A DNA stretch of 64,000 nucleotides from Draconibacterium mangrovi (lineage in GTDB: Bacteria > Bacteroidota > Bacteroidia > Bacteroidales > Prolixibacteraceae). Position 1 is the stretch's first letter. Each line of letters opens with the position of its first letter. Shown one piece after another: positions 1 to 64,000 of the stretch. The notes under the pieces were generated by a model, which was given only the letters and a program-made list of their open reading frames with translations, made no database searches and was not told the DNA's origin. The position numbers and the translations under genes were made by a program. The DNA lies in contig NZ_JAAAGB010000012.1 of NCBI RefSeq assembly GCF_010586825.1, positions 1 to 64,000 of the forward strand. The letters are read 5' to 3'.

Positions 1-315
1 ACAAAAATGGCCCCTTCTGCATACAGAAGGCAATACTTTTACACAAAAATGGCCCCTTCCGCATACAGAAGGCAGTGCTTTTAAACAAAAATGCCCTCTT
101 CCGCATGCAGAAGGCAATACTTTTAAACAAAAATGACCCCTTCCGCATACAGAAGGCAGTACTTTTACACAAAAATGCCCTCTTCCGCATACAGAAGGCA
201 GTACTTTTACACAAAAATGGCCCCTTCCGCATACAGAAGACCATATATTTTTGAAAAAATGCCCGCTTCTAATTACAAAAGGTAATGAATTTGCAAAAAA
301 ATGCCCCCTTCTGCA
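1..315. repeat. 42-bp tandem repeat array with dyad core
   Basis: Six clear head-to-tail copies start at 1, 43, 85, 127, 169 and 211, and two decayed copies follow at about 253 and 295. Each unit holds ACAAAAATG, a GC-rich core that can fold (CTTCTG-CATA-CAGAAG or CTTCCG-CATA-CAGAAG), and a T-rich tail ending CTTTTAC or CTTTTAA. The array touches the window edge, so its real length is unknown. The period is a multiple of three and each unit carries an ATG, so short reading frames run through it, but stops interrupt some of them. No spacers are present, so this is not a CRISPR. It lies just upstream of the DUF2723 gene. Confidence 0.9.
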
Positions 316-401
316 CTTGTTGGCCTATAGTTGTTGGCTACATTTCACGTTAATAAGATTTAATTCTAATGTACTGTTCTCTGAGTTTTCAGCAAAAGCC
401 T

Positions 402-409
402 TATCTTCG
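402..409 (+). promoter_or_regulatory. possible -7 box of the DUF2723 gene
   Basis: TATCTTCG differs at one position from the Bacteroidota -7 consensus TAnnTTTG and lies about 50 bases upstream of the ATG at 458. A T-rich stretch (GAGTTTTC, 383-390) lies near the -33 position. Confidence 0.3.
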
Positions 410-457
410 CAACTATTAAAAATTTCGAACATTTACGCTTTCAGAAATCACTTGAAA

Positions 458-3400
458 ATGAAGCAATACAGATTGTTTAATATCGTCTTTGGCTGGGTTA
501 GTTTTTTAATTGCAGCCATTGTTTATTTAATGACCATTGAACCCACTGTAAGTTTTTGGGACTGTGGCGAATTTATTACAACAGCTTTTAAATTTGAAGT
601 AGGTCACCCGCCGGGGGCACCGATTTTTATGATCGTTGGCCGCTTCTTCACGCTATTTGCAGGCCCTGAAGGCGCCGCAAAAATGGTAAATGTGCTTTCA
701 GCACTGGCCAGTGCCGGAACCATTATGTTCCTGTTTTGGACCATCACCCATCTGGCAAAAAAGATAATGGTAAAAGCCGAAGAGATTTCACTGGGGCAAA
801 CCATCTCAATTTGCGCAGCCGGTTTGGTGGGAGCGCTGGCTTACACATTCTCCGATACCTTTTGGTTTTCGGCTGTTGAAGGCGAAGTTTACGCCAGCTC
901 GTCGTTGTTAACGGCAGTGGTATTCTGGGCCATTTTAAAATGGGAAAACGTTGCCGACGAAAAATATGCCAACCGCTGGCTGATATTTATTGCTTATGTA
1001 ATTGGCCTGTCAATTGGGGTTCACTTGCTGAACCTGCTGGCAATTCCGGCCATTGTTTTTGTTTATTATTTCAGAAAATATGAAGTAACCCGCAACGGCA
1101 TTATCTGGGCTTTGGTGGCTTCTGTGGTGTTGCTGGGAGCGATAATGTACGGTATTATTCCGGGATTTGTAACCATTGCATCGTGGTTCGAACTGATGTT
1201 TGTTAACGGCTTTGGTTTGCCTTATCACTCAGGCGTTTTCTTTTATGTTGTGCTGGTAATTGCTGCCATAGCTTTTGGAATTTACTACACGCACAAAAAA
1301 CAAAAAGTGGTTTGGAACACCGTGTTGCTGGGTGTTGCCGTAATTCTTATCGGTTACTCATCGTTTGCCATAATTATTATTCGTTCATCGGCTCAGCCGC
1401 CAATGGATCAGAATAGTCCGAACGATACTTTCTCGCTGTTGGGCTACCTTAACCGCGAACAATACGGATCGCGTCCGTTGTTTAGCGGACAGTATTACAA
1501 TTCGCCTTACAAGGTGGGCGATCGTTTTACCGAAGGAAGTCCGGTTTATTCGCAGGTCGACGGAAGATATGAAATTACTTACCATCGTTTTAATCCGAAT
1601 TACGACGAGAGATTTACCACCGTTTTCCCACGTATGTGGAGCAATATGGATCCACAACACGAGCAGGATTATCAGCAGTGGGCACAAATAAAAGGTACAC
1701 GTATTCAGTTCCGCAACGAACGTGGCGAGGTGGAAACCATTGTAAAACCAACCATGGGCGAGAACCTGCGGTTTTTCTTTCGTTACCAGGTAAATCATAT
1801 GTACTGGCGCTACTTTATGTGGAACTTTGTAGGGCGCCAAAACGACATTCAGGGACACGGAGATATACTCTACGGAAACTGGTTGAGTGGTATAAAATTT
1901 CTTGATGAAGCACGTTTGGGCAATCAGGATAATTTACCTGCAGAACTGGCCAATAACAAAGCCCGAAACACCTATTTCTTCCTGCCCTTACTGCTCGGAA
2001 TACTGGGTATATTTTTCCAGTATAACCGTGGTAAAGAAGGCCGGAAAGGACTTTGGGTGGTATTCCTGTTGTTTGTATTAACCGGTTTGGCCATTGTAAT
2101 TTATCTGAACCAGTATCCGCACCAGCCGCGCGAACGCGATTATGCGTATGCCGGTTCGTTCTACGCCTTTGCAATCTGGATTGGTTTGGGAGTGCTGGCC
2201 ATTTCCGAAACATTGAAAAAATACATTCCTGAAACGCTTGCCGGAGGAATTGCCGGACTGGTAACGCTGATTCTGGTTCCCGGAATTATGGGAGCCCAAA
2301 ACTGGGATGACCACGATCGTTCGGGACGTTATACTGCCCGCGATTTTGGTGCCAATTACCTGAAAACATGCCAGCCCAATGCGGTGATCTTCACCAATGG
2401 CGATAACGATACCTTTCCGCTGTGGTACAACCAGGAGGTGGAAGGTGTTCGGACCGACGTCCGTGTGTGTAACTTAAGTTATCTGCAAACCGATTGGTAT
2501 ATCGATCAGATGCGCCGACAAGCTTACGATTCGGAGCCAATCGATTTTACGTTAAAGCCCGATCAGTATCTGTTGGGAACCCGCGATGCGGTTTACATTG
2601 TTGATGATCCACGCTTCAAGCGTGATTTTGTTGGATTAAAGCAGGGCATTGATTGGATTGCCAATGATGACCCGGCTACCAAACTGCAGCAGGCCGACAA
2701 TGCAGCTTATCTTCCGAAAAAGAAACTTCACTTTAAGGTGGATAAGGAAGCTGTGATCAGAAATAAAGTGGTTGCTCCGGAAGATTACGACAAAATTGTT
2801 GACGAGATCGTTATCGATTTGTCGGGCAAAAGTATGTTATCGAAAGATGAAATGATGGTGCTCGATATGCTGGCAACCAACAACTGGGAACGACCTATCT
2901 ACTGGTCGATTACCGTTGGCCGCAGCAAATACCTGAATCTTAGTGATTATTTCCAGGTGGAAGGTTTTGCCTACCGTTTGGTTCCGATAAAAACCCAGAG
3001 TAATCCGCAGCAATTGCAGTTTGGCCGGGTGAATACATCTGCGATGTACGATAACCTGATGAACAACTTCGAGTGGGGTAACATGAACGATCCTAATGTA
3101 TATCTCGACGAAACGAATACCCGCATGATGACCAACATCCGGAACAGTTTTAACCGACTGGCATCGGCATTGGTTGAGGAAGGTAAAAAAGATTCGGCCA
3201 TTGCAGTTATCGACCGGTGCAACGAGTTGTTGCCAAACAGCATTATTCCTTACGAATATTTTGCCCTGGAACTGGCCGACGGTTATATCAAGGCCGGTGC
3301 AAAAGATAAAGGTCTTGAAATGATTGAAACCGCATATGGCGTATTCAACGACGAGCTGAATTATTATTTTTCGTTACAGCCTAAATATATGGCTGGTATT

Positions 3401-3535
3401 GTTGAAGAGATTCAGCGCAAACTGTTCTATTTGCAGCAGCTGCAACGTACAGCAGCAAGTGCGGGTAACAGCGAACTGGCAGAACAAATTGGCGGAAGCC
3501 TGCAAAGCTATTTCGAACGATATGGCAACATGTAA
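458..3535 (+). CDS. DUF2723 (TMEM260-like) membrane protein, putative glycosyltransferase
   Basis: This 1025-residue protein belongs to the DUF2723 family common in Bacteroidota. Its eukaryotic relative TMEM260 is a protein O-mannosyltransferase, so a GT-C-type sugar transfer role at the inner membrane is plausible but not proven. The N-terminus has a membrane helix followed by the family signature SFWDCGEFI and a GHPPGAP loop, as in GT-C enzymes with acidic residues in the first periplasmic loop. About ten hydrophobic segments fill roughly the first 650 residues. The C-terminal part is soluble and ends in helical, TPR-like sequence. The reading frame is open upstream to a TTG at 251, but that extension only translates decayed copies of the 42-bp repeat, so the ATG at 458, which is followed directly by the first helix, is preferred. 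No partner gene is obvious; purD follows after 156 bases. Confidence 0.85.
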   Translation: MKQYRLFNIVFGWVSFLIAAIVYLMTIEPTVSFWDCGEFITTAFKFEVGHPPGAPIFMIVGRFFTLFAGPEGAAKMVNVLSALASAGTIMFLFWTITHLAKKIMVKAEEISLGQTISICAAGLVGALAYTFSDTFWFSAVEGEVYASSSLLTAVVFWAILKWENVADEKYANRWLIFIAYVIGLSIGVHLLNLLAIPAIVFVYYFRKYEVTRNGIIWALVASVVLLGAIMYGIIPGFVTIASWFELMFVNGFGLPYHSGVFFYVVLVIAAIAFGIYYTHKKQKVVWNTVLLGVAVILIGYSSFAIIIIRSSAQPPMDQNSPNDTFSLLGYLNREQYGSRPLFSGQYYNSPYKVGDRFTEGSPVYSQVDGRYEITYHRFNPNYDERFTTVFPRMWSNMDPQHEQDYQQWAQIKGTRIQFRNERGEVETIVKPTMGENLRFFFRYQVNHMYWRYFMWNFVGRQNDIQGHGDILYGNWLSGIKFLDEARLGNQDNLPAELANNKARNTYFFLPLLLGILGIFFQYNRGKEGRKGLWVVFLLFVLTGLAIVIYLNQYPHQPRERDYAYAGSFYAFAIWIGLGVLAISETLKKYIPETLAGGIAGLVTLILVPGIMGAQNWDDHDRSGRYTARDFGANYLKTCQPNAVIFTNGDNDTFPLWYNQEVEGVRTDVRVCNLSYLQTDWYIDQMRRQAYDSEPIDFTLKPDQYLLGTRDAVYIVDDPRFKRDFVGLKQGIDWIANDDPATKLQQADNAAYLPKKKLHFKVDKEAVIRNKVVAPEDYDKIVDEIVIDLSGKSMLSKDEMMVLDMLATNNWERPIYWSITVGRSKYLNLSDYFQVEGFAYRLVPIKTQSNPQQLQFGRVNTSAMYDNLMNNFEWGNMNDPNVYLDETNTRMMTNIRNSFNRLASALVEEGKKDSAIAVIDRCNELLPNSIIPYEYFALELADGYIKAGAKDKGLEMIETAYGVFNDELNYYFSLQPKYMAGIVEEIQRKLFYLQQLQRTAASAGNSELAEQIGGSLQSYFERYGNM

Positions 3536-3540
3536 TACCA

Positions 3541-3640
3541 ATTGTATTTCAACGTGAGCTTTAAGCGATACGTTGAGATTACAATGATTAATGCCGATAA
3601 TAAACGAAAGAGACTTTAGGAGTTTGCGAACTAAAGGCTC
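3541..3640. other. two inverted repeats between the DUF2723 gene and purD
   Basis: The first arm pair is ATTGTATTTCAACGT (3541-3555) with ACGTTGAGATTACAAT (3570-3585), near-complementary. The second is GAGACTTTAGGAGTT (3610-3624) with AACTAAAGGCTC (3629-3640) around a TGCG loop. Neither has a clean T-tract. They may be attenuator or processing hairpins in the purD leader, or remnants of a small palindromic repeat. Confidence 0.45.
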
Positions 3641-3691
3641 ATTTCGATATTAAATCGGTATAAATAGTAAAAAATTAAAAGCAACATACTG

Positions 3692-4960
3692 ATGAATATT
3701 TTGATTGTAGGCTCGGGAGGAAGAGAGCACGCTTTGGGATGGAAAATTAAACAAAGCGAAAAAGTAGATAATTTGTTTTTTGCACCGGGAAATGCCGGTA
3801 CATCTGAATTGGGAACCAACCTGGATGCAGGTGTTTCTGATTTTCAGAAAATAAAAACACTAGTGCTCGAAAACAACATCGACCTGATGTTAGTGGGCCC
3901 GGAAGTGCCTTTGGTTGAAGGATTGCACGATTTTTTTGCTGCTGATCCTGAACTGGCATCGGTAAAAGTTGTTGGCCCGAAAAAAGCCGGTGCCGAACTG
4001 GAAGGAAGTAAGGACTTTGCCAAAGCTTTTATGGCTCGTCACGACATTCCTACTGCAAAATATTTTACGGTAACTGCCGATAATCTGGAAAAAGGAGTTG
4101 AATTCCTGACTACCATGAAATCGCCGTATGTGCTTAAAGCTGATGGTTTGGCTGCCGGTAAAGGGGTGCTGATCATCGACTCGCTGGAAGAGGCACAAAG
4201 CTCACTGAATGAAATGCTCGACGGGCAGTTTGGCGAGGCCAGCAGCAAAGTGGTAATCGAGGAATTTTTGAGTGGTGTGGAAGTTTCGGTATTTGTTCTT
4301 ACCGATGGAAAAGACTATAAAATTCTTCCTGAAGCAAAAGATTATAAACGAATTGGCGAAGGCGACACCGGCTTAAATACAGGCGGAATGGGTGCCATTA
4401 CACCGGTACCGTTTGTTGATGCCGTATTCATGGAAAAAGTGGAGCAAAGGATCATTGCTCCTACGGTTTCAGGTTTGGCGAAAGATGGAATCGACTACTG
4501 TGGATTTATCTTTTTCGGACTGATAAATGTAAACAACGAGCCGTATGTAATTGAGTACAATGTTCGTATGGGCGACCCGGAGACCGAAGCGGTTATGTTG
4601 CGTGTAAAATCCGATTTTGTTGAGCTGCTCGACGGAGCTGCCACCGGAACACTTGGCGAAAAAGAGATTGAATTCGACGAGCGTGCTGCCGTTACTGTAA
4701 TGCTGGTTTCAGGTGGATATCCGGGAGATTACGAAAAAGGAAAAGTAATTACCGGAACTGAAAAGGTAACTGACAGTCTTGTTTTTCATGCAGGAACAAA
4801 ACAGGCAGGCGACGATGTGGTTACAGCCGGAGGCCGTGTGATTTCGGTAAGTTCGTACGGAACGGATATGAACGATGCACTGGCCACTTCATTTAAAAAC
4901 GCCGCACATATCGAATTCGAAGGGAAATATTACCGTAAAGACCTGGGATTCGATCTGTAA
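3692..4960 (+). CDS. purD: phosphoribosylamine--glycine ligase
   Basis: PurD (GAR synthetase) joins glycine to 5-phosphoribosylamine using ATP, the second step of purine synthesis, in the cytoplasm. The 422-residue length is normal for the family. The N-terminus [18 protein letters not shown] is the typical Rossmann-like start of PurD. The ATP-grasp core carries [11 protein letters not shown] near residue 150, GTGGMGA-type sequence ([13 protein letters not shown]), and a metal-site region [12 protein letters not shown]. No other purine genes are adjacent; the neighbours are a DUF2723 membrane protein upstream and a DUF6427 membrane protein 96 bases downstream, an order that looks incidental. 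Two hairpins lie in the upstream gap. Confidence 0.98.
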
Positions 4961-4979
4961 TCATTTCTGAAAAAGGATC

Positions 4980-5018
4980 CCGGACTTTGGTCGTTTTTAA
5001 GAGAGGACCAAAGTCCGG
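4980..5018 (+). terminator. 13-bp perfect hairpin downstream of purD
   Basis: CCGGACTTTGGTC (4980-4992) is perfectly complementary to GACCAAAGTCCGG (5006-5018) around a 13-base loop. There is no T-run after the stem; the only T-run (GTTTTTAA) is inside the loop. It may be a transcription end or RNA-stability element rather than a classical intrinsic terminator. Confidence 0.5.
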
Positions 5019-5056
5019 AGTCCCGGAAACCCTGAATTGTTGAGAAGCAAAATGGC

Positions 5057-6052
5057 ATGATATTACAAAAGTTAAAGTTAAACAGTTCTGTAAGTTTGTT
5101 CCTGGTGCCTTTGGTAACAATTGCACTATGGATAAAGAGTTTGCAGCACCCGTTTGCTTATAACTATTTTCCTGGCGAAGATCAGAACATACTTTTTAAT
5201 TTCATTTATCAACTGGTTGACGACAAACCGCTGGTGCAGGTTATTATCGGAATCGTTATGGCCATATTGCTGGCCTACACCATGCAATTGGTAAACGACC
5301 GGTACATGTTCATCCGCATCAAAAGTAAACTGCCTGCTTTGCTGTTTGTGGTTATTGTAGGTGGTTTTGTGCCGATGCATACTTTACACCCGGTTTATTT
5401 TGGCGCTTTATTTATGCTGCTTGCCGTTTACCGGCTGTTTGGCATTTTTGAAACGAAAAAAGCCTACGCTTCTACCTTCGATGTTGGTTTTTTGCTGGGG
5501 GTGGGAGCACTCTTTTACCTGGATGTTACAGTTCTGGTACCTGCTTTTATTGTAGGAATAGCCTTGCTGGGGCGCGAAGTAGGGTGGCGCGAATTTACCA
5601 CCTTGCTCCTGGGATTTGTGCTTCCATTTGCTTTCGCCGCAGCTTATGCTGTGTTAACCGACAGCTTGCCCGAGGTACTGAATATGATGAAAGAAAGTAT
5701 TGTTACGCCCGTTAATCATTTCCGCTCAAATATTCCCTTACAGGTATACCTGGTAGCGCTAATCTTATATACTGTTGCCGGAAGTATTGGAATGTTTGGG
5801 CAATACGATACGAAAAAGATCAGCTCGCGAAAATACTTCACTGTCTTTTTCTGGATCTTTATCTTTTCGCTGGCAGGATTTGCCTTAAACCCGGTAACCT
5901 CGCAGGAAATGCTGGTTATTACCGCAATTCCCGTTACCTTTCTCATTGCTAACTATTTTGTGTTTATGAAAAGCCGCTTCTGGAGCGAGTTACTTTTTAT
6001 TCTTTTATTGCTTATTGTTGTTTCCATGCAGTTCTCCTTCGATTTATTCTAA
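5057..6052 (+). CDS. DUF6427 family integral membrane protein
   Basis: This 331-residue, very hydrophobic protein has eight to ten predicted membrane helices over its whole length and almost no soluble part. It resembles the DUF6427 family found in Bacteroidota, whose function is unknown. The motif FAYNYFPGEDQNILF near the N-terminus looks like a conserved loop after the first helix. Its stop overlaps the start of the carbamoyltransferase gene (TAATG), so the two are probably translationally coupled. That suggests, without proving it, that the membrane protein and the carbamoyltransferase act in one process. Confidence 0.75.
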   Translation: MILQKLKLNSSVSLFLVPLVTIALWIKSLQHPFAYNYFPGEDQNILFNFIYQLVDDKPLVQVIIGIVMAILLAYTMQLVNDRYMFIRIKSKLPALLFVVIVGGFVPMHTLHPVYFGALFMLLAVYRLFGIFETKKAYASTFDVGFLLGVGALFYLDVTVLVPAFIVGIALLGREVGWREFTTLLLGFVLPFAFAAAYAVLTDSLPEVLNMMKESIVTPVNHFRSNIPLQVYLVALILYTVAGSIGMFGQYDTKKISSRKYFTVFFWIFIFSLAGFALNPVTSQEMLVITAIPVTFLIANYFVFMKSRFWSELLFILLLLIVVSMQFSFDLF

Positions 6053-7701
6053 TGAACAGGAACAAACCAACTCTAGCGATTTATGGTATTCAGGATCGGT
6101 CTGATTATGAACATCCGTTTTATGTGCATGACCATAATATGGCCTTCATGCAAAACGGGAAAGTGGAGTGGTTCCTGCAGCAGGAAAGGATTTCGCGCCG
6201 CAAACGAGATAATTCGCTTCATATTCATCTGAAATCGATTTTAAAAGGAAAAAAACTGCTGGGCAAAAATTACGACCTTGTTTTTGTTGATAATGTGGTG
6301 GGGCGCACCTTTTTGCTGCAAAGTGGCGAAGTGCGTTTTGAAGCGCCGTTAAACCACGAATTATCCACTGGCCTGGAAAAAGGAAAATGCTGGTGGTTTG
6401 GCGAAGAAAAAGAAGCGTGGGTGTTGAACCACGAGTTGGCGCATATGTTCTCGTGCCTGCCATTTTACGGAAACCTGCAGAATAACAGCCTGCTCGTTCA
6501 TTTTGATGGCGGTGCCAGTTTAAGCAATTTTTCGGCTGCAGTATACAAGAATAATCAGTTGGAGTGGCTCGAATATCACTGGGATTTAAAACCCTACTCA
6601 ACCCTGTTTAATGCCAATGCGCTGGTGTTTGCTATAATCGGGGCAAAGCTGCCCGAACAAAATGCCGTTCCCGGGAAATTTATGGGATTTTCAGGCCTTG
6701 GAAACTACCGCCTCGAGTTGGGCGACTGGCTGAAAAGTAACAATTTCTTCCAGGATATTTGGGGCAGAACTTCGGTGTTTTTCGAGGCTGCCAAAAAGGA
6801 CTGGGGAGTCGATCTGAAATCGTTTAATCAGAAAAATCCCTTTATTCAGGATGTAGCTGCTACGCTGCAGGAACTTTTCGTTCAGGAAATATTGAAAAGG
6901 CTGCAAATGTTGCAGCAAAAAACCGGCGCTGAAAATTTGTACTATACCGGCGGATCGGCTTTAAATATTGTAGCCAACACCCGTATTGTAAACAGCGGAA
7001 TGTTCAGGCAGGTTTTTATCCCGCCGTGTACCGAAGACTCCGGATTAGCTTTGGGAGCTGCTGCTTTTGCCGAGTGGGAAAAACACGGGAACGTTGAGGT
7101 TCATTCAGCTTATTTAAACAATTGGGGAATTGAAAATTATAAAGCCGATTTCTCGGAAGAAACCATAAACGAAGTAGCCGAACAACTGGCTGCTAAAAAG
7201 CTGATTGGGATTTGCAATAACTTTGGCGAAGCCGGGCCGCGTGCTTTGGGCAACCGCAGTATTTTAGCTTTTGCCGGATCGAAAGAATTGTCGAAAAAAC
7301 TGAGCATGGAGAAAAAAGGCCGCGAATGGTATCGTCCGTTGGCACCGGTGGCTTTGGAAAAAAATGTAAAATACTTTACCGGCCTGCAGGAGGTTCATCC
7401 GTTGTCGAAATTTATGCTGCTTGATTTTGCTGTTCTTCCCGAAAAACAACAGGAAATAGCCGGAGCTATTCATGCCGACGGAACTGCCCGTTTTCAAAGT
7501 ATTTCAGAAGAATTGGATAACCCGTTTTTGTTTGCCTTGCTGAAACAACTGGATGAAAAGCACGACATAAAAGCACTCATAAATACCTCGTTTAATGCAG
7601 GTGGCGAACCCATCGTTCATACCGAAGAGGATGCATTGCAATCGGCAAAAAAAATGCAACTCGATGGTTTGGTCTTAAACGGAAAGTTTCTCGGGCTTTA
7701 A
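6052..7701 (+). CDS. carbamoyltransferase of the NodU/TobZ family
   Basis: The 549-residue protein has the two-domain layout of O-carbamoyltransferases, which move a carbamoyl group from carbamoyl phosphate, via a carbamoyl adenylate, to a hydroxyl of a sugar or secondary metabolite. Visible motifs are NHELAH (His127 and His131) and HFDGGAS (Asp152), matching the metal site of the Kae1-like domain, and GEAGPRALGNRS (residues 392-403), the signature of the C-terminal YrdC-like fold. The C-terminus has NTSFNAGGEPIVHTEEDA, also typical. The substrate cannot be told from sequence; no antibiotic or Nod-factor cluster is near. It overlaps DUF6427 by one base and is followed after 33 bases by tsaB, which contains a related ASKHA fold. 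Confidence 0.85.
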   Translation: MNRNKPTLAIYGIQDRSDYEHPFYVHDHNMAFMQNGKVEWFLQQERISRRKRDNSLHIHLKSILKGKKLLGKNYDLVFVDNVVGRTFLLQSGEVRFEAPLNHELSTGLEKGKCWWFGEEKEAWVLNHELAHMFSCLPFYGNLQNNSLLVHFDGGASLSNFSAAVYKNNQLEWLEYHWDLKPYSTLFNANALVFAIIGAKLPEQNAVPGKFMGFSGLGNYRLELGDWLKSNNFFQDIWGRTSVFFEAAKKDWGVDLKSFNQKNPFIQDVAATLQELFVQEILKRLQMLQQKTGAENLYYTGGSALNIVANTRIVNSGMFRQVFIPPCTEDSGLALGAAAFAEWEKHGNVEVHSAYLNNWGIENYKADFSEETINEVAEQLAAKKLIGICNNFGEAGPRALGNRSILAFAGSKELSKKLSMEKKGREWYRPLAPVALEKNVKYFTGLQEVHPLSKFMLLDFAVLPEKQQEIAGAIHADGTARFQSISEELDNPFLFALLKQLDEKHDIKALINTSFNAGGEPIVHTEEDALQSAKKMQLDGLVLNGKFLGL

Positions 7702-7702
7702 C

Positions 7703-7710
7703 TATTTTTG
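7703..7710 (+). promoter_or_regulatory. -7 box upstream of tsaB
   Basis: TATTTTTG is an exact match to TAnnTTTG, 25 bases before the ATG of tsaB. No clear -33 element is seen, so tsaB may also be read from the upstream operon. Confidence 0.4.
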
Positions 7711-7734
7711 CATTAAATTGTTAAAAGGATTCAA

Positions 7735-8448
7735 ATGGCAATTATTCTAAATATCGAAACATCAACCGAAGTTTGTTCGGTTACGCTGGCAGAAAACGGT
7801 AGAACACTTTACCAAAAGGAGAGTACCGAGGGATTAAATCACTCGAAATTGCTTACCGTTTTTATTGAAGAGCTTTTTAACGAGAACAATTTCGATATCC
7901 ATAATATTGATGCGGTGGCTGTAAGTAAAGGGCCTGGTTCGTACACCGGCTTACGTATTGGTGTTTCGGTGGCAAAAGGGCTGTGTTACGGATTGGGTAA
8001 ACCGCTTATTGGTATTGGTTCGATAGAAGCAATGGGGCATTACGTGGCCGAAAATGCCGGCGAATTTTACAACGCTGCTGATGGTGAAGAGCTGTTGTTT
8101 TGCCCGATGATTGACGCCCGCCGTATGGAAGTGTACACTGCTCTTTTCGAAAAAGGAGGAAAGGCAATAAGCGAAATTACTGCTGAAATTATTGATGAAA
8201 ACTCATTTACAGATCATCTTCAAACAAAAGAAATATTGTTTTTTGGTAATGGTGCCGATAAATGCCGCGAAAAAATAACGCACGCAAATGCCTTGTTTAA
8301 CGGGCCCGACAAAACAACGGCACGATTTATGCAAAATCTGGCAGAAATTAAGTACAACAAAAATGAATTTGAAGACGTTGCTTATTTCGAGCCTTTTTAT
8401 TTAAAGGATTTTGTTGCAACCATTCCAAAAAACAAAGTATTAAAATGA
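7735..8448 (+). CDS. tsaB: tRNA threonylcarbamoyladenosine biosynthesis protein TsaB
   Basis: TsaB is the Kae1-like, catalytically inactive partner that dimerises with TsaD to make N6-threonylcarbamoyladenosine at position 37 of ANN-decoding tRNAs. The 237-residue protein starts with the ASKHA phosphate motif (ILNIETSTEVCSVTL) and has VSKGPGSYTGLRIGVSVAKGL, the most recognisable TsaB segment. The C-terminal half is variable, as usual. The start is the ATG at 7735, preceded by AAAGGATTCAA. Its last codon overlaps the ATG of the following DUF3108 gene by four bases. Confidence 0.95.
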   Translation: MAIILNIETSTEVCSVTLAENGRTLYQKESTEGLNHSKLLTVFIEELFNENNFDIHNIDAVAVSKGPGSYTGLRIGVSVAKGLCYGLGKPLIGIGSIEAMGHYVAENAGEFYNAADGEELLFCPMIDARRMEVYTALFEKGGKAISEITAEIIDENSFTDHLQTKEILFFGNGADKCREKITHANALFNGPDKTTARFMQNLAEIKYNKNEFEDVAYFEPFYLKDFVATIPKNKVLK

Positions 8449-9179
8449 ACAAGTTATTCTCCATACTGATCGTTTTCTTCCTGGCAACTCAAACAACAAG
8501 TGCCGAGGATATTTCAATAAAGTTTAACCTGAAATTTAGTTTCGTAAAAGGTGGCGAAGCCGAAATGACGATCAGTGATACGGTTTTTAACAACCGGCCC
8601 GCCATTCATTACCACGTAATGGGAAAAACAACAGGTTTGGCCAATAAACTTTATGGCGTTTATGATATTTACGAAACCTATGTGGATGCAGAAACGCGCC
8701 TTCCGGTAAAAACAATCCGAAATGTAAAAGAAGGAAACTACCGCCGTTACACAGAGACGTTTTTTTACCACGATGTTGATTCGATAAACAGCAGCCGCAG
8801 TGGATGGCGTGCCGTTCCTAATGATTTGCTCGATCTGGTTTCGGTGTTCTTTTATTTTGTGCACAAAAATCCATTCGAGAATCTTCAACCCGGCGATGCA
8901 GTTGTTTATCCTACTATTAATGCTGATAAAATATCGGATATATCGATACAGTATTTGCGCGACGAAAAGGTAAAAACCGATGTTGGAACGGTGGATTGCC
9001 ATGTGTTAACACCAACGGTACAGAAAGGAAAAGTGCTTGAAAAATCGGACGGAGTGCGGTTTTACCTGGCAAAAGATGAAAAGGTGCCGGTTTACATTGA
9101 ATTCGACATGCAGGTAGGTTCGCTTAAGGCCGTTATAAAACATTATAAAATTAATGGCGTAGAACAAAGTTTAAAGTAG
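8445..9179 (+). CDS. DUF3108 domain-containing exported protein
   Basis: A 244-residue protein with an N-terminal signal peptide (MNKLFSILIVFFLATQTTSA) followed by a beta-rich domain that matches DUF3108, a family of periplasmic or outer-membrane-associated proteins of unknown function with a LolA/LppX-like look. Recognisable pieces are the segment with GLANKLYGVYDIYETYVDAETRLP and a final strand pair (VPVYIEFDMQVGSLKAVIKHYK). The gene overlaps tsaB by four bases (ATGA), so the two are co-transcribed, but the functional link is unclear. Confidence 0.8.
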   Translation: MNKLFSILIVFFLATQTTSAEDISIKFNLKFSFVKGGEAEMTISDTVFNNRPAIHYHVMGKTTGLANKLYGVYDIYETYVDAETRLPVKTIRNVKEGNYRRYTETFFYHDVDSINSSRSGWRAVPNDLLDLVSVFFYFVHKNPFENLQPGDAVVYPTINADKISDISIQYLRDEKVKTDVGTVDCHVLTPTVQKGKVLEKSDGVRFYLAKDEKVPVYIEFDMQVGSLKAVIKHYKINGVEQSLK

Positions 9180-9213
9180 ATTTTCGGTTTTTGAGTAAAA
9201 GCGTTTAGAAATG

Positions 9214-9243
9214 CTTGATTTTTAACGGATTTAATTATTTTTG
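9214..9243 (+). promoter_or_regulatory. promoter of efp
   Basis: A -33-like CTTG (9214-9217) and an exact -7 TATTTTTG (9236-9243), 18 bases apart, lie 29 bases before the efp ATG. This suggests efp has its own promoter. Confidence 0.55.
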
Positions 9244-9272
9244 CACCGCATATAAAAAGAAATTAATTTATC

Positions 9273-9842
9273 ATGGCTTCTACAGCAGATTTTAAAAACG
9301 GAATGTGCTTTTTGTTCAAAGGTGATATTTACACCATTGTATCATTCCTTCACGTAAAACCGGGAAAAGGTCCCGCTTTCGTACGTACAAAACTTAAAAA
9401 TGTAAAAACCGGAAGGGTAATTGAAAATACATTTAACTCAGGTGTTAAAGTTGATGATGTTCGTGTTGAGCGTCGTCAGTACCAGTTCCTGTATCGCGAT
9501 GAGATGGGATTAAATGTAATGAATACTGAAACTTACGAGCAGATTTCCATTCCTGATTCGATGGTCGAAAACAACGACCTGATGAAAGAGGGACAGCTAA
9601 TTGAAATTCAGTTTCATGCCGAAGAAGAATTGCCTTTAACAGCAGAAATGCCCGACAAAGTTGAGTTGACTGTAACTCAAACAATTGTAGGCGAAAAAGG
9701 TAATACTGCCAGCTCAACAGCCTTAAAACCGGCAACTGTTGAAACAGGTGCTGAGGTAATGGTGCCAATGTTTATTAACGAAGGCGATGTAATTCGTGTA
9801 AGTACTGCCGACCGTTCGTACAGCGAGCGTGTAAAACAGTAA
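9273..9842 (+). CDS. efp: elongation factor P
   Basis: EF-P binds between the P and E sites of the ribosome and relieves stalling at polyproline stretches. The 189-residue length and three-domain beta layout fit the family. Domain I carries the tip loop PGKGPAF with Lys at about residue 32-34, the residue that is modified in many bacteria; no EpmA/EpmB or other modification gene is seen here. The C-terminus has the usual [19 protein letters not shown] ending. It is single-gene transcribed: a promoter lies just upstream and a strong terminator directly downstream. Confidence 0.97.
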
Positions 9843-9860
9843 ACAAATTTACGCTAAATA

Positions 9861-9898
9861 AAAAAGCGGGCTCTGGATTTCCAGTGCCCGCTTTTTCG
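9861..9898 (+). terminator. intrinsic terminator of efp
   Basis: AAAAAGCGGGC and GCCCGCTTTTT form an 11-bp stem around a short loop, with the T-run part of the distal arm. It lies 20 bases after the efp stop. Confidence 0.85.
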
Positions 9899-10013
9899 TT
9901 TTAAATGAAAGGAGAGCGACAACTTTATGCCAGCTTAACTCGTATAACAAGAGCTACACGGCAAAGGCTTTGTAGGCAATTTTTTTCATAGTAAACCCTG
10001 TTTGGTTAGGGAG

Positions 10014-10048
10014 AGTGTTCCGGCCGGTAATAGGCCGGAATACTTTTA
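10014..10048. terminator. hairpin between convergent efp and the EDWM-repeat gene
   Basis: AGTGTTCCGGCC (10014-10025) pairs with GGCCGGAATACT (10033-10044) around GGTAATA, with one G-T pair, and is followed by TTTATT on the plus strand. It sits just past the stop of the minus-strand gene and may serve either strand. Confidence 0.5.
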
Positions 10049-10057
10049 TTATGTATA

Positions 10058-10408
10058 CTACTTTTTCGTTAGCACCTCCAATGCCAGTGCTGGCTCATCC
10101 ACATTCCAGTTTTCTGTATCGATCATCCAGCTTTCAAGTGCCAATTCTGGTTCAATTGCTTTTTCAACCACCAACCAGGTATTTTCACTGGTCATCCAGT
10201 CTTCAATTACCAAATTGTCATCAGTTACCTGTACAAATACACTTGCGGTGCTCCAAAATGTTTCATCGGTCATCCAGTCTTCTAACTCAAGCGATGATTC
10301 AACGATTCTGCAACCCGTAAGTTTTGTTGCCGATGCATTTATTCCGATTACCATTAAAGAAAGAACGATTAATGTTGCTGCTGTAACTTGTTTAATTTTT
10401 GTTTTCAT
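10058..10408 (-). CDS. small exported protein with three E-[DS]-W-M motifs, function unknown
   Basis: This 116-residue protein is not recognised. Residues 1-27 (MKTKIKQVTAATLIVLSLMVIGINASA) look like a signal peptide. The mature part is acidic and holds three copies of a motif, E-[DS]-W-M-[TI]-x4-W: EDWMTDETFW (43-52), EDWMTSENTW (69-78) and ESWMIDTENW (92-101), 23 to 26 residues apart, each preceded by an alternating L/V-E/x stretch that could be a strand. One cysteine (Cys33) follows the signal region. The chosen ATG at 10408 fits a signal peptide and lies 25 bases after a perfect -7 box; a longer frame exists upstream but would run through that box. The opposite strand is also open here, but without signal or motif. 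Confidence 0.7.
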   Translation of the reverse strand: MKTKIKQVTAATLIVLSLMVIGINASATKLTGCRIVESSLELEDWMTDETFWSTASVFVQVTDDNLVIEDWMTSENTWLVVEKAIEPELALESWMIDTENWNVDEPALALEVLTKK

Positions 10409-10432
10409 GTCGATTGCTTTTTTAATTTGATT

Positions 10433-10440
10433 CAAATCTA
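10433..10440 (-). promoter_or_regulatory. -7 box of the EDWM-repeat gene
   Basis: On the minus strand the sequence is TAGATTTG, an exact TAnnTTTG match. The expected start of transcription falls a few bases before the ATG at 10408. A T-rich stretch lies about 19 bases upstream of it. Confidence 0.5.
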
Positions 10441-10800
10441 AGTGCCAAACTGCAGCTGTTAAAATGAAATAGAAGAACCGGGCGATTTTATCGACGGATT
10501 GGTATTTTATTCGGTTTGTAAGGGAATGGATTGATACAGATTTGGCGTAAATGACTGATATTTCAGACTATAAAAATTGGCAACTCGCTTGCTTACGACT
10601 CTTGAATGAGACGATTCATCCCGTTGAATCTTTTATTCGTCGTTTCAATTATGATTTAATTAAACCTTCTGATATTTTGGTAATCTAACTCCTATGTTCA
10701 TTTATATAAGTATATATAAATGTGTAGCGGTTAAGCCGAAACTAAATTTTTTGAAAATAAACAGGAAGTAACCTAACAGCTTCCTATCTAAAAAAACCAA
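10441..10800. other. divergent intergenic region with AT-rich palindrome
   Basis: No gene is seen in this 360-base gap. It contains a perfect 10-bp inverted repeat, CATTTATATA (10699-10708) and TATATAAATG (10713-10722), with an AGTA loop, about 80 bases upstream of the CBM9 protein gene. TAAATTTT at 10743-10750 is a weak -7 candidate for that gene. Confidence 0.5.
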
Positions 10801-13074
10801 ATGAACCGAACTAAGACCTATGGATTAGGCGGATTGCTTATTCTATTATTGGGGATGATCTCGATTTTCGAAGGAAGTGCACAAGACCGATTTGAACTAT
10901 CACTAATTTCACGAACAAAGGGAAAACGGATTCCGGAGAAGACCCTTGAAATCACAAAAACCGAAGCGAATATTACCATTGACGGGATACTTGATGAAGC
11001 GGTGTGGCAAACAGCAGACAAAGCAAAGGATTTTCACAGGCAGTACCCGATGGACGACACAACGGCATTTTCGAAAACCGAAGCCAGTATACTTTACGAC
11101 GATAATAACCTGTATGTGGGGGTAACCTGTTTCGACGAGTTGCCGGGAAATTACATTGTGGAGTCGTTGCGAAGGGATTACCAGGAACGAAACAACGACT
11201 ATTTAATGTTGGTTATCGATCCTTTCGACGACCTTACAAATGGTTATGCTTTTACCATTACACCTTTGGGGGTACAAATGGAAGGTGTAGTTACCGGTGG
11301 CGGCGGCGGTTTTATGGCTGTTTCCGATTCGTGGGATAACGTGTGGTATTCGAAAACAAAAAAAACGGAAGAGGGATGGACCGCAGAAATAAAAATTCCG
11401 TTTAAATCGATTCGGTACGCCGATGATATCAGCAACTGGAATATACAGTTTGTAAGAAATGATTTGAAAAGAAACGAACGCTCTACCTGGACCACGGTGA
11501 AAAGGCAATACCAGCCAACATCATTAACGTATTCAGGAGAGCTGAAATGGGACGGTACACCGCCTGAAGCCGGCTCCAACATTAGTATTATTCCTTATGT
11601 TTCGGGTTCTGCTACTCAGAAAGATCTTTCCTTAAATAATAATATTGGCTGGGACTGGAATGCAGGTTTCGACGGGAAAGTGGCCTTGTCAACTTCTTTA
11701 AATCTCGACCTGACTTTAAATCCCGATTTCTCAACAGTTGAAGTCGACCGTCAGCAAACCAATGTAACGCGTTTCGAGCTGTTTTATCCTGAGCGGCGCC
11801 AGTTCTTTATCGAAAACAGCGACCTTTTCAGCGATTTTGGGTTCCGCCAGTCGCAGGTGTTTTTTTCACGCCGTATTGGTTTGTTGTCGCCTATGATTTT
11901 TGGAGCACGTTTAAGCGGCCAGGTGGGAGATGGACTGCGCGTGGGGTTATTAAATGCCCAAACCAAACACCAGATGAATGATGGCTTTGATGATACACCG
12001 GCTTATAATTATACCGTTGCGACGTTTAGAAAACAGGTTTTCGGGCGATCCAATATATCGGCTATCGTTGCCATGAAACAGGGCATTAATTTCTCGAAAG
12101 ATAAGGATGACGGATTTGAGTTCGGAACACAAAACGAGTACAACCGCGTTTATGGCTTGCAATACAACTTAATGTCGGCCGATGATAAATGGGATGGCAG
12201 TTTCTACTATTTTAATTCTGATGATCCTGTTCATACCTCAAAACACTGGGCGCACGGAACAAGTGTTCGATATAACACCCGAAAAATTATGGCATTCTGG
12301 ACGCATGAGTATGTTGCCGAAAACTTTAATGCCGAAATGGGTTTCTTCCCGCGTACCGGCTATTTTACCTTTGGCCCTTTTGTGCGCTACAATTTTTACC
12401 CCGAGAGCAAAACAATTAGTACACACGGCCCAAGTTTCAGGTCGAATTACTACCTCGACACGAATTGGGAATTTACCGACAAAGAAATGGAAACGGGTTA
12501 CGGTATAAACTTTTTGAATTCCAGCCGAATAAATGTTGAGTGGCAAAATACTTACGTAAAATTGTTTGAAGAATTTGATCCAACCTGGCAATTTGAGGAG
12601 GGAACGGAACCTTTGCCAGCGGGTACTGAATATACCTGGAATGGGATAAATGCCAGTTATTCTTCAAATCTCAGAAAGGATTTTTCATTCGATATCCGCG
12701 CGGGATATGGAGGTTTTTACAATGGAAATGCAACAAATGTATCGGGAACTTTTCGTTACCGGATCAAGCCCATTTTTAGTTTGGCAATGAATTACACCTA
12801 TAACAAAATAGACTTGCCTGATCCCTACCCAAGTGGAGCGTTTTGGCTGGTAGGGCCTCGAATTGATCTGACATTCACCGAGAAAATCTTCTGGACCAAT
12901 TTTATTCAATATAACGAACAGGCCGATAATGTTAACATCAACTCGAGGTTACAATGGCGGTTTGCTCCCGTTTCCGATTTATTCCTTGTTTACACCGAGA
13001 ACTTTTTGCCCGATGGAATGGTTTCTAAGAACAGGGGACTGATTTTAAAAATGTCGTACTGGATTAATCTTTAA
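10801..13074 (+). CDS. exported CBM9-like / DUF5916 outer-membrane protein
   Basis: A 757-residue protein with a signal peptide (residues 1-27, ending EGSAQ). Residues about 45-250 form a family 9 carbohydrate-binding-like domain (ITIDGILDEAVWQTADKAKDF, NNLYVGVTCFD). The remainder matches DUF5916, rich in aromatic beta strands of the outer-membrane-barrel kind, with the family block DFSTVEVDRQQTNVTRFELFYPERRQFFIE. The last residues (SYWINL) end in an aromatic/hydrophobic pattern suited to barrel insertion. The substrate is unknown and a carbohydrate ligand is only inferred from the CBM9 label. A gene for a small duplicated-domain protein follows after 16 bases and is probably in the same operon. 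Confidence 0.85.
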   Translation: MNRTKTYGLGGLLILLLGMISIFEGSAQDRFELSLISRTKGKRIPEKTLEITKTEANITIDGILDEAVWQTADKAKDFHRQYPMDDTTAFSKTEASILYDDNNLYVGVTCFDELPGNYIVESLRRDYQERNNDYLMLVIDPFDDLTNGYAFTITPLGVQMEGVVTGGGGGFMAVSDSWDNVWYSKTKKTEEGWTAEIKIPFKSIRYADDISNWNIQFVRNDLKRNERSTWTTVKRQYQPTSLTYSGELKWDGTPPEAGSNISIIPYVSGSATQKDLSLNNNIGWDWNAGFDGKVALSTSLNLDLTLNPDFSTVEVDRQQTNVTRFELFYPERRQFFIENSDLFSDFGFRQSQVFFSRRIGLLSPMIFGARLSGQVGDGLRVGLLNAQTKHQMNDGFDDTPAYNYTVATFRKQVFGRSNISAIVAMKQGINFSKDKDDGFEFGTQNEYNRVYGLQYNLMSADDKWDGSFYYFNSDDPVHTSKHWAHGTSVRYNTRKIMAFWTHEYVAENFNAEMGFFPRTGYFTFGPFVRYNFYPESKTISTHGPSFRSNYYLDTNWEFTDKEMETGYGINFLNSSRINVEWQNTYVKLFEEFDPTWQFEEGTEPLPAGTEYTWNGINASYSSNLRKDFSFDIRAGYGGFYNGNATNVSGTFRYRIKPIFSLAMNYTYNKIDLPDPYPSGAFWLVGPRIDLTFTEKIFWTNFIQYNEQADNVNINSRLQWRFAPVSDLFLVYTENFLPDGMVSKNRGLILKMSYWINL

Positions 13075-13090
13075 CAAAAAGCATACTTCC

Positions 13091-13918
13091 ATGAAAAATA
13101 AACAATTATCACGTTACGCCCGGCTTAAATTATTTGTTTCGGCAGTTGTTTTCTGTAGTCTGTTTGTTTGTGCATCGGCACCGGCAAAGTCTGCTGATCA
13201 GGTGTATGTGGTGGTTGAGTACTTTAAGGTGAAACCTGAAAATCACCTGAAATACCTCGAGGTGGAGCAGAAAATATGGAAACCCATGCATCAGGAAAGA
13301 ATAAACCAGGGGATAATTGTTAGCTGGACTTTATATGCGGTTGAATTTACAGGTGCGGCAAACAGTTACAATTATGTGGCAATTACCACTTATAACGATC
13401 CGGAAACACTGGAAAATCCCTGGAATGCTGAAATTCCTGCAAAGGTTCATCCTAATATGGGTTTAAACGAAATACTTGATCGCACCAACAAGACCCGCGA
13501 AATTGTTCGGTCGGAGTTGTATAAGGGTGTGGCGGCCATTCCGTCCATTCCTTTTGCTGATCCGGCTCATTACATTCAGGTGAATTATATGAAAGTGGAA
13601 CCCGGAAAAGGTTCGGAATATGAAGCGCTGGAGAAAGAGGTTTGGATGCCGATTCACGAGGAGTCGATACGCTCGGGGAAAACTGTTGGCTGGGGACTTT
13701 GGGAGGTGATATTTCCGCGTGGAGCCAGCAGACCGTATCAGTTTGTTACAATGAATACTTTTTCGGATTATTCCTACGTTCTCGAACTTAGTTTTGCTGA
13801 ATCGTTTAAAGCGATACATCCTGAAGAGGATTTTAACGAAATGATGAAAAAAACAAACGAAGCAAGGATCATCGATCGTGTAGAGCTGTGGGATTTAATT
13901 GATTATGTGGTAAAATAA
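13091..13918 (+). CDS. exported protein with two tandem ferredoxin-like (NIPSNAP/dimeric alpha-beta barrel-like) repeats
   Basis: The 275-residue protein begins with a signal-type segment (residues 10-35) and then contains an internal duplication. Residues 39-145 and 161-266 align along their length: VEYFKVKPENHLKYLEVEQ with VNYMKVEPGKGSEYEALEK, then WKPMHQERINQG with WMPIHEESIRSG, then a W-x-L-[YW]-x-V stretch, and finally IHPEEDFNEMMKKTNEAR matching VHPNMGLNEILDRTNKTR. The strand-helix-strand rhythm suggests two half-barrels folded into one dimeric alpha-beta barrel, as in NIPSNAP or EthD-like proteins. No catalytic residues are recognised. It lies 16 bases after the CBM9/DUF5916 gene and probably shares its transcript. 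Confidence 0.75.
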   Translation: MKNKQLSRYARLKLFVSAVVFCSLFVCASAPAKSADQVYVVVEYFKVKPENHLKYLEVEQKIWKPMHQERINQGIIVSWTLYAVEFTGAANSYNYVAITTYNDPETLENPWNAEIPAKVHPNMGLNEILDRTNKTREIVRSELYKGVAAIPSIPFADPAHYIQVNYMKVEPGKGSEYEALEKEVWMPIHEESIRSGKTVGWGLWEVIFPRGASRPYQFVTMNTFSDYSYVLELSFAESFKAIHPEEDFNEMMKKTNEARIIDRVELWDLIDYVVK

Positions 13919-13925
13919 ACTGGGA

Positions 13926-14723
13926 TTATTTGCCCAATTTTAGTATCCGTATCGCACCTCTTACAACAATCAGAAATACGATTGAGCCGATAATTAAATC
14001 GGGATATTTCGATTGCGTTACCAATACCAGTACACCGGCCAAAATCACGCCGCTGTTAATAATCACATCGTTCGAGGTAAAAATCATACTTGCTTTCATA
14101 TGTGCTTCCTTACTTTTCGATTTCTGAAGCAACAGTAAACAAACGGCGTTGGCAATTAGCGCCAGAATCGAAATGCCGATCATCATTCGGTAATCGGGCA
14201 TGGCTTCAAATTGTATAAAGCGCCTCACCACTTCAATAATACCCAACAAAGCAAGTGTAAGCTGAAAGTAACCACTTAGGCGTGCAACTTTCTTCTTTCG
14301 CATAACTGTTGAACCAACGGCCCAAAGACTGAGCCCGTAAACAAACGAATCGGCAAGCATGTCCAGTGAGTCGGCTACCAATCCCATCGATCGGGAGATG
14401 AGCCCGGTTGTCATTTCAATAATGAAAAAGCCAAAATTGATTAAAAGTACTGTCCAAAGCAGCTTCGACTGCACCTCTGAACTTTCCGGTGCAAAATCGT
14501 TTTCATCCACCGCGTAGCTGTCCGATAGTCTTGCGCCAAAATTCAGTGATTCCAACCGCGAGAGAATTTCCTCATTTTCTTCGGAGTGAAAAACCGTAAG
14601 GTTCCGGCTTTCAATGTCGAACTCCAGCTTTTTTATGGCTTGAATTCCATCCAGTTTCATCCGAATCATATTCTCTTCGGAAGGACAGTCCATTTTTGCA
14701 ATATGGTATTCTGATTTAATCAT
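13926..14723 (-). CDS. cation transporter, CDF-like, with N-terminal HMA-like domain
   Basis: The 265-residue protein has an N-terminal ferredoxin-like metal-binding domain (YHIAKMDCPSEENMIRMKL, one cysteine only) and then six membrane helices in the cation diffusion facilitator pattern. In the second helix the usual D-x2-H-x3-D zinc site reads ADSLDMLAD, so the His is replaced by Asp. In the fifth helix the H-x3-D position reads FTSND, so the His is missing. Metal specificity may therefore differ from Zn transporters. The usual C-terminal cytoplasmic domain is absent. The ATG at 14723 is chosen because it starts right before the HMA-like domain; a longer frame to 14780 adds no domain. It is convergent with the gene at 13091. 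Confidence 0.8.
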   Translation of the reverse strand: MIKSEYHIAKMDCPSEENMIRMKLDGIQAIKKLEFDIESRNLTVFHSEENEEILSRLESLNFGARLSDSYAVDENDFAPESSEVQSKLLWTVLLINFGFFIIEMTTGLISRSMGLVADSLDMLADSFVYGLSLWAVGSTVMRKKKVARLSGYFQLTLALLGIIEVVRRFIQFEAMPDYRMMIGISILALIANAVCLLLLQKSKSKEAHMKASMIFTSNDVIINSGVILAGVLVLVTQSKYPDLIIGSIVFLIVVRGAIRILKLGK

Positions 14724-14812
14724 GACGCGTTGAACAGTTTTTCGTTTACCTAAGTAACAAATTAAAGTGTAATTATTCAAACAGCAGCGTATTTCAATAA
14801 AATTTTGGGCAT

Positions 14813-14836
14813 AAAAAAAGCCGGTAAAACCGGCTT
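14813..14836 (-). terminator. intrinsic terminator downstream of tRNA-fMet
   Basis: Read on the minus strand, AAGCCGG-TTTTA-CCGGCTT is followed by a run of T. It lies a few bases after the tRNA 3' end. Confidence 0.8.
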
Positions 14837-14841
14837 CTAAG

Positions 14842-14914
<73 letters not shown>

Positions 14915-15006
14915 ATATATCTTTATTTCTTTTGAAATGTCTTCTTGAACGCGGGTGCAAATATAATACCTTTTTTTTAAACTGCAACTTCTCTCAAAAA
15001 AAATGA

Positions 15007-15040
15007 ATAAAAAAAGGACGGCACAAGTACCGTCCTTTCG
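15007..15040 (-). terminator. intrinsic terminator of metK
   Basis: On the minus strand AAAGGACGG and CCGTCCTTT form the stem, followed by a long T-run. It begins about 28 bases after the metK stop. Confidence 0.85.
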
Positions 15041-15065
15041 GCGTATATTAAACAACCCCTCGGAA

Positions 15066-16319
15066 CTAGAGTCCGAAAGTCTCTTTAATCGTGTCAACAA
15101 AGTCGAGTTTTTCCCAGGTGAATAGTTCTAACTCTAAGGTAACCTTGCCACTGTATGGCGACTCGAAAGTTTTTGTAATGGTTTTTGGCTCGCGGCCCAT
15201 GTGTCCATAAGCAGCCGACTCCAAATAAATCGGGTTACGCAGTTTCAGTCGTTCTTCAATAGCCGCCGGGCGAAGATCGAAAATAGCTTTTACTTTTTCC
15301 GCAATTTCTCCGTCGGTAATACCAACGTTCGAACGGCCGTAGGTATTTACAAAAACACCCACCGGCTGGGCAACACCAATGGCATAGGCAAGCTGAACAA
15401 GAATCTCGTCGGCAACACCTGCTGCTACCAGGTTTTTAGCAATATGGCGCGAGGCATAAGCAGCCGAGCGGTCAACTTTCGACGGATCTTTTCCCGAGAA
15501 AGCACCACCACCGTGGGCTCCGCGACCACCGTATGTGTCAACGATAATTTTTCGTCCGGTTAATCCGGTATCGCCGTGTGGGCCGCCAATAACAAATTTA
15601 CCTGTTGGGTTAACGTGGTAAATAATGTCGTTGCCAAACAAAGCCTGCACTTCTTCCGACAATTGACCTTTTACGCGTGGAATAAGAATGTTGATCACAT
15701 CATCCTTAATCTTTGCCAGCATAGGTTCGTCGGCATCAAACTCATCGTGTTGTGTCGATACCACAATGGTATGCACTTTCACCGGCTCGTTCGAGTCGTT
15801 GTATTCAACCGTTACCTGCGATTTTGAGTCGGGACGCAAATAAGTCATCACCTTACCTTCGCGGCGGATAACGGCAAGCTCCTGCAAAATTTTGTGCGAC
15901 AGATCGAGCGTTAACGGCATATAATTTTCAGTGTCTTTACAGGCATATCCAAACATCATTCCCTGGTCGCCTGCGCCTTGTTCGGTTTTTTCTTCGCGAT
16001 CAACACCACGGTTAATGTCGTCACTTTGTTCGTGAATGGCGGTTAAAACACCACACGAATCGCCATCAAAACGGTAGGCCGCTTTGGTGTAGCCAATTTG
16101 GTTAATTACGTTTCGGGTAATTTCCTGCACATCAACATAAGCCTGCGATTTTACCTCGCCGGCAACAACAACTTGTCCGGTTGTAACCAGTGTTTCAATG
16201 GCTACTTTCGAGTTCGAATCAAAAGCCAGAATCTGGTCGAGTAATGCATCTGAAATCTGGTCGGCTACCTTATCCGGGTGGCCTTCCGATACTGATTCGC
16301 TTGTAAATAAATAATTCAT
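15066..16319 (-). CDS. metK: S-adenosylmethionine synthase
   Basis: MetK makes S-adenosylmethionine from methionine and ATP, with cleavage of the tripolyphosphate; it is a cytoplasmic tetramer. At 417 residues it is slightly longer than the E. coli enzyme. Signatures are [21 protein letters not shown] at the N-terminus (ATP and Mg site), the [12 protein letters not shown] loop, and [20 protein letters not shown] for methionine/phosphate binding. A leader of about 140 bases separates a perfect -7 box from the ATG, and its first half resembles a SAM-II riboswitch. The initiator tRNA gene follows downstream after a terminator. Confidence 0.98.
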
Positions 16320-16408
16320 AAAATCCCTTTTTAAACTGAAGTTAATCAGTACATTAAATACTAAATTTTAAAACTGCGGGATATTCGATTGATATTGAAA
16401 AATGCGAT

Positions 16409-16465
16409 TGTTTTAGCGTTTTTTTCATGTGGTTGCAATCAATCTCAAATCTTTCCACGTAGCGG
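16409..16465 (-). promoter_or_regulatory. candidate SAM-II-like riboswitch in the metK leader
   Basis: The minus-strand transcript begins with a stem GTGG/CCAC enclosing GATTTGAGATTGATTGCAA, followed by ATGAAAAAAACGCTAAAA. The order GATTT, ATTGCA, a closing arm, an A-rich stretch and GCTAAAA matches the SAM-II core as I remember it. The long-range pairing of the pseudoknot is not clear by eye, so the identification rests on motif order, position upstream of metK and the promoter directly before it. Confidence 0.42.
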
Positions 16466-16468
16466 GGA

Positions 16469-16476
16469 CAAATGTA
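16469..16476 (-). promoter_or_regulatory. -7 box of metK
   Basis: The minus strand reads TACATTTG, an exact TAnnTTTG match, with a T-rich stretch about 19 bases upstream. Transcription would start just before the candidate riboswitch. Confidence 0.6.
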
Positions 16477-16540
16477 ATAGGTTTATTTTGAATAAAAAAG
16501 AACTTGTTTAAAATTGTTCTTAATAAGGAATTGTACGAAG

Positions 16541-17548
16541 TTAGCCCATCAACAAAAAATCTTTCCCTTCCACATAATTCCGTTCCTGTAAAAAGGCCCC
16601 GATTTTTTCTCCGGCGCCGGTATTGGTTACCATCGACACAATAAACAACTGTCCGGGTTGGGGAAGGTCTTGGTAGAATAGGGCGTCGGGTTTTGTTTTT
16701 TTAATGTCGATATAACCCTCGATATTCAGCCCATGCTCTTGCAGGAAAGCGCTTCGCTGGCGGGTTTTTCTCCCGGCTCCCCAAATCCAGATATTGGGGT
16801 GAAACGGATTGTGTTGCTCCGACCACTTTTTAAAATAAAAGGCTTTGGTTTGGAAAAAAGCTTCGGTGGAATAACGCTCGTCGGTGCGGGTTAAGCGGGT
16901 GGAGTAGTCGTGCCACTCCAACAGCTTTTCCGGTAGTTTGGCCAATCTTGCTCCGTGGCTGAGGTAACGCAGTTGCATTTCGTAGTCTTCGGGGAAATTA
17001 CCGTCGCGACAGCCACCATATTTTTCAAATAACTCGCGACGAAAAAAGATGGTCGGGTTAATCACCGGAATCTCAATAAACTGTTTCAGCTCAATTTCCT
17101 CCGGTGTATGAAACGAGTTTGCCCAATCAACAAATCGTCGAAACCCTTTATTTTCGGCAATGTGCGGAACATATTCAACTTCGCAGCCCAAAAAATCAAT
17201 TGACGGATTATTTTCGAGGTAGTTGTATTGTTTCTGCAGTTTTTCAGGATGGGCAACATCATCGGCATCCATGCGGGCAATGAACCGGCCACGGGCGTTT
17301 TTTAATCCGCAGTTCATAGCATTGGCAACACCAGTTTTGCTTTCGTTTAAAATATGAATGCGCCGATCGGCTTGGGAGAGTGTTTTGGCAATTTGCAGAC
17401 TTGCATCGGTGGAGTTATTATTGATCAGCAGTAATTCAAAATCCCGAAAAGTTTGATCCAAAATGCTTTTTATAGCTGTTTTTAATGTTTTTTCAGCATT
17501 AAAAAAGGGGAGTACAACTGAAAGCTCAGGTTTTGTCTCACTACTCAT
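16541..17548 (-). CDS. family 2 glycosyltransferase with C-terminal extension
   Basis: A 335-residue protein. Residues about 8-230 are a GT-A fold: LSVVLPFFNAEKTLKTAIKSIL at the nucleotide-sugar end and the metal-binding motif RMDADDVAHPEK. It would add a sugar to a cell-surface glycan; donor and acceptor are unknown. Residues about 245-335 form a separate segment (WIWGAGRKTRQRSAFLQEHGL, YIDI) that resembles a small Rossmann unit seen at the end of some Bacteroidota glycosyltransferases. It lies 11 bases after gldA on the same strand, so the two are probably co-transcribed, although a shared role is not evident. Confidence 0.85.
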   Translation of the reverse strand: MSSETKPELSVVLPFFNAEKTLKTAIKSILDQTFRDFELLLINNNSTDASLQIAKTLSQADRRIHILNESKTGVANAMNCGLKNARGRFIARMDADDVAHPEKLQKQYNYLENNPSIDFLGCEVEYVPHIAENKGFRRFVDWANSFHTPEEIELKQFIEIPVINPTIFFRRELFEKYGGCRDGNFPEDYEMQLRYLSHGARLAKLPEKLLEWHDYSTRLTRTDERYSTEAFFQTKAFYFKKWSEQHNPFHPNIWIWGAGRKTRQRSAFLQEHGLNIEGYIDIKKTKPDALFYQDLPQPGQLFIVSMVTNTGAGEKIGAFLQERNYVEGKDFLLMG

Positions 17549-17559
17549 TACTAAAATTC

Positions 17560-18474
17560 TCAGGTTTGATTACGGGTGAGTTGATGGAAAACGTTCTCCA
17601 GGTTTTGTTGTTTTTCAAAAAGGGTAAGTAGCGTGAGTTTATTGGTAACGGCGAACTGAAAAATGTTCTGTCGGATGTCGGCTTCAGCTCCGGCTTCAAT
17701 TTCCCAGCCCAGTTCGTTTTGCGTAAGGCTGTTAACGCCGGGGATTTGTAAAAGCTGCTCTTCCGAAACATTTTCTTTAAAACCTGCAATTACAACTTGA
17801 TTTTGAATATTGATTCCGGCTTTTACATCCTTGATATCGCCATCGGCAACAATTTTTCCCTTGTTGATTATCAGCACGCGATTGCATACGGCTTCCACCT
17901 CCTGCATAATGTGCGACGACAGAATTACGGTTTTCTCTTTACTGATCTCTCGGATCAATGTCCTGATTTCTTCCAGCTGGTTAGGGTCGAGACCGGTTGT
18001 TGGCTCATCCAGAATCAATATCGACGGATCGTGAATTAAGGCCTGTGCCAATCCCACACGCTGGCGGTAACCTTTCGACAGGGCACGTATCTTTTTGTGC
18101 TGCTCGATTCCCAACCCGGTAAGCTCGATCATTTCGGCAATACGTTGTTTTTTATTTTTCAGGTGGTAAAAACCGGCTGTTATCTCCAGAAATTCCTTCA
18201 CATAAAGGTCGGTGTAAAGCGGATTATGCTCGGGTAAATAGCCAATTTGCTTTTTATATTCGAGGTTTTGCCCCGAAACTTTCTCCCCGTCGATCAAAAT
18301 ATCACCATCATCTTGCGGAAGATAACCGGTAATAATTTTCATGGTAGTAGATTTTCCGGCTCCGTTAGGCCCCAGAAAACCAACCAGTTCGCCTTTGTTT
18401 ACAGTAAAACTAATCGAATCGAGTGCTTTCTGTTTCCCAAACAATTTTGTGATATTCCTTGTTTCAACAATCAT
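17560..18474 (-). CDS. gldA: ABC transporter ATP-binding protein GldA-like
   Basis: The 304-residue ATPase has Walker A (GPNGAGKST), the ABC signature LSKGYRQR, Walker B (ILILDEPTTGLD) and the switch histidine (SSHIMQE). It is closest in pattern to GldA, the ATPase of an ABC exporter required for gliding in Flavobacterium. The permease partners GldF and GldG are not in this window, so the name is by similarity to the ATPase alone; other ABC-2 type ATPases are possible. The ATG at 18474 is preferred over the TTG at 18489. Its promoter is divergent from that of ispG. Confidence 0.7.
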   Translation of the reverse strand: MIVETRNITKLFGKQKALDSISFTVNKGELVGFLGPNGAGKSTTMKIITGYLPQDDGDILIDGEKVSGQNLEYKKQIGYLPEHNPLYTDLYVKEFLEITAGFYHLKNKKQRIAEMIELTGLGIEQHKKIRALSKGYRQRVGLAQALIHDPSILILDEPTTGLDPNQLEEIRTLIREISKEKTVILSSHIMQEVEAVCNRVLIINKGKIVADGDIKDVKAGINIQNQVVIAGFKENVSEEQLLQIPGVNSLTQNELGWEIEAGAEADIRQNIFQFAVTNKLTLLTLFEKQQNLENVFHQLTRNQT

Positions 18475-18491
18475 AATTAAAGAATGCAAAA

Positions 18492-18499
18492 CAAAAATA
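18492..18499 (-). promoter_or_regulatory. -7 box of gldA
   Basis: The minus strand reads TATTTTTG, an exact consensus match, 18 bases before the ATG at 18474. Confidence 0.5.
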
Positions 18500-18507
18500 G
18501 AGGATTC

Positions 18508-18538
18508 TTTTTATTTTAGAAGCATTACTTTAAATTTG
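18508..18538 (+). promoter_or_regulatory. promoter of ispG
   Basis: TAAATTTG (18531-18538) is an exact -7 match and TTTTT at about 18508 occupies the -33 position 19 to 20 bases upstream. It is divergent from the gldA promoter. Confidence 0.55.
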
Positions 18539-18562
18539 CAGTTCAGCTTAACAGATTAATTG

Positions 18563-20422
18563 ATGAAGGATCGTAATTTCAACTATATTAAAGATTTAAC
18601 CCGCTATCAACGTCAAGAAACAATAGAAGTGAACATTGGAGGAGTTCCCGTTGGTAGTAGTCAGCCTATCCGGATTCAAACAATGACCGATACCAATACT
18701 ACGGATACCGAAGCTACCGTTGAACAGGTAATTCGTGTGGTAAAGGCCGGAGCCGACTATGTTCGGGTAACCGTAAAAGGCATGTCGGATGCGGAAAGCC
18801 TTAAGGTTATCAAGAAGGAATTGGTCGACAGAGGATACAACACACCTTTAATTGCTGATATACATTTCAATCCGAAACTGGCAGAAGTTGCTGCTCAGTA
18901 CGTATCGAAAGTGCGTATCAATCCGGGAAATTTCTACGACAAACGAGCGCAATTCAAAAATAAAATTTACACCGACGAAGAGTACAAAAAAGAGCTTGAT
19001 ATAATTGAAAAGCAGTTTGTGCCTTTTATTCAGATGCTGAAAGATACAAAAACAGCATTACGAATTGGTGCCAATCACGGATCGCTTTCCGACAGGGTAA
19101 TGAGCCGCTATGGCGATACTCCGGCCGGAATTGCCGAATCGGTGATGGAATTTCTACGCATTTGTAAGAAGGAAGATTTTAACAACGTAGTGGTGTCGAT
19201 AAAATCGAGCAATACACGCGTAATGGTTTACACCGTTCGTTTGCTGAACTTTAAAATGCGCCTCGAGAATATGAAATTCCCAATTCATTTGGGCGTTACC
19301 GAGGCCGGCGAAGGCGAAGACGGACGTATAAAATCGGCCGTTGGAGTGGGAGCTTTGTTGAGCGATGGAATTGGCGACACCGTGCGCATTTCGTTAACCG
19401 AAGCGCCGAGAAACGAAATTCCGGTGGCCCTGAAACTGGTAAATCATTTTAAACGTTACCAGAATCACGAGCCGATTTCGGCACCAATGATCGCACAAAC
19501 CAACCCGTTTGAATACGAGCGTCGCGATACCCGCCCGGTACTGAATATGGGAGGAAAAGAACTTCCGGTGGTGATTGCCGATTTGGGCGACAGAAGTTTG
19601 CGCGAAATGATTCCGATCCGCGGGAAACTGGTTCCTGATTATTTTCTTTCGGGAAACAAAATACTCGACATACAAGGCGAAGAATATCCGGTAATTACGC
19701 TTGAGGAGTACTTGTTTGAAAGTACACGCTGGGGCCGAATGAAATTTATTCGCACCAACAAAGCGGAATTCGACCGTTTTATGGATATGCATCCGGAGAT
19801 CATCATGAAATTGAAGCAGACCCGGAAAACAGTATTGATTCTTGAAAGCTACAACGCCAACCCGATGGCCGAATTGAGAGCGTTCTTTATGTCGCTTGAA
19901 ACCCACATTTGGAAAGTGCCGGTTGTACTTTACCGCCGATACAACGAAAGTCGTTTGGATGATCTTCAGATAACAGCTGCGGCCGACCTTGGGGGTTTGC
20001 TGATTGATGGTTATGGCGATGGAATTTGCCTGTCGAACGATAACGAAAATATTACTTTCACCGAGTTGAAAGACTTGAGTTTTGGAATACTGCAGGCCAG
20101 CCGTATGCGTGTTACCAAAACCGAATTTGTATCGTGCCCCGGTTGCGGACGAACCCTGTTTAACCTGCAGGAAACAACCCGTGCCGTAAAAGCACATTTT
20201 AAACATCTCGACCATTTGAAAATTGGTATTATGGGCTGCGTGGTAAACGGTCCCGGCGAGATGGGCGATGTGGATTACGGTTTTGTTGGAGCCGGTAATA
20301 ACAAGGTAAACCTGTATAAGGGTTTGAAGCCTATAAAACGCCACATTCCATACGAAAATGCGGTGGAAGAACTTGAGCAGCTGATTCGTGAAAACGGCGA
20401 CTGGAAAGATCCTGAAGATTAA
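18563..20422 (+). CDS. ispG: 4-hydroxy-3-methylbut-2-en-1-yl diphosphate synthase, large form
   Basis: IspG (GcpE) reduces methylerythritol cyclodiphosphate to HMBPP, the penultimate step of the MEP isoprenoid pathway, using a [4Fe-4S] cluster. The 619-residue length is that of the plant/Bacteroidota/Chlamydiota type, which carries an extra domain between the TIM barrel and the C-terminal reductase domain. The barrel has QTMTDTNTTDTEATVEQ near the N-terminus. The cluster ligands are visible as CPGC (Cys525, Cys528) and GCVVNGPGE (Cys559). Start is the ATG at 18563; a TTG sits just before it. A terminator follows. Confidence 0.97.
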   Translation: MKDRNFNYIKDLTRYQRQETIEVNIGGVPVGSSQPIRIQTMTDTNTTDTEATVEQVIRVVKAGADYVRVTVKGMSDAESLKVIKKELVDRGYNTPLIADIHFNPKLAEVAAQYVSKVRINPGNFYDKRAQFKNKIYTDEEYKKELDIIEKQFVPFIQMLKDTKTALRIGANHGSLSDRVMSRYGDTPAGIAESVMEFLRICKKEDFNNVVVSIKSSNTRVMVYTVRLLNFKMRLENMKFPIHLGVTEAGEGEDGRIKSAVGVGALLSDGIGDTVRISLTEAPRNEIPVALKLVNHFKRYQNHEPISAPMIAQTNPFEYERRDTRPVLNMGGKELPVVIADLGDRSLREMIPIRGKLVPDYFLSGNKILDIQGEEYPVITLEEYLFESTRWGRMKFIRTNKAEFDRFMDMHPEIIMKLKQTRKTVLILESYNANPMAELRAFFMSLETHIWKVPVVLYRRYNESRLDDLQITAAADLGGLLIDGYGDGICLSNDNENITFTELKDLSFGILQASRMRVTKTEFVSCPGCGRTLFNLQETTRAVKAHFKHLDHLKIGIMGCVVNGPGEMGDVDYGFVGAGNNKVNLYKGLKPIKRHIPYENAVEELEQLIRENGDWKDPED

Positions 20423-20445
20423 CAATTACACAGCATAGTACGGAG

Positions 20446-20483
20446 AAGGATCCGATCTTTTTAGAGGTCGGATCCTTTTTTGT
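20446..20483 (+). terminator. intrinsic terminator of ispG
   Basis: AAGGATCCGA (20446-20455) and TCGGATCCTT (20468-20477) form a 10-bp stem followed by a T-run. Confidence 0.85.
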
Positions 20484-20493
20484 TTCCATTGGT

Positions 20494-20715
20494 ATCGTAC
20501 TAAGTACGATTGAAGAAAACTCTGTTGGTGAAGCATCGTACTCAGTACGAATGGAGAAAACTCCGTTGGTGAAGCATCGTACTCAGTACAAATGGAGAAA
20601 ACTCTATTGGTGGAGTATCGTACTCAATACGAATTGAGAAAATCCTGTTGGTGAAGCATCGTACTCAGTACGATTGAAGAAAACCCTGTGGGTGGAGCAT
20701 CGTACTCAGTACGAT
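20494..20715. repeat. 41-bp tandem array, six copies of a 17-bp palindrome
   Basis: The palindrome ATCGTACTCAGTACGAT, two 8-base arms around one base, occurs at 20494, 20535, 20576, 20617, 20658 and 20699, exactly 41 bases apart. Copies 2, 5 and 6 are perfect or nearly so; copy 1 has A at the centre and copies 3 and 4 have arm changes. The intervening 24 bases are also repeated (TGGAGAAAACTCYGTTGGTG and variants). The array fills the gap between the ispG terminator and the promoter of the flavin reductase gene. Confidence 0.95.
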
Positions 20716-20737
20716 CAATGAAAATGAGGGGAGAGTA

Positions 20738-20766
20738 TTGCAAAAGCCCTGTATTTCCTATCTTTG
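20738..20766 (+). promoter_or_regulatory. promoter of the flavin reductase gene
   Basis: TTG (20738-20740) and an exact -7 TATCTTTG (20759-20766) are 18 bases apart. The position argues for the ATG at 20791 as the start, because an earlier start would lie inside the promoter. Confidence 0.6.
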
Positions 20767-20790
20767 AATAGAACTAGAAAAACAAAGAAT

Positions 20791-21378
20791 ATGGCACGAA
20801 CGTACTGGAAACCCGGAACAATTGTTTATCCCCTGCCTGCAGTAATGGTAAGTTGTGGCGAAAATCCTGAAGAATACAACATTATAACCATTGCCTGGAC
20901 TGGCACCATTAACAGCGATCCGCCAATGTGTTATATTTCGGTTCGTCCGGGGCGCCATTCGTACGATATTATCAAACGCACCGGCGAATTTGTTATCAAC
21001 CTTACCACCGAAAAGCTGGCAAAAGCAACCGACTGGTGTGGTTGCCGATCGGGCCGTAAGTACAACAAATGGAAAGAAATGAACCTGACTCCAGCGCCTG
21101 CAAAAATGGTTAAAGCACCCATTATCGAGGAGTCGCCGGTAAACATCGAGTGCCGCGTAAAAGATATTGTTGAGCTGGGTTCGCACCACATGTTTATTTC
21201 CGAGGTGGTAAGCGTTTCAGTCGACGATACTTATATGAATGAAGAACAGGCTTTCAGTTTCTCCAAGGCAAATCCTTTGGTTTACAGTCATGGCCACTAT
21301 TTCGGCATGGGAAAACGTATTGGCAAGTTTGGCTGGTCGGTTGAGAAGAAAAAAACGAAAAAGAAACGAAATAAGTAA
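20791..21378 (+). CDS. flavin reductase family protein (FMN-binding split barrel)
   Basis: This 195-residue protein has the split-barrel flavin-binding fold of the flavin reductase-like/DIM6 family, which reduces FMN or uses it as bound cofactor. Visible features are TVYPLPAVMVSCG-type N-terminus (GTIVYPLPAVMVSCG), the core block TIAWTGTINSDPPMCYISVRPGRHSYDII and FVINLTTEKLAKATDWCG. The C-terminus is strongly basic (VEKKKTKKKRNK), which is unusual and could be a nucleic-acid or membrane contact or simply a tail. It is monocistronic: a repeat array lies upstream and a non-coding stretch downstream. Confidence 0.85.
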   Translation: MARTYWKPGTIVYPLPAVMVSCGENPEEYNIITIAWTGTINSDPPMCYISVRPGRHSYDIIKRTGEFVINLTTEKLAKATDWCGCRSGRKYNKWKEMNLTPAPAKMVKAPIIEESPVNIECRVKDIVELGSHHMFISEVVSVSVDDTYMNEEQAFSFSKANPLVYSHGHYFGMGKRIGKFGWSVEKKKTKKKRNK

Positions 21379-21429
21379 AATAAACCTTATTCTGAGAAAA
21401 ACCTTAGTAGTAACGAATGTGTCAGGAAC

Positions 21430-21484
21430 AAAACCTTATTAACCTTATTGAATGAGAAAACTGTTGTTAAAGAAATAAGGTTTT
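21430..21484 (+). other. inverted repeat AAAACCTTATT
   Basis: AAAACCTTATT (21430-21440) is perfectly complementary to AATAAGGTTTT (21474-21484). The loop of 33 bases is long and the T-run short, so termination is uncertain. ACCTTATT also occurs at 21383 and 21442. The rest of the gap 21379-21652 shows nothing else. Confidence 0.4.
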
Positions 21485-21652
21485 CCGATAGTAATACGGG
21501 TGAAGTATAAGCAGGATTTTGATAAAAAACGGAAGCTTGTCGTACGCTCTCTAAATGAAATAAATCATTCTTTTTAAACAATTTCCGCTCTTTTTTTGTA
21601 ATCCTTTAAACTTTCTGAAGACTAGTCAGAATAATATTTAATTGTGAGAAAA

Positions 21653-23743
21653 ATGAAGAGTATCTATTTATTAGCATCAATCTTTTTAATGAATTTAGGA
21701 ATGGTAACAGCACAAACAAATCCATTACTCGAAGATTTTAATACACCGCACAATGCGGCACCTTTCGATAAAATCAAAAACGAGCATTTTATGCCGGCTT
21801 TCGAGGAAGGAATAAAACAAGGCAAGGCCGACGTAGAGAAAATAAAAAATAATCCGGAGGCACCAACATTCGAAAACACCATCGTTGCATTAGACGAAGT
21901 AGGTCGTTTGTTAACACGTACATCGGGTGTATTTTTTAACCTGCTGAGTTCGGAAACCAACGACGAATTGCAGAGCATTGCGCAAGAGGTTTCGCCAATG
22001 CTTACAGCTTTTCAGAACGATATTTCGTTAGATCCGGTACTTTTTGAGCGCGTTAAAGCCGTGTATAACAAAAAAGACGAGCTGGATTTAACCACCGAGC
22101 AACAAACGCTTCTGGAGAATAACTACATTGGTTTTGTGCGTAGCGGAGCCAATTTGTCGGACACCGATAAAGAAAAGTTTCGCGAGTACAGCACCGAGTT
22201 GTCGAAGTTAAGCCTCGATTTTGGCGAGAACGTACTAAAAGAAACCAATAAGTACGAGTTAAACATTACCGACAAAAGCAAGCTGGCTGGGTTACCGGAA
22301 GGCGCTTTGGAAGCAGCTGCCGGAAAGGCTAAAGCAAAAGATCAGGAAGGTTGGACTTTCGATATTTCGATGCCAAGTTACCTGCCCGTTCTGCAATATG
22401 CCGATAACCGCGATTTGCGCAAAGAATTGTATATGGCGTACGGCTCGAAATCGTTTAAAGGAGATGAGCTGGATAACCAGGAAAATGTAAAACGTATTGT
22501 GGAGTTACGCCTGGAAATGGCTAAGCTACTGGGGTATAAAAACTATGCCGATTACGTTTTAGAGCGCCGAATGGCAATGAATGCCGATGGCGTTTACGGT
22601 TTGCTTAACGATTTGTATGAGGCATCGTACAAAGTGGCAAAAGAGGAAAAAGCTGAGATTGAAGCGTATGCCCGCAAGAATGGTTTTGAAGGCGATTTAA
22701 TGCCCTGGGACTGGAGCTACTACAGCGAAAAACTGAAGGTGGAAAAATTCGATCTGAACGACGAAATGCTGAAACCATACTTTGAGTTAAGTAGCGTTGT
22801 TGACGGCGTTTTTGGCCTGGCAACCGAACTTTTTGGCGTAACGTTTAAAGAGAATAAAGATATTCCGGTATACAACGCAGAGGTTACAGCCTACGAAGTA
22901 TTTGATGCCGATGGCACTTTCCTTTCCGTATTTTATACCGATTTTCACCCGCGCCCCGGAAAACGTGGTGGTGCCTGGATGAACGACTTTAAAGGTCAGT
23001 GGATGGAGAATGGTGTTGATTCGCGCCCGCACGTAACCATTGTAATGAACTTTACCCGCCCAACTTCAAGCAAGCCGGCTTTGTTAACCTTTAACGAGGT
23101 GGAAACATTTATGCACGAATTTGGCCACGCGCTGCACGGAATGCTGGCAAAATCAACCTATTCAAGCCTATCGGGAACCAATGTTTACCGCGACTTTGTT
23201 GAGCTTCCATCGCAAATAATGGAAAACTGGGCAGTTGAAAAAGACTTCTTGGATCGTTTTGCAAAACATTACGAAACCGGTGAACCTATCCCGGCTGAGC
23301 TGGTACAAAAAATTGTTGATTCGCAAAATTACCTTGCAGGTTACCTGTCAGTTCGCCAGTTGAGTTTTGGTTATTTGGATATGGCCTGGCATACGCTGGA
23401 AAAACCTTTTGAAGGCGATGTGAAGGATTTTGAAGAAAGTGCGTGGAAGAAAGTGCAGATCTTCCCTTCAATCGACGGTGTTTGTATGAGTACACAATTC
23501 GGGCACTTGTTTGCCGGAGGTTATGCCGCCGGATATTACGGTTACAAATGGGCCGAAGTGCTGGATGCCGATGCATTTAGCGTATTCAAAGAAAAAGGCC
23601 TCTTTAACAAAGATGTGGCTGCTTCGTTCCGCGAAAATATTTTGGAAAAAGGTGGAACTGAGCATCCTATGACGCTCTACAAACGTTTCCGCGGTCAGGA
23701 GCCAAAGGTTGATGCACTGCTAAAACGCAGCGGATTATTGTAA
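21653..23743 (+). CDS. M3 family peptidyl-dipeptidase (Dcp-like), exported
   Basis: A zinc metallopeptidase of family M3 that removes C-terminal dipeptides or cuts oligopeptides. The 696-residue protein starts with a signal peptide (MKSIYLLASIFLMNLGMVTAQ), so it acts in the periplasm or outside. The zinc motif HEFGHALH begins at His488, and the third ligand is expected within the following segment VELPSQIMENW. Substrate-loop sequences FGHLFAGGYAAGYYGYKWAEVLDADAF near the C-terminus are typical of Dcp. The ATG at 21653 is preferred to a GTG at 21644 because the signal peptide follows directly. A terminator follows the gene. Confidence 0.93.
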   Translation: MKSIYLLASIFLMNLGMVTAQTNPLLEDFNTPHNAAPFDKIKNEHFMPAFEEGIKQGKADVEKIKNNPEAPTFENTIVALDEVGRLLTRTSGVFFNLLSSETNDELQSIAQEVSPMLTAFQNDISLDPVLFERVKAVYNKKDELDLTTEQQTLLENNYIGFVRSGANLSDTDKEKFREYSTELSKLSLDFGENVLKETNKYELNITDKSKLAGLPEGALEAAAGKAKAKDQEGWTFDISMPSYLPVLQYADNRDLRKELYMAYGSKSFKGDELDNQENVKRIVELRLEMAKLLGYKNYADYVLERRMAMNADGVYGLLNDLYEASYKVAKEEKAEIEAYARKNGFEGDLMPWDWSYYSEKLKVEKFDLNDEMLKPYFELSSVVDGVFGLATELFGVTFKENKDIPVYNAEVTAYEVFDADGTFLSVFYTDFHPRPGKRGGAWMNDFKGQWMENGVDSRPHVTIVMNFTRPTSSKPALLTFNEVETFMHEFGHALHGMLAKSTYSSLSGTNVYRDFVELPSQIMENWAVEKDFLDRFAKHYETGEPIPAELVQKIVDSQNYLAGYLSVRQLSFGYLDMAWHTLEKPFEGDVKDFEESAWKKVQIFPSIDGVCMSTQFGHLFAGGYAAGYYGYKWAEVLDADAFSVFKEKGLFNKDVAASFRENILEKGGTEHPMTLYKRFRGQEPKVDALLKRSGLL

Positions 23744-23761
23744 GCTTTTAAACGTTATGGT

Positions 23762-23776
23762 CTCACTCGGAGTGAG
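23762..23776. repeat. CTCACT-n3-AGTGAG palindrome, copy 1
   Basis: CTCACT-CGG-AGTGAG directly follows the M3 peptidase gene. The same 6-bp arms with a 3-base loop recur at 24490 and 55724. Confidence 0.7.
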
Positions 23777-23796
23777 GCTATCACGAAACAATATTG

Positions 23797-23831
23797 AAAA
23801 TGGCATCTCGTTCTGAGGTGCCATTTTTTTT
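23797..23831 (+). terminator. terminator of the M3 peptidase gene
   Basis: AATGGCATCTC pairs with GAGGTGCCATT (one G-T pair) around a short loop, and a T-run follows. Confidence 0.8.
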
Positions 23832-23946
23832 ATGGAAACATTCCTGAACGGCTATTAGTGGTAGTTGTGCTCAGTAGCAGAAAATTATAGTTATGATAAA
23901 GATTTGAAATTTATATATTTACGCATATCATTAACCAGTACAAACA

Positions 23947-24456
23947 ATGAAAGCCAAAAACAAACAAATGCACCGGGGCCTTACAAAAACCGACAGAAAG
24001 AGTTTGAGAGATCAATGTAAAATGGGATTGATTTTATCATTACTGGTATTTGTTCTTGCAACAATTATTGGAGTAACGATATACGAGTTATTCTTTGATA
24101 CGAATCCTGATGAATTGAATCTTAAAATGGCAGGTTTAATTACAATAGGAACGTTGAGTTCTTCAGTGCTCCTTAACTTTCTGATATGTAATAAATACTA
24201 TCGTGATTTGCAATTTAATGAAAAAGTTCAGGTGATAAAAACCTTGATGAACAAATCAAAGTCAACTATTTATCATGCCTCTGCACTGGGCAGCAATATG
24301 TCTAAGGCTTATACTGAAAAGTTTGAGTTCGTTGTTGATGGTATTAATTTCAACGTTGATAAAGAGCTGTTCGAGCGTTGTGCCGAGGGAGATCAATTGA
24401 TTTTTAATTATGCTCCGAAAAGTGAATACCTGTTAAGTATTGAAAAAGGTAACTGA
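23947..24456 (+). CDS. hypothetical protein with two membrane helices
   Basis: Not recognised. The 169-residue protein has a basic N-terminus (about 25 residues), a hydrophobic helix at about 27-47, a short acidic loop, a second helix at about 60-80, and then a soluble C-terminal domain of some 85 residues with a strand-rich end (KFEFVVDGINFNVDKELFERCAEGDQLIFNYAPKSEYLLSIE). Two helices plus a cytoplasmic beta-rich domain suggest an inner-membrane protein with a small OB-like tail. It is flanked by the palindrome family on both sides and has no operon partner. Confidence 0.7.
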   Translation: MKAKNKQMHRGLTKTDRKSLRDQCKMGLILSLLVFVLATIIGVTIYELFFDTNPDELNLKMAGLITIGTLSSSVLLNFLICNKYYRDLQFNEKVQVIKTLMNKSKSTIYHASALGSNMSKAYTEKFEFVVDGINFNVDKELFERCAEGDQLIFNYAPKSEYLLSIEKGN

Positions 24457-24480
24457 AATGTAAAAAGTTAGTTAGTGTAT

Positions 24481-24513
24481 AGTCATACCCTCACTATGAG
24501 TGAGAGCATGACT
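24481..24513. repeat. CTCACT-n3-AGTGAG palindrome, copy 2
   Basis: CTCACT (24490-24495), ATG loop, AGTGAG (24499-24504), with outer arms AGTCAT (24481-24486) and ATGACT (24508-24513) extending the dyad. It lies between convergent genes and could act as a two-way terminator, although no T-run is present. Confidence 0.7.
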
Positions 24514-24523
24514 AGATATCTTT

Positions 24524-26902
24524 CTAGAAGAAGTCGTCGAATTCTTCCGGATTCGTGTTCTTTTTCTCCAAATCATCGCAATCGAGGTTAATGTTAAAAC
24601 CGGCTGGTCGTTTAAATTCCATCTCCTCTTCTTTGTAACCGATCGATTCGTCGGCCAAAACTTTCTTGTAAAAGTAACCCCAAATTGGCAGCGCCATATT
24701 TGCACCCTGACCAGATGCGATCGTCCTAAAGTGTATACTTCTTAAATCGGCACCGGTCCAAACACCTGCGGTAAGTTTTGGTGTTGTGCCAATAAACCAA
24801 CCATCGGAGTGGTTCTGTGTTGTTCCAGTTTTCCCGGCAATTGGCATACTAAAACTTCCATAGTCGGTGGTTACCCTGTCGCGAAACAGGTTTGAAAAGC
24901 GTAAACGAATTCCGGTTCCTTCGTCGATTACTCCTTGCAATAAGTTTAGCATCAGGTATGCAGTTTGTTCGTCGATGGCCTCGTGGCGCTCGGGAACGAA
25001 ACGTGCGATAACGTTGCCATGGCGGTCTTCAATCTTAGTAACAAAATAAGGCTTGATAAACACGCCCAGGTTCGTGAAGGTGTTGAAAGCACCAACCATT
25101 TCGTAAAGTGTAACATCCGAAACACCAAGGAACATTGAGTTTACCGGATCAATGGGGCTGTAAATACCCATGTGTTTCATTACATCGACCACTGCCTGCG
25201 GATTGTATTGTTTTAGTACCCATGCTGAAATACGGTTTTTCGAGTTGGCCAGTCCCCATTTTAAGGATACCATTTTGCCATCCATTTCTTCGTCAACATC
25301 CGAATCTTTAGGCTCATAAATACTGCCGTCCCACTGAATAAACTGTTGACTAACATATGGAACTTTTGTACATGGTGTAAGCCCGTTTTGCATGGCCAGT
25401 GTATACAAAAATGGCTTAACAGTAGATCCGATCTGGCGTTTTCCGCCTTTTACCATGTCGTACATAAAATGCTGGTAGTTGGGGCCTCCAACGTAGGCTT
25501 TTACTTTCCCCGATTCGGTATCCATGGCCATAAACGACGAGCGGAAAAATTTCAGGTAATATTTAATTGAATCCATCGGAGTCATCAAAGTATCCACTGC
25601 ACCACCCCACTTAAAAACGTTCATTTCAACGGGCTTGTTAAATTCCTTCTTTATTTCATTAAAGCTTTTTCCTGCCTGATTCATTAAACGGTAGCGTTCG
25701 CTTTTTCTGATTTCACGGTTTAGCAGGTCGTCCACCTCAGTTCTGCTCATGTTATTGGCAAAGGGCGGATTGCTTAAATCCGACAAACTTTCATCGAATA
25801 GGGGTTGCAGATCGTAACGCAAATGTCGTTCAACGGCTTCAACCGCATATTTTTGCATGCGCGAGTCGAGCGTGGTGTATATTTTTAAACCGTCGGCATA
25901 AATATCGTAAGGTTCGCCATTGGGTTTGGTATTTTTATTACACCAGCCAAACAGCGGATTGTTTTCCCACTCATCCAGGTCTTCAATATATTTTTGTTCC
26001 TGCCACGAAGCATAGTTTTCGCGCTCCGGTTTTTTAGCGGTAAGTGTAAGGCGAAGGTATTCGCGGAAATACGGTGCTGGCCCAAGTTTGTAATCCACTT
26101 TTTTATATTCCAGATCAAGCGGCAGTTTTTTGGCCGAATCGGCAAGTTCGGGAGTGATGTAACCATATTTTTCCATCTGGCTCAATACAACATTCCGGCG
26201 TTGCAGCACGATTTCGGGGCGGCGAACCGGATTAAAAAGCGATGAGTTTTTGGCCATACCAACCAGCATGGCTGCCTGGTGTAGTTTAAGCGAATCGGGC
26301 TGTGTATTAAAATAAACATCGGCTGCCGAACGAATACCCACCGCGTTATTCAGGTAGTCGTACTTGTTCAGGTACATTAAAATAATCTCTTCTTTAGTAT
26401 AACTGCGCTCCAGTTTTACGGCAATTACCCATTCTTTAAACTTTCGCATAACCAGTTCGGTGCTACTGGAAAAACCATCGCGCGGGAAAAGCATTTTTGC
26501 CAACTGCTGACTTAAGGTACTTCCACCTCCTGAACTGGTGTCGCCGGTAACAATTCCTTTAAATACGCGAATTAGTCCACGAAAATCAATTCCCGAATGA
26601 TCGTAAAAACGAACATCTTCTGTGGCAACCAAGGCATTTATTAAGTGTGGTGGTAAATTTTCGAAATTTACGTAAGTACGGTTCTCCTGGTTGAAATATT
26701 TATCAATGGTCGGGCCGTCTGCAAAATAGATTTCCGATGCCAGGATATTTTGTGGGTTTTCCAGCTCCTCAAAACTGGGCATAAAACCCAGCTTTCCCTT
26801 GGCTATCAGAAAGAAAAGAAGAAAAACGGAAACGATCCCCAGTGCAACGATCGACCAGAAAATCAGGATGTATTTTTTAAAGCTTTTTTTTGTTTCGCTC
26901 AT
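24524..26902 (-). CDS. class A penicillin-binding protein (PBP1A type)
   Basis: A bifunctional peptidoglycan synthase. The 792-residue protein has a short cytoplasmic tail, one membrane helix (about 10-33), a GT51 glycosyltransferase domain with the catalytic region ATEDVRFYDHSGIDFRGL (Glu95) and GGGSTLSQQLAKML, and a transpeptidase domain with the nucleophile motif STVK (IGSTVKPFLY), the second motif SKN and the third motif KTGTTQ. All three penicillin-binding motifs are present, so it should be active. The C-terminus is short and acidic. Its promoter is divergent from topA. Confidence 0.95.
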   Translation of the reverse strand: MSETKKSFKKYILIFWSIVALGIVSVFLLFFLIAKGKLGFMPSFEELENPQNILASEIYFADGPTIDKYFNQENRTYVNFENLPPHLINALVATEDVRFYDHSGIDFRGLIRVFKGIVTGDTSSGGGSTLSQQLAKMLFPRDGFSSSTELVMRKFKEWVIAVKLERSYTKEEIILMYLNKYDYLNNAVGIRSAADVYFNTQPDSLKLHQAAMLVGMAKNSSLFNPVRRPEIVLQRRNVVLSQMEKYGYITPELADSAKKLPLDLEYKKVDYKLGPAPYFREYLRLTLTAKKPERENYASWQEQKYIEDLDEWENNPLFGWCNKNTKPNGEPYDIYADGLKIYTTLDSRMQKYAVEAVERHLRYDLQPLFDESLSDLSNPPFANNMSRTEVDDLLNREIRKSERYRLMNQAGKSFNEIKKEFNKPVEMNVFKWGGAVDTLMTPMDSIKYYLKFFRSSFMAMDTESGKVKAYVGGPNYQHFMYDMVKGGKRQIGSTVKPFLYTLAMQNGLTPCTKVPYVSQQFIQWDGSIYEPKDSDVDEEMDGKMVSLKWGLANSKNRISAWVLKQYNPQAVVDVMKHMGIYSPIDPVNSMFLGVSDVTLYEMVGAFNTFTNLGVFIKPYFVTKIEDRHGNVIARFVPERHEAIDEQTAYLMLNLLQGVIDEGTGIRLRFSNLFRDRVTTDYGSFSMPIAGKTGTTQNHSDGWFIGTTPKLTAGVWTGADLRSIHFRTIASGQGANMALPIWGYFYKKVLADESIGYKEEEMEFKRPAGFNINLDCDDLEKKNTNPEEFDDFF

Positions 26903-26928
26903 GAATTTCGCTCATTTTAATGTGGCAA

Positions 26929-26936
26929 CAAATATA
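26929..26936 (-). promoter_or_regulatory. -7 box of the PBP1A gene
   Basis: The minus strand reads TATATTTG, an exact TAnnTTTG match, 27 bases before the ATG. No clear -33 element was seen. Confidence 0.45.
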
Positions 26937-27116
26937 TACGATTCTGTTATGGGAACCACCTAAATAACGCCTTGAAATTGGAGAATATTTTATTTTTTAA
27001 AAAATAAAATCGTCATTTTCAATTAAATAGAAAATAAAAAAATAGCTCATTAAATTTTGAACTTAGCCCATCATTTTCTTTAATTTGCAGAATTTTTAGA
27101 ACGGATTAGAAAGTAT

Positions 27117-29450
27117 ATGCACAAAAACCTGGTTATAGTCGAGTCCCCTGCAAAGGCGAAAACAATTGAAGGATTTCTTGGAAAAGACTACGTGGTAACC
27201 TCAAGTATGGGGCACGTTAGAGACTTGGAAAAGAAGGACTTCGGGATTGATATTGAGAATAATTATCAGCCCAGATACAAAGTTTCTTCGGATAAGAAGA
27301 AGATAGTAACAGAACTGAAAAAGTTAGCGAAGGAGGCCGAAACGGTTTGGCTCGCTTCCGATGAAGACCGAGAGGGAGAGGCTATTGCCTGGCACCTGAA
27401 AGAGGTGCTGAAGCTGAAAGATGATAAAATAAAACGAATTGTTTTTCACGAAATTACCAAAGATGCCATTACTCGTGCCGTTAAAAATCCACGTGATATC
27501 GACGAGCATTTGGTAAATGCACAGCAAGCCCGTCGTGTGTTAGACCGTATTGTGGGTTTCGAGGTATCGCCGGTTTTGTGGAAAAAAGTAAAACCATCGT
27601 TAAGTGCCGGTCGTGTGCAGTCGGTAGCAGTTCGTTTAATTGTTGAACGCGAACGCGAGATTCGCGATTTTAAAACAGAAACATGGTTTCGTGTAAACGG
27701 ATACTTTCTGGTGCCCGATGAAAGTGGAAATACCACCGAATTAAAAGCAGAACTTTCAAAACGTTTTACAACCCGCGATGAGGCTAACGCTTTCCTCGAA
27801 AAGTGCAAATCAGCAGAGTTTAAAGTTAGCGATGTGGTGAAAAAACCGGGGAAAAGATCGCCGGCACAACCATTTACTACCTCAACATTACAGCAGGAAG
27901 CCAGTAGAAAACTGGGATTTTCCGTATCGCAAACCATGGCAGTTGCACAGCGTTTGTACGAAAGTGGTAAGATTACCTACATGCGTACCGACTCGGTGAA
28001 CCTGTCGGGCCTGGCATTAAATACTTCGAAACAAAAGATCACTGAACTTCATGGCGAAAATTATGTGAAGATCAGGAAATTCAAGACGAAATCGAAAGGA
28101 GCACAGGAGGCTCACGAGGCCATTCGTCCTACCTACATGGAAAACCAAACGGTAGCAGGATCGTCGCAGGAGCAGCGTTTGTATGAATTGATCTGGAAAC
28201 GTACTATCGCTTCGCAAATGGCCGATGCTATTTTGGAACGAACCAATGTAACCATCGATGTGTCGAACGCAACGGAGAAATTCCAGGCAACCGGCGAGGT
28301 AATTGTTTTTGATGGTTTCCTGAAAGTATATATTGAATCGACCGACGATGAAAATGCCAACGCAAATGGCCAGACTTTAATTCCACCGGTGCATGTTAAC
28401 GAGTCGCTTGAGATGACTTCTGTGGTTTCAACACAACGGTTTTCACAACGTCCTCCACGATATACGGAAGCGTCGCTGGTTAAACGTTTGGAAGAGCTGG
28501 GAATTGGTCGTCCGTCAACTTATGCGCCAACCATTACAACGGTTCAAAACAGAAATTATGTTGTAAAAGAAGAGCGTCCGGGTGTGGAACGGAACTTTAC
28601 TGTTCTTACCCTTGAAGACGGAAAAATCAAGCAGGAAGAGAAGACCGAAATCACCGGAGCTGAAAAAAATAAACTGTTCCCAACCGATATAGGTATTGTT
28701 GTTAATGATTTTCTGATGGACAATTTCGATGAGATCATGGACTACAACTTCACCGCAAATGTTGAAAAGGAATTTGATGATATTGCCGACGGGAAGATGG
28801 TTTGGAATGAAATGATTGATAAGTTTTATCAGCCGTTTCATGGCAAAGTGGAACACGCCCTTGAAAATGCGGAGCGCTCGAAAGGAGAACGTATTTTGGG
28901 TATCGACCCGAAAACAGGTAAAGAGGTGTCGGTTAAGATTGGCCGTTTTGGGCCGTTGGCACAGTTGGGTGAAGTATCGCAGGAAGAAGGAGCTGAAAAA
29001 CCACAGTTTTCGAGCTTACGAACCGGGCAGCATATCGAAACAATTACCCTCGAAGAAGCACTCGAGCTGTTTAAACTTCCACGCGAATTGGGCGAGTACG
29101 AAAGCAAAAAGGTAACTGTTGCCATCGGTCGTTTTGGTCCGTATGTGCGTCACGACAATAAATTTGTTTCGCTCGGAAAAGAAGACGATCCGTATTCTGT
29201 TCAACTAGACAGAGCGATTGAACTGATTGAAGCCAAGCGTGAAAAAGACCGTAATGCTGTTGTTAAGATATTTGATGAAGATGCAGAACTTCAGGTGCTT
29301 AACGGCAGATGGGGCCCATATATTAAACATGGCAAGAAAAATTACAAAATACCAAAAACGACTAAGGCCGAGGAGTTAACTTTCGAGGATTGTATGAAGA
29401 TCATCGAGGCGGCTCCGGAACCTAAAAGCCGACGCGGTAGAAAAAAATAA
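27117..29450 (+). CDS. topA: DNA topoisomerase I
   Basis: Type IA topoisomerase that relaxes negative supercoils. The 777-residue protein has the Toprim domain (LVIVESPAKAKTIEGFLG, ASDEDREGEAIAWHL), the catalytic Tyr288 in KITYMRTDSVNLS and the decatenation-loop region. The C-terminus lacks the four-cysteine zinc ribbons of E. coli TopA and has three to four copies of a G-R-[FW]-G-P repeat instead (IGRFGPLAQLG, IGRFGPYVRH, NGRWGPYIKHG), ending in a basic tail. That is the usual arrangement in Bacteroidota. It is followed by a terminator and then the arginase-like gene of the T9SS locus. Confidence 0.97.
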   Translation: MHKNLVIVESPAKAKTIEGFLGKDYVVTSSMGHVRDLEKKDFGIDIENNYQPRYKVSSDKKKIVTELKKLAKEAETVWLASDEDREGEAIAWHLKEVLKLKDDKIKRIVFHEITKDAITRAVKNPRDIDEHLVNAQQARRVLDRIVGFEVSPVLWKKVKPSLSAGRVQSVAVRLIVEREREIRDFKTETWFRVNGYFLVPDESGNTTELKAELSKRFTTRDEANAFLEKCKSAEFKVSDVVKKPGKRSPAQPFTTSTLQQEASRKLGFSVSQTMAVAQRLYESGKITYMRTDSVNLSGLALNTSKQKITELHGENYVKIRKFKTKSKGAQEAHEAIRPTYMENQTVAGSSQEQRLYELIWKRTIASQMADAILERTNVTIDVSNATEKFQATGEVIVFDGFLKVYIESTDDENANANGQTLIPPVHVNESLEMTSVVSTQRFSQRPPRYTEASLVKRLEELGIGRPSTYAPTITTVQNRNYVVKEERPGVERNFTVLTLEDGKIKQEEKTEITGAEKNKLFPTDIGIVVNDFLMDNFDEIMDYNFTANVEKEFDDIADGKMVWNEMIDKFYQPFHGKVEHALENAERSKGERILGIDPKTGKEVSVKIGRFGPLAQLGEVSQEEGAEKPQFSSLRTGQHIETITLEEALELFKLPRELGEYESKKVTVAIGRFGPYVRHDNKFVSLGKEDDPYSVQLDRAIELIEAKREKDRNAVVKIFDEDAELQVLNGRWGPYIKHGKKNYKIPKTTKAEELTFEDCMKIIEAAPEPKSRRGRKK

Positions 29451-29452
29451 AG

Positions 29453-29493
29453 AATAAAGGCAGGTGATTTGATCATTTGCCTTTATTTTTAAA
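29453..29493 (+). terminator. intrinsic terminator of topA
   Basis: AATAAAGGCA (29453-29462) and TGCCTTTATT (29478-29487) form a stem followed by TTT. Confidence 0.7.
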
Positions 29494-29502
29494 AGCAAAA
29501 AA

Positions 29503-30654
29503 ATGAATTTGTCTCCCTATTTCGATGCGGTTGATTTTTCGCAGTATGTCGATGATGTGCCTTTCGCCTGGAAATATTCTATGGGTGCTACCATTGAAAA
29601 GAATACAGTTAAATTGCAGGAAGGCCGTTTGACAAACATTGAGTTGGCCATTGTTGGCGTTCCGTTTAACAGCGAGCACGATGATTTTAAACGAACAGCA
29701 ACACCCGATAAATTGCGTAAAGCATTTTACGGCTTGGCCGGAGTTGGGAAACTCAACATTATCGATCTGGGCAACCTTAAAGCTTCAACCAGCCACAAAG
29801 GGAATTACCTGGCACTGCGCGATGTGGTGGATTATTTGAGTGAACTGGATATTGTAACCATTGTATTTGGCGGCAGCCAGGATTACAGTTACGGTGTTTG
29901 CCAGGCTTTCCGGTCGAATCCCTTTTTCTCGTTTAGTGCCATCGATGCCTTTTTGGATGTGAAAAAAGGTGTAGAATCACTAAGTTCTACAAACTACTTG
30001 TCGCAGGTTTTTAAAGCCCTTCCCGATATTTTTCAGTTTAATTTGCTGGCTTATCAAAGTCATTATGTACCTGATATTTATTTCGAGAAAACTAAAGGTA
30101 TTGGAGCACATTTACGTTTAGGGAAACTTCGTGATAATATTAGTGACGCTGAGCCTGTTCTTCGAAACAGCGACTTTTTGACTTTCGATATGGCGGCGTT
30201 AAAGTCGTCGGAAGCACCCAACAGTCTGAATCTTCCGAATGGTTTGTATGCCGACGAGGCTTGCCAGTTAATGAAGTATGCCGGAGCAAGTAACCGTTTA
30301 AAAGTATTTGGCTTGTTCGGGTTGAATATTGGCGAGGAGCCGGGAGAATTGTCGTTAAACCTGGCGGCACAACTGGTTTGGTATTTTGTACAGGGCTACC
30401 TTATCAGAGATAAACGGAAACCGGAACAAGGCGATGGGTTTTCCACGTTTAGTGTGGAAATACCCGAACTTTCAGCGCCGCTTGTATTTTACAAAAACGA
30501 CAATACCGGGCAATGGTGGGTGCAGGTGCAGGCAATAAACAATGAAACCAGATATTTTGCCTGTTCAGAAAAAGATTACGAGGTGGCCAGTAGTAACGAA
30601 ATACCTGAGCTTTGGTTGAAATATGTTCAAAAAACCGACGAAATAGTAAAATAA
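29503..30654 (+). CDS. arginase-fold protein with altered metal site (formimidoylglutamase-like)
   Basis: The 383-residue protein resembles the arginase/formimidoylglutamase family, which normally binds two Mn ions. Here the motifs are degenerate. GGDH is GGSQ (residues 123-126), DAHxD is DAFLD (148-152), and SxDxDxxDP is TFDMAALKSSEAP (227-239). Asp148, Asp152 and Asp229 are kept, but both histidines and one Asp are lost, so the binuclear centre is unlikely to form and hydrolase activity is doubtful. Genes like this are, from memory, a recurrent neighbour of the gld/por locus in Bacteroidota, between topA and porP, as here. A structural or regulatory role is possible. The function is not known. 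Confidence 0.75.
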   Translation: MNLSPYFDAVDFSQYVDDVPFAWKYSMGATIEKNTVKLQEGRLTNIELAIVGVPFNSEHDDFKRTATPDKLRKAFYGLAGVGKLNIIDLGNLKASTSHKGNYLALRDVVDYLSELDIVTIVFGGSQDYSYGVCQAFRSNPFFSFSAIDAFLDVKKGVESLSSTNYLSQVFKALPDIFQFNLLAYQSHYVPDIYFEKTKGIGAHLRLGKLRDNISDAEPVLRNSDFLTFDMAALKSSEAPNSLNLPNGLYADEACQLMKYAGASNRLKVFGLFGLNIGEEPGELSLNLAAQLVWYFVQGYLIRDKRKPEQGDGFSTFSVEIPELSAPLVFYKNDNTGQWWVQVQAINNETRYFACSEKDYEVASSNEIPELWLKYVQKTDEIVK

Positions 30655-30697
30655 TAGCTTCTAATAAACGTTCTTTGCATACCTTGTTAACAGTTGA

Positions 30698-30728
30698 TTG
30701 TTACAAACAACTAAAAATTGTTTCTTTG
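30698..30728 (+). promoter_or_regulatory. candidate promoter of the porP-gldKLMN operon
   Basis: TTG (30698-30700), a 20-base spacer and TTTCTTTG (30721-30728, one mismatch to TAnnTTTG). It lies 44 bases before the ATG at 30772. Confidence 0.4.
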
Positions 30729-30771
30729 CTACAGCAGAGAAAAGGCTAAATTGCCCTATGAAAAGAGAAGT

Positions 30772-31707
30772 ATGAGAAAGGCTGTATCTTTTTTATTCAT
30801 CATAATGTCGGTTACACTAGTTACTTACGGTCAATTAGATCCACAATACACCAATAATATGTATTATAAGTTAGGTGTAAATCCCGGATTTGCCGGGACC
30901 GGGGATGCTATAACCGGTTTAATGATTAATAGATATCAGTGGTCGGGGAGTAGTAAGGTGCTTGTTTTTAGTGCCGATGCTGCAGTAAATGCGTTTGATA
31001 GGACAGAAGGAATTGGAATTAGCGTTTTAAGTGACAAGTTAGGATTTTATGATAATACTTGGGTGACATTGAGTTTGGCGCATAGAGTGACTACATCTAT
31101 CGGAATCCTGGGGTTGGGCTTGTCGCCGGGACTTTTTAATTATAGTGTAAACGGTGAATGGGTAATTCCCGAAGGTGATGTTTATACGCCGGCCGAAACA
31201 GATCCTTCGATTCCGCAGGGCGAAGCGAGTCAAATAGCTTTTGATGTTGGATTTGGAGCTTTTCTTTATACCAGCAATTATTATGCAGGTTTTTCAGCAA
31301 CGCACCTTAATCAGGGCGCTGTAAAATATGATGAAGTTGCCGTTGATTTTTTAGTGAGACATTATTATTTAATGGGCGGGTACAATATTAAACTTGCAGA
31401 TCCGTTGTTTGAATTGTGGCCGTCGTTTTTAGTGAAGACAGATTTAGCATCTGTGGAGTTTGATATAAATGCGAATATAGTTTATAACGACAAATTTTGG
31501 GGCGGTCTTTCATATCGTCACCAGGATGCGGTGGCCCTGCTTCTTGGGATGGAACTGTTTAATGGAATGCGAATCGGGTATTCGTTTGATTTTACCACAT
31601 CGGCAATGAGTCGTAGTGGTTTTGGTTCGCACGAAGTATTTGTAAGTTATTCTCTTGATTTAGAGAGAAATCGTAACCAAAAGTATAAGAGTATTAGATT
31701 TTTGTAA
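30772..31707 (+). CDS. type IX secretion membrane protein PorP/SprF family
   Basis: An outer-membrane beta-barrel protein of the PorP/SprF family. In characterised members it links T9SS cargo or attachment complexes to the outer membrane. The 311-residue protein has a signal peptide (residues 1-20, ending TYG-Q) and the family block QLDPQYTNNMYYKLGVNPGFAGTG right after it, then amphipathic strands up to an aromatic-type C-terminus. The start at 30772 is preferred because the upstream frame would overlap the promoter. It is the first gene before gldK, separated by 111 bases. Confidence 0.88.
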   Translation: MRKAVSFLFIIMSVTLVTYGQLDPQYTNNMYYKLGVNPGFAGTGDAITGLMINRYQWSGSSKVLVFSADAAVNAFDRTEGIGISVLSDKLGFYDNTWVTLSLAHRVTTSIGILGLGLSPGLFNYSVNGEWVIPEGDVYTPAETDPSIPQGEASQIAFDVGFGAFLYTSNYYAGFSATHLNQGAVKYDEVAVDFLVRHYYLMGGYNIKLADPLFELWPSFLVKTDLASVEFDINANIVYNDKFWGGLSYRHQDAVALLLGMELFNGMRIGYSFDFTTSAMSRSGFGSHEVFVSYSLDLERNRNQKYKSIRFL

Positions 31708-31818
31708 AATATGTTTAGTGTAAATAAGAAAAGGAACGGTATTTAATATTTTATTATTTCATTGTTTCTACTTATTTTTAACGACTAATCAGAGCTCGTA
31801 AAGTATAAAAGACACATT

Positions 31819-33165
31819 ATGAAAAAACTACTTTCTATTGCAACCTTATTCTTGATTGCACTTAGTTTTGCCGGCTGCTTTGGTGGTGGCGGGAGAGGAA
31901 ACGGAGAGCTGACAGGAGTAGAAAGAAGGCAGCGATTTAAAGAAACCCAACCCCTGGGAATGGTATACGTTCGCAGAGGAAGTTTCAATATCGGGCCTAG
32001 CGATGAGGACGCAAGTAGGGCAGGTGTACCAACAAAGACGGTATCGCAAGAACCATTTTGGATGGACGACACCGAAATAACCAATAACGAATATCGTCAG
32101 TTTGTAGAATGGGTAAAGGAATCGATGGCTCGTCGAATGTTAGGCGACCAGTATCCTGAATTTATGATTACCGAAGACAGAAAAGGGAATATTATCGATC
32201 CTCCACAGATCAACTGGAATGAAAAGATTGACTGGGAAGACCCTGATATGCAAATGGCAATGGAAGATCTTTACTTGCCTGAAAACGAGCGTTTCTTTGG
32301 CAAAAAGGAAATAGATACCCGTAAACTGATTTACGAATATTGGTGGGTTGACCTGGATCAGGCAGCCAAAAGAAGTAACAGTTATAACTACGAAACACAA
32401 CGTTACGAAGGTAATGTTTACAACGAGGAAGGCGATCTTGTTCCAATCGAGAACCGTTCTTCGTTTATGATGCAGGATCAGGTGCATGTTTATCCTGATA
32501 CACTTTGCTGGATCAGAGACTTTACCTATTCGTACAACGAGCCGTTGGCAACACGCTATTTCTGGCATCCGGGATTTGATGAATATCCTGTTGTAGGTGT
32601 TACCTGGAAGCAGGTAAATGCATTCTGTAACTGGCGTACTAAAATTCAGACGGATTACTTGTCGGAAAAAGGGGAACCAACATTGATGGCTTACCGTTTA
32701 CCAACCGAAGTAGAGTGGGAATATGCTGCCCGTGGTGGTAAAGACTTCTCGATGTATCCTTGGGGAGGTTATTATACCCGCGACGAAAAAGGGGTATTCC
32801 TGGCCAACTTTAAGCCACTTCGCGGAAATTATGTTGAAGATGGCTCAATTGCAACAATAAAAGTAGGAAGTTACGATCCGAATGAGTACGGATTATACGA
32901 TATGGCCGGTAACGTTGCAGAGTGGACAAGCACTGCGTATGACGAAGCCGGTTACAATTACTTTAGTGATTTAAACCCTACCTTTACATACAATGCCCGC
33001 AAGGATGATCCGGCTGTGATGAAGCGTAAAGTGATAAGAGGTGGTTCGTGGAAAGATATCTCGCAGTTTGTGCAGGTTTCTGCACGTAATTACGAATATC
33101 AGGATACGACTAAATCATACGTAGGTTTCCGATGCGTTCGCTCTACTTTTGGCGAAGAATTTTAG
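31819..33165 (+). CDS. gldK: gliding motility/T9SS lipoprotein GldK (PorK)
   Basis: GldK/PorK is an outer-membrane lipoprotein of the T9SS that forms a periplasmic ring with GldN/PorN. The 448-residue protein has a lipobox (FAGC, Cys20) and a formylglycine-generating-enzyme-type fold: GMVYVRRGSFNIGPSDED, FWMDDTEITNNEYRQFV, RLPTEVEWEYAARGG, YDMAGNVAEWTS, VIRGGSWKD and YVGFRCVRS. It serves a structural role; the FGE fold is not expected to be catalytic. gldL follows after 30 bases. A close paralogue is encoded after gldN at 36687. Confidence 0.95.
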   Translation: MKKLLSIATLFLIALSFAGCFGGGGRGNGELTGVERRQRFKETQPLGMVYVRRGSFNIGPSDEDASRAGVPTKTVSQEPFWMDDTEITNNEYRQFVEWVKESMARRMLGDQYPEFMITEDRKGNIIDPPQINWNEKIDWEDPDMQMAMEDLYLPENERFFGKKEIDTRKLIYEYWWVDLDQAAKRSNSYNYETQRYEGNVYNEEGDLVPIENRSSFMMQDQVHVYPDTLCWIRDFTYSYNEPLATRYFWHPGFDEYPVVGVTWKQVNAFCNWRTKIQTDYLSEKGEPTLMAYRLPTEVEWEYAARGGKDFSMYPWGGYYTRDEKGVFLANFKPLRGNYVEDGSIATIKVGSYDPNEYGLYDMAGNVAEWTSTAYDEAGYNYFSDLNPTFTYNARKDDPAVMKRKVIRGGSWKDISQFVQVSARNYEYQDTTKSYVGFRCVRSTFGEEF

Positions 33166-33195
33166 TATTTAAAACAAAACTTTATACCAAACGAT

Positions 33196-34104
33196 ATGAA
33201 TCTGGGAGAACTATTTAAAACTAAGCGCTGGAAAACATTCATGGGGTATGTTTATGGATGGGGGGCAGCAGTCGTTATGGTTGGTGCCTTGTTCAAACTT
33301 GAACACTGGAAAGGCTCCAGCGAGTTATTAACCGTAGGTTTGCTTACAGAGGCATTTATATTTTTCCTCTCAGCATTTGAGCCTCCAATCAGTATTCCTG
33401 AATGGGATAAGGTATATCCGGAATTAAATGAAGACTACGAGCTTGAGGAAGTAAAAGAGTTGAGAACCAGCAACAAAAGTAATGGTTTGGAAACACTTTT
33501 TGGCAGCTCGGAGCTTACACCGGAACTGATGGACCGTGTTGGAAAAGGATTAGCAGAATTAAGTAATACTGCCAAGGGAATAAGCGACATATCTTCGGCT
33601 ACACTTGCCACCGATATGTATGTTAAAAACCTGGGATCGGCTTCAGAATCGATGAACTCTTTTGCCCAAATTAACAACAAGGCAAACGAATCGATTAACA
33701 GTTCAGTGAGTACCTTAGTTGATTCCTATTCTGTTGCAGCAAGTCAGCTTACTCAAACCGGAAAAAATCTTTCTGCCGTTTATCAAAAATCATCAGAGAT
33801 TATATCGGGTGAATTGGAGAATATTGGAAGTAGTTCAAAACAATATTCAGGGAACTTGGAAAGACTGAATAAAAATTTAGATAGCCTGAACAGCAATTTC
33901 GAAAACCAACTTAAAGATACTCAGGATCAATTCAAAGCCAATCAGAGGTTTAACCAGGATCTAGCTGAAATGAACAGCATCCTGACCTCTTCGGTTGATG
34001 AATTGAAAAAGTATAAAGAAAATGCTGAATCACTCAACAAAAATCTTGAAGCCTTAAATACCATTTACGGCAACATGTTGGGTGCAATGAGCTATAAAAA
34101 ATAA
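33196..34104 (+). CDS. gldL: T9SS motor protein GldL
   Basis: GldL/PorL is the inner-membrane proton channel half of the T9SS motor. The 302-residue protein has two membrane helices at about 16-33 and 44-62 with charged residues inside or at their ends (Lys34, Glu52 in LLTEAFIFFLSAFEPP, Glu62); the acidic residues of the second helix are the candidates for proton coupling. The rest is a long cytoplasmic, helical, low-complexity region rich in S, N and Q with coiled-coil character. It is 11 bases before gldM. Confidence 0.95.
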   Translation: MNLGELFKTKRWKTFMGYVYGWGAAVVMVGALFKLEHWKGSSELLTVGLLTEAFIFFLSAFEPPISIPEWDKVYPELNEDYELEEVKELRTSNKSNGLETLFGSSELTPELMDRVGKGLAELSNTAKGISDISSATLATDMYVKNLGSASESMNSFAQINNKANESINSSVSTLVDSYSVAASQLTQTGKNLSAVYQKSSEIISGELENIGSSSKQYSGNLERLNKNLDSLNSNFENQLKDTQDQFKANQRFNQDLAEMNSILTSSVDELKKYKENAESLNKNLEALNTIYGNMLGAMSYKK

Positions 34105-34115
34105 AGTCCTAGCGT

Positions 34116-35723
34116 ATGGGTGCAAAGTATTGTCCGGAAACACCGAGGCAAAAAATGATAAATCTGATGTACATTGTACTTACCGCAATGTTAGCTCTTA
34201 ACGTTGCGGCTGAGGTACTTGAAGCGTTTCGTGTGGTAGACAGTAGTTTACTGCAAACGCTCGAGGCAGTGGACATGCAGAATGCGCAGATCTATTCTTC
34301 GTTTGATCAAGCTTATATCGAAAATCCAACCAAAGTTCAGGAATGGAAAGATAAAGCTGATCAGCTAAAAAGTAGATCGGAAGAAATGATAAACTACGTT
34401 GCGGCATTAAAAGACGAAGTTGTTGCTTACTCCGGCGAGAAGCCGGTAAATGAAGATAACCCGATGTATGAAGAAGGTTATTATCATACAAAAGTAGACG
34501 GATCGGTTGTTGAAGTTGCCAAGAAAGATGACATGAATGGCCCGTCGGAATTACTGATCACCCAGAAAAGAGCAAACGATCTTAAAAACGCCATTATCGA
34601 ATATCGTGAGTTTCTTTCTTCATTGGTGAACGAGGATGACAGCGAACTTCGCGAGTTGATTATGAGCGAGCTTAAAACTTCAGACCCCGAGAAAGGTTCG
34701 AAAGGAGAAGGCAACTACAAAACATGGGAATCGGAGCACTTTGAAGATAAGCCTTTAATTGCGGTAATGACCTTGCTGTCTAAAATTCAGATCGACGCGA
34801 AAAACTCTGAAGCATCGGTAGCAAAATATTTGTATGCTGAAATTGATGAAGGCTCATTTAAGTTTAACCGTTTGAAAGCCCGCGTTATTGCCAATTCGAA
34901 TGTAGTTCTGATGGGCGACGAATATAAAGCTGAAGTTTTCCTTGCCGCAGAAGATACTACACAGCAACCAATTATCATGATAAATGGTAAAGAGGTTGAA
35001 GTTAAAGATGGCAAGGCAACCTATATCGGGAATACCAGCCAGGCAGGTAAATTTACCTGGGACGGTTTAATTAGATACAAAATGCCGGGAGGAAATTATA
35101 AAAATTATCCTTTTGAGCAGGAATATCAGGTGTCAGAGCCAACAGTAACAATGTCGGCCACCAAAATGAACGTGTTTTACAAAGGTCTGGATAACCCGTT
35201 TGATGTGGGTGGAGGAGCCATCCCGAATGAAGATCTTGAAGTTCAAATGACCAACGGAAAGGTTACCAAACGAGGTGATACATATATAGTAGTACCAACT
35301 GACCTTGATGAAATGGGGCGTAATACTAAAGTAAGTGTTTACGCAACAATTAACGGAAGCCGACGTTTGATAGGTACTACCGATTGGCGCGTGAAACGTG
35401 TTCCCGATCCCGTAGCACAAATTAATGGACAGTCGGGTGGCGATATTCGTAAAGAAGTTTTACAGATTCAGGATGGCGTTTTGGCGGTGCTTGAAGATTT
35501 CGATTTTGAATTTGGTTACAAAGTTACTCAGTTTACAATGGAAACCACAAGCGGTGGGTACACCAATCGTTATCCTGCCAATTCGAATCGTTTTACAGCA
35601 GAACAAAAAAATGCGCTGAAGAATGTAAATGTAAATAGTATAGTTTATATAGGAGATATTAAGGCTTTAGGAGATGATGGAACTACAAGGGATCTCGACC
35701 CAATATCATTCAAAATAAAATAG
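34116..35723 (+). CDS. gldM: T9SS motor protein GldM
   Basis: GldM/PorM spans the periplasm and couples the GldL motor to the GldKN ring. The 535-residue protein starts with the conserved segment PETPRQKMINLMYIVLTAMLALNVAAEVLEAF, containing the single membrane helix (about 15-33), then a helical periplasmic domain and several beta-rich domains, ending in a family-typical YIGDIKALGDDGTTRDLDPI. It lies between gldL and gldN with gaps of 11 and 6 bases, so it is part of the operon. Confidence 0.95.
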   Translation: MGAKYCPETPRQKMINLMYIVLTAMLALNVAAEVLEAFRVVDSSLLQTLEAVDMQNAQIYSSFDQAYIENPTKVQEWKDKADQLKSRSEEMINYVAALKDEVVAYSGEKPVNEDNPMYEEGYYHTKVDGSVVEVAKKDDMNGPSELLITQKRANDLKNAIIEYREFLSSLVNEDDSELRELIMSELKTSDPEKGSKGEGNYKTWESEHFEDKPLIAVMTLLSKIQIDAKNSEASVAKYLYAEIDEGSFKFNRLKARVIANSNVVLMGDEYKAEVFLAAEDTTQQPIIMINGKEVEVKDGKATYIGNTSQAGKFTWDGLIRYKMPGGNYKNYPFEQEYQVSEPTVTMSATKMNVFYKGLDNPFDVGGGAIPNEDLEVQMTNGKVTKRGDTYIVVPTDLDEMGRNTKVSVYATINGSRRLIGTTDWRVKRVPDPVAQINGQSGGDIRKEVLQIQDGVLAVLEDFDFEFGYKVTQFTMETTSGGYTNRYPANSNRFTAEQKNALKNVNVNSIVYIGDIKALGDDGTTRDLDPISFKIK

Positions 35724-35729
35724 GTAGTT

Positions 35730-36581
35730 ATGAAGAAGATAGTTGTTTATATAGGAATAGTTGTTTTTGCGCTAGGCATTATGCATAAAGGTGCTGATGC
35801 CCAAATTGTAAACGGAGCCTATAAGCAAAACGATATTTACGAGAAAAAACCAATGCCGTTGGTTCCGGTTCGCGAGGCAGATGTTTTCTGGCAGAAGACA
35901 CTTTGGCGTGTTATCGATTTGCGTGAAAAAATGAATATTCCGCTGTATTATCCAACAATACCCATTGCCGATCGTACAAACCTGATCTCGTTATTGCTTA
36001 AGGGTATCGAAAGTGGTCAGATTACTCCGTATGACGCGCAGGCCGATGATGATTTTAAAATTCCGATGAGCTTTGCACAGGTTAAAGCAAGATTTGGTGC
36101 GGAAGCTAGAACCGAGGAGAAAATTGACTTTGATACAGGTGAACGGACACAAGTTCAGGTTCAGGGCGAAATTCGCCCAACCGAGATCAAGCAGTACATG
36201 GTTAAAGAACAGTGGTATTTTGATAAACAAACATCTACCTTAAACGTACGTATTCTTGGTATTTGCCCAATTCGCGAATATATGCGCGAAGGCGATACTT
36301 CAGGACAGCCACAGCGGCAAAAAATATTCTGGATTTATTATCCTGAAGCGCGCCCATTGCTGGCTACCAACGTGGTTCAAAATCCATACAACGAAGCACG
36401 TCAGCAATCTTTCGACGACCTGTTCGTAAAACGTATGTTTAACAGTTATATCGTGCAGGAGTCGAATATTTACAACAACCGCGAAATCAGTTCCTACCTG
36501 GTAGGAAAAGATGCGATGTTGGAATCAAAACGAATTGAAGACGAGATTTTTAATTACGAACAAGATCTTTGGGAATATTAA
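35730..36581 (+). CDS. gldN: T9SS ring protein GldN (PorN)
   Basis: GldN/PorN is a periplasmic protein that assembles with GldK. The 283-residue protein has a signal peptide (residues 1-24, ending DA-Q) and the family motifs ADVFWQKTLWRVIDLREKMNIPLYYP and ESNIYNREI-type (VQESNIYNNREISSYLVGKDAMLESKRIEDEIFNYEQDLWEY). It is the last gene of the porP-gldKLMN run; a strong terminator lies directly behind it. Confidence 0.95.
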   Translation: MKKIVVYIGIVVFALGIMHKGADAQIVNGAYKQNDIYEKKPMPLVPVREADVFWQKTLWRVIDLREKMNIPLYYPTIPIADRTNLISLLLKGIESGQITPYDAQADDDFKIPMSFAQVKARFGAEARTEEKIDFDTGERTQVQVQGEIRPTEIKQYMVKEQWYFDKQTSTLNVRILGICPIREYMREGDTSGQPQRQKIFWIYYPEARPLLATNVVQNPYNEARQQSFDDLFVKRMFNSYIVQESNIYNNREISSYLVGKDAMLESKRIEDEIFNYEQDLWEY

Positions 36582-36596
36582 TGCGCTAACCAGCAT

Positions 36597-36631
36597 AAAA
36601 AAAGCCTTATGTTGTCATAAGGCTTTTTTTT
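36597..36631 (+). terminator. intrinsic terminator of the gldKLMN operon
   Basis: AAAGCCTTATG and CATAAGGCTTT form the stem around TTGT, followed by a T-run. Confidence 0.9.
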
Positions 36632-36686
36632 GAAACAATTTTAAAATCAATAAGGCGTTTAGAAATGTAGCATCGAATATCGATTG

Positions 36687-38048
36687 ATGAGAAAAACCAT
36701 AACATACTTGTTCATACTGGCGCTTTTTCTTGCCTCGTGCAGGAACGAAAGCAACAAATACCTTAAATTAGGTAAAGGAACAAGTGAAAAATGGTTTGAG
36801 CCAACACCTCACGGAATGGTTTATGTGCCAAGAGGTGCCTACAACCTTGGGCCAAACGATGATCAGCTATATGCCGTAACACAAAGCCGAACGGTATCAA
36901 CAGAAGCTTTTTGGATCGACGATACCGAAATTACAAATGATGAATACCGGCAGTTTGTATATTGGGTACGCGATAAAAAAGCACGCGAACTTCTTGGACA
37001 AACCTATACCGATTTCCTGATAACAGAAGATAAATACGGTGCCCCGCTGGAAGAGCCGGAAATAAACTGGGAAGAGCGAATTGAATGGGACGATCCGGAG
37101 TATCAAATGGCCATGGATGAATTGTATCTCCCGGAATACGAACGTTTTAATTACAAGAAGGAAATTGATACCCGTAAACTGGTATACGAATATTATTGGA
37201 TTGACTATAAACAAGCCGCAAAACGTAGCAATGCCTATAATTACGAAACGCAACGTTATGAAGGTTCTGTTGTAAATTCAGATGGCGAGGTAGTTCCCAT
37301 TCAAAACCGTAGTTCATTTTTGATGCACGAATCCGTGCCGGTTTATCCCGACACGCTGTGTTGGATCAGAGATTTTGCTTACACTTACAATGAGCCTTTT
37401 ACAATCAAATATTTTTCACACATTGGATTTGATGATTATCCGGTTGTTGGAGTAACATGGGATCAGGCGCGGGCTTTCTGTAACTGGCGTAATAAATTGC
37501 AGGATTTTGCCTTTACCCGTTCTGATGAAGCGCCGGCACACGAATACCGCCTGCCAACAGAAAGTGAGTGGGAGATTGCAGCGCGTGGTGGTATGCACAA
37601 CACCATGTACCCGTGGGGGAGTTATTATACACGAAGTGTTAGTGGGTGTTTTGTAGCCAATTTTAAGCCCTTGCGCGGAAATTATGTTGCCGATAGTCCA
37701 ACTACCACAACAGCCATGAAAGTGGGTTTATTCGATCCTAATCCTTACGGCGTTTACGATATGGCCGGTAATGTTGCCGAGTGGACCTCTACCGCTTTTT
37801 TTGAAGCCGGCTACGATGCTATCGATGATTATAATCCGGAAATTCAGTACAATGCACGTCCCGATGACCCGGCCGTAATGAAACGAAAGGTTGTTCGGGG
37901 AGGATCGTGGAAAGACATTGCCTATTTCATACAGTCGGGTACGCGTACTTTTGAGTATCAGGACACCGCAAAATCATATGTCGGATTCCGATGCGTAAGA
38001 ACCTCTTTCCGCGATGATTTGGGCGGCCGTCGCAGTATCCAGGAATAA
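36687..38048 (+). CDS. second GldK-like lipoprotein (FGE-fold), GldJ/GldK paralogue
   Basis: The 453-residue protein is a close paralogue of GldK at 31819. It shares ITNDEYRQFVYW, EIDTRKLVYEYYWIDYKQAAKRSNAYNYETQRYEG, PTESEWEIAARGG, YDMAGNVAEWTSTAF, AVMKRKVVRGGSWKDI and YVGFRCVRTSF in the same order. The lipobox is LASC (Cys about 18). It has an extra C-terminal basic-polar tail (RDDLGGRRSIQE). It is separated from gldN by a terminator but shares its direction, so it could have its own promoter. Its role may match GldJ, the FGE-fold gliding lipoprotein of Flavobacterium. Start is the ATG at 36687; a TTG precedes it. Confidence 0.85.
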   Translation: MRKTITYLFILALFLASCRNESNKYLKLGKGTSEKWFEPTPHGMVYVPRGAYNLGPNDDQLYAVTQSRTVSTEAFWIDDTEITNDEYRQFVYWVRDKKARELLGQTYTDFLITEDKYGAPLEEPEINWEERIEWDDPEYQMAMDELYLPEYERFNYKKEIDTRKLVYEYYWIDYKQAAKRSNAYNYETQRYEGSVVNSDGEVVPIQNRSSFLMHESVPVYPDTLCWIRDFAYTYNEPFTIKYFSHIGFDDYPVVGVTWDQARAFCNWRNKLQDFAFTRSDEAPAHEYRLPTESEWEIAARGGMHNTMYPWGSYYTRSVSGCFVANFKPLRGNYVADSPTTTTAMKVGLFDPNPYGVYDMAGNVAEWTSTAFFEAGYDAIDDYNPEIQYNARPDDPAVMKRKVVRGGSWKDIAYFIQSGTRTFEYQDTAKSYVGFRCVRTSFRDDLGGRRSIQE

Positions 38049-38081
38049 ACTTACTTCTCAGGTATTTCTCTAATTCTCTTT

Positions 38082-39920
38082 TCAGAACATCAAACTCAAT
38101 CCGCCGAATACGGTAATTTCAGGCATGGTATAATTGCGGTTTACCGCATAATCCGTACTCAACAGATTTTCTCCGCTAACATATAGTTTTACATTTTTTG
38201 TAAGGTTGTAGCTTGCCTTTACATTCACCAATGTGTAGCTTTCCTGGTTGGTAACCGGCGTTGGGTCGTTATCCAAACCCGACACATGTTGTATATTGGC
38301 TACCAGCAGCAGTTTCTTTATGCGGTATGATGCATTTAGGAACAGGTGATGTTCCGGCGTAGCATAAACCGGATTTTTCATGTTGGTATAACTGTATGTT
38401 GCATTCAATGTCAGTGCTTTTGTTGGTGTTGCATCCAGCGAGAATTCGATTCCTTTATTCGAAACCTCTCCGGTATTCTGATAACCGTTTGGCTGACCTG
38501 TATTAACAATCAGGTTATCGCCTTTAATCAAAAAGGCGGTAAGTTCAGTTCGCATCGTACCATTGAAAAAGGTTTGCATTACGCTTGTTTCGTAATTCCA
38601 GATCGATTCCGGGTCGAGATTGGGATTGGGGCCCCACATAAACAGTTCGCGCATTGTAGGGCTTCTAAAGCCTTTTGAAATGGTTCCTTTCCATGTGGTA
38701 GAAGGCGAGAATGAATGGGCAAACCCAAGCGATGGAATCCATACCGAACCATATTCGCTGTGGTTATGGTAACGAAGACCAGCGTTGATGATCAGTTTTT
38801 CGCCAATGTTTTGTTGTGAAAACAGGTAGGCACCAAGTTCGGTAATGGTAGTGTCAGCAAAGGTCAGACCCTTTCCACCCATCGCAAAAGTATTTCCAGC
38901 ATCCCCCCCATAATTCATCAAGTCAATTCCGGCGGTAAGCTTGTTTCCCTCAAAAAACTGAAAGGTTTCGTACAGATTTAATCCGTAGTTATGGTCGTTG
39001 GAATGAAAACCATCAGTGACTTCGTGTTCCCCAAAATTGTAGAAAAGCTTCAGTGCTCCTGATGCTTTTTCAAAGTTATTTCGCAACGAAAACGATCCGT
39101 AACCACGCAAAATATCTATTGTTTCTCCCGCCGAAGCATTCAGGGTGTCAGGACCGGGATCAGATGCATCAAAAGCTGCCACACTAAAATCCGCAGCAGC
39201 ATCAAAATGCTCGCTGATCTGGTAACCCAGCTTCAGGTATCCGTTGGTTATTTTGAAATCAGAATTGGGGCGGTGGCCATCAGTCTGGTCATGATTTCCT
39301 GAAATAAATACGCTAAACTTATCCTTTTTGAAACCCACTGATCCCATGTATTTCTGCGTGTTGTACGATCCGTACGAAATGCGGGCATTGCCATTAACAC
39401 CTTCGGTATCCTGTTTTTTTGTGATAATGTTGATTACACCTCCCATAGCATTCGATCCGTACAGAATCGACGCAGGTCCACGAATTACCTCCACGCGTTC
39501 AACATCCGAGGCTACGTATGAATCGGGAAGAGGATGCCCCATAATCCCCATAAACTGCGGGTGCCCGTCGATGAGCATTAAAACGCCGGTGGTTGGACTG
39601 CCGCCAATTCCGCGAATTGAAATCTGCCCTGCTGATCCGGCTGCAACACCAAAACCGGTAACTCCACGCTCGGTAACAAACAAACCCGGCACCCGGCCAT
39701 TTAAAATAGGCAGTAGTGCCGACTCATCACTTTCCTCAATTTGCGTGCGGTTAACAACTGAAACCGCCATTGGAACATTGTTGCGGTTTACCTGTACCTG
39801 CGTTCCGGTAACCACCACTTCGTTAATTGTTATGGTGTCGTTGGTTTCAAAGCGCATTTGTGCACTGGCAATTCCTTGAACGAAGAGAATGATGAAAAAA
39901 CTGAAGATAAATATTCGCAT
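38082..39920 (-). CDS. TonB-dependent outer-membrane receptor
   Basis: A 612-residue TonB-dependent receptor for active uptake of a chelate or metal complex across the outer membrane. It has a signal peptide (residues 1-20), a plug domain with the TonB-box-like INEVVVTGTQ and IRGIGGSPTTGVLMLIDGHPQ, the conserved RVEVIRGPASILYGSNAMGGVINIITKK, and a C-terminal barrel ending in GGLSLMF. It is a small BtuB/FepA-like receptor with no SusD partner, which points to metal or cofactor uptake rather than glycans. Two copies of an operator-like palindrome lie just upstream, next to a NikR-like regulator gene. The ligand is unknown; nickel, another metal, or cobalamin are candidates. Confidence 0.88.
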   Translation of the reverse strand: MRIFIFSFFIILFVQGIASAQMRFETNDTITINEVVVTGTQVQVNRNNVPMAVSVVNRTQIEESDESALLPILNGRVPGLFVTERGVTGFGVAAGSAGQISIRGIGGSPTTGVLMLIDGHPQFMGIMGHPLPDSYVASDVERVEVIRGPASILYGSNAMGGVINIITKKQDTEGVNGNARISYGSYNTQKYMGSVGFKKDKFSVFISGNHDQTDGHRPNSDFKITNGYLKLGYQISEHFDAAADFSVAAFDASDPGPDTLNASAGETIDILRGYGSFSLRNNFEKASGALKLFYNFGEHEVTDGFHSNDHNYGLNLYETFQFFEGNKLTAGIDLMNYGGDAGNTFAMGGKGLTFADTTITELGAYLFSQQNIGEKLIINAGLRYHNHSEYGSVWIPSLGFAHSFSPSTTWKGTISKGFRSPTMRELFMWGPNPNLDPESIWNYETSVMQTFFNGTMRTELTAFLIKGDNLIVNTGQPNGYQNTGEVSNKGIEFSLDATPTKALTLNATYSYTNMKNPVYATPEHHLFLNASYRIKKLLLVANIQHVSGLDNDPTPVTNQESYTLVNVKASYNLTKNVKLYVSGENLLSTDYAVNRNYTMPEITVFGGLSLMF

Positions 39921-39930
39921 TATTTAAGTT

Positions 39931-39966
39931 TATTGTGTTACGTATTAATTTAATCGTGTTACTATT
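39931..39966 (-). promoter_or_regulatory. two operator-like palindromes upstream of the TonB receptor
   Basis: TATTGTGTTACGTAT (39931-39945) and AATCGTGTTACTATT (39952-39966) are two near-copies of ATTCGTGTTACGAAT with centres 21 bases (two helical turns) apart. They lie between nikR-like and the receptor, 10 to 46 bases before the receptor start, where a repressor would block transcription. Confidence 0.55.
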
Positions 39967-39979
39967 TGGCCAAAAAAAA

Positions 39980-40381
39980 TTATTCGGCTTTACTCATTAC
40001 CAATTTTCCGTGCTGTATCCCTTTCAGGCTGATGAGTTGCTCTGAAATTTCTGTTAGTTTTCGCGAAGGGCCTTTAACAGCAATAATTTCCATGTAATTC
40101 ATCTCGTTTAAATAAAAGCCCTGCGACGAAAGAATAAACTCCTTGTGTTCGTATTGAATCTCGGCCGATTTCTTTAGTATATCCTTTTTCTCGTGATTGA
40201 AAACAATGATAACTGCACCGGCCACAATGTTATCACATTTCCACTTTTCCTCCACTAAATTCTTTTCGATTAGGTGACGGATAGCGCGCGAACGGTTGGC
40301 AAAAGCATTGTCCTCAACATACTTGTCGAGAGCTTCAAGGAGTTCTTCATCCAACGAAACGCCAAACCTGGAAACGGCCAT
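39980..40381 (-). CDS. NikR-like ribbon-helix-helix regulator lacking nickel ligands
   Basis: The 133-residue protein matches NikR in length and layout: an N-terminal ribbon-helix-helix (MAVSRFGVSLDEELLEALDKYV, SRAIRHLIEKN) and a C-terminal ACT-like regulatory domain (FNHEKKDILKKSAEIQYEHKE). Aligned without gaps to E. coli NikR recalled from memory, the four nickel ligands His76, His87, His89 and Cys95 correspond to Tyr77, Gly88, Tyr90 and Tyr96 here, so none is kept. It is therefore unlikely to sense nickel in the square-planar way and may use another ligand. The ATG at 40381 is chosen because it starts directly at the DNA-binding domain; a longer frame to 40639 lacks any domain. One operator-like palindrome lies 19 bases upstream. 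Confidence 0.82.
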   Translation of the reverse strand: MAVSRFGVSLDEELLEALDKYVEDNAFANRSRAIRHLIEKNLVEEKWKCDNIVAGAVIIVFNHEKKDILKKSAEIQYEHKEFILSSQGFYLNEMNYMEIIAVKGPSRKLTEISEQLISLKGIQHGKLVMSKAE

Positions 40382-40399
40382 GGTAATACTAATTTCAAT

Positions 40400-40414
40400 A
40401 TTCGTAACACGAAT
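40400..40414. promoter_or_regulatory. operator-like palindrome between nikR-like and osmC genes
   Basis: ATTCGTAACACGAAT has 6-bp perfect arms around AAC. Its reverse complement is the consensus of the two sites upstream of the TonB receptor. The location between divergent genes suggests autoregulation and possibly control of the OsmC gene. Confidence 0.55.
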
Positions 40415-40497
40415 GTATGAAAATAGAATGAATCTGCGGTAGTAAAATCCGGATTGTTCAAAATGCTTTATCTTTAAACCAAATAAATTGATAGGGT

Positions 40498-40902
40498 ATG
40501 ACAACGATAAAAACCATTTACCTGGGCGAATTACGCACCGAAAATGAGCACCTGCAATCGGGTAACAAAGTGATAACTGATGCGCCGACTGATAATCGTG
40601 GAAAAGGAGAATATTTCTCGCCAACCGACCTGCTGGCAACGGCTTTGGGAAGTTGTATAATGACCATTATGGGAATAAAAGCCCGCGATAACGGAATTTA
40701 TATTGAGGGAACTCAGGTTGATGTAACGAAAATAATGGCTTCCGATCCGCGACGTGTAGCCGAGGTGGTTGTGGAGTTTACTTTTCCGGCAAAAAACTAT
40801 ACCGACGAAGAAAAGCAGCTGGTTGAAAGTGTCGCCGGCGTTAGTCCGGTTCCCTTAAGTTTGCATCCTGATCTGGTTCAAACCATCAAGTTCAACTGGT
40901 AG
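40498..40902 (+). CDS. OsmC-family protein with a single cysteine
   Basis: The 134-residue protein has the OsmC/Ohr fold: a strand-rich N-terminus, PTDLLATALGSCIMTIMGIKARDNG with the peroxidatic cysteine (Cys52 region), and a C-terminal helix and strand pair ending AGVSPVPLSLHPDLVQTI. In typical OsmC and Ohr the second cysteine lies at the C-P-V-x-x-S-L position; here it is Ser. A two-cysteine peroxidase mechanism would therefore not work, so the role may differ (thiol-dependent or another hydrolytic activity). It is transcribed away from the nikR-like gene across one palindrome. Confidence 0.8.
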   Translation: MTTIKTIYLGELRTENEHLQSGNKVITDAPTDNRGKGEYFSPTDLLATALGSCIMTIMGIKARDNGIYIEGTQVDVTKIMASDPRRVAEVVVEFTFPAKNYTDEEKQLVESVAGVSPVPLSLHPDLVQTIKFNW

Positions 40903-40904
40903 CT

Positions 40905-42833
40905 TCAGTGTTTGATAAAACGGCCTTGAAAAGTTCTGTCAGCCAGTTCGGCTTTTAGCAGATATATTCCGGGAACGAGGACGGTGATATTTATTTTATT
41001 CGGATTTATGGTGAAATGTTTTACTTCCGCACCATTCATATCAAAAATACGGATGCCAGTGATTTCCATCGACGAAGAAAATCGTAAGCTGATTTCAGTG
41101 GTAGCCGGATTGGGGAAGATTTCTATGGTTTGGGTATTGGTTTCTGCCGGAATACCAACAATCTCCTGAGTTTCCGATATTAGCCAGAGATCAGGATCAA
41201 TCACCATTTCAGCAACATGGAACTCGGTGTCGACGATAAATTGTTGTTGGTTGCTGGTGTGATTCAGTCTTACATCGAGCGAATCGGTGCGACCGGCAGT
41301 GTATAAACGCACCGGTACCGGCATTTCGAAAAAATCTACCGATTGATGCGTTGTAGTTTGACTCAGCGTTATCAAGGTTTTTCCTCCGTCACCCGGTTTA
41401 AAACTGGCGGAATAAACCGGATAACCTTCGCCATAGTGCCAGTCGTTAAAAAACTCAGTCAGGCTGGTATCGGCAACTTGTTCAAAGTGTTGTATTACGT
41501 CCTCTGAATGCGCAAAACCATTGGCAACTGCCGGATCGTTGAAATAGTTTTTCAGACCCTGAAAAAAGGTATCATCACCAATTACCCAACGCAGCATGTG
41601 TAGTAAATAACCTCCTTTTGCATACGATAAGCGACTGCTAAAAATGCGTGCCACTGATGTGGTATCGGCAACATAAACTGAGCCATCGGGCTGCTGTTTT
41701 ACCTGGTCGGAATACACTTGTTTCCACACCGGCCACCAATCGGTTTCAATATTTTCGTACGAAAGTCCGGTTAAGTAGGTAGCAAATCCTTCGTTTAGCC
41801 ATATATCCTGCCACGAGCCCGGCGTTATGTAATCGCCAAACCACTGATGGGCCAGCTCGTGTGCAATTAATCCGAAGCCAAAATTCCCCATAAAACTCAT
41901 GGTTTGATGCTCCATTCCGCCGCCCCAGCCAAACTGTGCGTGGCCATATTTTTCGGCCGCAAAAGGATAATCTCCAACAAGGTTTTGGTACAATTGCATA
42001 ATTTCGGCAGTTACCGGAGTTTTACTTTTGGCATCTTCAAGATCCTCAGGGTAAACATAATTCAGTATTTCAATGGAGTCGCCATTTTCCGTTTCCAGGT
42101 AATCTGAATAGCGTTCATAATCAGTTACGGCAATCGCAACCAAATATGTTGCAATCGGAAAACGATGTTCCCAGTGCATGGTTCTGGTGGTGTCGCTCAA
42201 TTGCTCGGAAACCAATATGCCGTTACTTGCTGTTTTATACTTTACTGGTGTGGTAACAATCACATCAATCGAGTCGATTTTATCGGCCAGCGACTGCTTG
42301 CAAGGCCACCATTCCAAAGCACCGTAAGGTTCCGAAAGAGTCCATAAAACCGGTGTAAATTCACTGCCGTGAAAACTGGTTTCAAAAGAACCGAAGCCTG
42401 ATGTTGTGGGAACTCCTTGGTAAAAAACCGAAACAGAATCAAGCTGATCGGGCAAAAGAGATTCAGGCAGATCAACTTCAAGTTTATTATTCTGATGGGT
42501 GAACGTGACGGTTTTATTTCTGATTAGAACCGAATCGACAGTTAAGGAATCTGAAAGATCAAATTCAATCGTGTTCAGTAAGCCCGTTTGGCTCTTAAAG
42601 TGGGTGGTAACTTCCCCGGAAATGTAACGAACCGCCGGATCGACCTGCCATTCCATCCGCTGATAGATAAAGTCGGTAAGGCTGTTATTCTGGCTCTCGA
42701 TAAAATTCGATTTTAGCACAAAATTCCGGCTTTCTTCCAATGCTAATTTGTCTGAGATGAACAGTTCATTTTCCTGGGCCATAACATTGACGGAAATGTA
42801 AAGAAAGAGAAGGATGTGGACGAATCGTATCAT
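40905..42833 (-). CDS. M1 family metallopeptidase with T9SS C-terminal sorting domain
   Basis: A secreted aminopeptidase-like enzyme of family M1. The 642-residue protein has a signal peptide (residues 1-20, VNVMAQ), an N-terminal beta domain, the exopeptidase-loop motif GGGMEHQ (304-310) in place of GAMEN, the zinc site HELAHQW (325-331) with the third ligand in LNEGFA (Glu348), and a C-terminal Por-type sorting domain (about 565-642) with IEIFPNPATTEISLRF, IRIFDMNGAEV and PGIYLLKAEL. It should be exported by the T9SS whose core is encoded about 5 kb away. A short gap separates it from the OsmC gene, with the stops converging at 40902-40905. Confidence 0.93.
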   Translation of the reverse strand: MIRFVHILLFLYISVNVMAQENELFISDKLALEESRNFVLKSNFIESQNNSLTDFIYQRMEWQVDPAVRYISGEVTTHFKSQTGLLNTIEFDLSDSLTVDSVLIRNKTVTFTHQNNKLEVDLPESLLPDQLDSVSVFYQGVPTTSGFGSFETSFHGSEFTPVLWTLSEPYGALEWWPCKQSLADKIDSIDVIVTTPVKYKTASNGILVSEQLSDTTRTMHWEHRFPIATYLVAIAVTDYERYSDYLETENGDSIEILNYVYPEDLEDAKSKTPVTAEIMQLYQNLVGDYPFAAEKYGHAQFGWGGGMEHQTMSFMGNFGFGLIAHELAHQWFGDYITPGSWQDIWLNEGFATYLTGLSYENIETDWWPVWKQVYSDQVKQQPDGSVYVADTTSVARIFSSRLSYAKGGYLLHMLRWVIGDDTFFQGLKNYFNDPAVANGFAHSEDVIQHFEQVADTSLTEFFNDWHYGEGYPVYSASFKPGDGGKTLITLSQTTTHQSVDFFEMPVPVRLYTAGRTDSLDVRLNHTSNQQQFIVDTEFHVAEMVIDPDLWLISETQEIVGIPAETNTQTIEIFPNPATTEISLRFSSSMEITGIRIFDMNGAEVKHFTINPNKINITVLVPGIYLLKAELADRTFQGRFIKH

Positions 42834-42868
42834 TGCTTAAAGATACAATTCCGAATGAAGATTTAAAG

Positions 42869-42904
42869 CAAAAAAAAGCGAACCATAATGGTCCGCTTTT
42901 GATT
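42869..42904 (-). terminator. intrinsic terminator of the ROK kinase gene
   Basis: On the minus strand AAAAGCGGACC pairs with GGTTCGCTTTT around ATTAT, followed by T-rich sequence. Confidence 0.75.
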
Positions 42905-42921
42905 TTATAAGGATATACTTT

Positions 42922-43899
42922 TTATTTTTCAAGCTCTTTCCAGGCCAGGGCGCTGGCTCCAACAATAGCTGCATCACCAGGCTTCAATTCCGATGGAAGA
43001 ATCTTGATTTTATCTTTAAAGATAGGAAGCAAGTGTTTTTCCATGTGCTTTTTAGTTGGTTTAAAAATGTAATCACCGGCAGCAGTTGGTCCGCCAAACA
43101 GGAATACTGCTTCAGGGCTTAGGTGGTGAACGGTGTCAGCCAAACCTTGTCCTAACCATGCACCTGTTTTTTCAAATACTTCCAAAGCAATTTTGTCGCC
43201 TTTTTCAGCAGCGTCGTAAATCATTTTCGAGTCCAGCTCGTTAAACGATTTATCGGCCAGAATACTGTCGGTTGCGTTGTACTGAACCATCAATTCAAAA
43301 GCAGTACGTTTCATCCCTGGAGCCGAGCAATAAGCCTCTAAGTGGCCCAGCGCTGTACATCCGCACAAACGTCCGCCAGGAATAAGTGTGGTGTGACCAC
43401 ATTCTCCGGCAAAACCATCATTTCCGTATACCAGGTCGCCATTTACAACAATACCACTACCAACACCGGTACCAAGGGTGAACATTACAAAGTTTTTCAT
43501 GTCTTTGGCACCACCGTAAATCATTTCGCCAATGGCTGCTGCATTTGCATCGTTTGTAAGTGCAAGTGCTTCCATTTCAGGGAAGTGTGCACGAAGTAAT
43601 TCAACTAAACGAACCACTCCTTTAAACGATAAGTTTGGAGCATATTCAATTGTTCCGCTGTAGTAATTACCATTTGGAGCGCCAATTCCTATTCCAACTA
43701 CTTCTAAATTCTCATTCAATAACTTTACTGATTTGATCAGTTCTTTAATGGCTGCTGCCAAATCTGAGATGTATTGGTCGATATCGCCATGCGATGGTGT
43801 AGAAATATTGTCTTTAACCATCACGTGTCCTTCCGCGTCAACTACGCCAATGGCAGTATTTGTTCCGCCAATATCAACTCCAATTGCTACTTTTTTCAT
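42922..43899 (-). CDS. ROK family sugar kinase (glucokinase type)
   Basis: The 325-residue protein carries the ROK ATP motif AIGVDIGGTNTAIGVVD, the catalytic region LTNDANAAAIGE (Asp), GTGVGSGIV and the zinc motif region GHTTLIPGGRLCGCTALGHLEAYCS with a His and cysteines. It has no DNA-binding domain, so it is an enzyme, most likely ATP-dependent glucokinase or a related hexose kinase. It is monocistronic: an exact -7 box upstream and a terminator downstream. Confidence 0.9.
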   Translation of the reverse strand: MKKVAIGVDIGGTNTAIGVVDAEGHVMVKDNISTPSHGDIDQYISDLAAAIKELIKSVKLLNENLEVVGIGIGAPNGNYYSGTIEYAPNLSFKGVVRLVELLRAHFPEMEALALTNDANAAAIGEMIYGGAKDMKNFVMFTLGTGVGSGIVVNGDLVYGNDGFAGECGHTTLIPGGRLCGCTALGHLEAYCSAPGMKRTAFELMVQYNATDSILADKSFNELDSKMIYDAAEKGDKIALEVFEKTGAWLGQGLADTVHHLSPEAVFLFGGPTAAGDYIFKPTKKHMEKHLLPIFKDKIKILPSELKPGDAAIVGASALAWKELEK

Positions 43900-43950
43900 T
43901 TTTTATTAAGCTTATTAATTTAGATTTTATCTGCATTTTCTGTGTGTTAG

Positions 43951-43958
43951 CAAAATTA
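43951..43958 (-). promoter_or_regulatory. -7 box of the ROK kinase gene
   Basis: The minus strand reads TAATTTTG, an exact match to TAnnTTTG, about 52 bases before the ATG. Confidence 0.4.
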
Positions 43959-44087
43959 AAAATATTATGCAATTGGAAGGGAGCCGGACATCGGTTTATG
44001 GCTATTTATTTTGAATTCAATTAAGCTTTAACGTTTTTTAAGATGAATCTGAATTTCAGAACGCCAATCAACGATGAATTTTAATCT

Positions 44088-44095
44088 TACCTTTG
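44088..44095 (+). promoter_or_regulatory. -7 box of yidD
   Basis: TACCTTTG is an exact match to TAnnTTTG, 13 bases before the yidD ATG. Confidence 0.4.
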
Positions 44096-44108
44096 TTTCT
44101 TAATAATT

Positions 44109-44360
44109 ATGAAAACAATTGGTAAAGCAATTCTGAAGTTTTTGGGGTGGATACTTTTAATTCCGATTTATATTTACAAATACGGAATATCGCCACTTAC
44201 TCCGGCATCGTGCCGGCACGTTCCCACATGTTCGGAGTATGCAGTAAAAGCCATAAAAATCCATGGTCCGTTTAAAGGATTTGTGCTTACTGTCAGGCGA
44301 CTTTCAAAATGCCACCCATGGGGAACGCATGGTTACGATCCCGTTCCGCCAAAAGAATAG
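44109..44360 (+). CDS. yidD: membrane protein insertion efficiency factor YidD
   Basis: The 83-residue protein is a complete YidD, a small membrane-associated factor that assists YidC-dependent insertion. The family core is all present: YKYGISPLTPASCRHVPTCSEYAVKAIKIHG, then CHPWGTHGYDPVPPKE with the invariant Cys residues. The N-terminus is a hydrophobic helix. Its usual neighbours rpmH, rnpA and yidC are not here. It is followed by a short gap and the zinc transporter operon. Confidence 0.95.
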   Translation: MKTIGKAILKFLGWILLIPIYIYKYGISPLTPASCRHVPTCSEYAVKAIKIHGPFKGFVLTVRRLSKCHPWGTHGYDPVPPKE

Positions 44361-44393
44361 CGGGTTAAAAAGCATTTAGCTGAGTTCAATTTA

Positions 44394-44421
44394 TTTATTC
44401 CATAACATAAAACTAAATTTG
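44394..44421 (+). promoter_or_regulatory. promoter of the znu operon
   Basis: TAAATTTG (44414-44421) is an exact -7 match, with T-rich TTATTTA at the -33 position. No Zur-type operator was identified by eye. Confidence 0.45.
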
Positions 44422-44459
44422 TGGAACATTGTTAAAATGAGACACTAAAAAATACATTG

Positions 44460-45335
44460 ATGAAGAGAATAATCCTTTTATTGGTTGTGGCTACTTTGTT
44501 TGCATCGTGCGGGAACCAAAAGAAATCAGATAAAAGTACCGCGGCCGACGTTGTTACTGTGAGTATTTTACCACAAAAAACGTTTGTAGAGAAAATTGCG
44601 GGCGATGATTTTGAAATAAACCTGCTTATACCGCCCGGATCGAGCCCGGCAGCCTATACACTTTTGCCTTCTCAGTTGAAAGATATTTCGCGTTCGGCTG
44701 TTTGGTTTCGGATTGGTTACATTGGTTTCGAACATTCGTGGGCCGATAAAATTAAGCAGGCCAATACCAAAATGAAGGTGGTAAATATTTCGGAAGGACT
44801 GGATTTGATTGCCGACAAAATGGAGCAACACGGCGACCATGTGCATATTGATGGTGTTGATCCGCACGTGTGGCTGTCGCCGGTTATGGTAAAACAAATG
44901 GCAAAAGTTATTCTCGATGAACTTTCGGCGTTAAAACCCGAAAAGGCAGGTGATTACAATGCCAACTACATGCGTTTTGTGAAAGAATGTGATCAGCTTC
45001 ATATCGATCTTAAAAATCAGTTGAAAGATTACGCCGGACGAAAATTTATCGTTTTTCACCCGAGCCTTTCGTACTATGCCCGCGAATATGGATTAGAGCA
45101 GTACTCGCTTGAAACCGGCGGAAAAGAGCCAACGCCTCAACACTTGCGCGAAGTTGTTGACATTGCCAAGTCAGAAGGCATAAAAGTTATTTATATTCAA
45201 AGTGAGTTTGACCGGGAACATGCCCGCGTTTTTGCCGATGAAATTGGAGGTAAAATCATTCAGGTAGCACCGCTTAAACCTGAGTGGGAAGAAAACCTGA
45301 GAACTATGACTCAAATTCTGATCGATAATTTTTAA
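44460..45335 (+). CDS. znuA: zinc/manganese ABC transporter substrate-binding lipoprotein (ZnuA-like)
   Basis: A cluster A-I metal-binding protein that delivers Zn or Mn to the transporter. The 291-residue protein has a lipobox (FASC, Cys18 or so), metal-ligand region with GDHVHIDGVDPHVWLSP (a short His-rich loop), VFHPSLSYYAREYGL and QSEFDREHARVFADEIGG, all typical. The His-rich loop favours zinc. Start is the ATG at 44460, one codon after a TTG. The gene overlaps the ATPase gene by one base. Confidence 0.9.
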   Translation: MKRIILLLVVATLFASCGNQKKSDKSTAADVVTVSILPQKTFVEKIAGDDFEINLLIPPGSSPAAYTLLPSQLKDISRSAVWFRIGYIGFEHSWADKIKQANTKMKVVNISEGLDLIADKMEQHGDHVHIDGVDPHVWLSPVMVKQMAKVILDELSALKPEKAGDYNANYMRFVKECDQLHIDLKNQLKDYAGRKFIVFHPSLSYYAREYGLEQYSLETGGKEPTPQHLREVVDIAKSEGIKVIYIQSEFDREHARVFADEIGGKIIQVAPLKPEWEENLRTMTQILIDNF

Positions 45336-46081
45336 TGGATCCGTTAATTAAAATAGAAAATCTGACGGTGGCCTACGATAAGGTGCCGGTGCTGGAAAAT
45401 GTCGATCTCGAAATTCGGGAGAACGATTTTCTGGGTGTAATCGGCCCTAACGGTGGAGGCAAAACTACCTTGTTAAAAGCCATTTTGGGGTTAAAGAGAC
45501 CGGAATCGGGGAAAATTCATTTCTCGAAAGAAATGAGCGGCCGGAAAAAACCAATTGGCTACTTGCCACAGGTACGAGATATCGACCGGAAATTCCCGAT
45601 CACTGTTTTTGATGTGGTACTTTCGGGTGGTATTATGCAAAATCGCCAAAATGCCAAGAGTATTGCAAAAGATAAAGCGGAAGCATTGCTGGAAGAAATG
45701 GGTGTTGCCGGTATTCGGAACAAAGCCATTGGCGAATTGTCGGGCGGGCAAATGCAACGTGTGTTTTTATGCCGTGCTTTGTTAAGCGATCCTAAATTGC
45801 TCATCCTTGACGAGCCGGATACTTTTGTGGATAACCGTTTTGAAGGCGAACTTTACGAAAAGTTGGAGAAGTTAAATGAAGAGCTTGCCATACTTTTGGT
45901 TTCGCACGATGTGGGTACCATAACGAGCTGCGTAAAATCTATTGCCTGTGTAAATAAGTACCTGCATTATCATCCGAGTAACGTAATTTCGCAAGAGCAG
46001 CTGGCCAATTATAATTGCCCGATTCAAATCATCTCGCATGGCGAAATTCCGCATACCGTTTTAAAGCACCATCATCATTAA
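45335..46081 (+). CDS. znuC: zinc/manganese ABC transporter ATP-binding protein (ZnuC-like)
   Basis: The 248-residue ATPase has Walker A (GPNGGGKTT), the ABC signature LSGGQMQR, Walker B (LLILDEPDTFVD) and the switch His (SHDVGTI). The C-terminus ends in a tetrahistidine (HTVLKHHHH), suggesting metal sensing or storage at the transporter. The gene starts on the stop of znuA and ends one base before the permease gene. Confidence 0.93.
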   Translation: MDPLIKIENLTVAYDKVPVLENVDLEIRENDFLGVIGPNGGGKTTLLKAILGLKRPESGKIHFSKEMSGRKKPIGYLPQVRDIDRKFPITVFDVVLSGGIMQNRQNAKSIAKDKAEALLEEMGVAGIRNKAIGELSGGQMQRVFLCRALLSDPKLLILDEPDTFVDNRFEGELYEKLEKLNEELAILLVSHDVGTITSCVKSIACVNKYLHYHPSNVISQEQLANYNCPIQIISHGEIPHTVLKHHHH

Positions 46082-46082
46082 T

Positions 46083-46892
46083 ATGAACGCGATAATAGAA
46101 TTATTTTCATACGATTTTTTTCAGAAAGCCTTTTTGGCTGCTGTGTTTGCCAGTATCTCGTGCGGAATTATTGGGGCTTACATCGTTTCGCGGCGCATTG
46201 TGTTTATAAGTGGCGGAATAACACACGCTTCGTTTGGCGGAATCGGCTTGGCATTTTTCCTCGGCTTTAATCCCTTGCTGGGTGCCGTGCTTTTTGCTGT
46301 TTTATCGGCTTTGGGCATTCAGTTTTTTACCAAAGTAGCCGAAATAAGGGAAGATTCTTCCATTGCCATTTGGTGGTCGCTGGGAATGGCGCTGGGAATT
46401 ATTTTTGTTTTCCTTACACCCGGATATACACCAAACCTGATGAGCTACCTGTTCGGGAATATTCTTACGGTAACTACTTCCGAGCTTTGGTGGATGTTTA
46501 TGCTGAACTCGGTAATTGTACTATTCTTTGCCGTATTTCTGCGTAAAATCCTTTACATCGCTTTCGACGAAGAGTTTGCACGCACAGCAGGTTTACCGGT
46601 GGCTTTGTTTAATTACCTCATTATGGTGCTCATTGCACTAACCGTTGTGTTGAATATCAGGGTAGTGGGTATCATTCTTATTTTGTCGTTGCTGACCATA
46701 CCGCAGGCAACAGCCAATTTATTCACCAACGATTTTAAACGCCTGCTGGTGTATTCGTCGTTATTTGCTTTTGTGGGTACAATCGCCGGTTTGTTTATTT
46801 CCTATTTTCTGAATATTCCTTCGGGAGCCGCTATCATTTTTACGCTGGTTATTATTTTCGGAATACTTCGTTTGGTTAAAACGTTTGTGTAA
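46083..46892 (+). CDS. znuB: zinc/manganese ABC transporter permease (ZnuB-like)
   Basis: The 269-residue protein has eight to nine hydrophobic helices of the ABC-3 family and the conserved blocks FLAAVFASISCGIIGAYIVSRRIVFISGGITHASFGGIGL and RVVGIILILSLLTIPQATANL. It would form the channel with ZnuC. Its stop overlaps the start of a small cysteine-rich gene. Confidence 0.93.
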   Translation: MNAIIELFSYDFFQKAFLAAVFASISCGIIGAYIVSRRIVFISGGITHASFGGIGLAFFLGFNPLLGAVLFAVLSALGIQFFTKVAEIREDSSIAIWWSLGMALGIIFVFLTPGYTPNLMSYLFGNILTVTTSELWWMFMLNSVIVLFFAVFLRKILYIAFDEEFARTAGLPVALFNYLIMVLIALTVVLNIRVVGIILILSLLTIPQATANLFTNDFKRLLVYSSLFAFVGTIAGLFISYFLNIPSGAAIIFTLVIIFGILRLVKTFV

Positions 46893-47077
46893 TGTTTGCG
46901 CCGAAAAAGGAGAAAATATACACCTGTTCAAACTGTAATTTTCAGTTCTCGAATCTTGATGTTCCGCGCTCGTGCAGTAATTGTTTTGCCTGCATCGGAT
47001 GCGAAATTTATATTTGCCCGCAGTGCGAACAGGAGGTGGTTATTAAGCCCGTCAGAAAAAGATCTGCAAGTGAGTAA
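46892..47077 (+). CDS. small zinc-ribbon-like protein with four CxxC pairs
   Basis: A 61-residue protein whose eight cysteines form four CxxC pairs: C12-C15, C28-C31, C34-C37 and C42-C45, which could bind two zinc ions. The C-terminus is basic. It begins on the stop of znuB (TAATG), so it is translationally coupled to a metal transporter. A zinc-buffering or transporter-associated role is plausible but unproven. A second frame one base apart is open but has only some of these cysteines and lacks the coupling. A terminator follows at 47116. Confidence 0.7.
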   Translation: MFAPKKEKIYTCSNCNFQFSNLDVPRSCSNCFACIGCEIYICPQCEQEVVIKPVRKRSASE

Positions 47078-47115
47078 TTGAATTTTGGAAACTATCCACA
47101 GAAAAAATATAAAGC

Positions 47116-47155
47116 AACTGCCCGCTCTGAATCATCAGGCGGGCAGTTTTATTTT
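47116..47155 (+). terminator. intrinsic terminator of the znu operon
   Basis: AACTGCCCGC (47116-47125) and GCGGGCAGTT (47139-47148) form a 10-bp stem followed by TTATTTT. It lies between convergent operons and could also stop minus-strand transcripts. Confidence 0.85.
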
Positions 47156-47173
47156 GTCGGGATCCGGTTGGTA

Positions 47174-47953
47174 TTAAACTGATTCTTTAAAATACTTTAC
47201 CGTACCTACTTTTAGTTCCATTGTGGCATCTTCGTCGCAAACAATAATGCCATTCGGGTGCATTTGCAACGCCGACAATGTCCACATGTGGTTAATTCCG
47301 TTTTCCACTACATTTTGCAGTGCGCGGGCTTTTTTGTAGCCGTTCACCAAAACCAATACTTCTTTCGAGTCGAGTACTGTTTGCACACCAACTGTTAAGG
47401 CTTGTTTTGGGACCTGTTTTAAATCGTTATCGAAGAAACGCGAGTTGGCCACAATCGTGTCGTAGTTCAAATCAACCAAACGCGTGCGCGACTGAATCGA
47501 CGACCCCGGAATATTAAATGCTAGGTGACCATCGGCGCCCATTCCGCCCATAAACAATTCAATACCTCCGTACGATTCTATTTTGGCTTCGTAACGTTCG
47601 CATTCAGCATCTAAGTCCTTGGCGTTTCCGTCAAGAATATTGATGTTTTCTTTTGGAATATCGATGTGATTGAAAAAGTTTTCGAACATAAAACTGTGGT
47701 AGCTTTCCGGATGATCTTCGGCAATGCCCACGTATTCGTCCATGTTAAAAGTAACCACGTTTTTAAACGTTACTTTTCCTTGTTTGTACAAGTCGATCAG
47801 TGCTTTGTAGGTTCCCAGCGGTGTTGATCCGGTTGGTAAACCCAGTACAAATGGTTTTTCTGCCGATGGCTCAAAATCACAAATTCTTTCGGCAATATGG
47901 TTGGCAGCCCAAATGCTTAATCCATCGTAGTTATTATGAATTACTAACTTCAT
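47174..47953 (-). CDS. nagB: glucosamine-6-phosphate deaminase
   Basis: NagB converts glucosamine-6-phosphate to fructose-6-phosphate and ammonia. The 259-residue protein has the catalytic motifs [42 protein letters not shown], and [23 protein letters not shown]. Start is the ATG at 47953; the open frame to 48025 lies inside the preceding gene. It is the third gene of a run: ROK regulator, NagB-PIG-L fusion, NagB. Confidence 0.95.
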
Positions 47954-47966
47954 TATATTCTGGTTT

Positions 47967-50273
47967 TTAAAGTATATTTTCCGTTGCTTTTCCCAGTTTC
48001 TGGGCTTCTTCAAGGAATTGCTCAACTGTTAATTCGCGGTGGTAAATTACTCCGTGAGTAGCGCGTAACAGCGGCGATTCGTTTTGGTAAAAGAAGTTTT
48101 TACCCAACAGCAGTTGTATTTGTTTGTGCTGATCGAACCAAACACGTTGTGTCAGGTCGCTGAATTTTCCATCCAGCTGGTAACTCGGGAACGATGCATT
48201 TACCTGCGTAATGTAACATTCCGAGAATGATTTATCCAGTGTTGCCAGCGAGTTCAACGAAACCGGAACGATCACTTCAACATCCCACGGGTTGTATTTA
48301 AACCACACATTACGGTAACCAACAATTCTCAGCTTGCTCAGGTCTTCTTCCTTGCTCCAGTCTTCAACAGCTTTTGCAATAGCCATCAGTACTTTGTAGT
48401 GCGTATCGGGGCCGCTTCCCTGTGGATCCATTGCCAAACTAATAACTGTTGGCTTGTATTTGCGGAAGTCCTCCAGAATCGGAAGAATGTCTTTATCGTA
48501 GTTCGATTCGCCCGAGTAAAAGCCCAAACGCAGGTGGTGAACATTTTTCACCATAATGCCGTAGTGTGCCCAAACCAGTTCCTCTTCAAACTCGCGGATC
48601 ATTCCTTTCAGCTTCTGAATTTTAGGAGGATTTTTTCCGCCATCGTAAGTATTTCTCAGACTGGAGAGTACCTCGAATATCGTTTCACGAAGTTCTTCTT
48701 CGTTTTTAATTCCCCAGATTAAAACCAGCGCACGTACTACACGGTGGCAAACTCCACGGCGTTTTTCTTCTTCATCCTGCGCTGCAATGTTGTCGAGGTA
48801 GTGGTAAATGTCTTTGTCCCACTTGTATTTGTGCCCGTCTTTAAAAAAGTCGGGGAAATTGATCATTTCAATTTTGCCCTGGTTGATCAGGTCTTTGGTA
48901 TCAACCAGCACATTGTACAAAAAGGTATTTGTTACCGCTGTAAATCCCGAAGTTGCTACCGAAAAATGGAGCTCATTGCTTGCATCGCGTGACTGGCGGT
49001 TGGTTGATGGCATAATGCCAAGCATAATATCGTCGTGGTGCGGGCCGGTGTGATAATACACCTGGTTCACCTCTTTTTGCATTCCTTTTTGCAGTTTCTC
49101 CAAAATTGAATCGATAACCGACTGAACCGTGTTTTCATTCAGACCAGGAATCATACTACAGTATTTGTCGGCTTTCAGGTCTTCCAAATCCAATTTCGAG
49201 CCGAACTTGTTTATCTTTTTACAGAGTTCAATAACTGCGCGTTCAGTTTTTTGGTGGTTCCACAGTGTACCAGTATAGAAATACTCGATACTATCTTCCA
49301 GCGTCACCGCTGCGCCATCAGTAAGGTAAAAACGGGCATTTTTTAGTTTTTGCAGTGCTGTTGCCGGATACGTTACTGAAGGTTCTTTTTCCAACGACGC
49401 TTTGATGGTGTCGGCAATGGCTTCACCGGCGGCGTAAACAATTGCTTTGTTATCCGGATTAAAAGTAAGTGTACCCAAACCGATGGTAATAACCAGGCGG
49501 TTTTTCGATACTTCAATTCCACCCAAATCGGCAGCCGTTATGGCTTGCGTTTCAAAGTTTGTTTCGGTTAAACGTGTTGATGAAAAATGATCAGATCCGC
49601 GTGTATTGAATGCGATCAATCCATCGGGGCCAATACCACTGAGGAAGAAACCAATTCCACCTTTTTCTCGAATCTTATTTTCGTAAGCTGTACACCAGTT
49701 ATCGATATTAAAAATCGATTCCTGTTGCAATTGCTCCTGGTGTGTTTTTGCTTCGCGGTAACGCAACGACAGATCGATTTTATAATCCGGGAAAATCTCG
49801 GAATAATGTTTGCCTTCTGCCAGTTTAATGTCTTCGGAATTAATGAGCAGGGCATTTACTTTTTTAAAGCCTAAACCTTCAATGTATTGTTTTTGTGCGT
49901 AGTTGTAAAGGCTGTTGTGTTGCTCCGGGTTAATGGGGAAAAACTCGCCCATTTGTACAAAAGAGAGTTCGCTCAGATCAGGCTTTTTTACATCGGCCAA
50001 ACCATATTTCTCCAAAAAGTCTTTTCCTTTCTTGTTATTCCAGTTATCAAGCAAAAGATGGGTGAAATCCAGAAAATACTGCGCCGTTTTCCCGGTTGGT
50101 AAACAGGCTACACCCTTAGGGTTTTTACTTGCCCACTCTAAAAAGCTTAATGCCGAAAGCAGCCCCAGCTTTGGGAAACTTTCAGTGGTGATATACGGAA
50201 TTCTGGTCGAAATTTTCTTTGACTTTGTTTCTTCGAAAAATGCTTCTTCAACCTTTGTAAAATTGACTGTCAT
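47967..50273 (-). CDS. NagB-like isomerase/deaminase fused to a PIG-L-type deacetylase domain
   Basis: A 768-residue two-domain protein. Residues about 25-345 form a NagB-like domain ([23 protein letters not shown] in place of the usual [18 protein letters not shown]). Residues about 400-760 form a PIG-L/LmbE-like domain with the zinc motif PHHDD (411-415; PHPDD in LmbE) and [18 protein letters not shown] as a later His region. The layout suggests coupled deacetylation of N-acetylglucosamine-6-phosphate and deamination, which would make a separate NagA unnecessary; that is inference. Similar long NagB proteins are known in Bacteroidota. It lies three bases after the ROK regulator and 13 bases before nagB. 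Confidence 0.85.
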
Positions 50274-50276
50274 ATT

Positions 50277-51494
50277 TTATTTTTTTGATATTCTTTCCAG
50301 CGCATAAGCTGCTGCTCCCATCGTTCCGGCTTTGGTTCCCAGTTCCGAAAACTGAATTTGGGTTTCGTTGCTTATGTCGCGGTTACTAAATGTATGAATG
50401 GCCTGTTGTATGGGGGCCAGAATAAACTGACTTGCCACGGCAACTTGTCCACCAATAATGATCAACTCAGGATTAAAAATCTGAATCAGGTAAGCCATTC
50501 CTCGTCCCAGCCATTTTCCTACTTCCGAGAAAAGCGAAATGGCAAACTGGTCGCCGGAGTTGGCAGCCTGAATAACTGTTGAGATATCTATTTTGTTTAA
50601 ATCGTCTTTTACCAATTCTTTTATCAGCGACGAATGGCCTTGCTCAATTCCTTCGCGGGCCTGGCGTGCAATGGCGTTGGCCGAAACAATGGTTTCCAAA
50701 CAGCCCTGCTTTCCGCACACACAAAGTACACCGTTATCGGCCAGTGGCAGGTGACCAAATTCGCCCGAGTAACCTGATTTTCCGGTGTACAATTTTCCAT
50801 TAATAATTATACCCAGTCCCAATCCCCAGTCGGCTTGCAGCATCAACACGTTCTTCTTGCCTTTTGCCAGTCCAAAATACTGTTCGGCAAAGGTGCGTAA
50901 TTTGGCATCGTGGCTAATAAAAACCGGTATTCCGAATATATTCTGCAGTTTCGAAAAAAGGTCTTTTTCTTCCGGGAAATAGGTTTGGTTAATGCCTTCT
51001 TTTTGGTTGATCAAACCCGGTAATTCAAGTCCGGCCACCAGAATTTTTTCACGGTCAATGTTACTGTCCTGAATAACCTTTTCCAGCTCGGCATTTACCT
51101 GGTTAAAAATGTTAATGTCCGACGACATTTTTATGGGGAAATAATGCGGGCCGCTAACCTCCTGGTTACAGCTGTTGAAAATGGAAATAATTGTACGGGC
51201 CACATTTATGGTTATTCCAACTACATAAAAACCGTTTTCAACAAGCCCGTATATATTGGGGCGCCGTCCTCCACTTGAGTCGCCACGTCCTAATTCGGTT
51301 ACCAGTTGGTCTTCAATAAGCTCGAGTAATAAGCTGTTTATTTTTGGTGTACTTAATTTTATTTGGCGGGCAAGGTCGGAATTTGAAAGTGGCCCGTTGA
51401 AATAGATTGAACGAAGAATCTGTTTTTTCTGGGCAATCTTTTTTTGTTCAACTGCCTGACTTTGATTTCCTGTGGTTTTAAATAGTTTTTCCAT
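50277..51494 (-). CDS. ROK family transcriptional regulator (NagC/XylR type)
   Basis: The 405-residue protein has an N-terminal winged helix-turn-helix (ILRSIYFNGPLSNSDLARQIKLSTPKINSLLLELIEDQLV) and a ROK sugar-binding domain with VAGLELPGLI, GKSGYSGEFGHLPL and the zinc motif CVCGKQGCLETIVS. It sits at the head of the amino-sugar operon, with three bases to the NagB fusion, so it probably represses that operon and is relieved by an amino-sugar phosphate. Its upstream region (51495-51640) is AT-rich and divergent to the PHP gene; no operator was clear. Confidence 0.88.
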   Translation of the reverse strand: MEKLFKTTGNQSQAVEQKKIAQKKQILRSIYFNGPLSNSDLARQIKLSTPKINSLLLELIEDQLVTELGRGDSSGGRRPNIYGLVENGFYVVGITINVARTIISIFNSCNQEVSGPHYFPIKMSSDINIFNQVNAELEKVIQDSNIDREKILVAGLELPGLINQKEGINQTYFPEEKDLFSKLQNIFGIPVFISHDAKLRTFAEQYFGLAKGKKNVLMLQADWGLGLGIIINGKLYTGKSGYSGEFGHLPLADNGVLCVCGKQGCLETIVSANAIARQAREGIEQGHSSLIKELVKDDLNKIDISTVIQAANSGDQFAISLFSEVGKWLGRGMAYLIQIFNPELIIIGGQVAVASQFILAPIQQAIHTFSNRDISNETQIQFSELGTKAGTMGAAAYALERISKK

Positions 51495-51638
51495 AACTGT
51501 TGGTGCAAAAATCAGAATATTTTAAATATGAAACAAGCTTCTTTTTAAAAAAATTAAAAAGAATGTGTTAATTCTCCTAAATTTAACCATTCATTTACAA
51601 TTCATAAAAAATTAATATGATAATATTTTAATGTTAAT

Positions 51639-51646
51639 TACTTTCG
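51639..51646 (+). promoter_or_regulatory. possible -7 box of the PHP gene
   Basis: TACTTTCG, one mismatch to TAnnTTTG. A start a few bases later argues against translation from 51647 and for the ATG at 51689. Confidence 0.3.
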
Positions 51647-51688
51647 ATGATATTTATAATCGGATACATTTACATAAAATCTTCCGGC

Positions 51689-52789
51689 ATGATGAAAAAA
51701 TTTGGGTTTATAATTGTATTGCTAGTTGTTGGCAGCGGGGTACTTTTTGCACAGGCACGACGAATAATTAACATTCCGAATATTAGTGGTTATCAAACAC
51801 TAAAGTGCGATTTGCACATGCACACCGTATTTTCTGATGGTACTGTATGGCCAACCGTTCGTATTGAAGAAGCTTGGAACGAGGGGCTGGATGCCATTTC
51901 AATTACCGATCACATCGAATATCGACCGCATTCGATTGATGTGGTGGCCGATCACAACCGTTCGTACGATTTGGCAAAACCATTGGCCGATCAGTCAGAA
52001 ATTTTACTGATTAAAGGAGCAGAGATTACGCGCAGTATGCCGCCGGGACACTTAAATGCATTGTTTATAAAAAATGCCAATTTACTGGAACTGGATGATG
52101 TGCAGGATGCTGTAAAAGAGGCACGCGACCAGGGTGCATTTCTTATGTGGAATCACCCGTGCTGGGATGCACAGCAACCCGATTCGGTATTGTGGTGGGA
52201 CGAACATTCCTATTTTTTTGAGAATGATATGTTGCACGGAATTGAAGTTTATAACTGGGAGTTTTGCCCGGAAGCTCTGGCATGGGCGAACGAAAAAAAA
52301 CTAACCATGCTGGGAAATTCCGATGTGCACGGGCCAATGGATGTTAACGACGGACACCGCCCGCTTACCCTTGTTTTTGCAAAAAGCCGTACTATTGGTG
52401 GAATTAAAGAAGCTTTGTTCGACGGACGAACTGCTGTTTATTTTGACAATACAATTGTCGGCCGTTCTGAATACCTGGAGCCGCTTTTTTTCGGGTCGTT
52501 ACAATACGATACCAAGCCGATAAAACTTAGAAACAAAGAATCGAGAGTGGTAAAAATCTCCAATAATTCGGATTTAGATTACGAACTGGAGCTGGTTCAG
52601 CCCGGTGTGGGTTTCGATGCTCCGGAAACGATTACATTGAAAGCGCATCATGTTTCGGCACTGAGTTTAAGCGGCAATTCGGATGAAGTGGCAAATGCCA
52701 ACAACCTGGATGTTTATTACCGGGTAAATAATATGCTTACCGGAGTTGATGATCCGCTTGTGGTAACATTCACTTTCCGAAACAATTAG
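51689..52789 (+). CDS. exported PHP-domain phosphoesterase (Sb-PDE-like)
   Basis: The 366-residue protein has a signal peptide and a PHP domain with the metal motif CDLHMHTVFSDG, then SITDHIEYRPHS, GAEIT, LMWNHPCWD and GNSDVH near residue 240, all metal-binding positions of the family. It is a phosphodiesterase or phosphatase of the periplasm; the substrate is unknown. The two adjacent ATGs at 51689 and 51692 both fit. The C-terminal part is beta-rich and is not an enzyme motif. It runs divergently to the amino-sugar operon. Confidence 0.85.
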   Translation: MMKKFGFIIVLLVVGSGVLFAQARRIINIPNISGYQTLKCDLHMHTVFSDGTVWPTVRIEEAWNEGLDAISITDHIEYRPHSIDVVADHNRSYDLAKPLADQSEILLIKGAEITRSMPPGHLNALFIKNANLLELDDVQDAVKEARDQGAFLMWNHPCWDAQQPDSVLWWDEHSYFFENDMLHGIEVYNWEFCPEALAWANEKKLTMLGNSDVHGPMDVNDGHRPLTLVFAKSRTIGGIKEALFDGRTAVYFDNTIVGRSEYLEPLFFGSLQYDTKPIKLRNKESRVVKISNNSDLDYELELVQPGVGFDAPETITLKAHHVSALSLSGNSDEVANANNLDVYYRVNNMLTGVDDPLVVTFTFRNN

Positions 52790-52833
52790 CCAAATGCTTT
52801 GTTACGATGCTTTAGTTTTTCTATTTGAATATA

Positions 52834-53502
52834 ATGTCAGCAAGAGCAAAAAAAGAAGCACCATTAGTAAAGCAGGTAATAACCAATAACGAAGAGATAT
52901 CGCCCGGAGTGCATGTGATATCTTTTAAACGGAATTCGGATTTTTTGCCCGGGCAAGTGGTAAAAATCGGAGTCGACACCGATCACGCACCGCGTATTTA
53001 CAGCATTTGCAGCGGCAACCAGGAGGATGAGATCCGAATCCTGTTCAACATTAAAGACGATGGTTTTTTAACCCCCAAGATGGCAGCCATGATTCCGGGA
53101 GATATTTTGTATGTGTCGGAACCCTATGGTAGTTTTTTGGGAACCGGCGAGCCGGCCTGGTGGATTGCCACCGGAACCGGAATTGCTCCTTTTTATGCCA
53201 TGTACCGCTCGGGAATTTCTGAGAATAAAACACTTATTCACGGAGTGAGGCATTTAAACCAGTTTTATTTCGAAGATGAGCTGGAATGGTCGTTAGGAAA
53301 AAACTATGTTCGTTGCTGCTCGCAGGAACAATCGTGCGATGTTTTTCCCGGAAGAGTTACCAATTATCTGGAGGGACTGACCGATTTACCCGATGTAAAA
53401 TTTTACCTCTGCGGAAAGGCGTTAATGGTTGTGGAAGTGCGCGATATGTTGATTGAAAGAGGTGTGGATTATGCCAATATAATTGCCGAAATTTATTTTT
53501 AA
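52834..53502 (+). CDS. FAD/NAD(P)-binding oxidoreductase (ferredoxin--NADP reductase type)
   Basis: The 222-residue protein has the FNR-type layout: a flavin-binding barrel with RIYSICSG (the R-x-Y-S flavin motif) and a NAD(P) domain with IATGTGIAPFYAMYRSG, and the C-terminal FYLCGKALMVVEVRDMLIERGV. It transfers electrons between NAD(P)H and a partner such as ferredoxin or flavodoxin. The terminal residues are YF, a common stacking aromatic. The start is the ATG at 52834; the TTG at 52825 is less likely. Confidence 0.88.
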   Translation: MSARAKKEAPLVKQVITNNEEISPGVHVISFKRNSDFLPGQVVKIGVDTDHAPRIYSICSGNQEDEIRILFNIKDDGFLTPKMAAMIPGDILYVSEPYGSFLGTGEPAWWIATGTGIAPFYAMYRSGISENKTLIHGVRHLNQFYFEDELEWSLGKNYVRCCSQEQSCDVFPGRVTNYLEGLTDLPDVKFYLCGKALMVVEVRDMLIERGVDYANIIAEIYF

Positions 53503-53584
53503 TACCCCTTTTGAATCCGATTGTAATAATTTGTACTTTAGTGGTATTAATTGTTAGCACTTAATTTTATAAAACATAATCAAA

Positions 53585-54295
53585 ATGAAACGTACCTTTT
53601 TATTAGCCGCCTTAATGCTTTTTGCATTAATAAGCACACAAGCACAATCACTCGACGAGGTATTGGATAGTTACTACAAAGCCAATGGTTTGGAGAAAAT
53701 GGCCGATGTAAAAACATTCAATGTAAAAGCAAAAGTTAACGTAATGGGTATGGAAATGCCCATGGAAATAAAAGTAAAAAAACCCAATAAGTTCCGTGTC
53801 GATATGGAAATGATGGGACAAAAAACCACCAGCGCTTACGATGGTGAACATGGATGGATGATTAACCCGATGATGGGCGCCGGTGCTCAGGATCTGGAAG
53901 GCGACCAGTTAAAACAAGCAATGAGCCAGGCCGATATGGAAGGTGCACTGTACAACTACAAAGCAAAAGGGAGCGACATTGAAATGCTGGGCAAAGTTGA
54001 TGTTGATGGCGCTGAAGCATACAAACTGAAACTTACCGATAAGGATGGAGTTGTTCAAACCTATTATATCAATGCCAACGATTATTTGGTTTCGAAAGTG
54101 GAATCGAGAGCAGAAGCTATGGGTCAAACCATGGATATTGTAACCAGAATGGTAGAATATAAAGATTTGAATGGTATTAAAATGGCCAACAAAATTGAGA
54201 TTGAAATGCCAATGGGTAAACAGTCGGTTGTAATGGAAGAAATAAAATTGGATGAGCCTATTGACGATGCTCTATTCGAAAAACCTGCAAATTAA
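53585..54295 (+). CDS. exported LolA-like lipoprotein-sorting protein
   Basis: The 236-residue protein has a signal peptide (residues 1-20, STQA-Q) and a single beta-rich domain like the LolA/LolB or DUF-type outer-membrane lipoprotein-sorting fold: LDEVLDSYYKANGLEKMADVKTFNVKAKV, KKPNKFRVDMEMMGQ, AYDGEHGWMINP, YKLKLTDKDGVVQTYYINANDYLVSKVES. The mature protein is unusually methionine-rich (MGMEMPMEIK, MEMMGQK, MMGAG, MPMGKQ). The Met runs may reflect ligand binding or simply composition. A terminator follows. Confidence 0.75.
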   Translation: MKRTFLLAALMLFALISTQAQSLDEVLDSYYKANGLEKMADVKTFNVKAKVNVMGMEMPMEIKVKKPNKFRVDMEMMGQKTTSAYDGEHGWMINPMMGAGAQDLEGDQLKQAMSQADMEGALYNYKAKGSDIEMLGKVDVDGAEAYKLKLTDKDGVVQTYYINANDYLVSKVESRAEAMGQTMDIVTRMVEYKDLNGIKMANKIEIEMPMGKQSVVMEEIKLDEPIDDALFEKPAN

Positions 54296-54318
54296 GATTT
54301 TCCACAAATAAAATATTG

Positions 54319-54343
54319 AAGGGCGGTTTTCCGCCCTTTTTTA
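54319..54343 (+). terminator. intrinsic terminator of the LolA-like gene
   Basis: AAGGGCGG (54319-54326), TTTT loop, CCGCCCTT (54331-54338), then T-run. Confidence 0.85.
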
Positions 54344-54353
54344 TGTCTAATAA

Positions 54354-54441
54354 TTCCCCCTGGCTTTGCCATGGGGTTTCGCTTTTTCTCCCTCATTGAG
54401 GGGAGATGTCATTCTTCAGCTGACGGATGACAGAGGGGTGA
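54354..54441. repeat. Bacteroidota-type intergenic dyad element
   Basis: CTCCCTCATTGAGGGGAG (about 54388-54405) is a dyad, followed by TGTCAT...ATGACA (54407-54432) and GAGGGGTG. The order CTCCCT-dyad, GAGATGTCA, hairpin, ACAGAGGGG is one I associate with dispersed intergenic repeats in Bacteroidota, but only one copy is in this window. The rest of the gap 54442-54690 shows nothing clear. Confidence 0.45.
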
Positions 54442-54690
54442 AATAAAGAAAATTTGGTTGCAGCCATTTTGCTGAAATGATGTTGGCGTGATGCCACCTG
54501 GCTCTGGTACAGGGATAGTCAACTTCAAGAACTTTCTTTATTACACAATTTTTAAGATTAGAAACATAATTTAAGAATCGGCTTCAACTCTTTTGGTTTG
54601 TTAACTATTGGGGCAAACAGGTTTAACTTCTTTTAGCTGTATTAGGGCAATAATTCAATCATCTTTGCTCAAAATCTTAAATTATAAACT

Positions 54691-55206
54691 ATGAAAATAA
54701 AGTTTCTCTTAACTGCTGTGGTAATTCTTTGTGTTGCCACGCTTACAAACGCACAAAATCCTCTGAAAATCGGTCATGTAAATATCCAGGAGCTGGTGCA
54801 AAAACACCCAATGCTTGATAGTCTTCAAACGGTTATAGAAAAGGAATCAAAAGACATGCAGGAGATTTACGAGGAAATGATTGCAGAGCATGAGGCTGCA
54901 ATAGAAAAGTTTGAAGCCGAAAGCGCTACCTATTCTGATTTTGTAAAACAAACGCGGCAAAACGAAATTTTGGAGCAATCGCAAAAAATACAGACCTACA
55001 ACCAAACCGCACAGCAACAGTTGCAAAACCGCAACATGGAGCTTATTCAGCCTATTTACAAACAAATTAACCAGGAAATCAGCAACATTGCCGGGGCACA
55101 AAACTTTACCTATGTACTCGATGTTAGTGCCGGAAACGTGGCTTATATCTCGCCCGAAAGCGAGGATTTAACACCTTTGGTTTTGAAGGCGATAAGAGGA
55201 GAGTAA
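54691..55206 (+). CDS. OmpH/Skp family periplasmic chaperone
   Basis: The 171-residue protein has a signal peptide (residues 1-22, TNA-Q), then the family start KIGHVNIQELVQKHP, a long charged coiled-coil (about 50-130, rich in E, Q, K) and a C-terminal FTYVLDVSAGNVAYISPESEDLTPLVLKAI. Skp/OmpH binds outer-membrane proteins in the periplasm. It fits the general envelope theme of the window. It is monocistronic or leads to the small gene at 55339. Confidence 0.9.
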   Translation: MKIKFLLTAVVILCVATLTNAQNPLKIGHVNIQELVQKHPMLDSLQTVIEKESKDMQEIYEEMIAEHEAAIEKFEAESATYSDFVKQTRQNEILEQSQKIQTYNQTAQQQLQNRNMELIQPIYKQINQEISNIAGAQNFTYVLDVSAGNVAYISPESEDLTPLVLKAIRGE

Positions 55207-55338
55207 AGTATCAGATTTTTGCACAAAAATACTTTTGGAAAGTATGTGTGAAGGATGAAGTGCTGCAAATGTTAAAAACCTCAATTGCTTAGCGAAATAA
55301 AATGCTCTTTATTAACTTGCTATAACAAAATTAAAGTT

Positions 55339-55716
55339 ATGAAGACAATCGTTATTTTGATGTTCTTTTGTTGTTTGGGTTTTTCTTCATTCAGTCAAAA
55401 TGAGTACGCCATAAAACCGCTTCCGCGTATTGAATTTGATGATTTTCAGAAACAGCAGCAACCTGATTATTTAACAATTTCACCCCAATTAAAATTGGAG
55501 GACAAATTACCTCAATCGTTGTTTGATGATAACACAGAAAACCCGATCGATAATTCCTATTTGAAATCAAAAACAGACCTATTTATGGCTTTGGGTGATA
55601 ATATGCCGGTTGTAAAACCTTCGGGAAATTACTGGAATATGCCGGTTGCGGTGCCTGATTCCAGCAAGGTATATTTTATACAAGAAAAACGTATTGAAGG
55701 TGATCCCCGAAAATAG
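55339..55716 (+). CDS. small exported hypothetical protein
   Basis: Not recognised. The 125-residue protein has a signal-type N-terminus (MKTIVILMFFCCLGFSSFSQ) and a low-complexity mature part rich in P, D, N and Q without cysteine (DDFQKQQQPDYLTISPQLKLEDKLPQSLFDDNTENPID). It contains the segment ALGDNMPVVKPSGNYWNMPVAVPDSSKVYFI, which looks like a C-terminal anchor or interaction tail. The ATG at 55339 is chosen for the signal peptide; the longer frame from 55285 is improbable. Confidence 0.65.
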   Translation: MKTIVILMFFCCLGFSSFSQNEYAIKPLPRIEFDDFQKQQQPDYLTISPQLKLEDKLPQSLFDDNTENPIDNSYLKSKTDLFMALGDNMPVVKPSGNYWNMPVAVPDSSKVYFIQEKRIEGDPRK

Positions 55717-55719
55717 TGA

Positions 55720-55745
55720 TGCCCTCACTCTTAGTGAGAGCATCA
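55720..55745. repeat. CTCACT-n3-AGTGAG palindrome, copy 3
   Basis: CTCACT (55724-55729), CTT loop, AGTGAG (55733-55738), flanked by GATGC and GCATC that extend the dyad. The surrounding GCC and AGC match copy 2. Confidence 0.7.
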
Positions 55746-55809
55746 TCATGTTTCATTATTTTTCTCAATGTGCTTTGCGAAACCTTCGCGTCTTTGCGTG
55801 AACTTCGTT

Positions 55810-56778
55810 TTAGATGGAATTCTCCTTAATAAAATCAATGAGTTCTTGCTGGTAAGCAAAAGCCATTCCTACAACTGTATCGGCAGCACCGTAATAAACG
55901 GCAATTTTTTCACCGTCGCTAAGTGCGGCGCAAGGGAACACAACATTCGGAACATCGCCGGCCAGTTCGTAAGGCGCTGCAGGAGCCAGCAAATAAGGCT
56001 GTGTGCGGTACAGCACTTTTGATGGATCTTCCAGATCGAGAATGGCAGCTCCCATTGAGTAACGAAATCCGTTACAGGTGTTGATTACACCATGGTAGAA
56101 TTCCAGCCAGCCTTCTTCCGTTTTAATCGGAACCGATCCGGCGCCAATTTTTGTACACTGCCAGGCACTCAGCTCAAACGGAGTAACTTTCATTACACAT
56201 CGGTGTTCGCCCCAGTATTTCATATCCGGGCTATAGCTAATGTAGATATCACCAAAAGGTGTATGACCATTATCGCTTGGGCGACTTAACATGGCATACT
56301 TTCCATTAATTTTTTCAGGGAAAAGCACACCATTCCGGTTAAAAGGTAAAAAGGCGTTTTCGCACTGGTGAAAGGTTTTGAAATCAAAAGTATAGGCAAT
56401 TCCGATTGTTGGTCCGTGGTAGCCGTTGCACCAGGTTACCCAGTAGCGGTCTTCAATCCAGGTAACACGTGGATCGTACTTGTAATCCGATTCGATCATA
56501 TCCGTGTTTCCGGCAACCATTTCAATGGGTTCATGATTGATGTCCCAATTGATTCCGTCCTTACTAAAACCGGCAAAAATGTTCATCTGAACAGCTTTGT
56601 TGTCGCAGCGAAAAACGCCGGCAAAACCATCTTCAAAAGGAACAACAGCACTGTTGAAAATACTGTTTGATGTTGGAATTGCATACCGGCCAATTACCGG
56701 ATTTTGCGAATAACGCCACATTACGTCGGTGCAACCTTGCGGGCGTTCTTCAAAAGGGATGTTTACTTTTTTAGTCAT
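55810..56778 (-). CDS. glycoside phosphorylase/glycosidase, family GH130
   Basis: The 322-residue protein has the five-bladed beta-propeller signatures of GH130: [50 protein letters not shown] with the likely catalytic Asp in YDPRVT, and [31 protein letters not shown]. The family acts on beta-mannosides by phosphorolysis or hydrolysis (for example mannosyl-glucose or mannooligosaccharides). It lacks a signal peptide and so is cytoplasmic. It overlaps the MFS transporter gene upstream by eight bases, which suggests uptake and cleavage of the same sugar. Confidence 0.9.
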
Positions 56779-58075
56779 TTTTATCTGTTTCTATTGTTTC
56801 TTCATCAACATTATCGGGGTGTCCGAAAGGAACGAATCGTGCAGCAATAAATATGGGGATTGTAGCCACCAAAACCCAGGCAAAAAATAATTTGTAGCCC
56901 AGCCAGTCGCTAAAATAACCACTCAACATCGATGGCACCATAAAACCAAGATTCATAATTCCGGTGGCAAAAGCGTAATGTGCCATTTTGTATTTTCCGG
57001 GGGCTACCTGTTGCATCATAAAAAGCATCAGTCCCACAAAACCAAAACCATAGCCAAAATACTCAAAAACCACTGCAGCACCTACCAGGTAAAGGCTCGA
57101 TGGCTGGTAATGGGCCAGCAAAGCATACACCAAAAAGGGAATATTAAAAGTGCTGACCAATATAAGCAAAGCCCTTTTCAGGCCGCGGCGTGCAATAAAA
57201 TAACCGGCCAGTAACGATCCGGCAACAAATGCTCCGGTTCCAAAAGTGCCGTATACAACGCCAATTTCGGTAGTAGATAATCCCAATCCGCCATCGGCAA
57301 CGGCAGCTTTAAAAAACAGTGGCGCAATTTTTATGGCAAACCCTTCGGCAAAACGGTACAACACTATAAAAGCAATGTACCAGTAAATATGTTTTTTCTG
57401 AAAAAATGTTCTGAGTACATCCAAAAGTGTGTCAAATCCTTCTTTCAGGCTTTGTACTTCTGATGTTGATGCTTCTCCTCCCGGCAACATGCGCGAGTGA
57501 TAAAGACCTACCAATGCCATTACACCTCCAATTCCAAGCATCACGGCTACCCAGGCATTTACCACACCCATTTGTTTTTCAAGAATTCCGGCAATGGTGA
57601 CAAACCCTCCATAGGCCAAAAACTTCCCCACATTGTACGACGCTCCCTGCCAGCCAATGTATCGTGCCTGATCTTTTGATGAAAGTACACTGAGGTAAAC
57701 ACCGTCGGTGGCAATATCGTTGGTGGCGCCGCTAAAACCAATAACGCCAAGCAGTGCAATGGTATAGGCAAAAAAGTTGGGTAGCGGAAGTGCAAAGGCA
57801 ATCAGAGCAAAAGTTATTGCAGTAATAAACTGACTGGTAACAACAAAAAACTTCTTCGATTTAAACATTTCCAAAACCGGGCTCCATAGTGGTTTTAAGG
57901 TCCACGGAAGCATAATCAGCGAGGTCCAGAAGGCGATCTTGGAATCCGAGATCCCCATATTTTTATACATGATAGCCGTTGACTGCGCTAGCACCATAAA
58001 GGGTAACCCCATAGCAAAATATGCCGTTGGAACCCACATTGCCGGACTGGCAACTTTGTTTGTTGCTTTTATCAT
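56771..58075 (-). CDS. MFS transporter, probable disaccharide/oligosaccharide permease
   Basis: The 434-residue protein has twelve membrane helices and the major facilitator pattern ([43 protein letters not shown] as a typical middle loop). It resembles AmpG/PAT-like and sugar MFS permeases. Its operon partner is the GH130 enzyme, so a mannoside is the likely substrate. It has no signal for regulation in the immediate upstream region (58076-58200). Confidence 0.82.
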
Positions 58076-58213
58076 TGATGGTTTTAGTCGTTAAAGATTA
58101 AAGCCGGAAAAATAGTGTTTTTATTTTTTGCAAACTTGTTAAACACAGTTTAAAAGTTCGCGCGAACAATTCTAATTCAAGTATTGATGGGCAGCTTTGG
58201 CGCGACTTATAAT

Positions 58214-58245
58214 AAAAAAGGCCTCCGTCAACGAACAGAAGCCTA
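58214..58245 (-). terminator. terminator of the DUF4395 gene
   Basis: On the minus strand AGGCTTCTGT and ACGGAGGCCT form an imperfect stem around TCGTTG, then a T-run. It follows the stop at 58273. Confidence 0.75.
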
Positions 58246-58272
58246 AAAACTGAAAAATTGTATTAAGTAGAA

Positions 58273-58710
58273 TTATTTATAAAATGGTAGTACGAGATAG
58301 GTGTATAAAATGCAGCCTAAACAAATGCCAATGGCAAACTCAAGCGATGCAAAAAATACCAGCATGCCGGCTATAACAATGGCGGCCGTGTTTAGTTGCG
58401 CCAAGAACAAACCGACAATTATTAGCGACATTACAAAACCCAATCGGGCAGCAAAAATCTTTGGTGCTTTTGCTATTGGCTTCTCTTTTAAATTCAATGC
58501 ATTCGACAAACAATAGCTAACATAGCTAATCGGGCTGAGCTTTACCTGCGTAAAAGCACGCATAAAAAAGTCGGCCATCAGCACAATCAAAAAGATTGAC
58601 GAATCCATTACAAAAGCTGTTACTATCAGTAAAATACCAATCAGTGCGTTTATGCGGGTAATTTTTTCATCCACCACATCTTTCGATATGGGGCAAACCA
58701 ATTGTCTCAT
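58273..58710 (-). CDS. DUF4395 domain membrane protein
   Basis: The 145-residue protein is a DUF4395-type membrane protein with four hydrophobic helices. The N-terminus has the conserved-looking CPISKDVVDEKITRINA and the C-terminal half has GICLGCILYTYL with a CxxC. Function unknown; the cysteines at both ends of the helix bundle suggest a thiol or metal role, although this is speculation. Monocistronic with its own terminator. Confidence 0.8.
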   Translation of the reverse strand: MRQLVCPISKDVVDEKITRINALIGILLIVTAFVMDSSIFLIVLMADFFMRAFTQVKLSPISYVSYCLSNALNLKEKPIAKAPKIFAARLGFVMSLIIVGLFLAQLNTAAIVIAGMLVFFASLEFAIGICLGCILYTYLVLPFYK

Positions 58711-58984
58711 AGCTGTCGTGTTAATAATTGATACAAATAAAATACAAAAAGCTCTTTTAATTGCAAAAAGGATGATTTACGCTTTAATTCCTTACAAATA
58801 ATTAACAAAGTCTGTCATTCGTCATCATATAAAAGTTGAGTGTGGCTATATTTAGCTTTTCAAAAAAAATAAGCTTGTCACCCCTGTTTTTTGGGGATAT
58901 AGATCATAAAAAACTGTAACAAAAGCAGTCCGGGGCTGATTTTTGTATTGCCATTGACCGACTGCGTAAAAATTTTTTGAACGA

Positions 58985-60841
58985 ATGAAGATTAGAAAAA
59001 ACCTGAGTTTAAGTGTTGTCTGTTTGATGCTTATTCAGTTGTGTGCTCTTAATAGTAGTGCACAACAAAACGAGCCGGCAAAACCTGTTTTTAAAGATGG
59101 GGAGGCACAAATTGTAAAAGCGTTTGAAGATCCGGCCTACTGGATTCGCGAAGATCTGTGGGTGGAAACCGAATTTGATTCGGATGGCGATGGCCTTTTA
59201 GACCGCATGCACGTTGATGTTACACGTCCACGGCAAACCGAAAGCGAAGGATTAAAACTACCGGTAGTTTATAACTCGAGCCCGTATTTCGCAGGTACGG
59301 CTGGTAATAATCCCGAATTTTTCTGGGATGTTCATCAGGAGCTTGGCGAGCAACCCAAACAACATGTACACCCGCCCGAAATTCAGCGTCGTGGAGAACG
59401 ACCGATTATTTCAAAAGCTGAGATAAATACCTGGGTTCCCCGTGGTTTTGTTGTTGTGCATTCATCGTCTCCGGGAACCGGATTGTCTGACGGTTCTCCA
59501 ACGGTTGGTGGCGACAATGAATCGCTGGCTCCAAAAGCGGTAATCGATTGGCTTTGCAGACGGGCAAAAGGTTACAAAACTCGTCGTGGAAATGAAGAAG
59601 TTGAGGCTTACTGGTGCACCGGCAAAGTGGGAATGACAGGAACTTCGTACGAAGGGACTTTGCCTTTAGCGGCTGCAACAACCGGTGTTGAAGGACTGGA
59701 AGCTATTATTCCGATTGCACCAAATACTTCGTATTATCATTATTACCGCTCAAATGGTTTGGTTCGCTCTCCCGGTGGTTATCTTGGCGAGGACGTGGAT
59801 GTGCTTTTTGATTTTATCCACAGCGGCGACCTCGATAAAAGAGCCTATGCACGTGAACACGTTCGCGATACTGAAATGAAAAATGGTCAGGATAGGATTA
59901 CCGGCGACTACAATGATTTTTGGGCTGGCCGCGATTACCTGAATGATATGGGGCCGATGCATGCAGCAATGCTGATGTCGCACGGTTTTAACGATTGGAA
60001 TGTGGTGCCTGAGCATAGTTTGCGCATTTACGAAGCTTCCAAAGCAAAAGGGATTCCCTGCCAGATTTATTACCACCAGGATGGTCACGGTGGACCGCCA
60101 CCTCTTAGTATGATGAACCGCTGGTTTACACGCTTTTTATTTGGAATTGAAAATGGTGTGGATAATGATCCAAAAGCCTGGATTGTGCGCGAAGACGCTG
60201 ATCACGATCATCCAACTTCTTACGCCGATTATCCAAATCCGGATGCAAAAACGGTAACTTTCTTCCTAACGTCGGGAGCACCGGAGAAAGGTGCCCTTGT
60301 TATAGATAAACCAACGAAACACGCAGAAGAAACATTGGTCGACAACTATTCATTTTCGAGCGAAGCGTTGGCACAGGCCGAAATTACCGAGCACCGATTA
60401 ATATATGTTAGTCCGGTATTGAAAGAAGACATTCATATCTCGGGGAAACCAAAAATTACGATAAAAGCGGCCAGTAGCAAACCGGCAGTTAACCTTTCGG
60501 TTTACCTGGTTTCGTTGCCCTGGAATAATTCACAGTGGCGCAAACCAAAAATTACCGATAATCTTATTACCCGCGGCTGGGCCGATCTTCAGAATTATAA
60601 ATCATTACGCGAAAGTGAACCGCTAAAACCGGGTAGGTTTTACGAAATGACTTTCGAGCTCCAGCCCGATGACCAGGTGATTAAAGCTGGACAACAAATC
60701 GGGCTAATGATCTTTTCTAGCGACCGCGATTTTACACTTCGGCCAAAACCCGGAACAGAATTAACGGTTGATTTGAACGGAACAAGCATTGAAATTCCGG
60801 TAGTTGGAGGAACAGAAGCTTACAATAAAGCCATTCAATAA
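58985..60841 (+). CDS. S15 family X-prolyl dipeptidyl-peptidase/CocE-type hydrolase
   Basis: The 618-residue protein has a signal peptide (residues 1-26, SSA-Q) and an alpha/beta-hydrolase domain with the nucleophile motif GTSYEG (Ser221), WDVHQELGEQPKQHVHPPEIQRRG in the N-terminal part and HGFNDWNV plus HQDGHGGPP supplying the Asp and His of the triad. The C-terminal galactose-binding-like domain (about 430-610) is typical of X-Pro dipeptidyl-peptidases and cocaine esterase-like enzymes. Exported; substrate likely proline-containing peptides. A small gap separates it from the M1 peptidase gene (24 bases), so they may be one operon. Confidence 0.87.
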   Translation: MKIRKNLSLSVVCLMLIQLCALNSSAQQNEPAKPVFKDGEAQIVKAFEDPAYWIREDLWVETEFDSDGDGLLDRMHVDVTRPRQTESEGLKLPVVYNSSPYFAGTAGNNPEFFWDVHQELGEQPKQHVHPPEIQRRGERPIISKAEINTWVPRGFVVVHSSSPGTGLSDGSPTVGGDNESLAPKAVIDWLCRRAKGYKTRRGNEEVEAYWCTGKVGMTGTSYEGTLPLAAATTGVEGLEAIIPIAPNTSYYHYYRSNGLVRSPGGYLGEDVDVLFDFIHSGDLDKRAYAREHVRDTEMKNGQDRITGDYNDFWAGRDYLNDMGPMHAAMLMSHGFNDWNVVPEHSLRIYEASKAKGIPCQIYYHQDGHGGPPPLSMMNRWFTRFLFGIENGVDNDPKAWIVREDADHDHPTSYADYPNPDAKTVTFFLTSGAPEKGALVIDKPTKHAEETLVDNYSFSSEALAQAEITEHRLIYVSPVLKEDIHISGKPKITIKAASSKPAVNLSVYLVSLPWNNSQWRKPKITDNLITRGWADLQNYKSLRESEPLKPGRFYEMTFELQPDDQVIKAGQQIGLMIFSSDRDFTLRPKPGTELTVDLNGTSIEIPVVGGTEAYNKAIQ

Positions 60842-60865
60842 AACGAGTTTCAAAATATTAGTTGA

Positions 60866-62506
60866 ATGAAACAGCGATTATTTATAGCAGTGGTGATGCT
60901 TGTTTTTGTATTGAATGTAGCTGCACAAAAAACAAATTTTACACGCCAGGATTCGTTACGTGGCAGCATAACACCCGAAAGAGTTTGGTGGGATCTTACT
61001 TATTATCATCTGGATGTGAAGGTCGATCCTACTGACAGTACAATTTCCGGCAGCAACCTGATTCAATACAAGGTTTTAGAATCGAATCAGGTGATGCAGA
61101 TCGATCTGCAGCCACCAATGAAGATCTCGCGAATTACACAAAATGGCAGGGCGCTCGATTATACACGAGATGGAAATGCCTGGTTTGTAAGATTGGAAAA
61201 ACAACAAAATCCGAATGAAGTTAACGAGCTGCTGGTTGAATATTCCGGGAAGCCTAAGATAAGTAAAAGACCTCCGTGGGATGGCGGAATTAGCTGGAAG
61301 AAAGATGAAAATGGCAACGATTTTATTGTAAATACGAACCAGGGCGATGGTGGAAGTTTGTGGTGGCCATGTAAAGATCATCCTTACGATGAACCTGACA
61401 GTATGCTGATAAGCGTCACGTTTCCCGATCATTTAATGGATGTATCGAACGGCCGTTTACGCGGTGTGGAACAAAACGCCGACGGCACAAAAACGGCTCA
61501 CTGGTTTGTAAACAACCCGATAAACAACTACGGTGTAAACATTAACATTGGAAATTATGCCCATTGGCACGAAGTTTTTAAAGGCGAAAAGGGCGATTTG
61601 GATTGCGATTACTGGGTGTTGAAACAAAACCTGGAACAGGCAAAAGAGCATTTTAAACAGGCGCCAATGATGCTGGAAGCCTTTGAGCACTGGTTTGGGC
61701 CGTATCCGTTTTATGAAGATGGTTATAAATTGGTGGAAGTGCCATATCCGGGTATGGAGCACCAAAGTTCGGTGACTTACGGAAATGGTTATCGTAATGG
61801 CTTTGGCAACCGCGATATCAGTTATTCGGGCTGGGGTTTTAAATTCGATTTTATTATTATTCACGAGTCGGGACACGAGTGGTTTGCCAATAACATTACC
61901 AACTGGGATGAGGCTGATATGTGGATACACGAAAGTTTTACCAATTACTCAGAAAATCTGTTTGTGGAATACCACTGGGGCAAAAATGCCGGCTCGGAAT
62001 ATATCCGGGGTAGCCGACTGGGAATTCTAAACGACCGACCCATTGTTGGGGTTTATGGCGTAAATTACCCGGGATCGGGCGATATGTACCCCAAAGGAGC
62101 CAATATGTTGCATACGCTGCGACAAGTTGTGAACGACGATGAAAAATGGCGCAGTATACTACGCGGTTTAAATGAAGAGTTCTATCATCAAACGGTAAAA
62201 GCAGAGCAAATTGAAGGCTATTTAATGCAGCACACCGGGTTGGAATTGCAAGGCTTTTTTAACCAGTATTTGCGCGATACCCGAATCCCAACTTTTGAAT
62301 ACGCGATGATTGATGGTGAATTACAGTATAGGTGGACAAATTGTGTCGACAATTTTAAATTGCCACTGAAAGTATACATTAACGGAGAGCCTCATTGGTT
62401 AAATCCTTCCAGGCGCTGGCAATATTTCGACTCTGATGAGAAAGTAAAAAAAGTAGAAATAGATAAAGATTTTTATGTAGCCGGTTTTCAGGTGGTAAAT
62501 CTATAA
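60866..62506 (+). CDS. exported M1 family metallopeptidase
   Basis: The 546-residue protein has a signal peptide (residues 1-20) and the M1 fold: an N-terminal beta domain (TYYHLDVKVDPTDSTISGSNLIQYKV), PGMEHQ (295-300) in place of GAMEN, the zinc site HESGHEW (333-339) and the third ligand in IHESFTNY (Glu356). It lacks a T9SS C-terminal domain, so it stays in the periplasm or on a membrane. It follows the S15 peptidase gene at 24 bases; both suggest peptide breakdown. A strong terminator follows. Confidence 0.92.
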   Translation: MKQRLFIAVVMLVFVLNVAAQKTNFTRQDSLRGSITPERVWWDLTYYHLDVKVDPTDSTISGSNLIQYKVLESNQVMQIDLQPPMKISRITQNGRALDYTRDGNAWFVRLEKQQNPNEVNELLVEYSGKPKISKRPPWDGGISWKKDENGNDFIVNTNQGDGGSLWWPCKDHPYDEPDSMLISVTFPDHLMDVSNGRLRGVEQNADGTKTAHWFVNNPINNYGVNINIGNYAHWHEVFKGEKGDLDCDYWVLKQNLEQAKEHFKQAPMMLEAFEHWFGPYPFYEDGYKLVEVPYPGMEHQSSVTYGNGYRNGFGNRDISYSGWGFKFDFIIIHESGHEWFANNITNWDEADMWIHESFTNYSENLFVEYHWGKNAGSEYIRGSRLGILNDRPIVGVYGVNYPGSGDMYPKGANMLHTLRQVVNDDEKWRSILRGLNEEFYHQTVKAEQIEGYLMQHTGLELQGFFNQYLRDTRIPTFEYAMIDGELQYRWTNCVDNFKLPLKVYINGEPHWLNPSRRWQYFDSDEKVKKVEIDKDFYVAGFQVVNL

Positions 62507-62511
62507 AAAGC

Positions 62512-62556
62512 AAAAGAGCCTTACATTGATCTTTTCAGACAAGTAAGGCTCTTTTT
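62512..62556. terminator. bidirectional terminator
   Basis: AAAAGAGCCTTAC (62512-62524) and GTAAGGCTCTTTT (62543-62555) form a 13-bp stem with T-runs for both strands. It lies between convergent genes. Confidence 0.85.
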
Positions 62557-62569
62557 ATATTCGAATTGG

Positions 62570-63187
62570 TTAGGAGACTGGAACTGATATTGTTCCGTCC
62601 ATAAAAATTTCCAGTAAATCGCCCGATTCATTAAAAACAGCAATTCGTTGTTTTTCAATCCACATCGCGCATAGTGGTCCGCAATAATCCATCCAGTATA
62701 AATCAAGTTTTACCACATAAACGGATTCAAAACTTTGAGGATCTAACGTTTCTCCCATTGAATTTTTATCCGGAGATGTGTATGCATCGTGAAAGCTAAC
62801 ATTGGCTGAATAGGTCAACTCGGCTGTAATAAAGAAAACATCCTCTTTGTTAGCGTTGAAATCGTCAATTAATGTCGTGTAATAATCAATGGCTTCTGTG
62901 GTTATGCAATAAGGAATCAACACACCATCAAAATGGTTGTAATACCAATAATCTGTCTCCGGCACTTCCATTCCCGACCATTCGGTGGCAGCAACAACAT
63001 TTTCGCGCGGAGGATAGTACGATTCAGCTTTTGTGATCAGCTCGGCTTCAAAAGTGTTATCCGAATTTCGTTCAATTAACTTGGTATAACTGCGTTCCGG
63101 CATTTCCAGTTCATCATCTGAACCGTTACTACACGAAACAAAAGCCACCATTAACAAACATAACAGGAAAAAGTAGTTAGCTCTCAT
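62570..63187 (-). CDS. lipoprotein of unknown function
   Basis: Not recognised. The 205-residue protein has a signal peptide with a lipobox (FVSC at about residue 19). The mature part is acidic and aromatic-rich (YYPPRENVVAATEWSGMEVPETDYWYYNHFDGVLIPY), with a C-terminal beta-strand region (VVKLDLYWMDYCGPLCAMWIEKQRIAVFNESGDLLEIFMDG) carrying two cysteines (YCGPLC) that could form a disulphide. No homologous family is claimed. It is convergent with the M1 gene and monocistronic. Confidence 0.7.
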   Translation of the reverse strand: MRANYFFLLCLLMVAFVSCSNGSDDELEMPERSYTKLIERNSDNTFEAELITKAESYYPPRENVVAATEWSGMEVPETDYWYYNHFDGVLIPYCITTEAIDYYTTLIDDFNANKEDVFFITAELTYSANVSFHDAYTSPDKNSMGETLDPQSFESVYVVKLDLYWMDYCGPLCAMWIEKQRIAVFNESGDLLEIFMDGTISVPVS

Positions 63188-63397
63188 TCTCTTTGTTTAG
63201 TAATCAGATGGGCAATGCTAACCAAAGGTTGCGTGGTTTATTAATTTTATTGTTGCAACACCTGTCTCATTCAAAAAATACCATAAGTATCGCACAAAAT
63301 ACTTTTCCTCTACTCATTGTGAAAGCAATGCGAACATTTGTCATAGTGTGAATTTGAGAATTTATTACATTCACATGCTCATAAAAAAATTGCTTAA

Positions 63398-64000
63398 ATG
63401 TTTCAGAAAGAGATTTACATCGAACGAAGAAAAGTTCTAAAGGAGAAAGTTGGGGAAGGATTGATTTTGTTGTTTGGAAACGACGAATCATCGATGAATT
63501 ATGCTGATAATACCTATCATTTCAGGCAAGACAGCACCTTTTTGTATTATTTTGGAATTCAGCATCCGGGTTTGGCTGCGGTAATCGATATCGATAACGA
63601 CAGGGAGATTATTTTCGGAAATGATTACACCATTGATGATATTGTTTGGATGGGGCCACAGCCTTCCATTGCTGATCGTGTCGCCCAATGTGGTGTGTCA
63701 ACGGTTTTTCCCATGAAAGAATTGGCATCGGTGGTGGAGAAAAGCAAGAAGATTCATTTTCTGCCGCTTTACCGCCCCGAGAATAAAATAAAGTTGCTCG
63801 AGCTGATTGATGTGGCGCCAAAAGATGTAGCCAACACGTACTCGTTGGAGTTGGTAAAAGCCGTTGTTAGCCAGCGTGAGATAAAATCACAAGAAGAGAT
63901 CGAACAGCTGCATCAGGCGGTTAACGTATCGGTTGATATGCACATTGCAGCCATGAAGTTTGCTCGTCCGGGAATGACGGAAGCACAGGTAGCTGCCGAA
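63398..64000 (+). CDS. M24 aminopeptidase P family protein (5' part)
   Basis: The frame is open from the ATG at 63398 to the window end without a stop, encoding 201 residues, so the 3' part is outside. The N-terminal domain is the creatinase-N-like domain of Xaa-Pro aminopeptidases: MFQKEIYIERRKVLKEKVGEG, FRQDSTFLYYFGIQHPGLAAVIDID, GNDYTIDDIVWMGPQPSIADR and the hinge ELIDVAPKDVANTYSLELVKAVVSQREIKSQEEIEQLHQAVNVSVDMH. The metal-binding pita-bread domain begins at the end of the window (AAMKFARPGMTEAQVAAE). It removes N-terminal residues next to proline. Confidence 0.88.
   Translation, partial: MFQKEIYIERRKVLKEKVGEGLILLFGNDESSMNYADNTYHFRQDSTFLYYFGIQHPGLAAVIDIDNDREIIFGNDYTIDDIVWMGPQPSIADRVAQCGVSTVFPMKELASVVEKSKKIHFLPLYRPENKIKLLELIDVAPKDVANTYSLELVKAVVSQREIKSQEEIEQLHQAVNVSVDMHIAAMKFARPGMTEAQVAAE

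Follow-up and report, generated by a model that had tools for sequence, protein, structure and literature searches.

NikR proteins from E. coli, H. pylori, and P. horikoshii (PDB 2bj1, 1q5y, 6mrj) share a two-domain layout of RHH plus ACT. According to the accessible parts of the sources, H. pylori NikR binds nickel in a square-planar His3Cys site formed by His88', His99, His101, and Cys107 (PMC9860126), and the delta-proteobacterial NikR operator was predicted as GTGTTAC-N13/14-GTAACAC, with the half-sites mostly inward and some outward (PMC545781). In H. pylori, the TonB receptors FrpB4 and FecA3 are under the control of nickel-responsive NikR, as described in the available part of PMC11247825. 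The literature drawn on here consists of the accessible parts of PMC545781, PMC9860126, PMC11247825, PMC11770544, PMC7583248, and PMC11796402.

We analyzed a stretch of 64,000 nucleotides from Draconibacterium mangrovi (contig NZ_JAAAGB010000012.1, positions 1 to 64,000; hereafter the window). Its minus strand encodes a NikR-type regulator of 133 aa (39980..40381), followed in the same direction by a TonB-dependent receptor of 612 aa with a BtuB-class barrel (38082..39920); an OsmC-like gene (40498-40902) is divergent from the regulator. The regulator has the layout and fold of the known NikRs but none of the four His3Cys ligands, and in a literature search whose coverage took in few subscription journals no paper on a NikR lacking these residues came up. 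Automatic annotation names such ligand-poor proteins nickel-responsive NikR. On balance, and by a narrow preference, we read the regulator as a NikR-descended autorepressor with a rebuilt ACT pocket, most likely responding to a non-metal-ion effector in nickel-related uptake. The family is a natural experiment, in which the signal of a metal sensor was changed or dropped while the target gene, the DNA code, and the spacing of the operators stayed fixed.

The assignment of the regulator rests on domain search, alignments, and predicted structure. The initial annotation had recognized a NikR layout, RHH plus an ACT-like domain, at 39980-40381, and this was borne out by matches to RHH_1 and NikR_C. 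The protein also passed the NCBIfam NikR equivalog cut-off (131.1 bits vs 105). Its nearest named relative is the regulator of Draconibacterium orientale (L011), with 99% identity. In the AlphaFold model, the ACT domain is confidently predicted (block means of pLDDT 93-97 over residues 51-130), and 83 of its residues can be laid over E. coli NikR in the nickel-bound form with an rmsd of 1.2 A. The superposition is ungapped, because the two ranges (window residues 51-133 on E. coli NikR 50-132) both span 83 residues. Another NikR-like ACT protein is TM1266, a putative FeFe-hydrogenase regulator; its 80-residue chain (PDB 2nzc) is too short to include an RHH domain. The start of the regulator, MxVxRFGVSL, is kept in relatives, and RFGVSL, which begins the RHH domain, does not vary among 53 sequences in an alignment that takes in Desulfovibrio; a paralogue in L073 has RIGVSL instead.

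At the four nickel-ligand positions, where NikR has its His3Cys site, the window regulator carries Y77, G88, Y90, and Y96. We set these positions by three comparisons: an alignment to P. horikoshii NikR, an alignment of 62 loci from a search of named genomes plus the window, and the superposition on E. coli NikR, for whose ligands we assumed the residue numbers. The absence of all four ligands had first been proposed from a gapless by-eye alignment, along with an alignment to characterized NikR as a check. In that alignment the ligand positions were again occupied by Y77, G88, Y90, and Y96, and the superposition agreed, so the absence is confirmed.

The replacing residues are themselves conserved. 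Among homologues of the regulator, the 120 listed highest have G88 in 117 cases, Y/F96 in 118, F/Y77 in 115 (Phe in 76), and Y90 in 108; these figures come from an unselected set, not from another set of 140 proteins preselected for Gly or Ser at position 88 and for Tyr, Phe, or Leu at 96. We further compiled a 26-locus set, consisting of 25 fetched loci and the window, whose regulators all carry Y, F, or L as residue 96. Position 88 uses all four Gly codons across these loci. Among 333 listed relatives, none has all four ligands, two have three, and 133 have none, in a sample that is biased because it joins the best 120 from three separate searches, all of which started from ligand-poor proteins.

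Could the protein still respond to a metal through another site? Such a regulator, sensing Ni2+ or a different metal through, for example, C49, H124, or H36, seems to us unlikely. C49 and H124 reach a frequency of 1.00 and H36 one of 0.94 among 159 aromatic-pocket sequences, while 14 HHHC/HHQC sequences have C49 in 4, H124 in 12, and H36 in 3; C49 and H36 therefore became fixed in the aromatic-pocket group, a point in favor of such a site. A metal signal would also fit the many histidines kept by the receptor and the operator found ahead of nickel-cofactor genes in relatives, both described below. But some Bacteroidota regulators that retain the His quartet already have C49 and H36, and 12 of the 14 have H124, so none of the three is a clear replacement; and the Phe found at position 77 in most of the best-listed homologues is unable to ligate metal. 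The comparison of the 159 with the 14 sequences revealed no clear replacement His/Cys metal site. The loss of the usual nickel site thus withstood the search for canonical ligands elsewhere in the ACT domain that the initial annotation had named as its refutation.

The lack of a clearly substituting His/Cys site also speaks for an autorepressor with no effector at all, in which the old site is packed with side chains, the tetramer always binds DNA, and the receptor is held at a low set level. We regard this as a real, though clearly less probable, alternative. As packing predicts, the residues that occupy the site vary from clade to clade: sister groups have FGYY, QQYC, ALHC, or FQNC, and the paralogue has IRIH. 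It is also in keeping with the proposal, in the accessible part of PMC9860126, that nickel increases rigidity throughout the H. pylori protein. Packing leaves unexplained, however, why positions 88, 96, and 77 are so strict in the aromatic group (117, 118, and 115 of 120). We favor an effector-binding pocket over a packed site because the pocket residues are kept so strictly. The differing residues of the sister groups, which speak against one shared ligand, count against this reading. In our preferred reading, the His3Cys site of a nickel-responsive ancestor would have given way to a pocket that is conserved and largely aromatic (F/Y77, G88, Y90, Y/F96), operator binding would no longer be switched by Ni2+ at the ACT interface, and the regulator would most likely sense a non-metal-ion effector held by that rebuilt interface.

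Bacteroidota regulators comprise HHHC types and an altered group that includes QQYC (Coprobacter, Tannerella), AFRC, ALHC, FQNC, and FGYY/YGYY. We built a tree of 57 rows with the four ligand columns removed. On this tree, 43 altered rows grouped together with a support of 90/71, and 2 changes were needed to account for the HHHC state. L072, where the regulator match covers residues 95-132 alone, was left out of the later regulator alignments and the tree; the tree also lacks L053 (truncated at the contig start) and the Desulfovibrio loci L062, L064, and L066-L069. An intermediate is found at L080 in G033, where an IHHC regulator is accompanied by a receptor of the same family and by the operator.

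Is the regulator then a decaying relic, in hosts that have abandoned NiFe hydrogenase? In 32 genomes, a NiFe hydrogenase match above cut-off, in many cases partial, was present in 6/6 HHHC/HHQC genomes and 2/19 aromatic-pocket genomes (G004 and G012), as well as in 0/3 genomes with other C96 types and 2/4 with QQYC, a trend that a relic would produce. The tie between ligand loss and hydrogenase absence is clear in these counts but not independent on the tree (2 independent pairs), with one or two evolutionary changes underlying it. The matches in G004, G012, and the two QQYC genomes count against our preferred reading. In its favor, searches of the genome of the window for NiFe hydrogenase, urease, LarC, NicO, CbiM, and CODH gave no match. 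From 325 pairs, after exclusion of those saturated or too close, median dN/dS was 0.070 for the RHH domain (133 pairs) and 0.094 for the ACT domain (80 pairs). The ACT domain is thus under purifying selection and is maintained, not decaying. A relic is already contradicted by this, as well as by the receptor and the receptor-side operator, both of which adjoin the regulator in 26/26 loci, and we give it hardly any credence.

Operators of the NikR type are found on both sides of the regulator gene. The initial annotation had listed three matched 15-bp palindromes, ATTCGTAACACGAAT at 40400-40414, TATTGTGTTACGTAT at 39931-39945, and AATCGTGTTACTATT at 39952-39966, the last two with centres 21 bp apart. 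Their positions and sequences are exact, but the units proved to be half-sites of two paired N14 operators, the fourth half-site being GTAATAC at 40383-40389, beside the regulator start codon and absent from the earlier list. On the minus strand, the operator at the regulator start reads GTGTTAC-N14-GTATTAC (40383..40410; half-sites 40404-40410 and 40383-40389), and the one between regulator and receptor reads GTAACAC-N14-GTAACAC (39935..39962). Both span 28 bp and follow the pattern GTRTTAC-N14-GTRTTAC. A search of the 64-kb window for this direct repeat with at most one mismatch gave 2 matches, both exact, where 0.06 were expected, and 0/100 shuffles of the window gave two. Across the whole genome, no other direct repeat with N14 spacing matches exactly, so that such sites stand only at the regulator itself and at the receptor. 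Among direct repeats, further targets in the genome were considered and rejected, since the seven with one mismatch did not exceed what the reversed-pattern control gave (9 in total vs 13). Control of the nearby ZnuABC-like genes was rejected as well, as a scan of window positions 34381-46381 (N13 or N14, any orientation, at most one mismatch) found no further pair.

The paired half-sites with N13/14 spacing that mark NikR operators are thus present in the window, with the half-site and spacing of the delta-proteobacterial operator. We conclude that the operator DNA code is that of known NikRs, because half-site and spacing match those predicted in the accessible part of PMC545781. A difference lies in orientation: the receptor-side pairs in the 26 loci are direct repeats, unlike the delta-proteobacterial GTGTTAC-N13/14-GTAACAC. 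NikR of Geobacter uraniireducens binds direct-repeat half-sites; our literature search found no paper on this binding.

Conservation in relatives supports both sites. The best N14 pair on the receptor side had 0 mismatches in 22 and 1 in 4 of the 26 loci; at the regulator start, 24 had a pair with at most 2 mismatches and the other 2 one with 3. The first scan took pair starts within -35..-21 and +405..+424, and a wider N14 scan (-150..+5 and +399..+548) gave the same result, with the best pair of the -150 to +5 region at position -29 in every locus. When gap lengths of 6-26 were compared at up to 2 mismatches, N14 was found in 24/26 loci at the regulator start and 26/26 at the receptor; the runner-up, N7, reached 9 and 8. 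The remainder of the 26 loci (291,100 bp) contained 0 N14 pairs with up to 1 mismatch and 10 with up to 2. Pairs at the regulator start occur in all four orientations with N14 fixed, which fits near-palindromic half-sites, each bound by one RHH dimer, with the spacing constrained. As judged from sequence, then, autoregulation and control of the receptor, both suggested initially, would hold in relatives as well, and the boxes, whose conservation had been proposed as a check, are indeed kept with the gene pair.

In 60 family genomes, exact GTAACAC-N14-GTAACAC was found at 19 places in a total of 13 genomes; the reversed pattern gave 5. At the regulator-receptor locus lie 16 of the 19, a concentration that an effector-free autorepressor would lead one to expect. 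Two others precede different TonB receptors (L082 in G036 and L084 in G044), which such an autorepressor leaves unexplained, and one (L087) lies between frames without evident relation. Outside the aromatic group the operator is rarer: of 36 other loci scanned at the regulator start (-70 to +5), 7 had N13 or N14 as the best pair with up to 2 mismatches, and no Desulfovibrio locus was among them.

We infer that the regulator, retaining the role of an operator-binding autorepressor, acts as a tetramer, in which two RHH dimers would sit on two quasi-palindromic GTRTTAC half-sites placed 21 bp, or two turns, apart. Positioned over its own start and ahead of the TonB receptor gene, the tetramer would repress both.

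The pairing of a NikR-type regulator with a TonB receptor recalls the FrpB4/FecA3 system of H. pylori. The regulator there is nickel-responsive, and the receptor here is BtuB-class by sequence and fold. Its nearest solved relative is BtuB, and PqqU appeared in both the sequence and the fold lists; BtuB (cobalamin) and PqqU (PQQ) both carry cofactors. Identity to these receptors is 18-20%, and the score was far below the NCBIfam TonB-B12 cut-off (159.7 bits vs 599.7). Its model has a mean pLDDT of 70.7, with a poorly modelled plug. Among 40 receptors, His129 and His299 are present in 40, His216 in 38, His210 in 36, His524 in 34, and His120 in 31; His129 aligns with Ser in BtuB. These histidines are common to receptors linked to HHHC regulators and to ligand-poor partners; His120 is found mainly in these, and in 3/11 of the intermediate group. 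The receptor alignments omit L029, L033, and L057, and the second also L056. A strand count from the plug would place these histidines on the outer face, unlike His238 (in 35 of the 40). From these histidines, the substrate is probably a metal or a metal complex. In some relatives, a nucleoside-hydrolase-like protein is encoded right after the receptor (L044:8549-10009, fused to FmdE; L053:2436-3911, identified by BLASTP alone; L072:8069-9043), and in L072 the receptor gene is immediately preceded by a stretch (2635-5916) that encodes a Peripla_BP_2 protein, a FecCD permease, and a protein resembling an ABC ATPase.

The relatives also tie the system to nickel. At the HHHC loci L044, L053, and L058, a receptor of the same family has next to it, or one gene further downstream, a permease whose loop is rich in His, putatively of the Ni/Co type from its context and a match far below the cut-off. 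At L057, another receptor is followed by a protein that we take to be HypD-like and by a NicO match just above the cut-off. A further link comes from the lar genes. Four altered-group genomes have LarC, and in 4/4 an N14 operator lies ahead of a larE-C-B-permease operon: L096 in G008 (regulator YGYY, 1 mismatch), L095 in G007 (FGYY, 2 mismatches), L097 in G019 (ALHC, 1 mismatch, outward), and L073:6649-10580 in G012, where the operator (1 mismatch) is followed by the NikR paralogue IRIH and then larE-larC-larB-permease. The genes were identified first in L073, and those of L095, L096, and L097 by BLASTP to it. Shuffles of the 200 bp upstream gave as good a pair in 1 (L095), 0 (L096), 0 (L097), and 1 (L073) of 1000. 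In G007, G008, and G019, two of which are aromatic-pocket genomes, the sole NikR_C match is the ligand-poor regulator. Five lar stretches (L098-L102) from four HHHC/HHQC genomes had no operator pair with up to 1 mismatch, and the 2-mismatch pairs in L101 and L102 fall inside the larC and larE frames. From these operators, altered regulators appear to control nickel-cofactor genes despite being unable to hold nickel in the manner known from NikR; an effector-free autorepressor leaves their presence at lar operons unexplained.

The initial annotation had concluded that the signal is not nickel in the usual way. This stands insofar as the usual nickel site is lost, but the system is still tied to nickel, because same-family receptors adjoin His3Cys NikR and putative Ni/Co permeases and because the N14 operator precedes larECB in four relatives. 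With the ligands lost and the lar link pointing to a persisting role of nickel, the regulator has probably given up canonical Ni2+ sensing while remaining within nickel biology. Under our preferred reading, the receptor, with its metal-binding look, would likewise stay within a nickel-related uptake system.

The boldest effector candidate, which would be sensed instead of Ni2+, is the nickel-pincer nucleotide (NPN). LarA enzymes use it as their organo-nickel cofactor, and the BtuB-class receptor would import NPN or a precursor. The D. mangrovi genome encodes a single LarA homologue (L076:5912-7198; Lar_N 34.3 bits; 139 bits to PDB 4nar, which from its residue numbering appears to be GntE2). 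NPN-binding residues are R75, K184, and H200 in LarA and R41, K164, and H180 in GntE2, as given in the accessible part of PMC7583248. In the D. mangrovi protein, the one homologue in which they were checked, R44, K161, and H177 correspond to 4nar R41, K164, and H180 by hand count. LarA homologues above cut-off occur in 19/19 aromatic-pocket genomes, LarC in 3/19. The lar link, this pattern of LarA without LarC, and the cofactor-type receptor speak for NPN, and the arrangement would resemble the economy of B12: the same operator would serve larECB in some species and a BtuB-class receptor, while Draconibacterium-like species, with a LarA homologue and no LarC match, would live by salvage. It is disfavored by the differing sister pockets and by the QQYC genomes, which fit poorly because a LarA homologue is present in only 1/4, and we consider it a long shot. 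If the effector is a nickel cofactor, the locus would open NPN regulation and transport to study. To our knowledge, no NPN-responsive regulator and no NPN uptake route was known before, and each would be the first. The lar literature covered, in its accessible parts, gave no description of NPN regulation or transport.

Several further features were noted. In the D. mangrovi genome, which has no LarC match, the LarA homologue adjoins what is presumably a PfkB-type kinase (L076:4788-7198, contig C25), and a kinase 77% identical lies beside the regulator in two rumen loci, L055 (6457-7536) and L056. A ZnuABC-like metal ABC transporter occupies 44457-46892 of the window, and its ATPase ends in a C-terminal histidine run (LKHHHH). 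Two related proteins, which we take to resemble GldJ/GldK, flank a gldLMN-like set at 31819-38048. A cobalamin or Ni/Co riboswitch near the gene pair was considered and not found, the Rfam matches of the window at gathering score being tRNA and SAM-II. The SAM-II riboswitch (16403-16464) lies upstream of a gene at 15066-16319, presumably for an S-adenosylmethionine synthetase-like protein.
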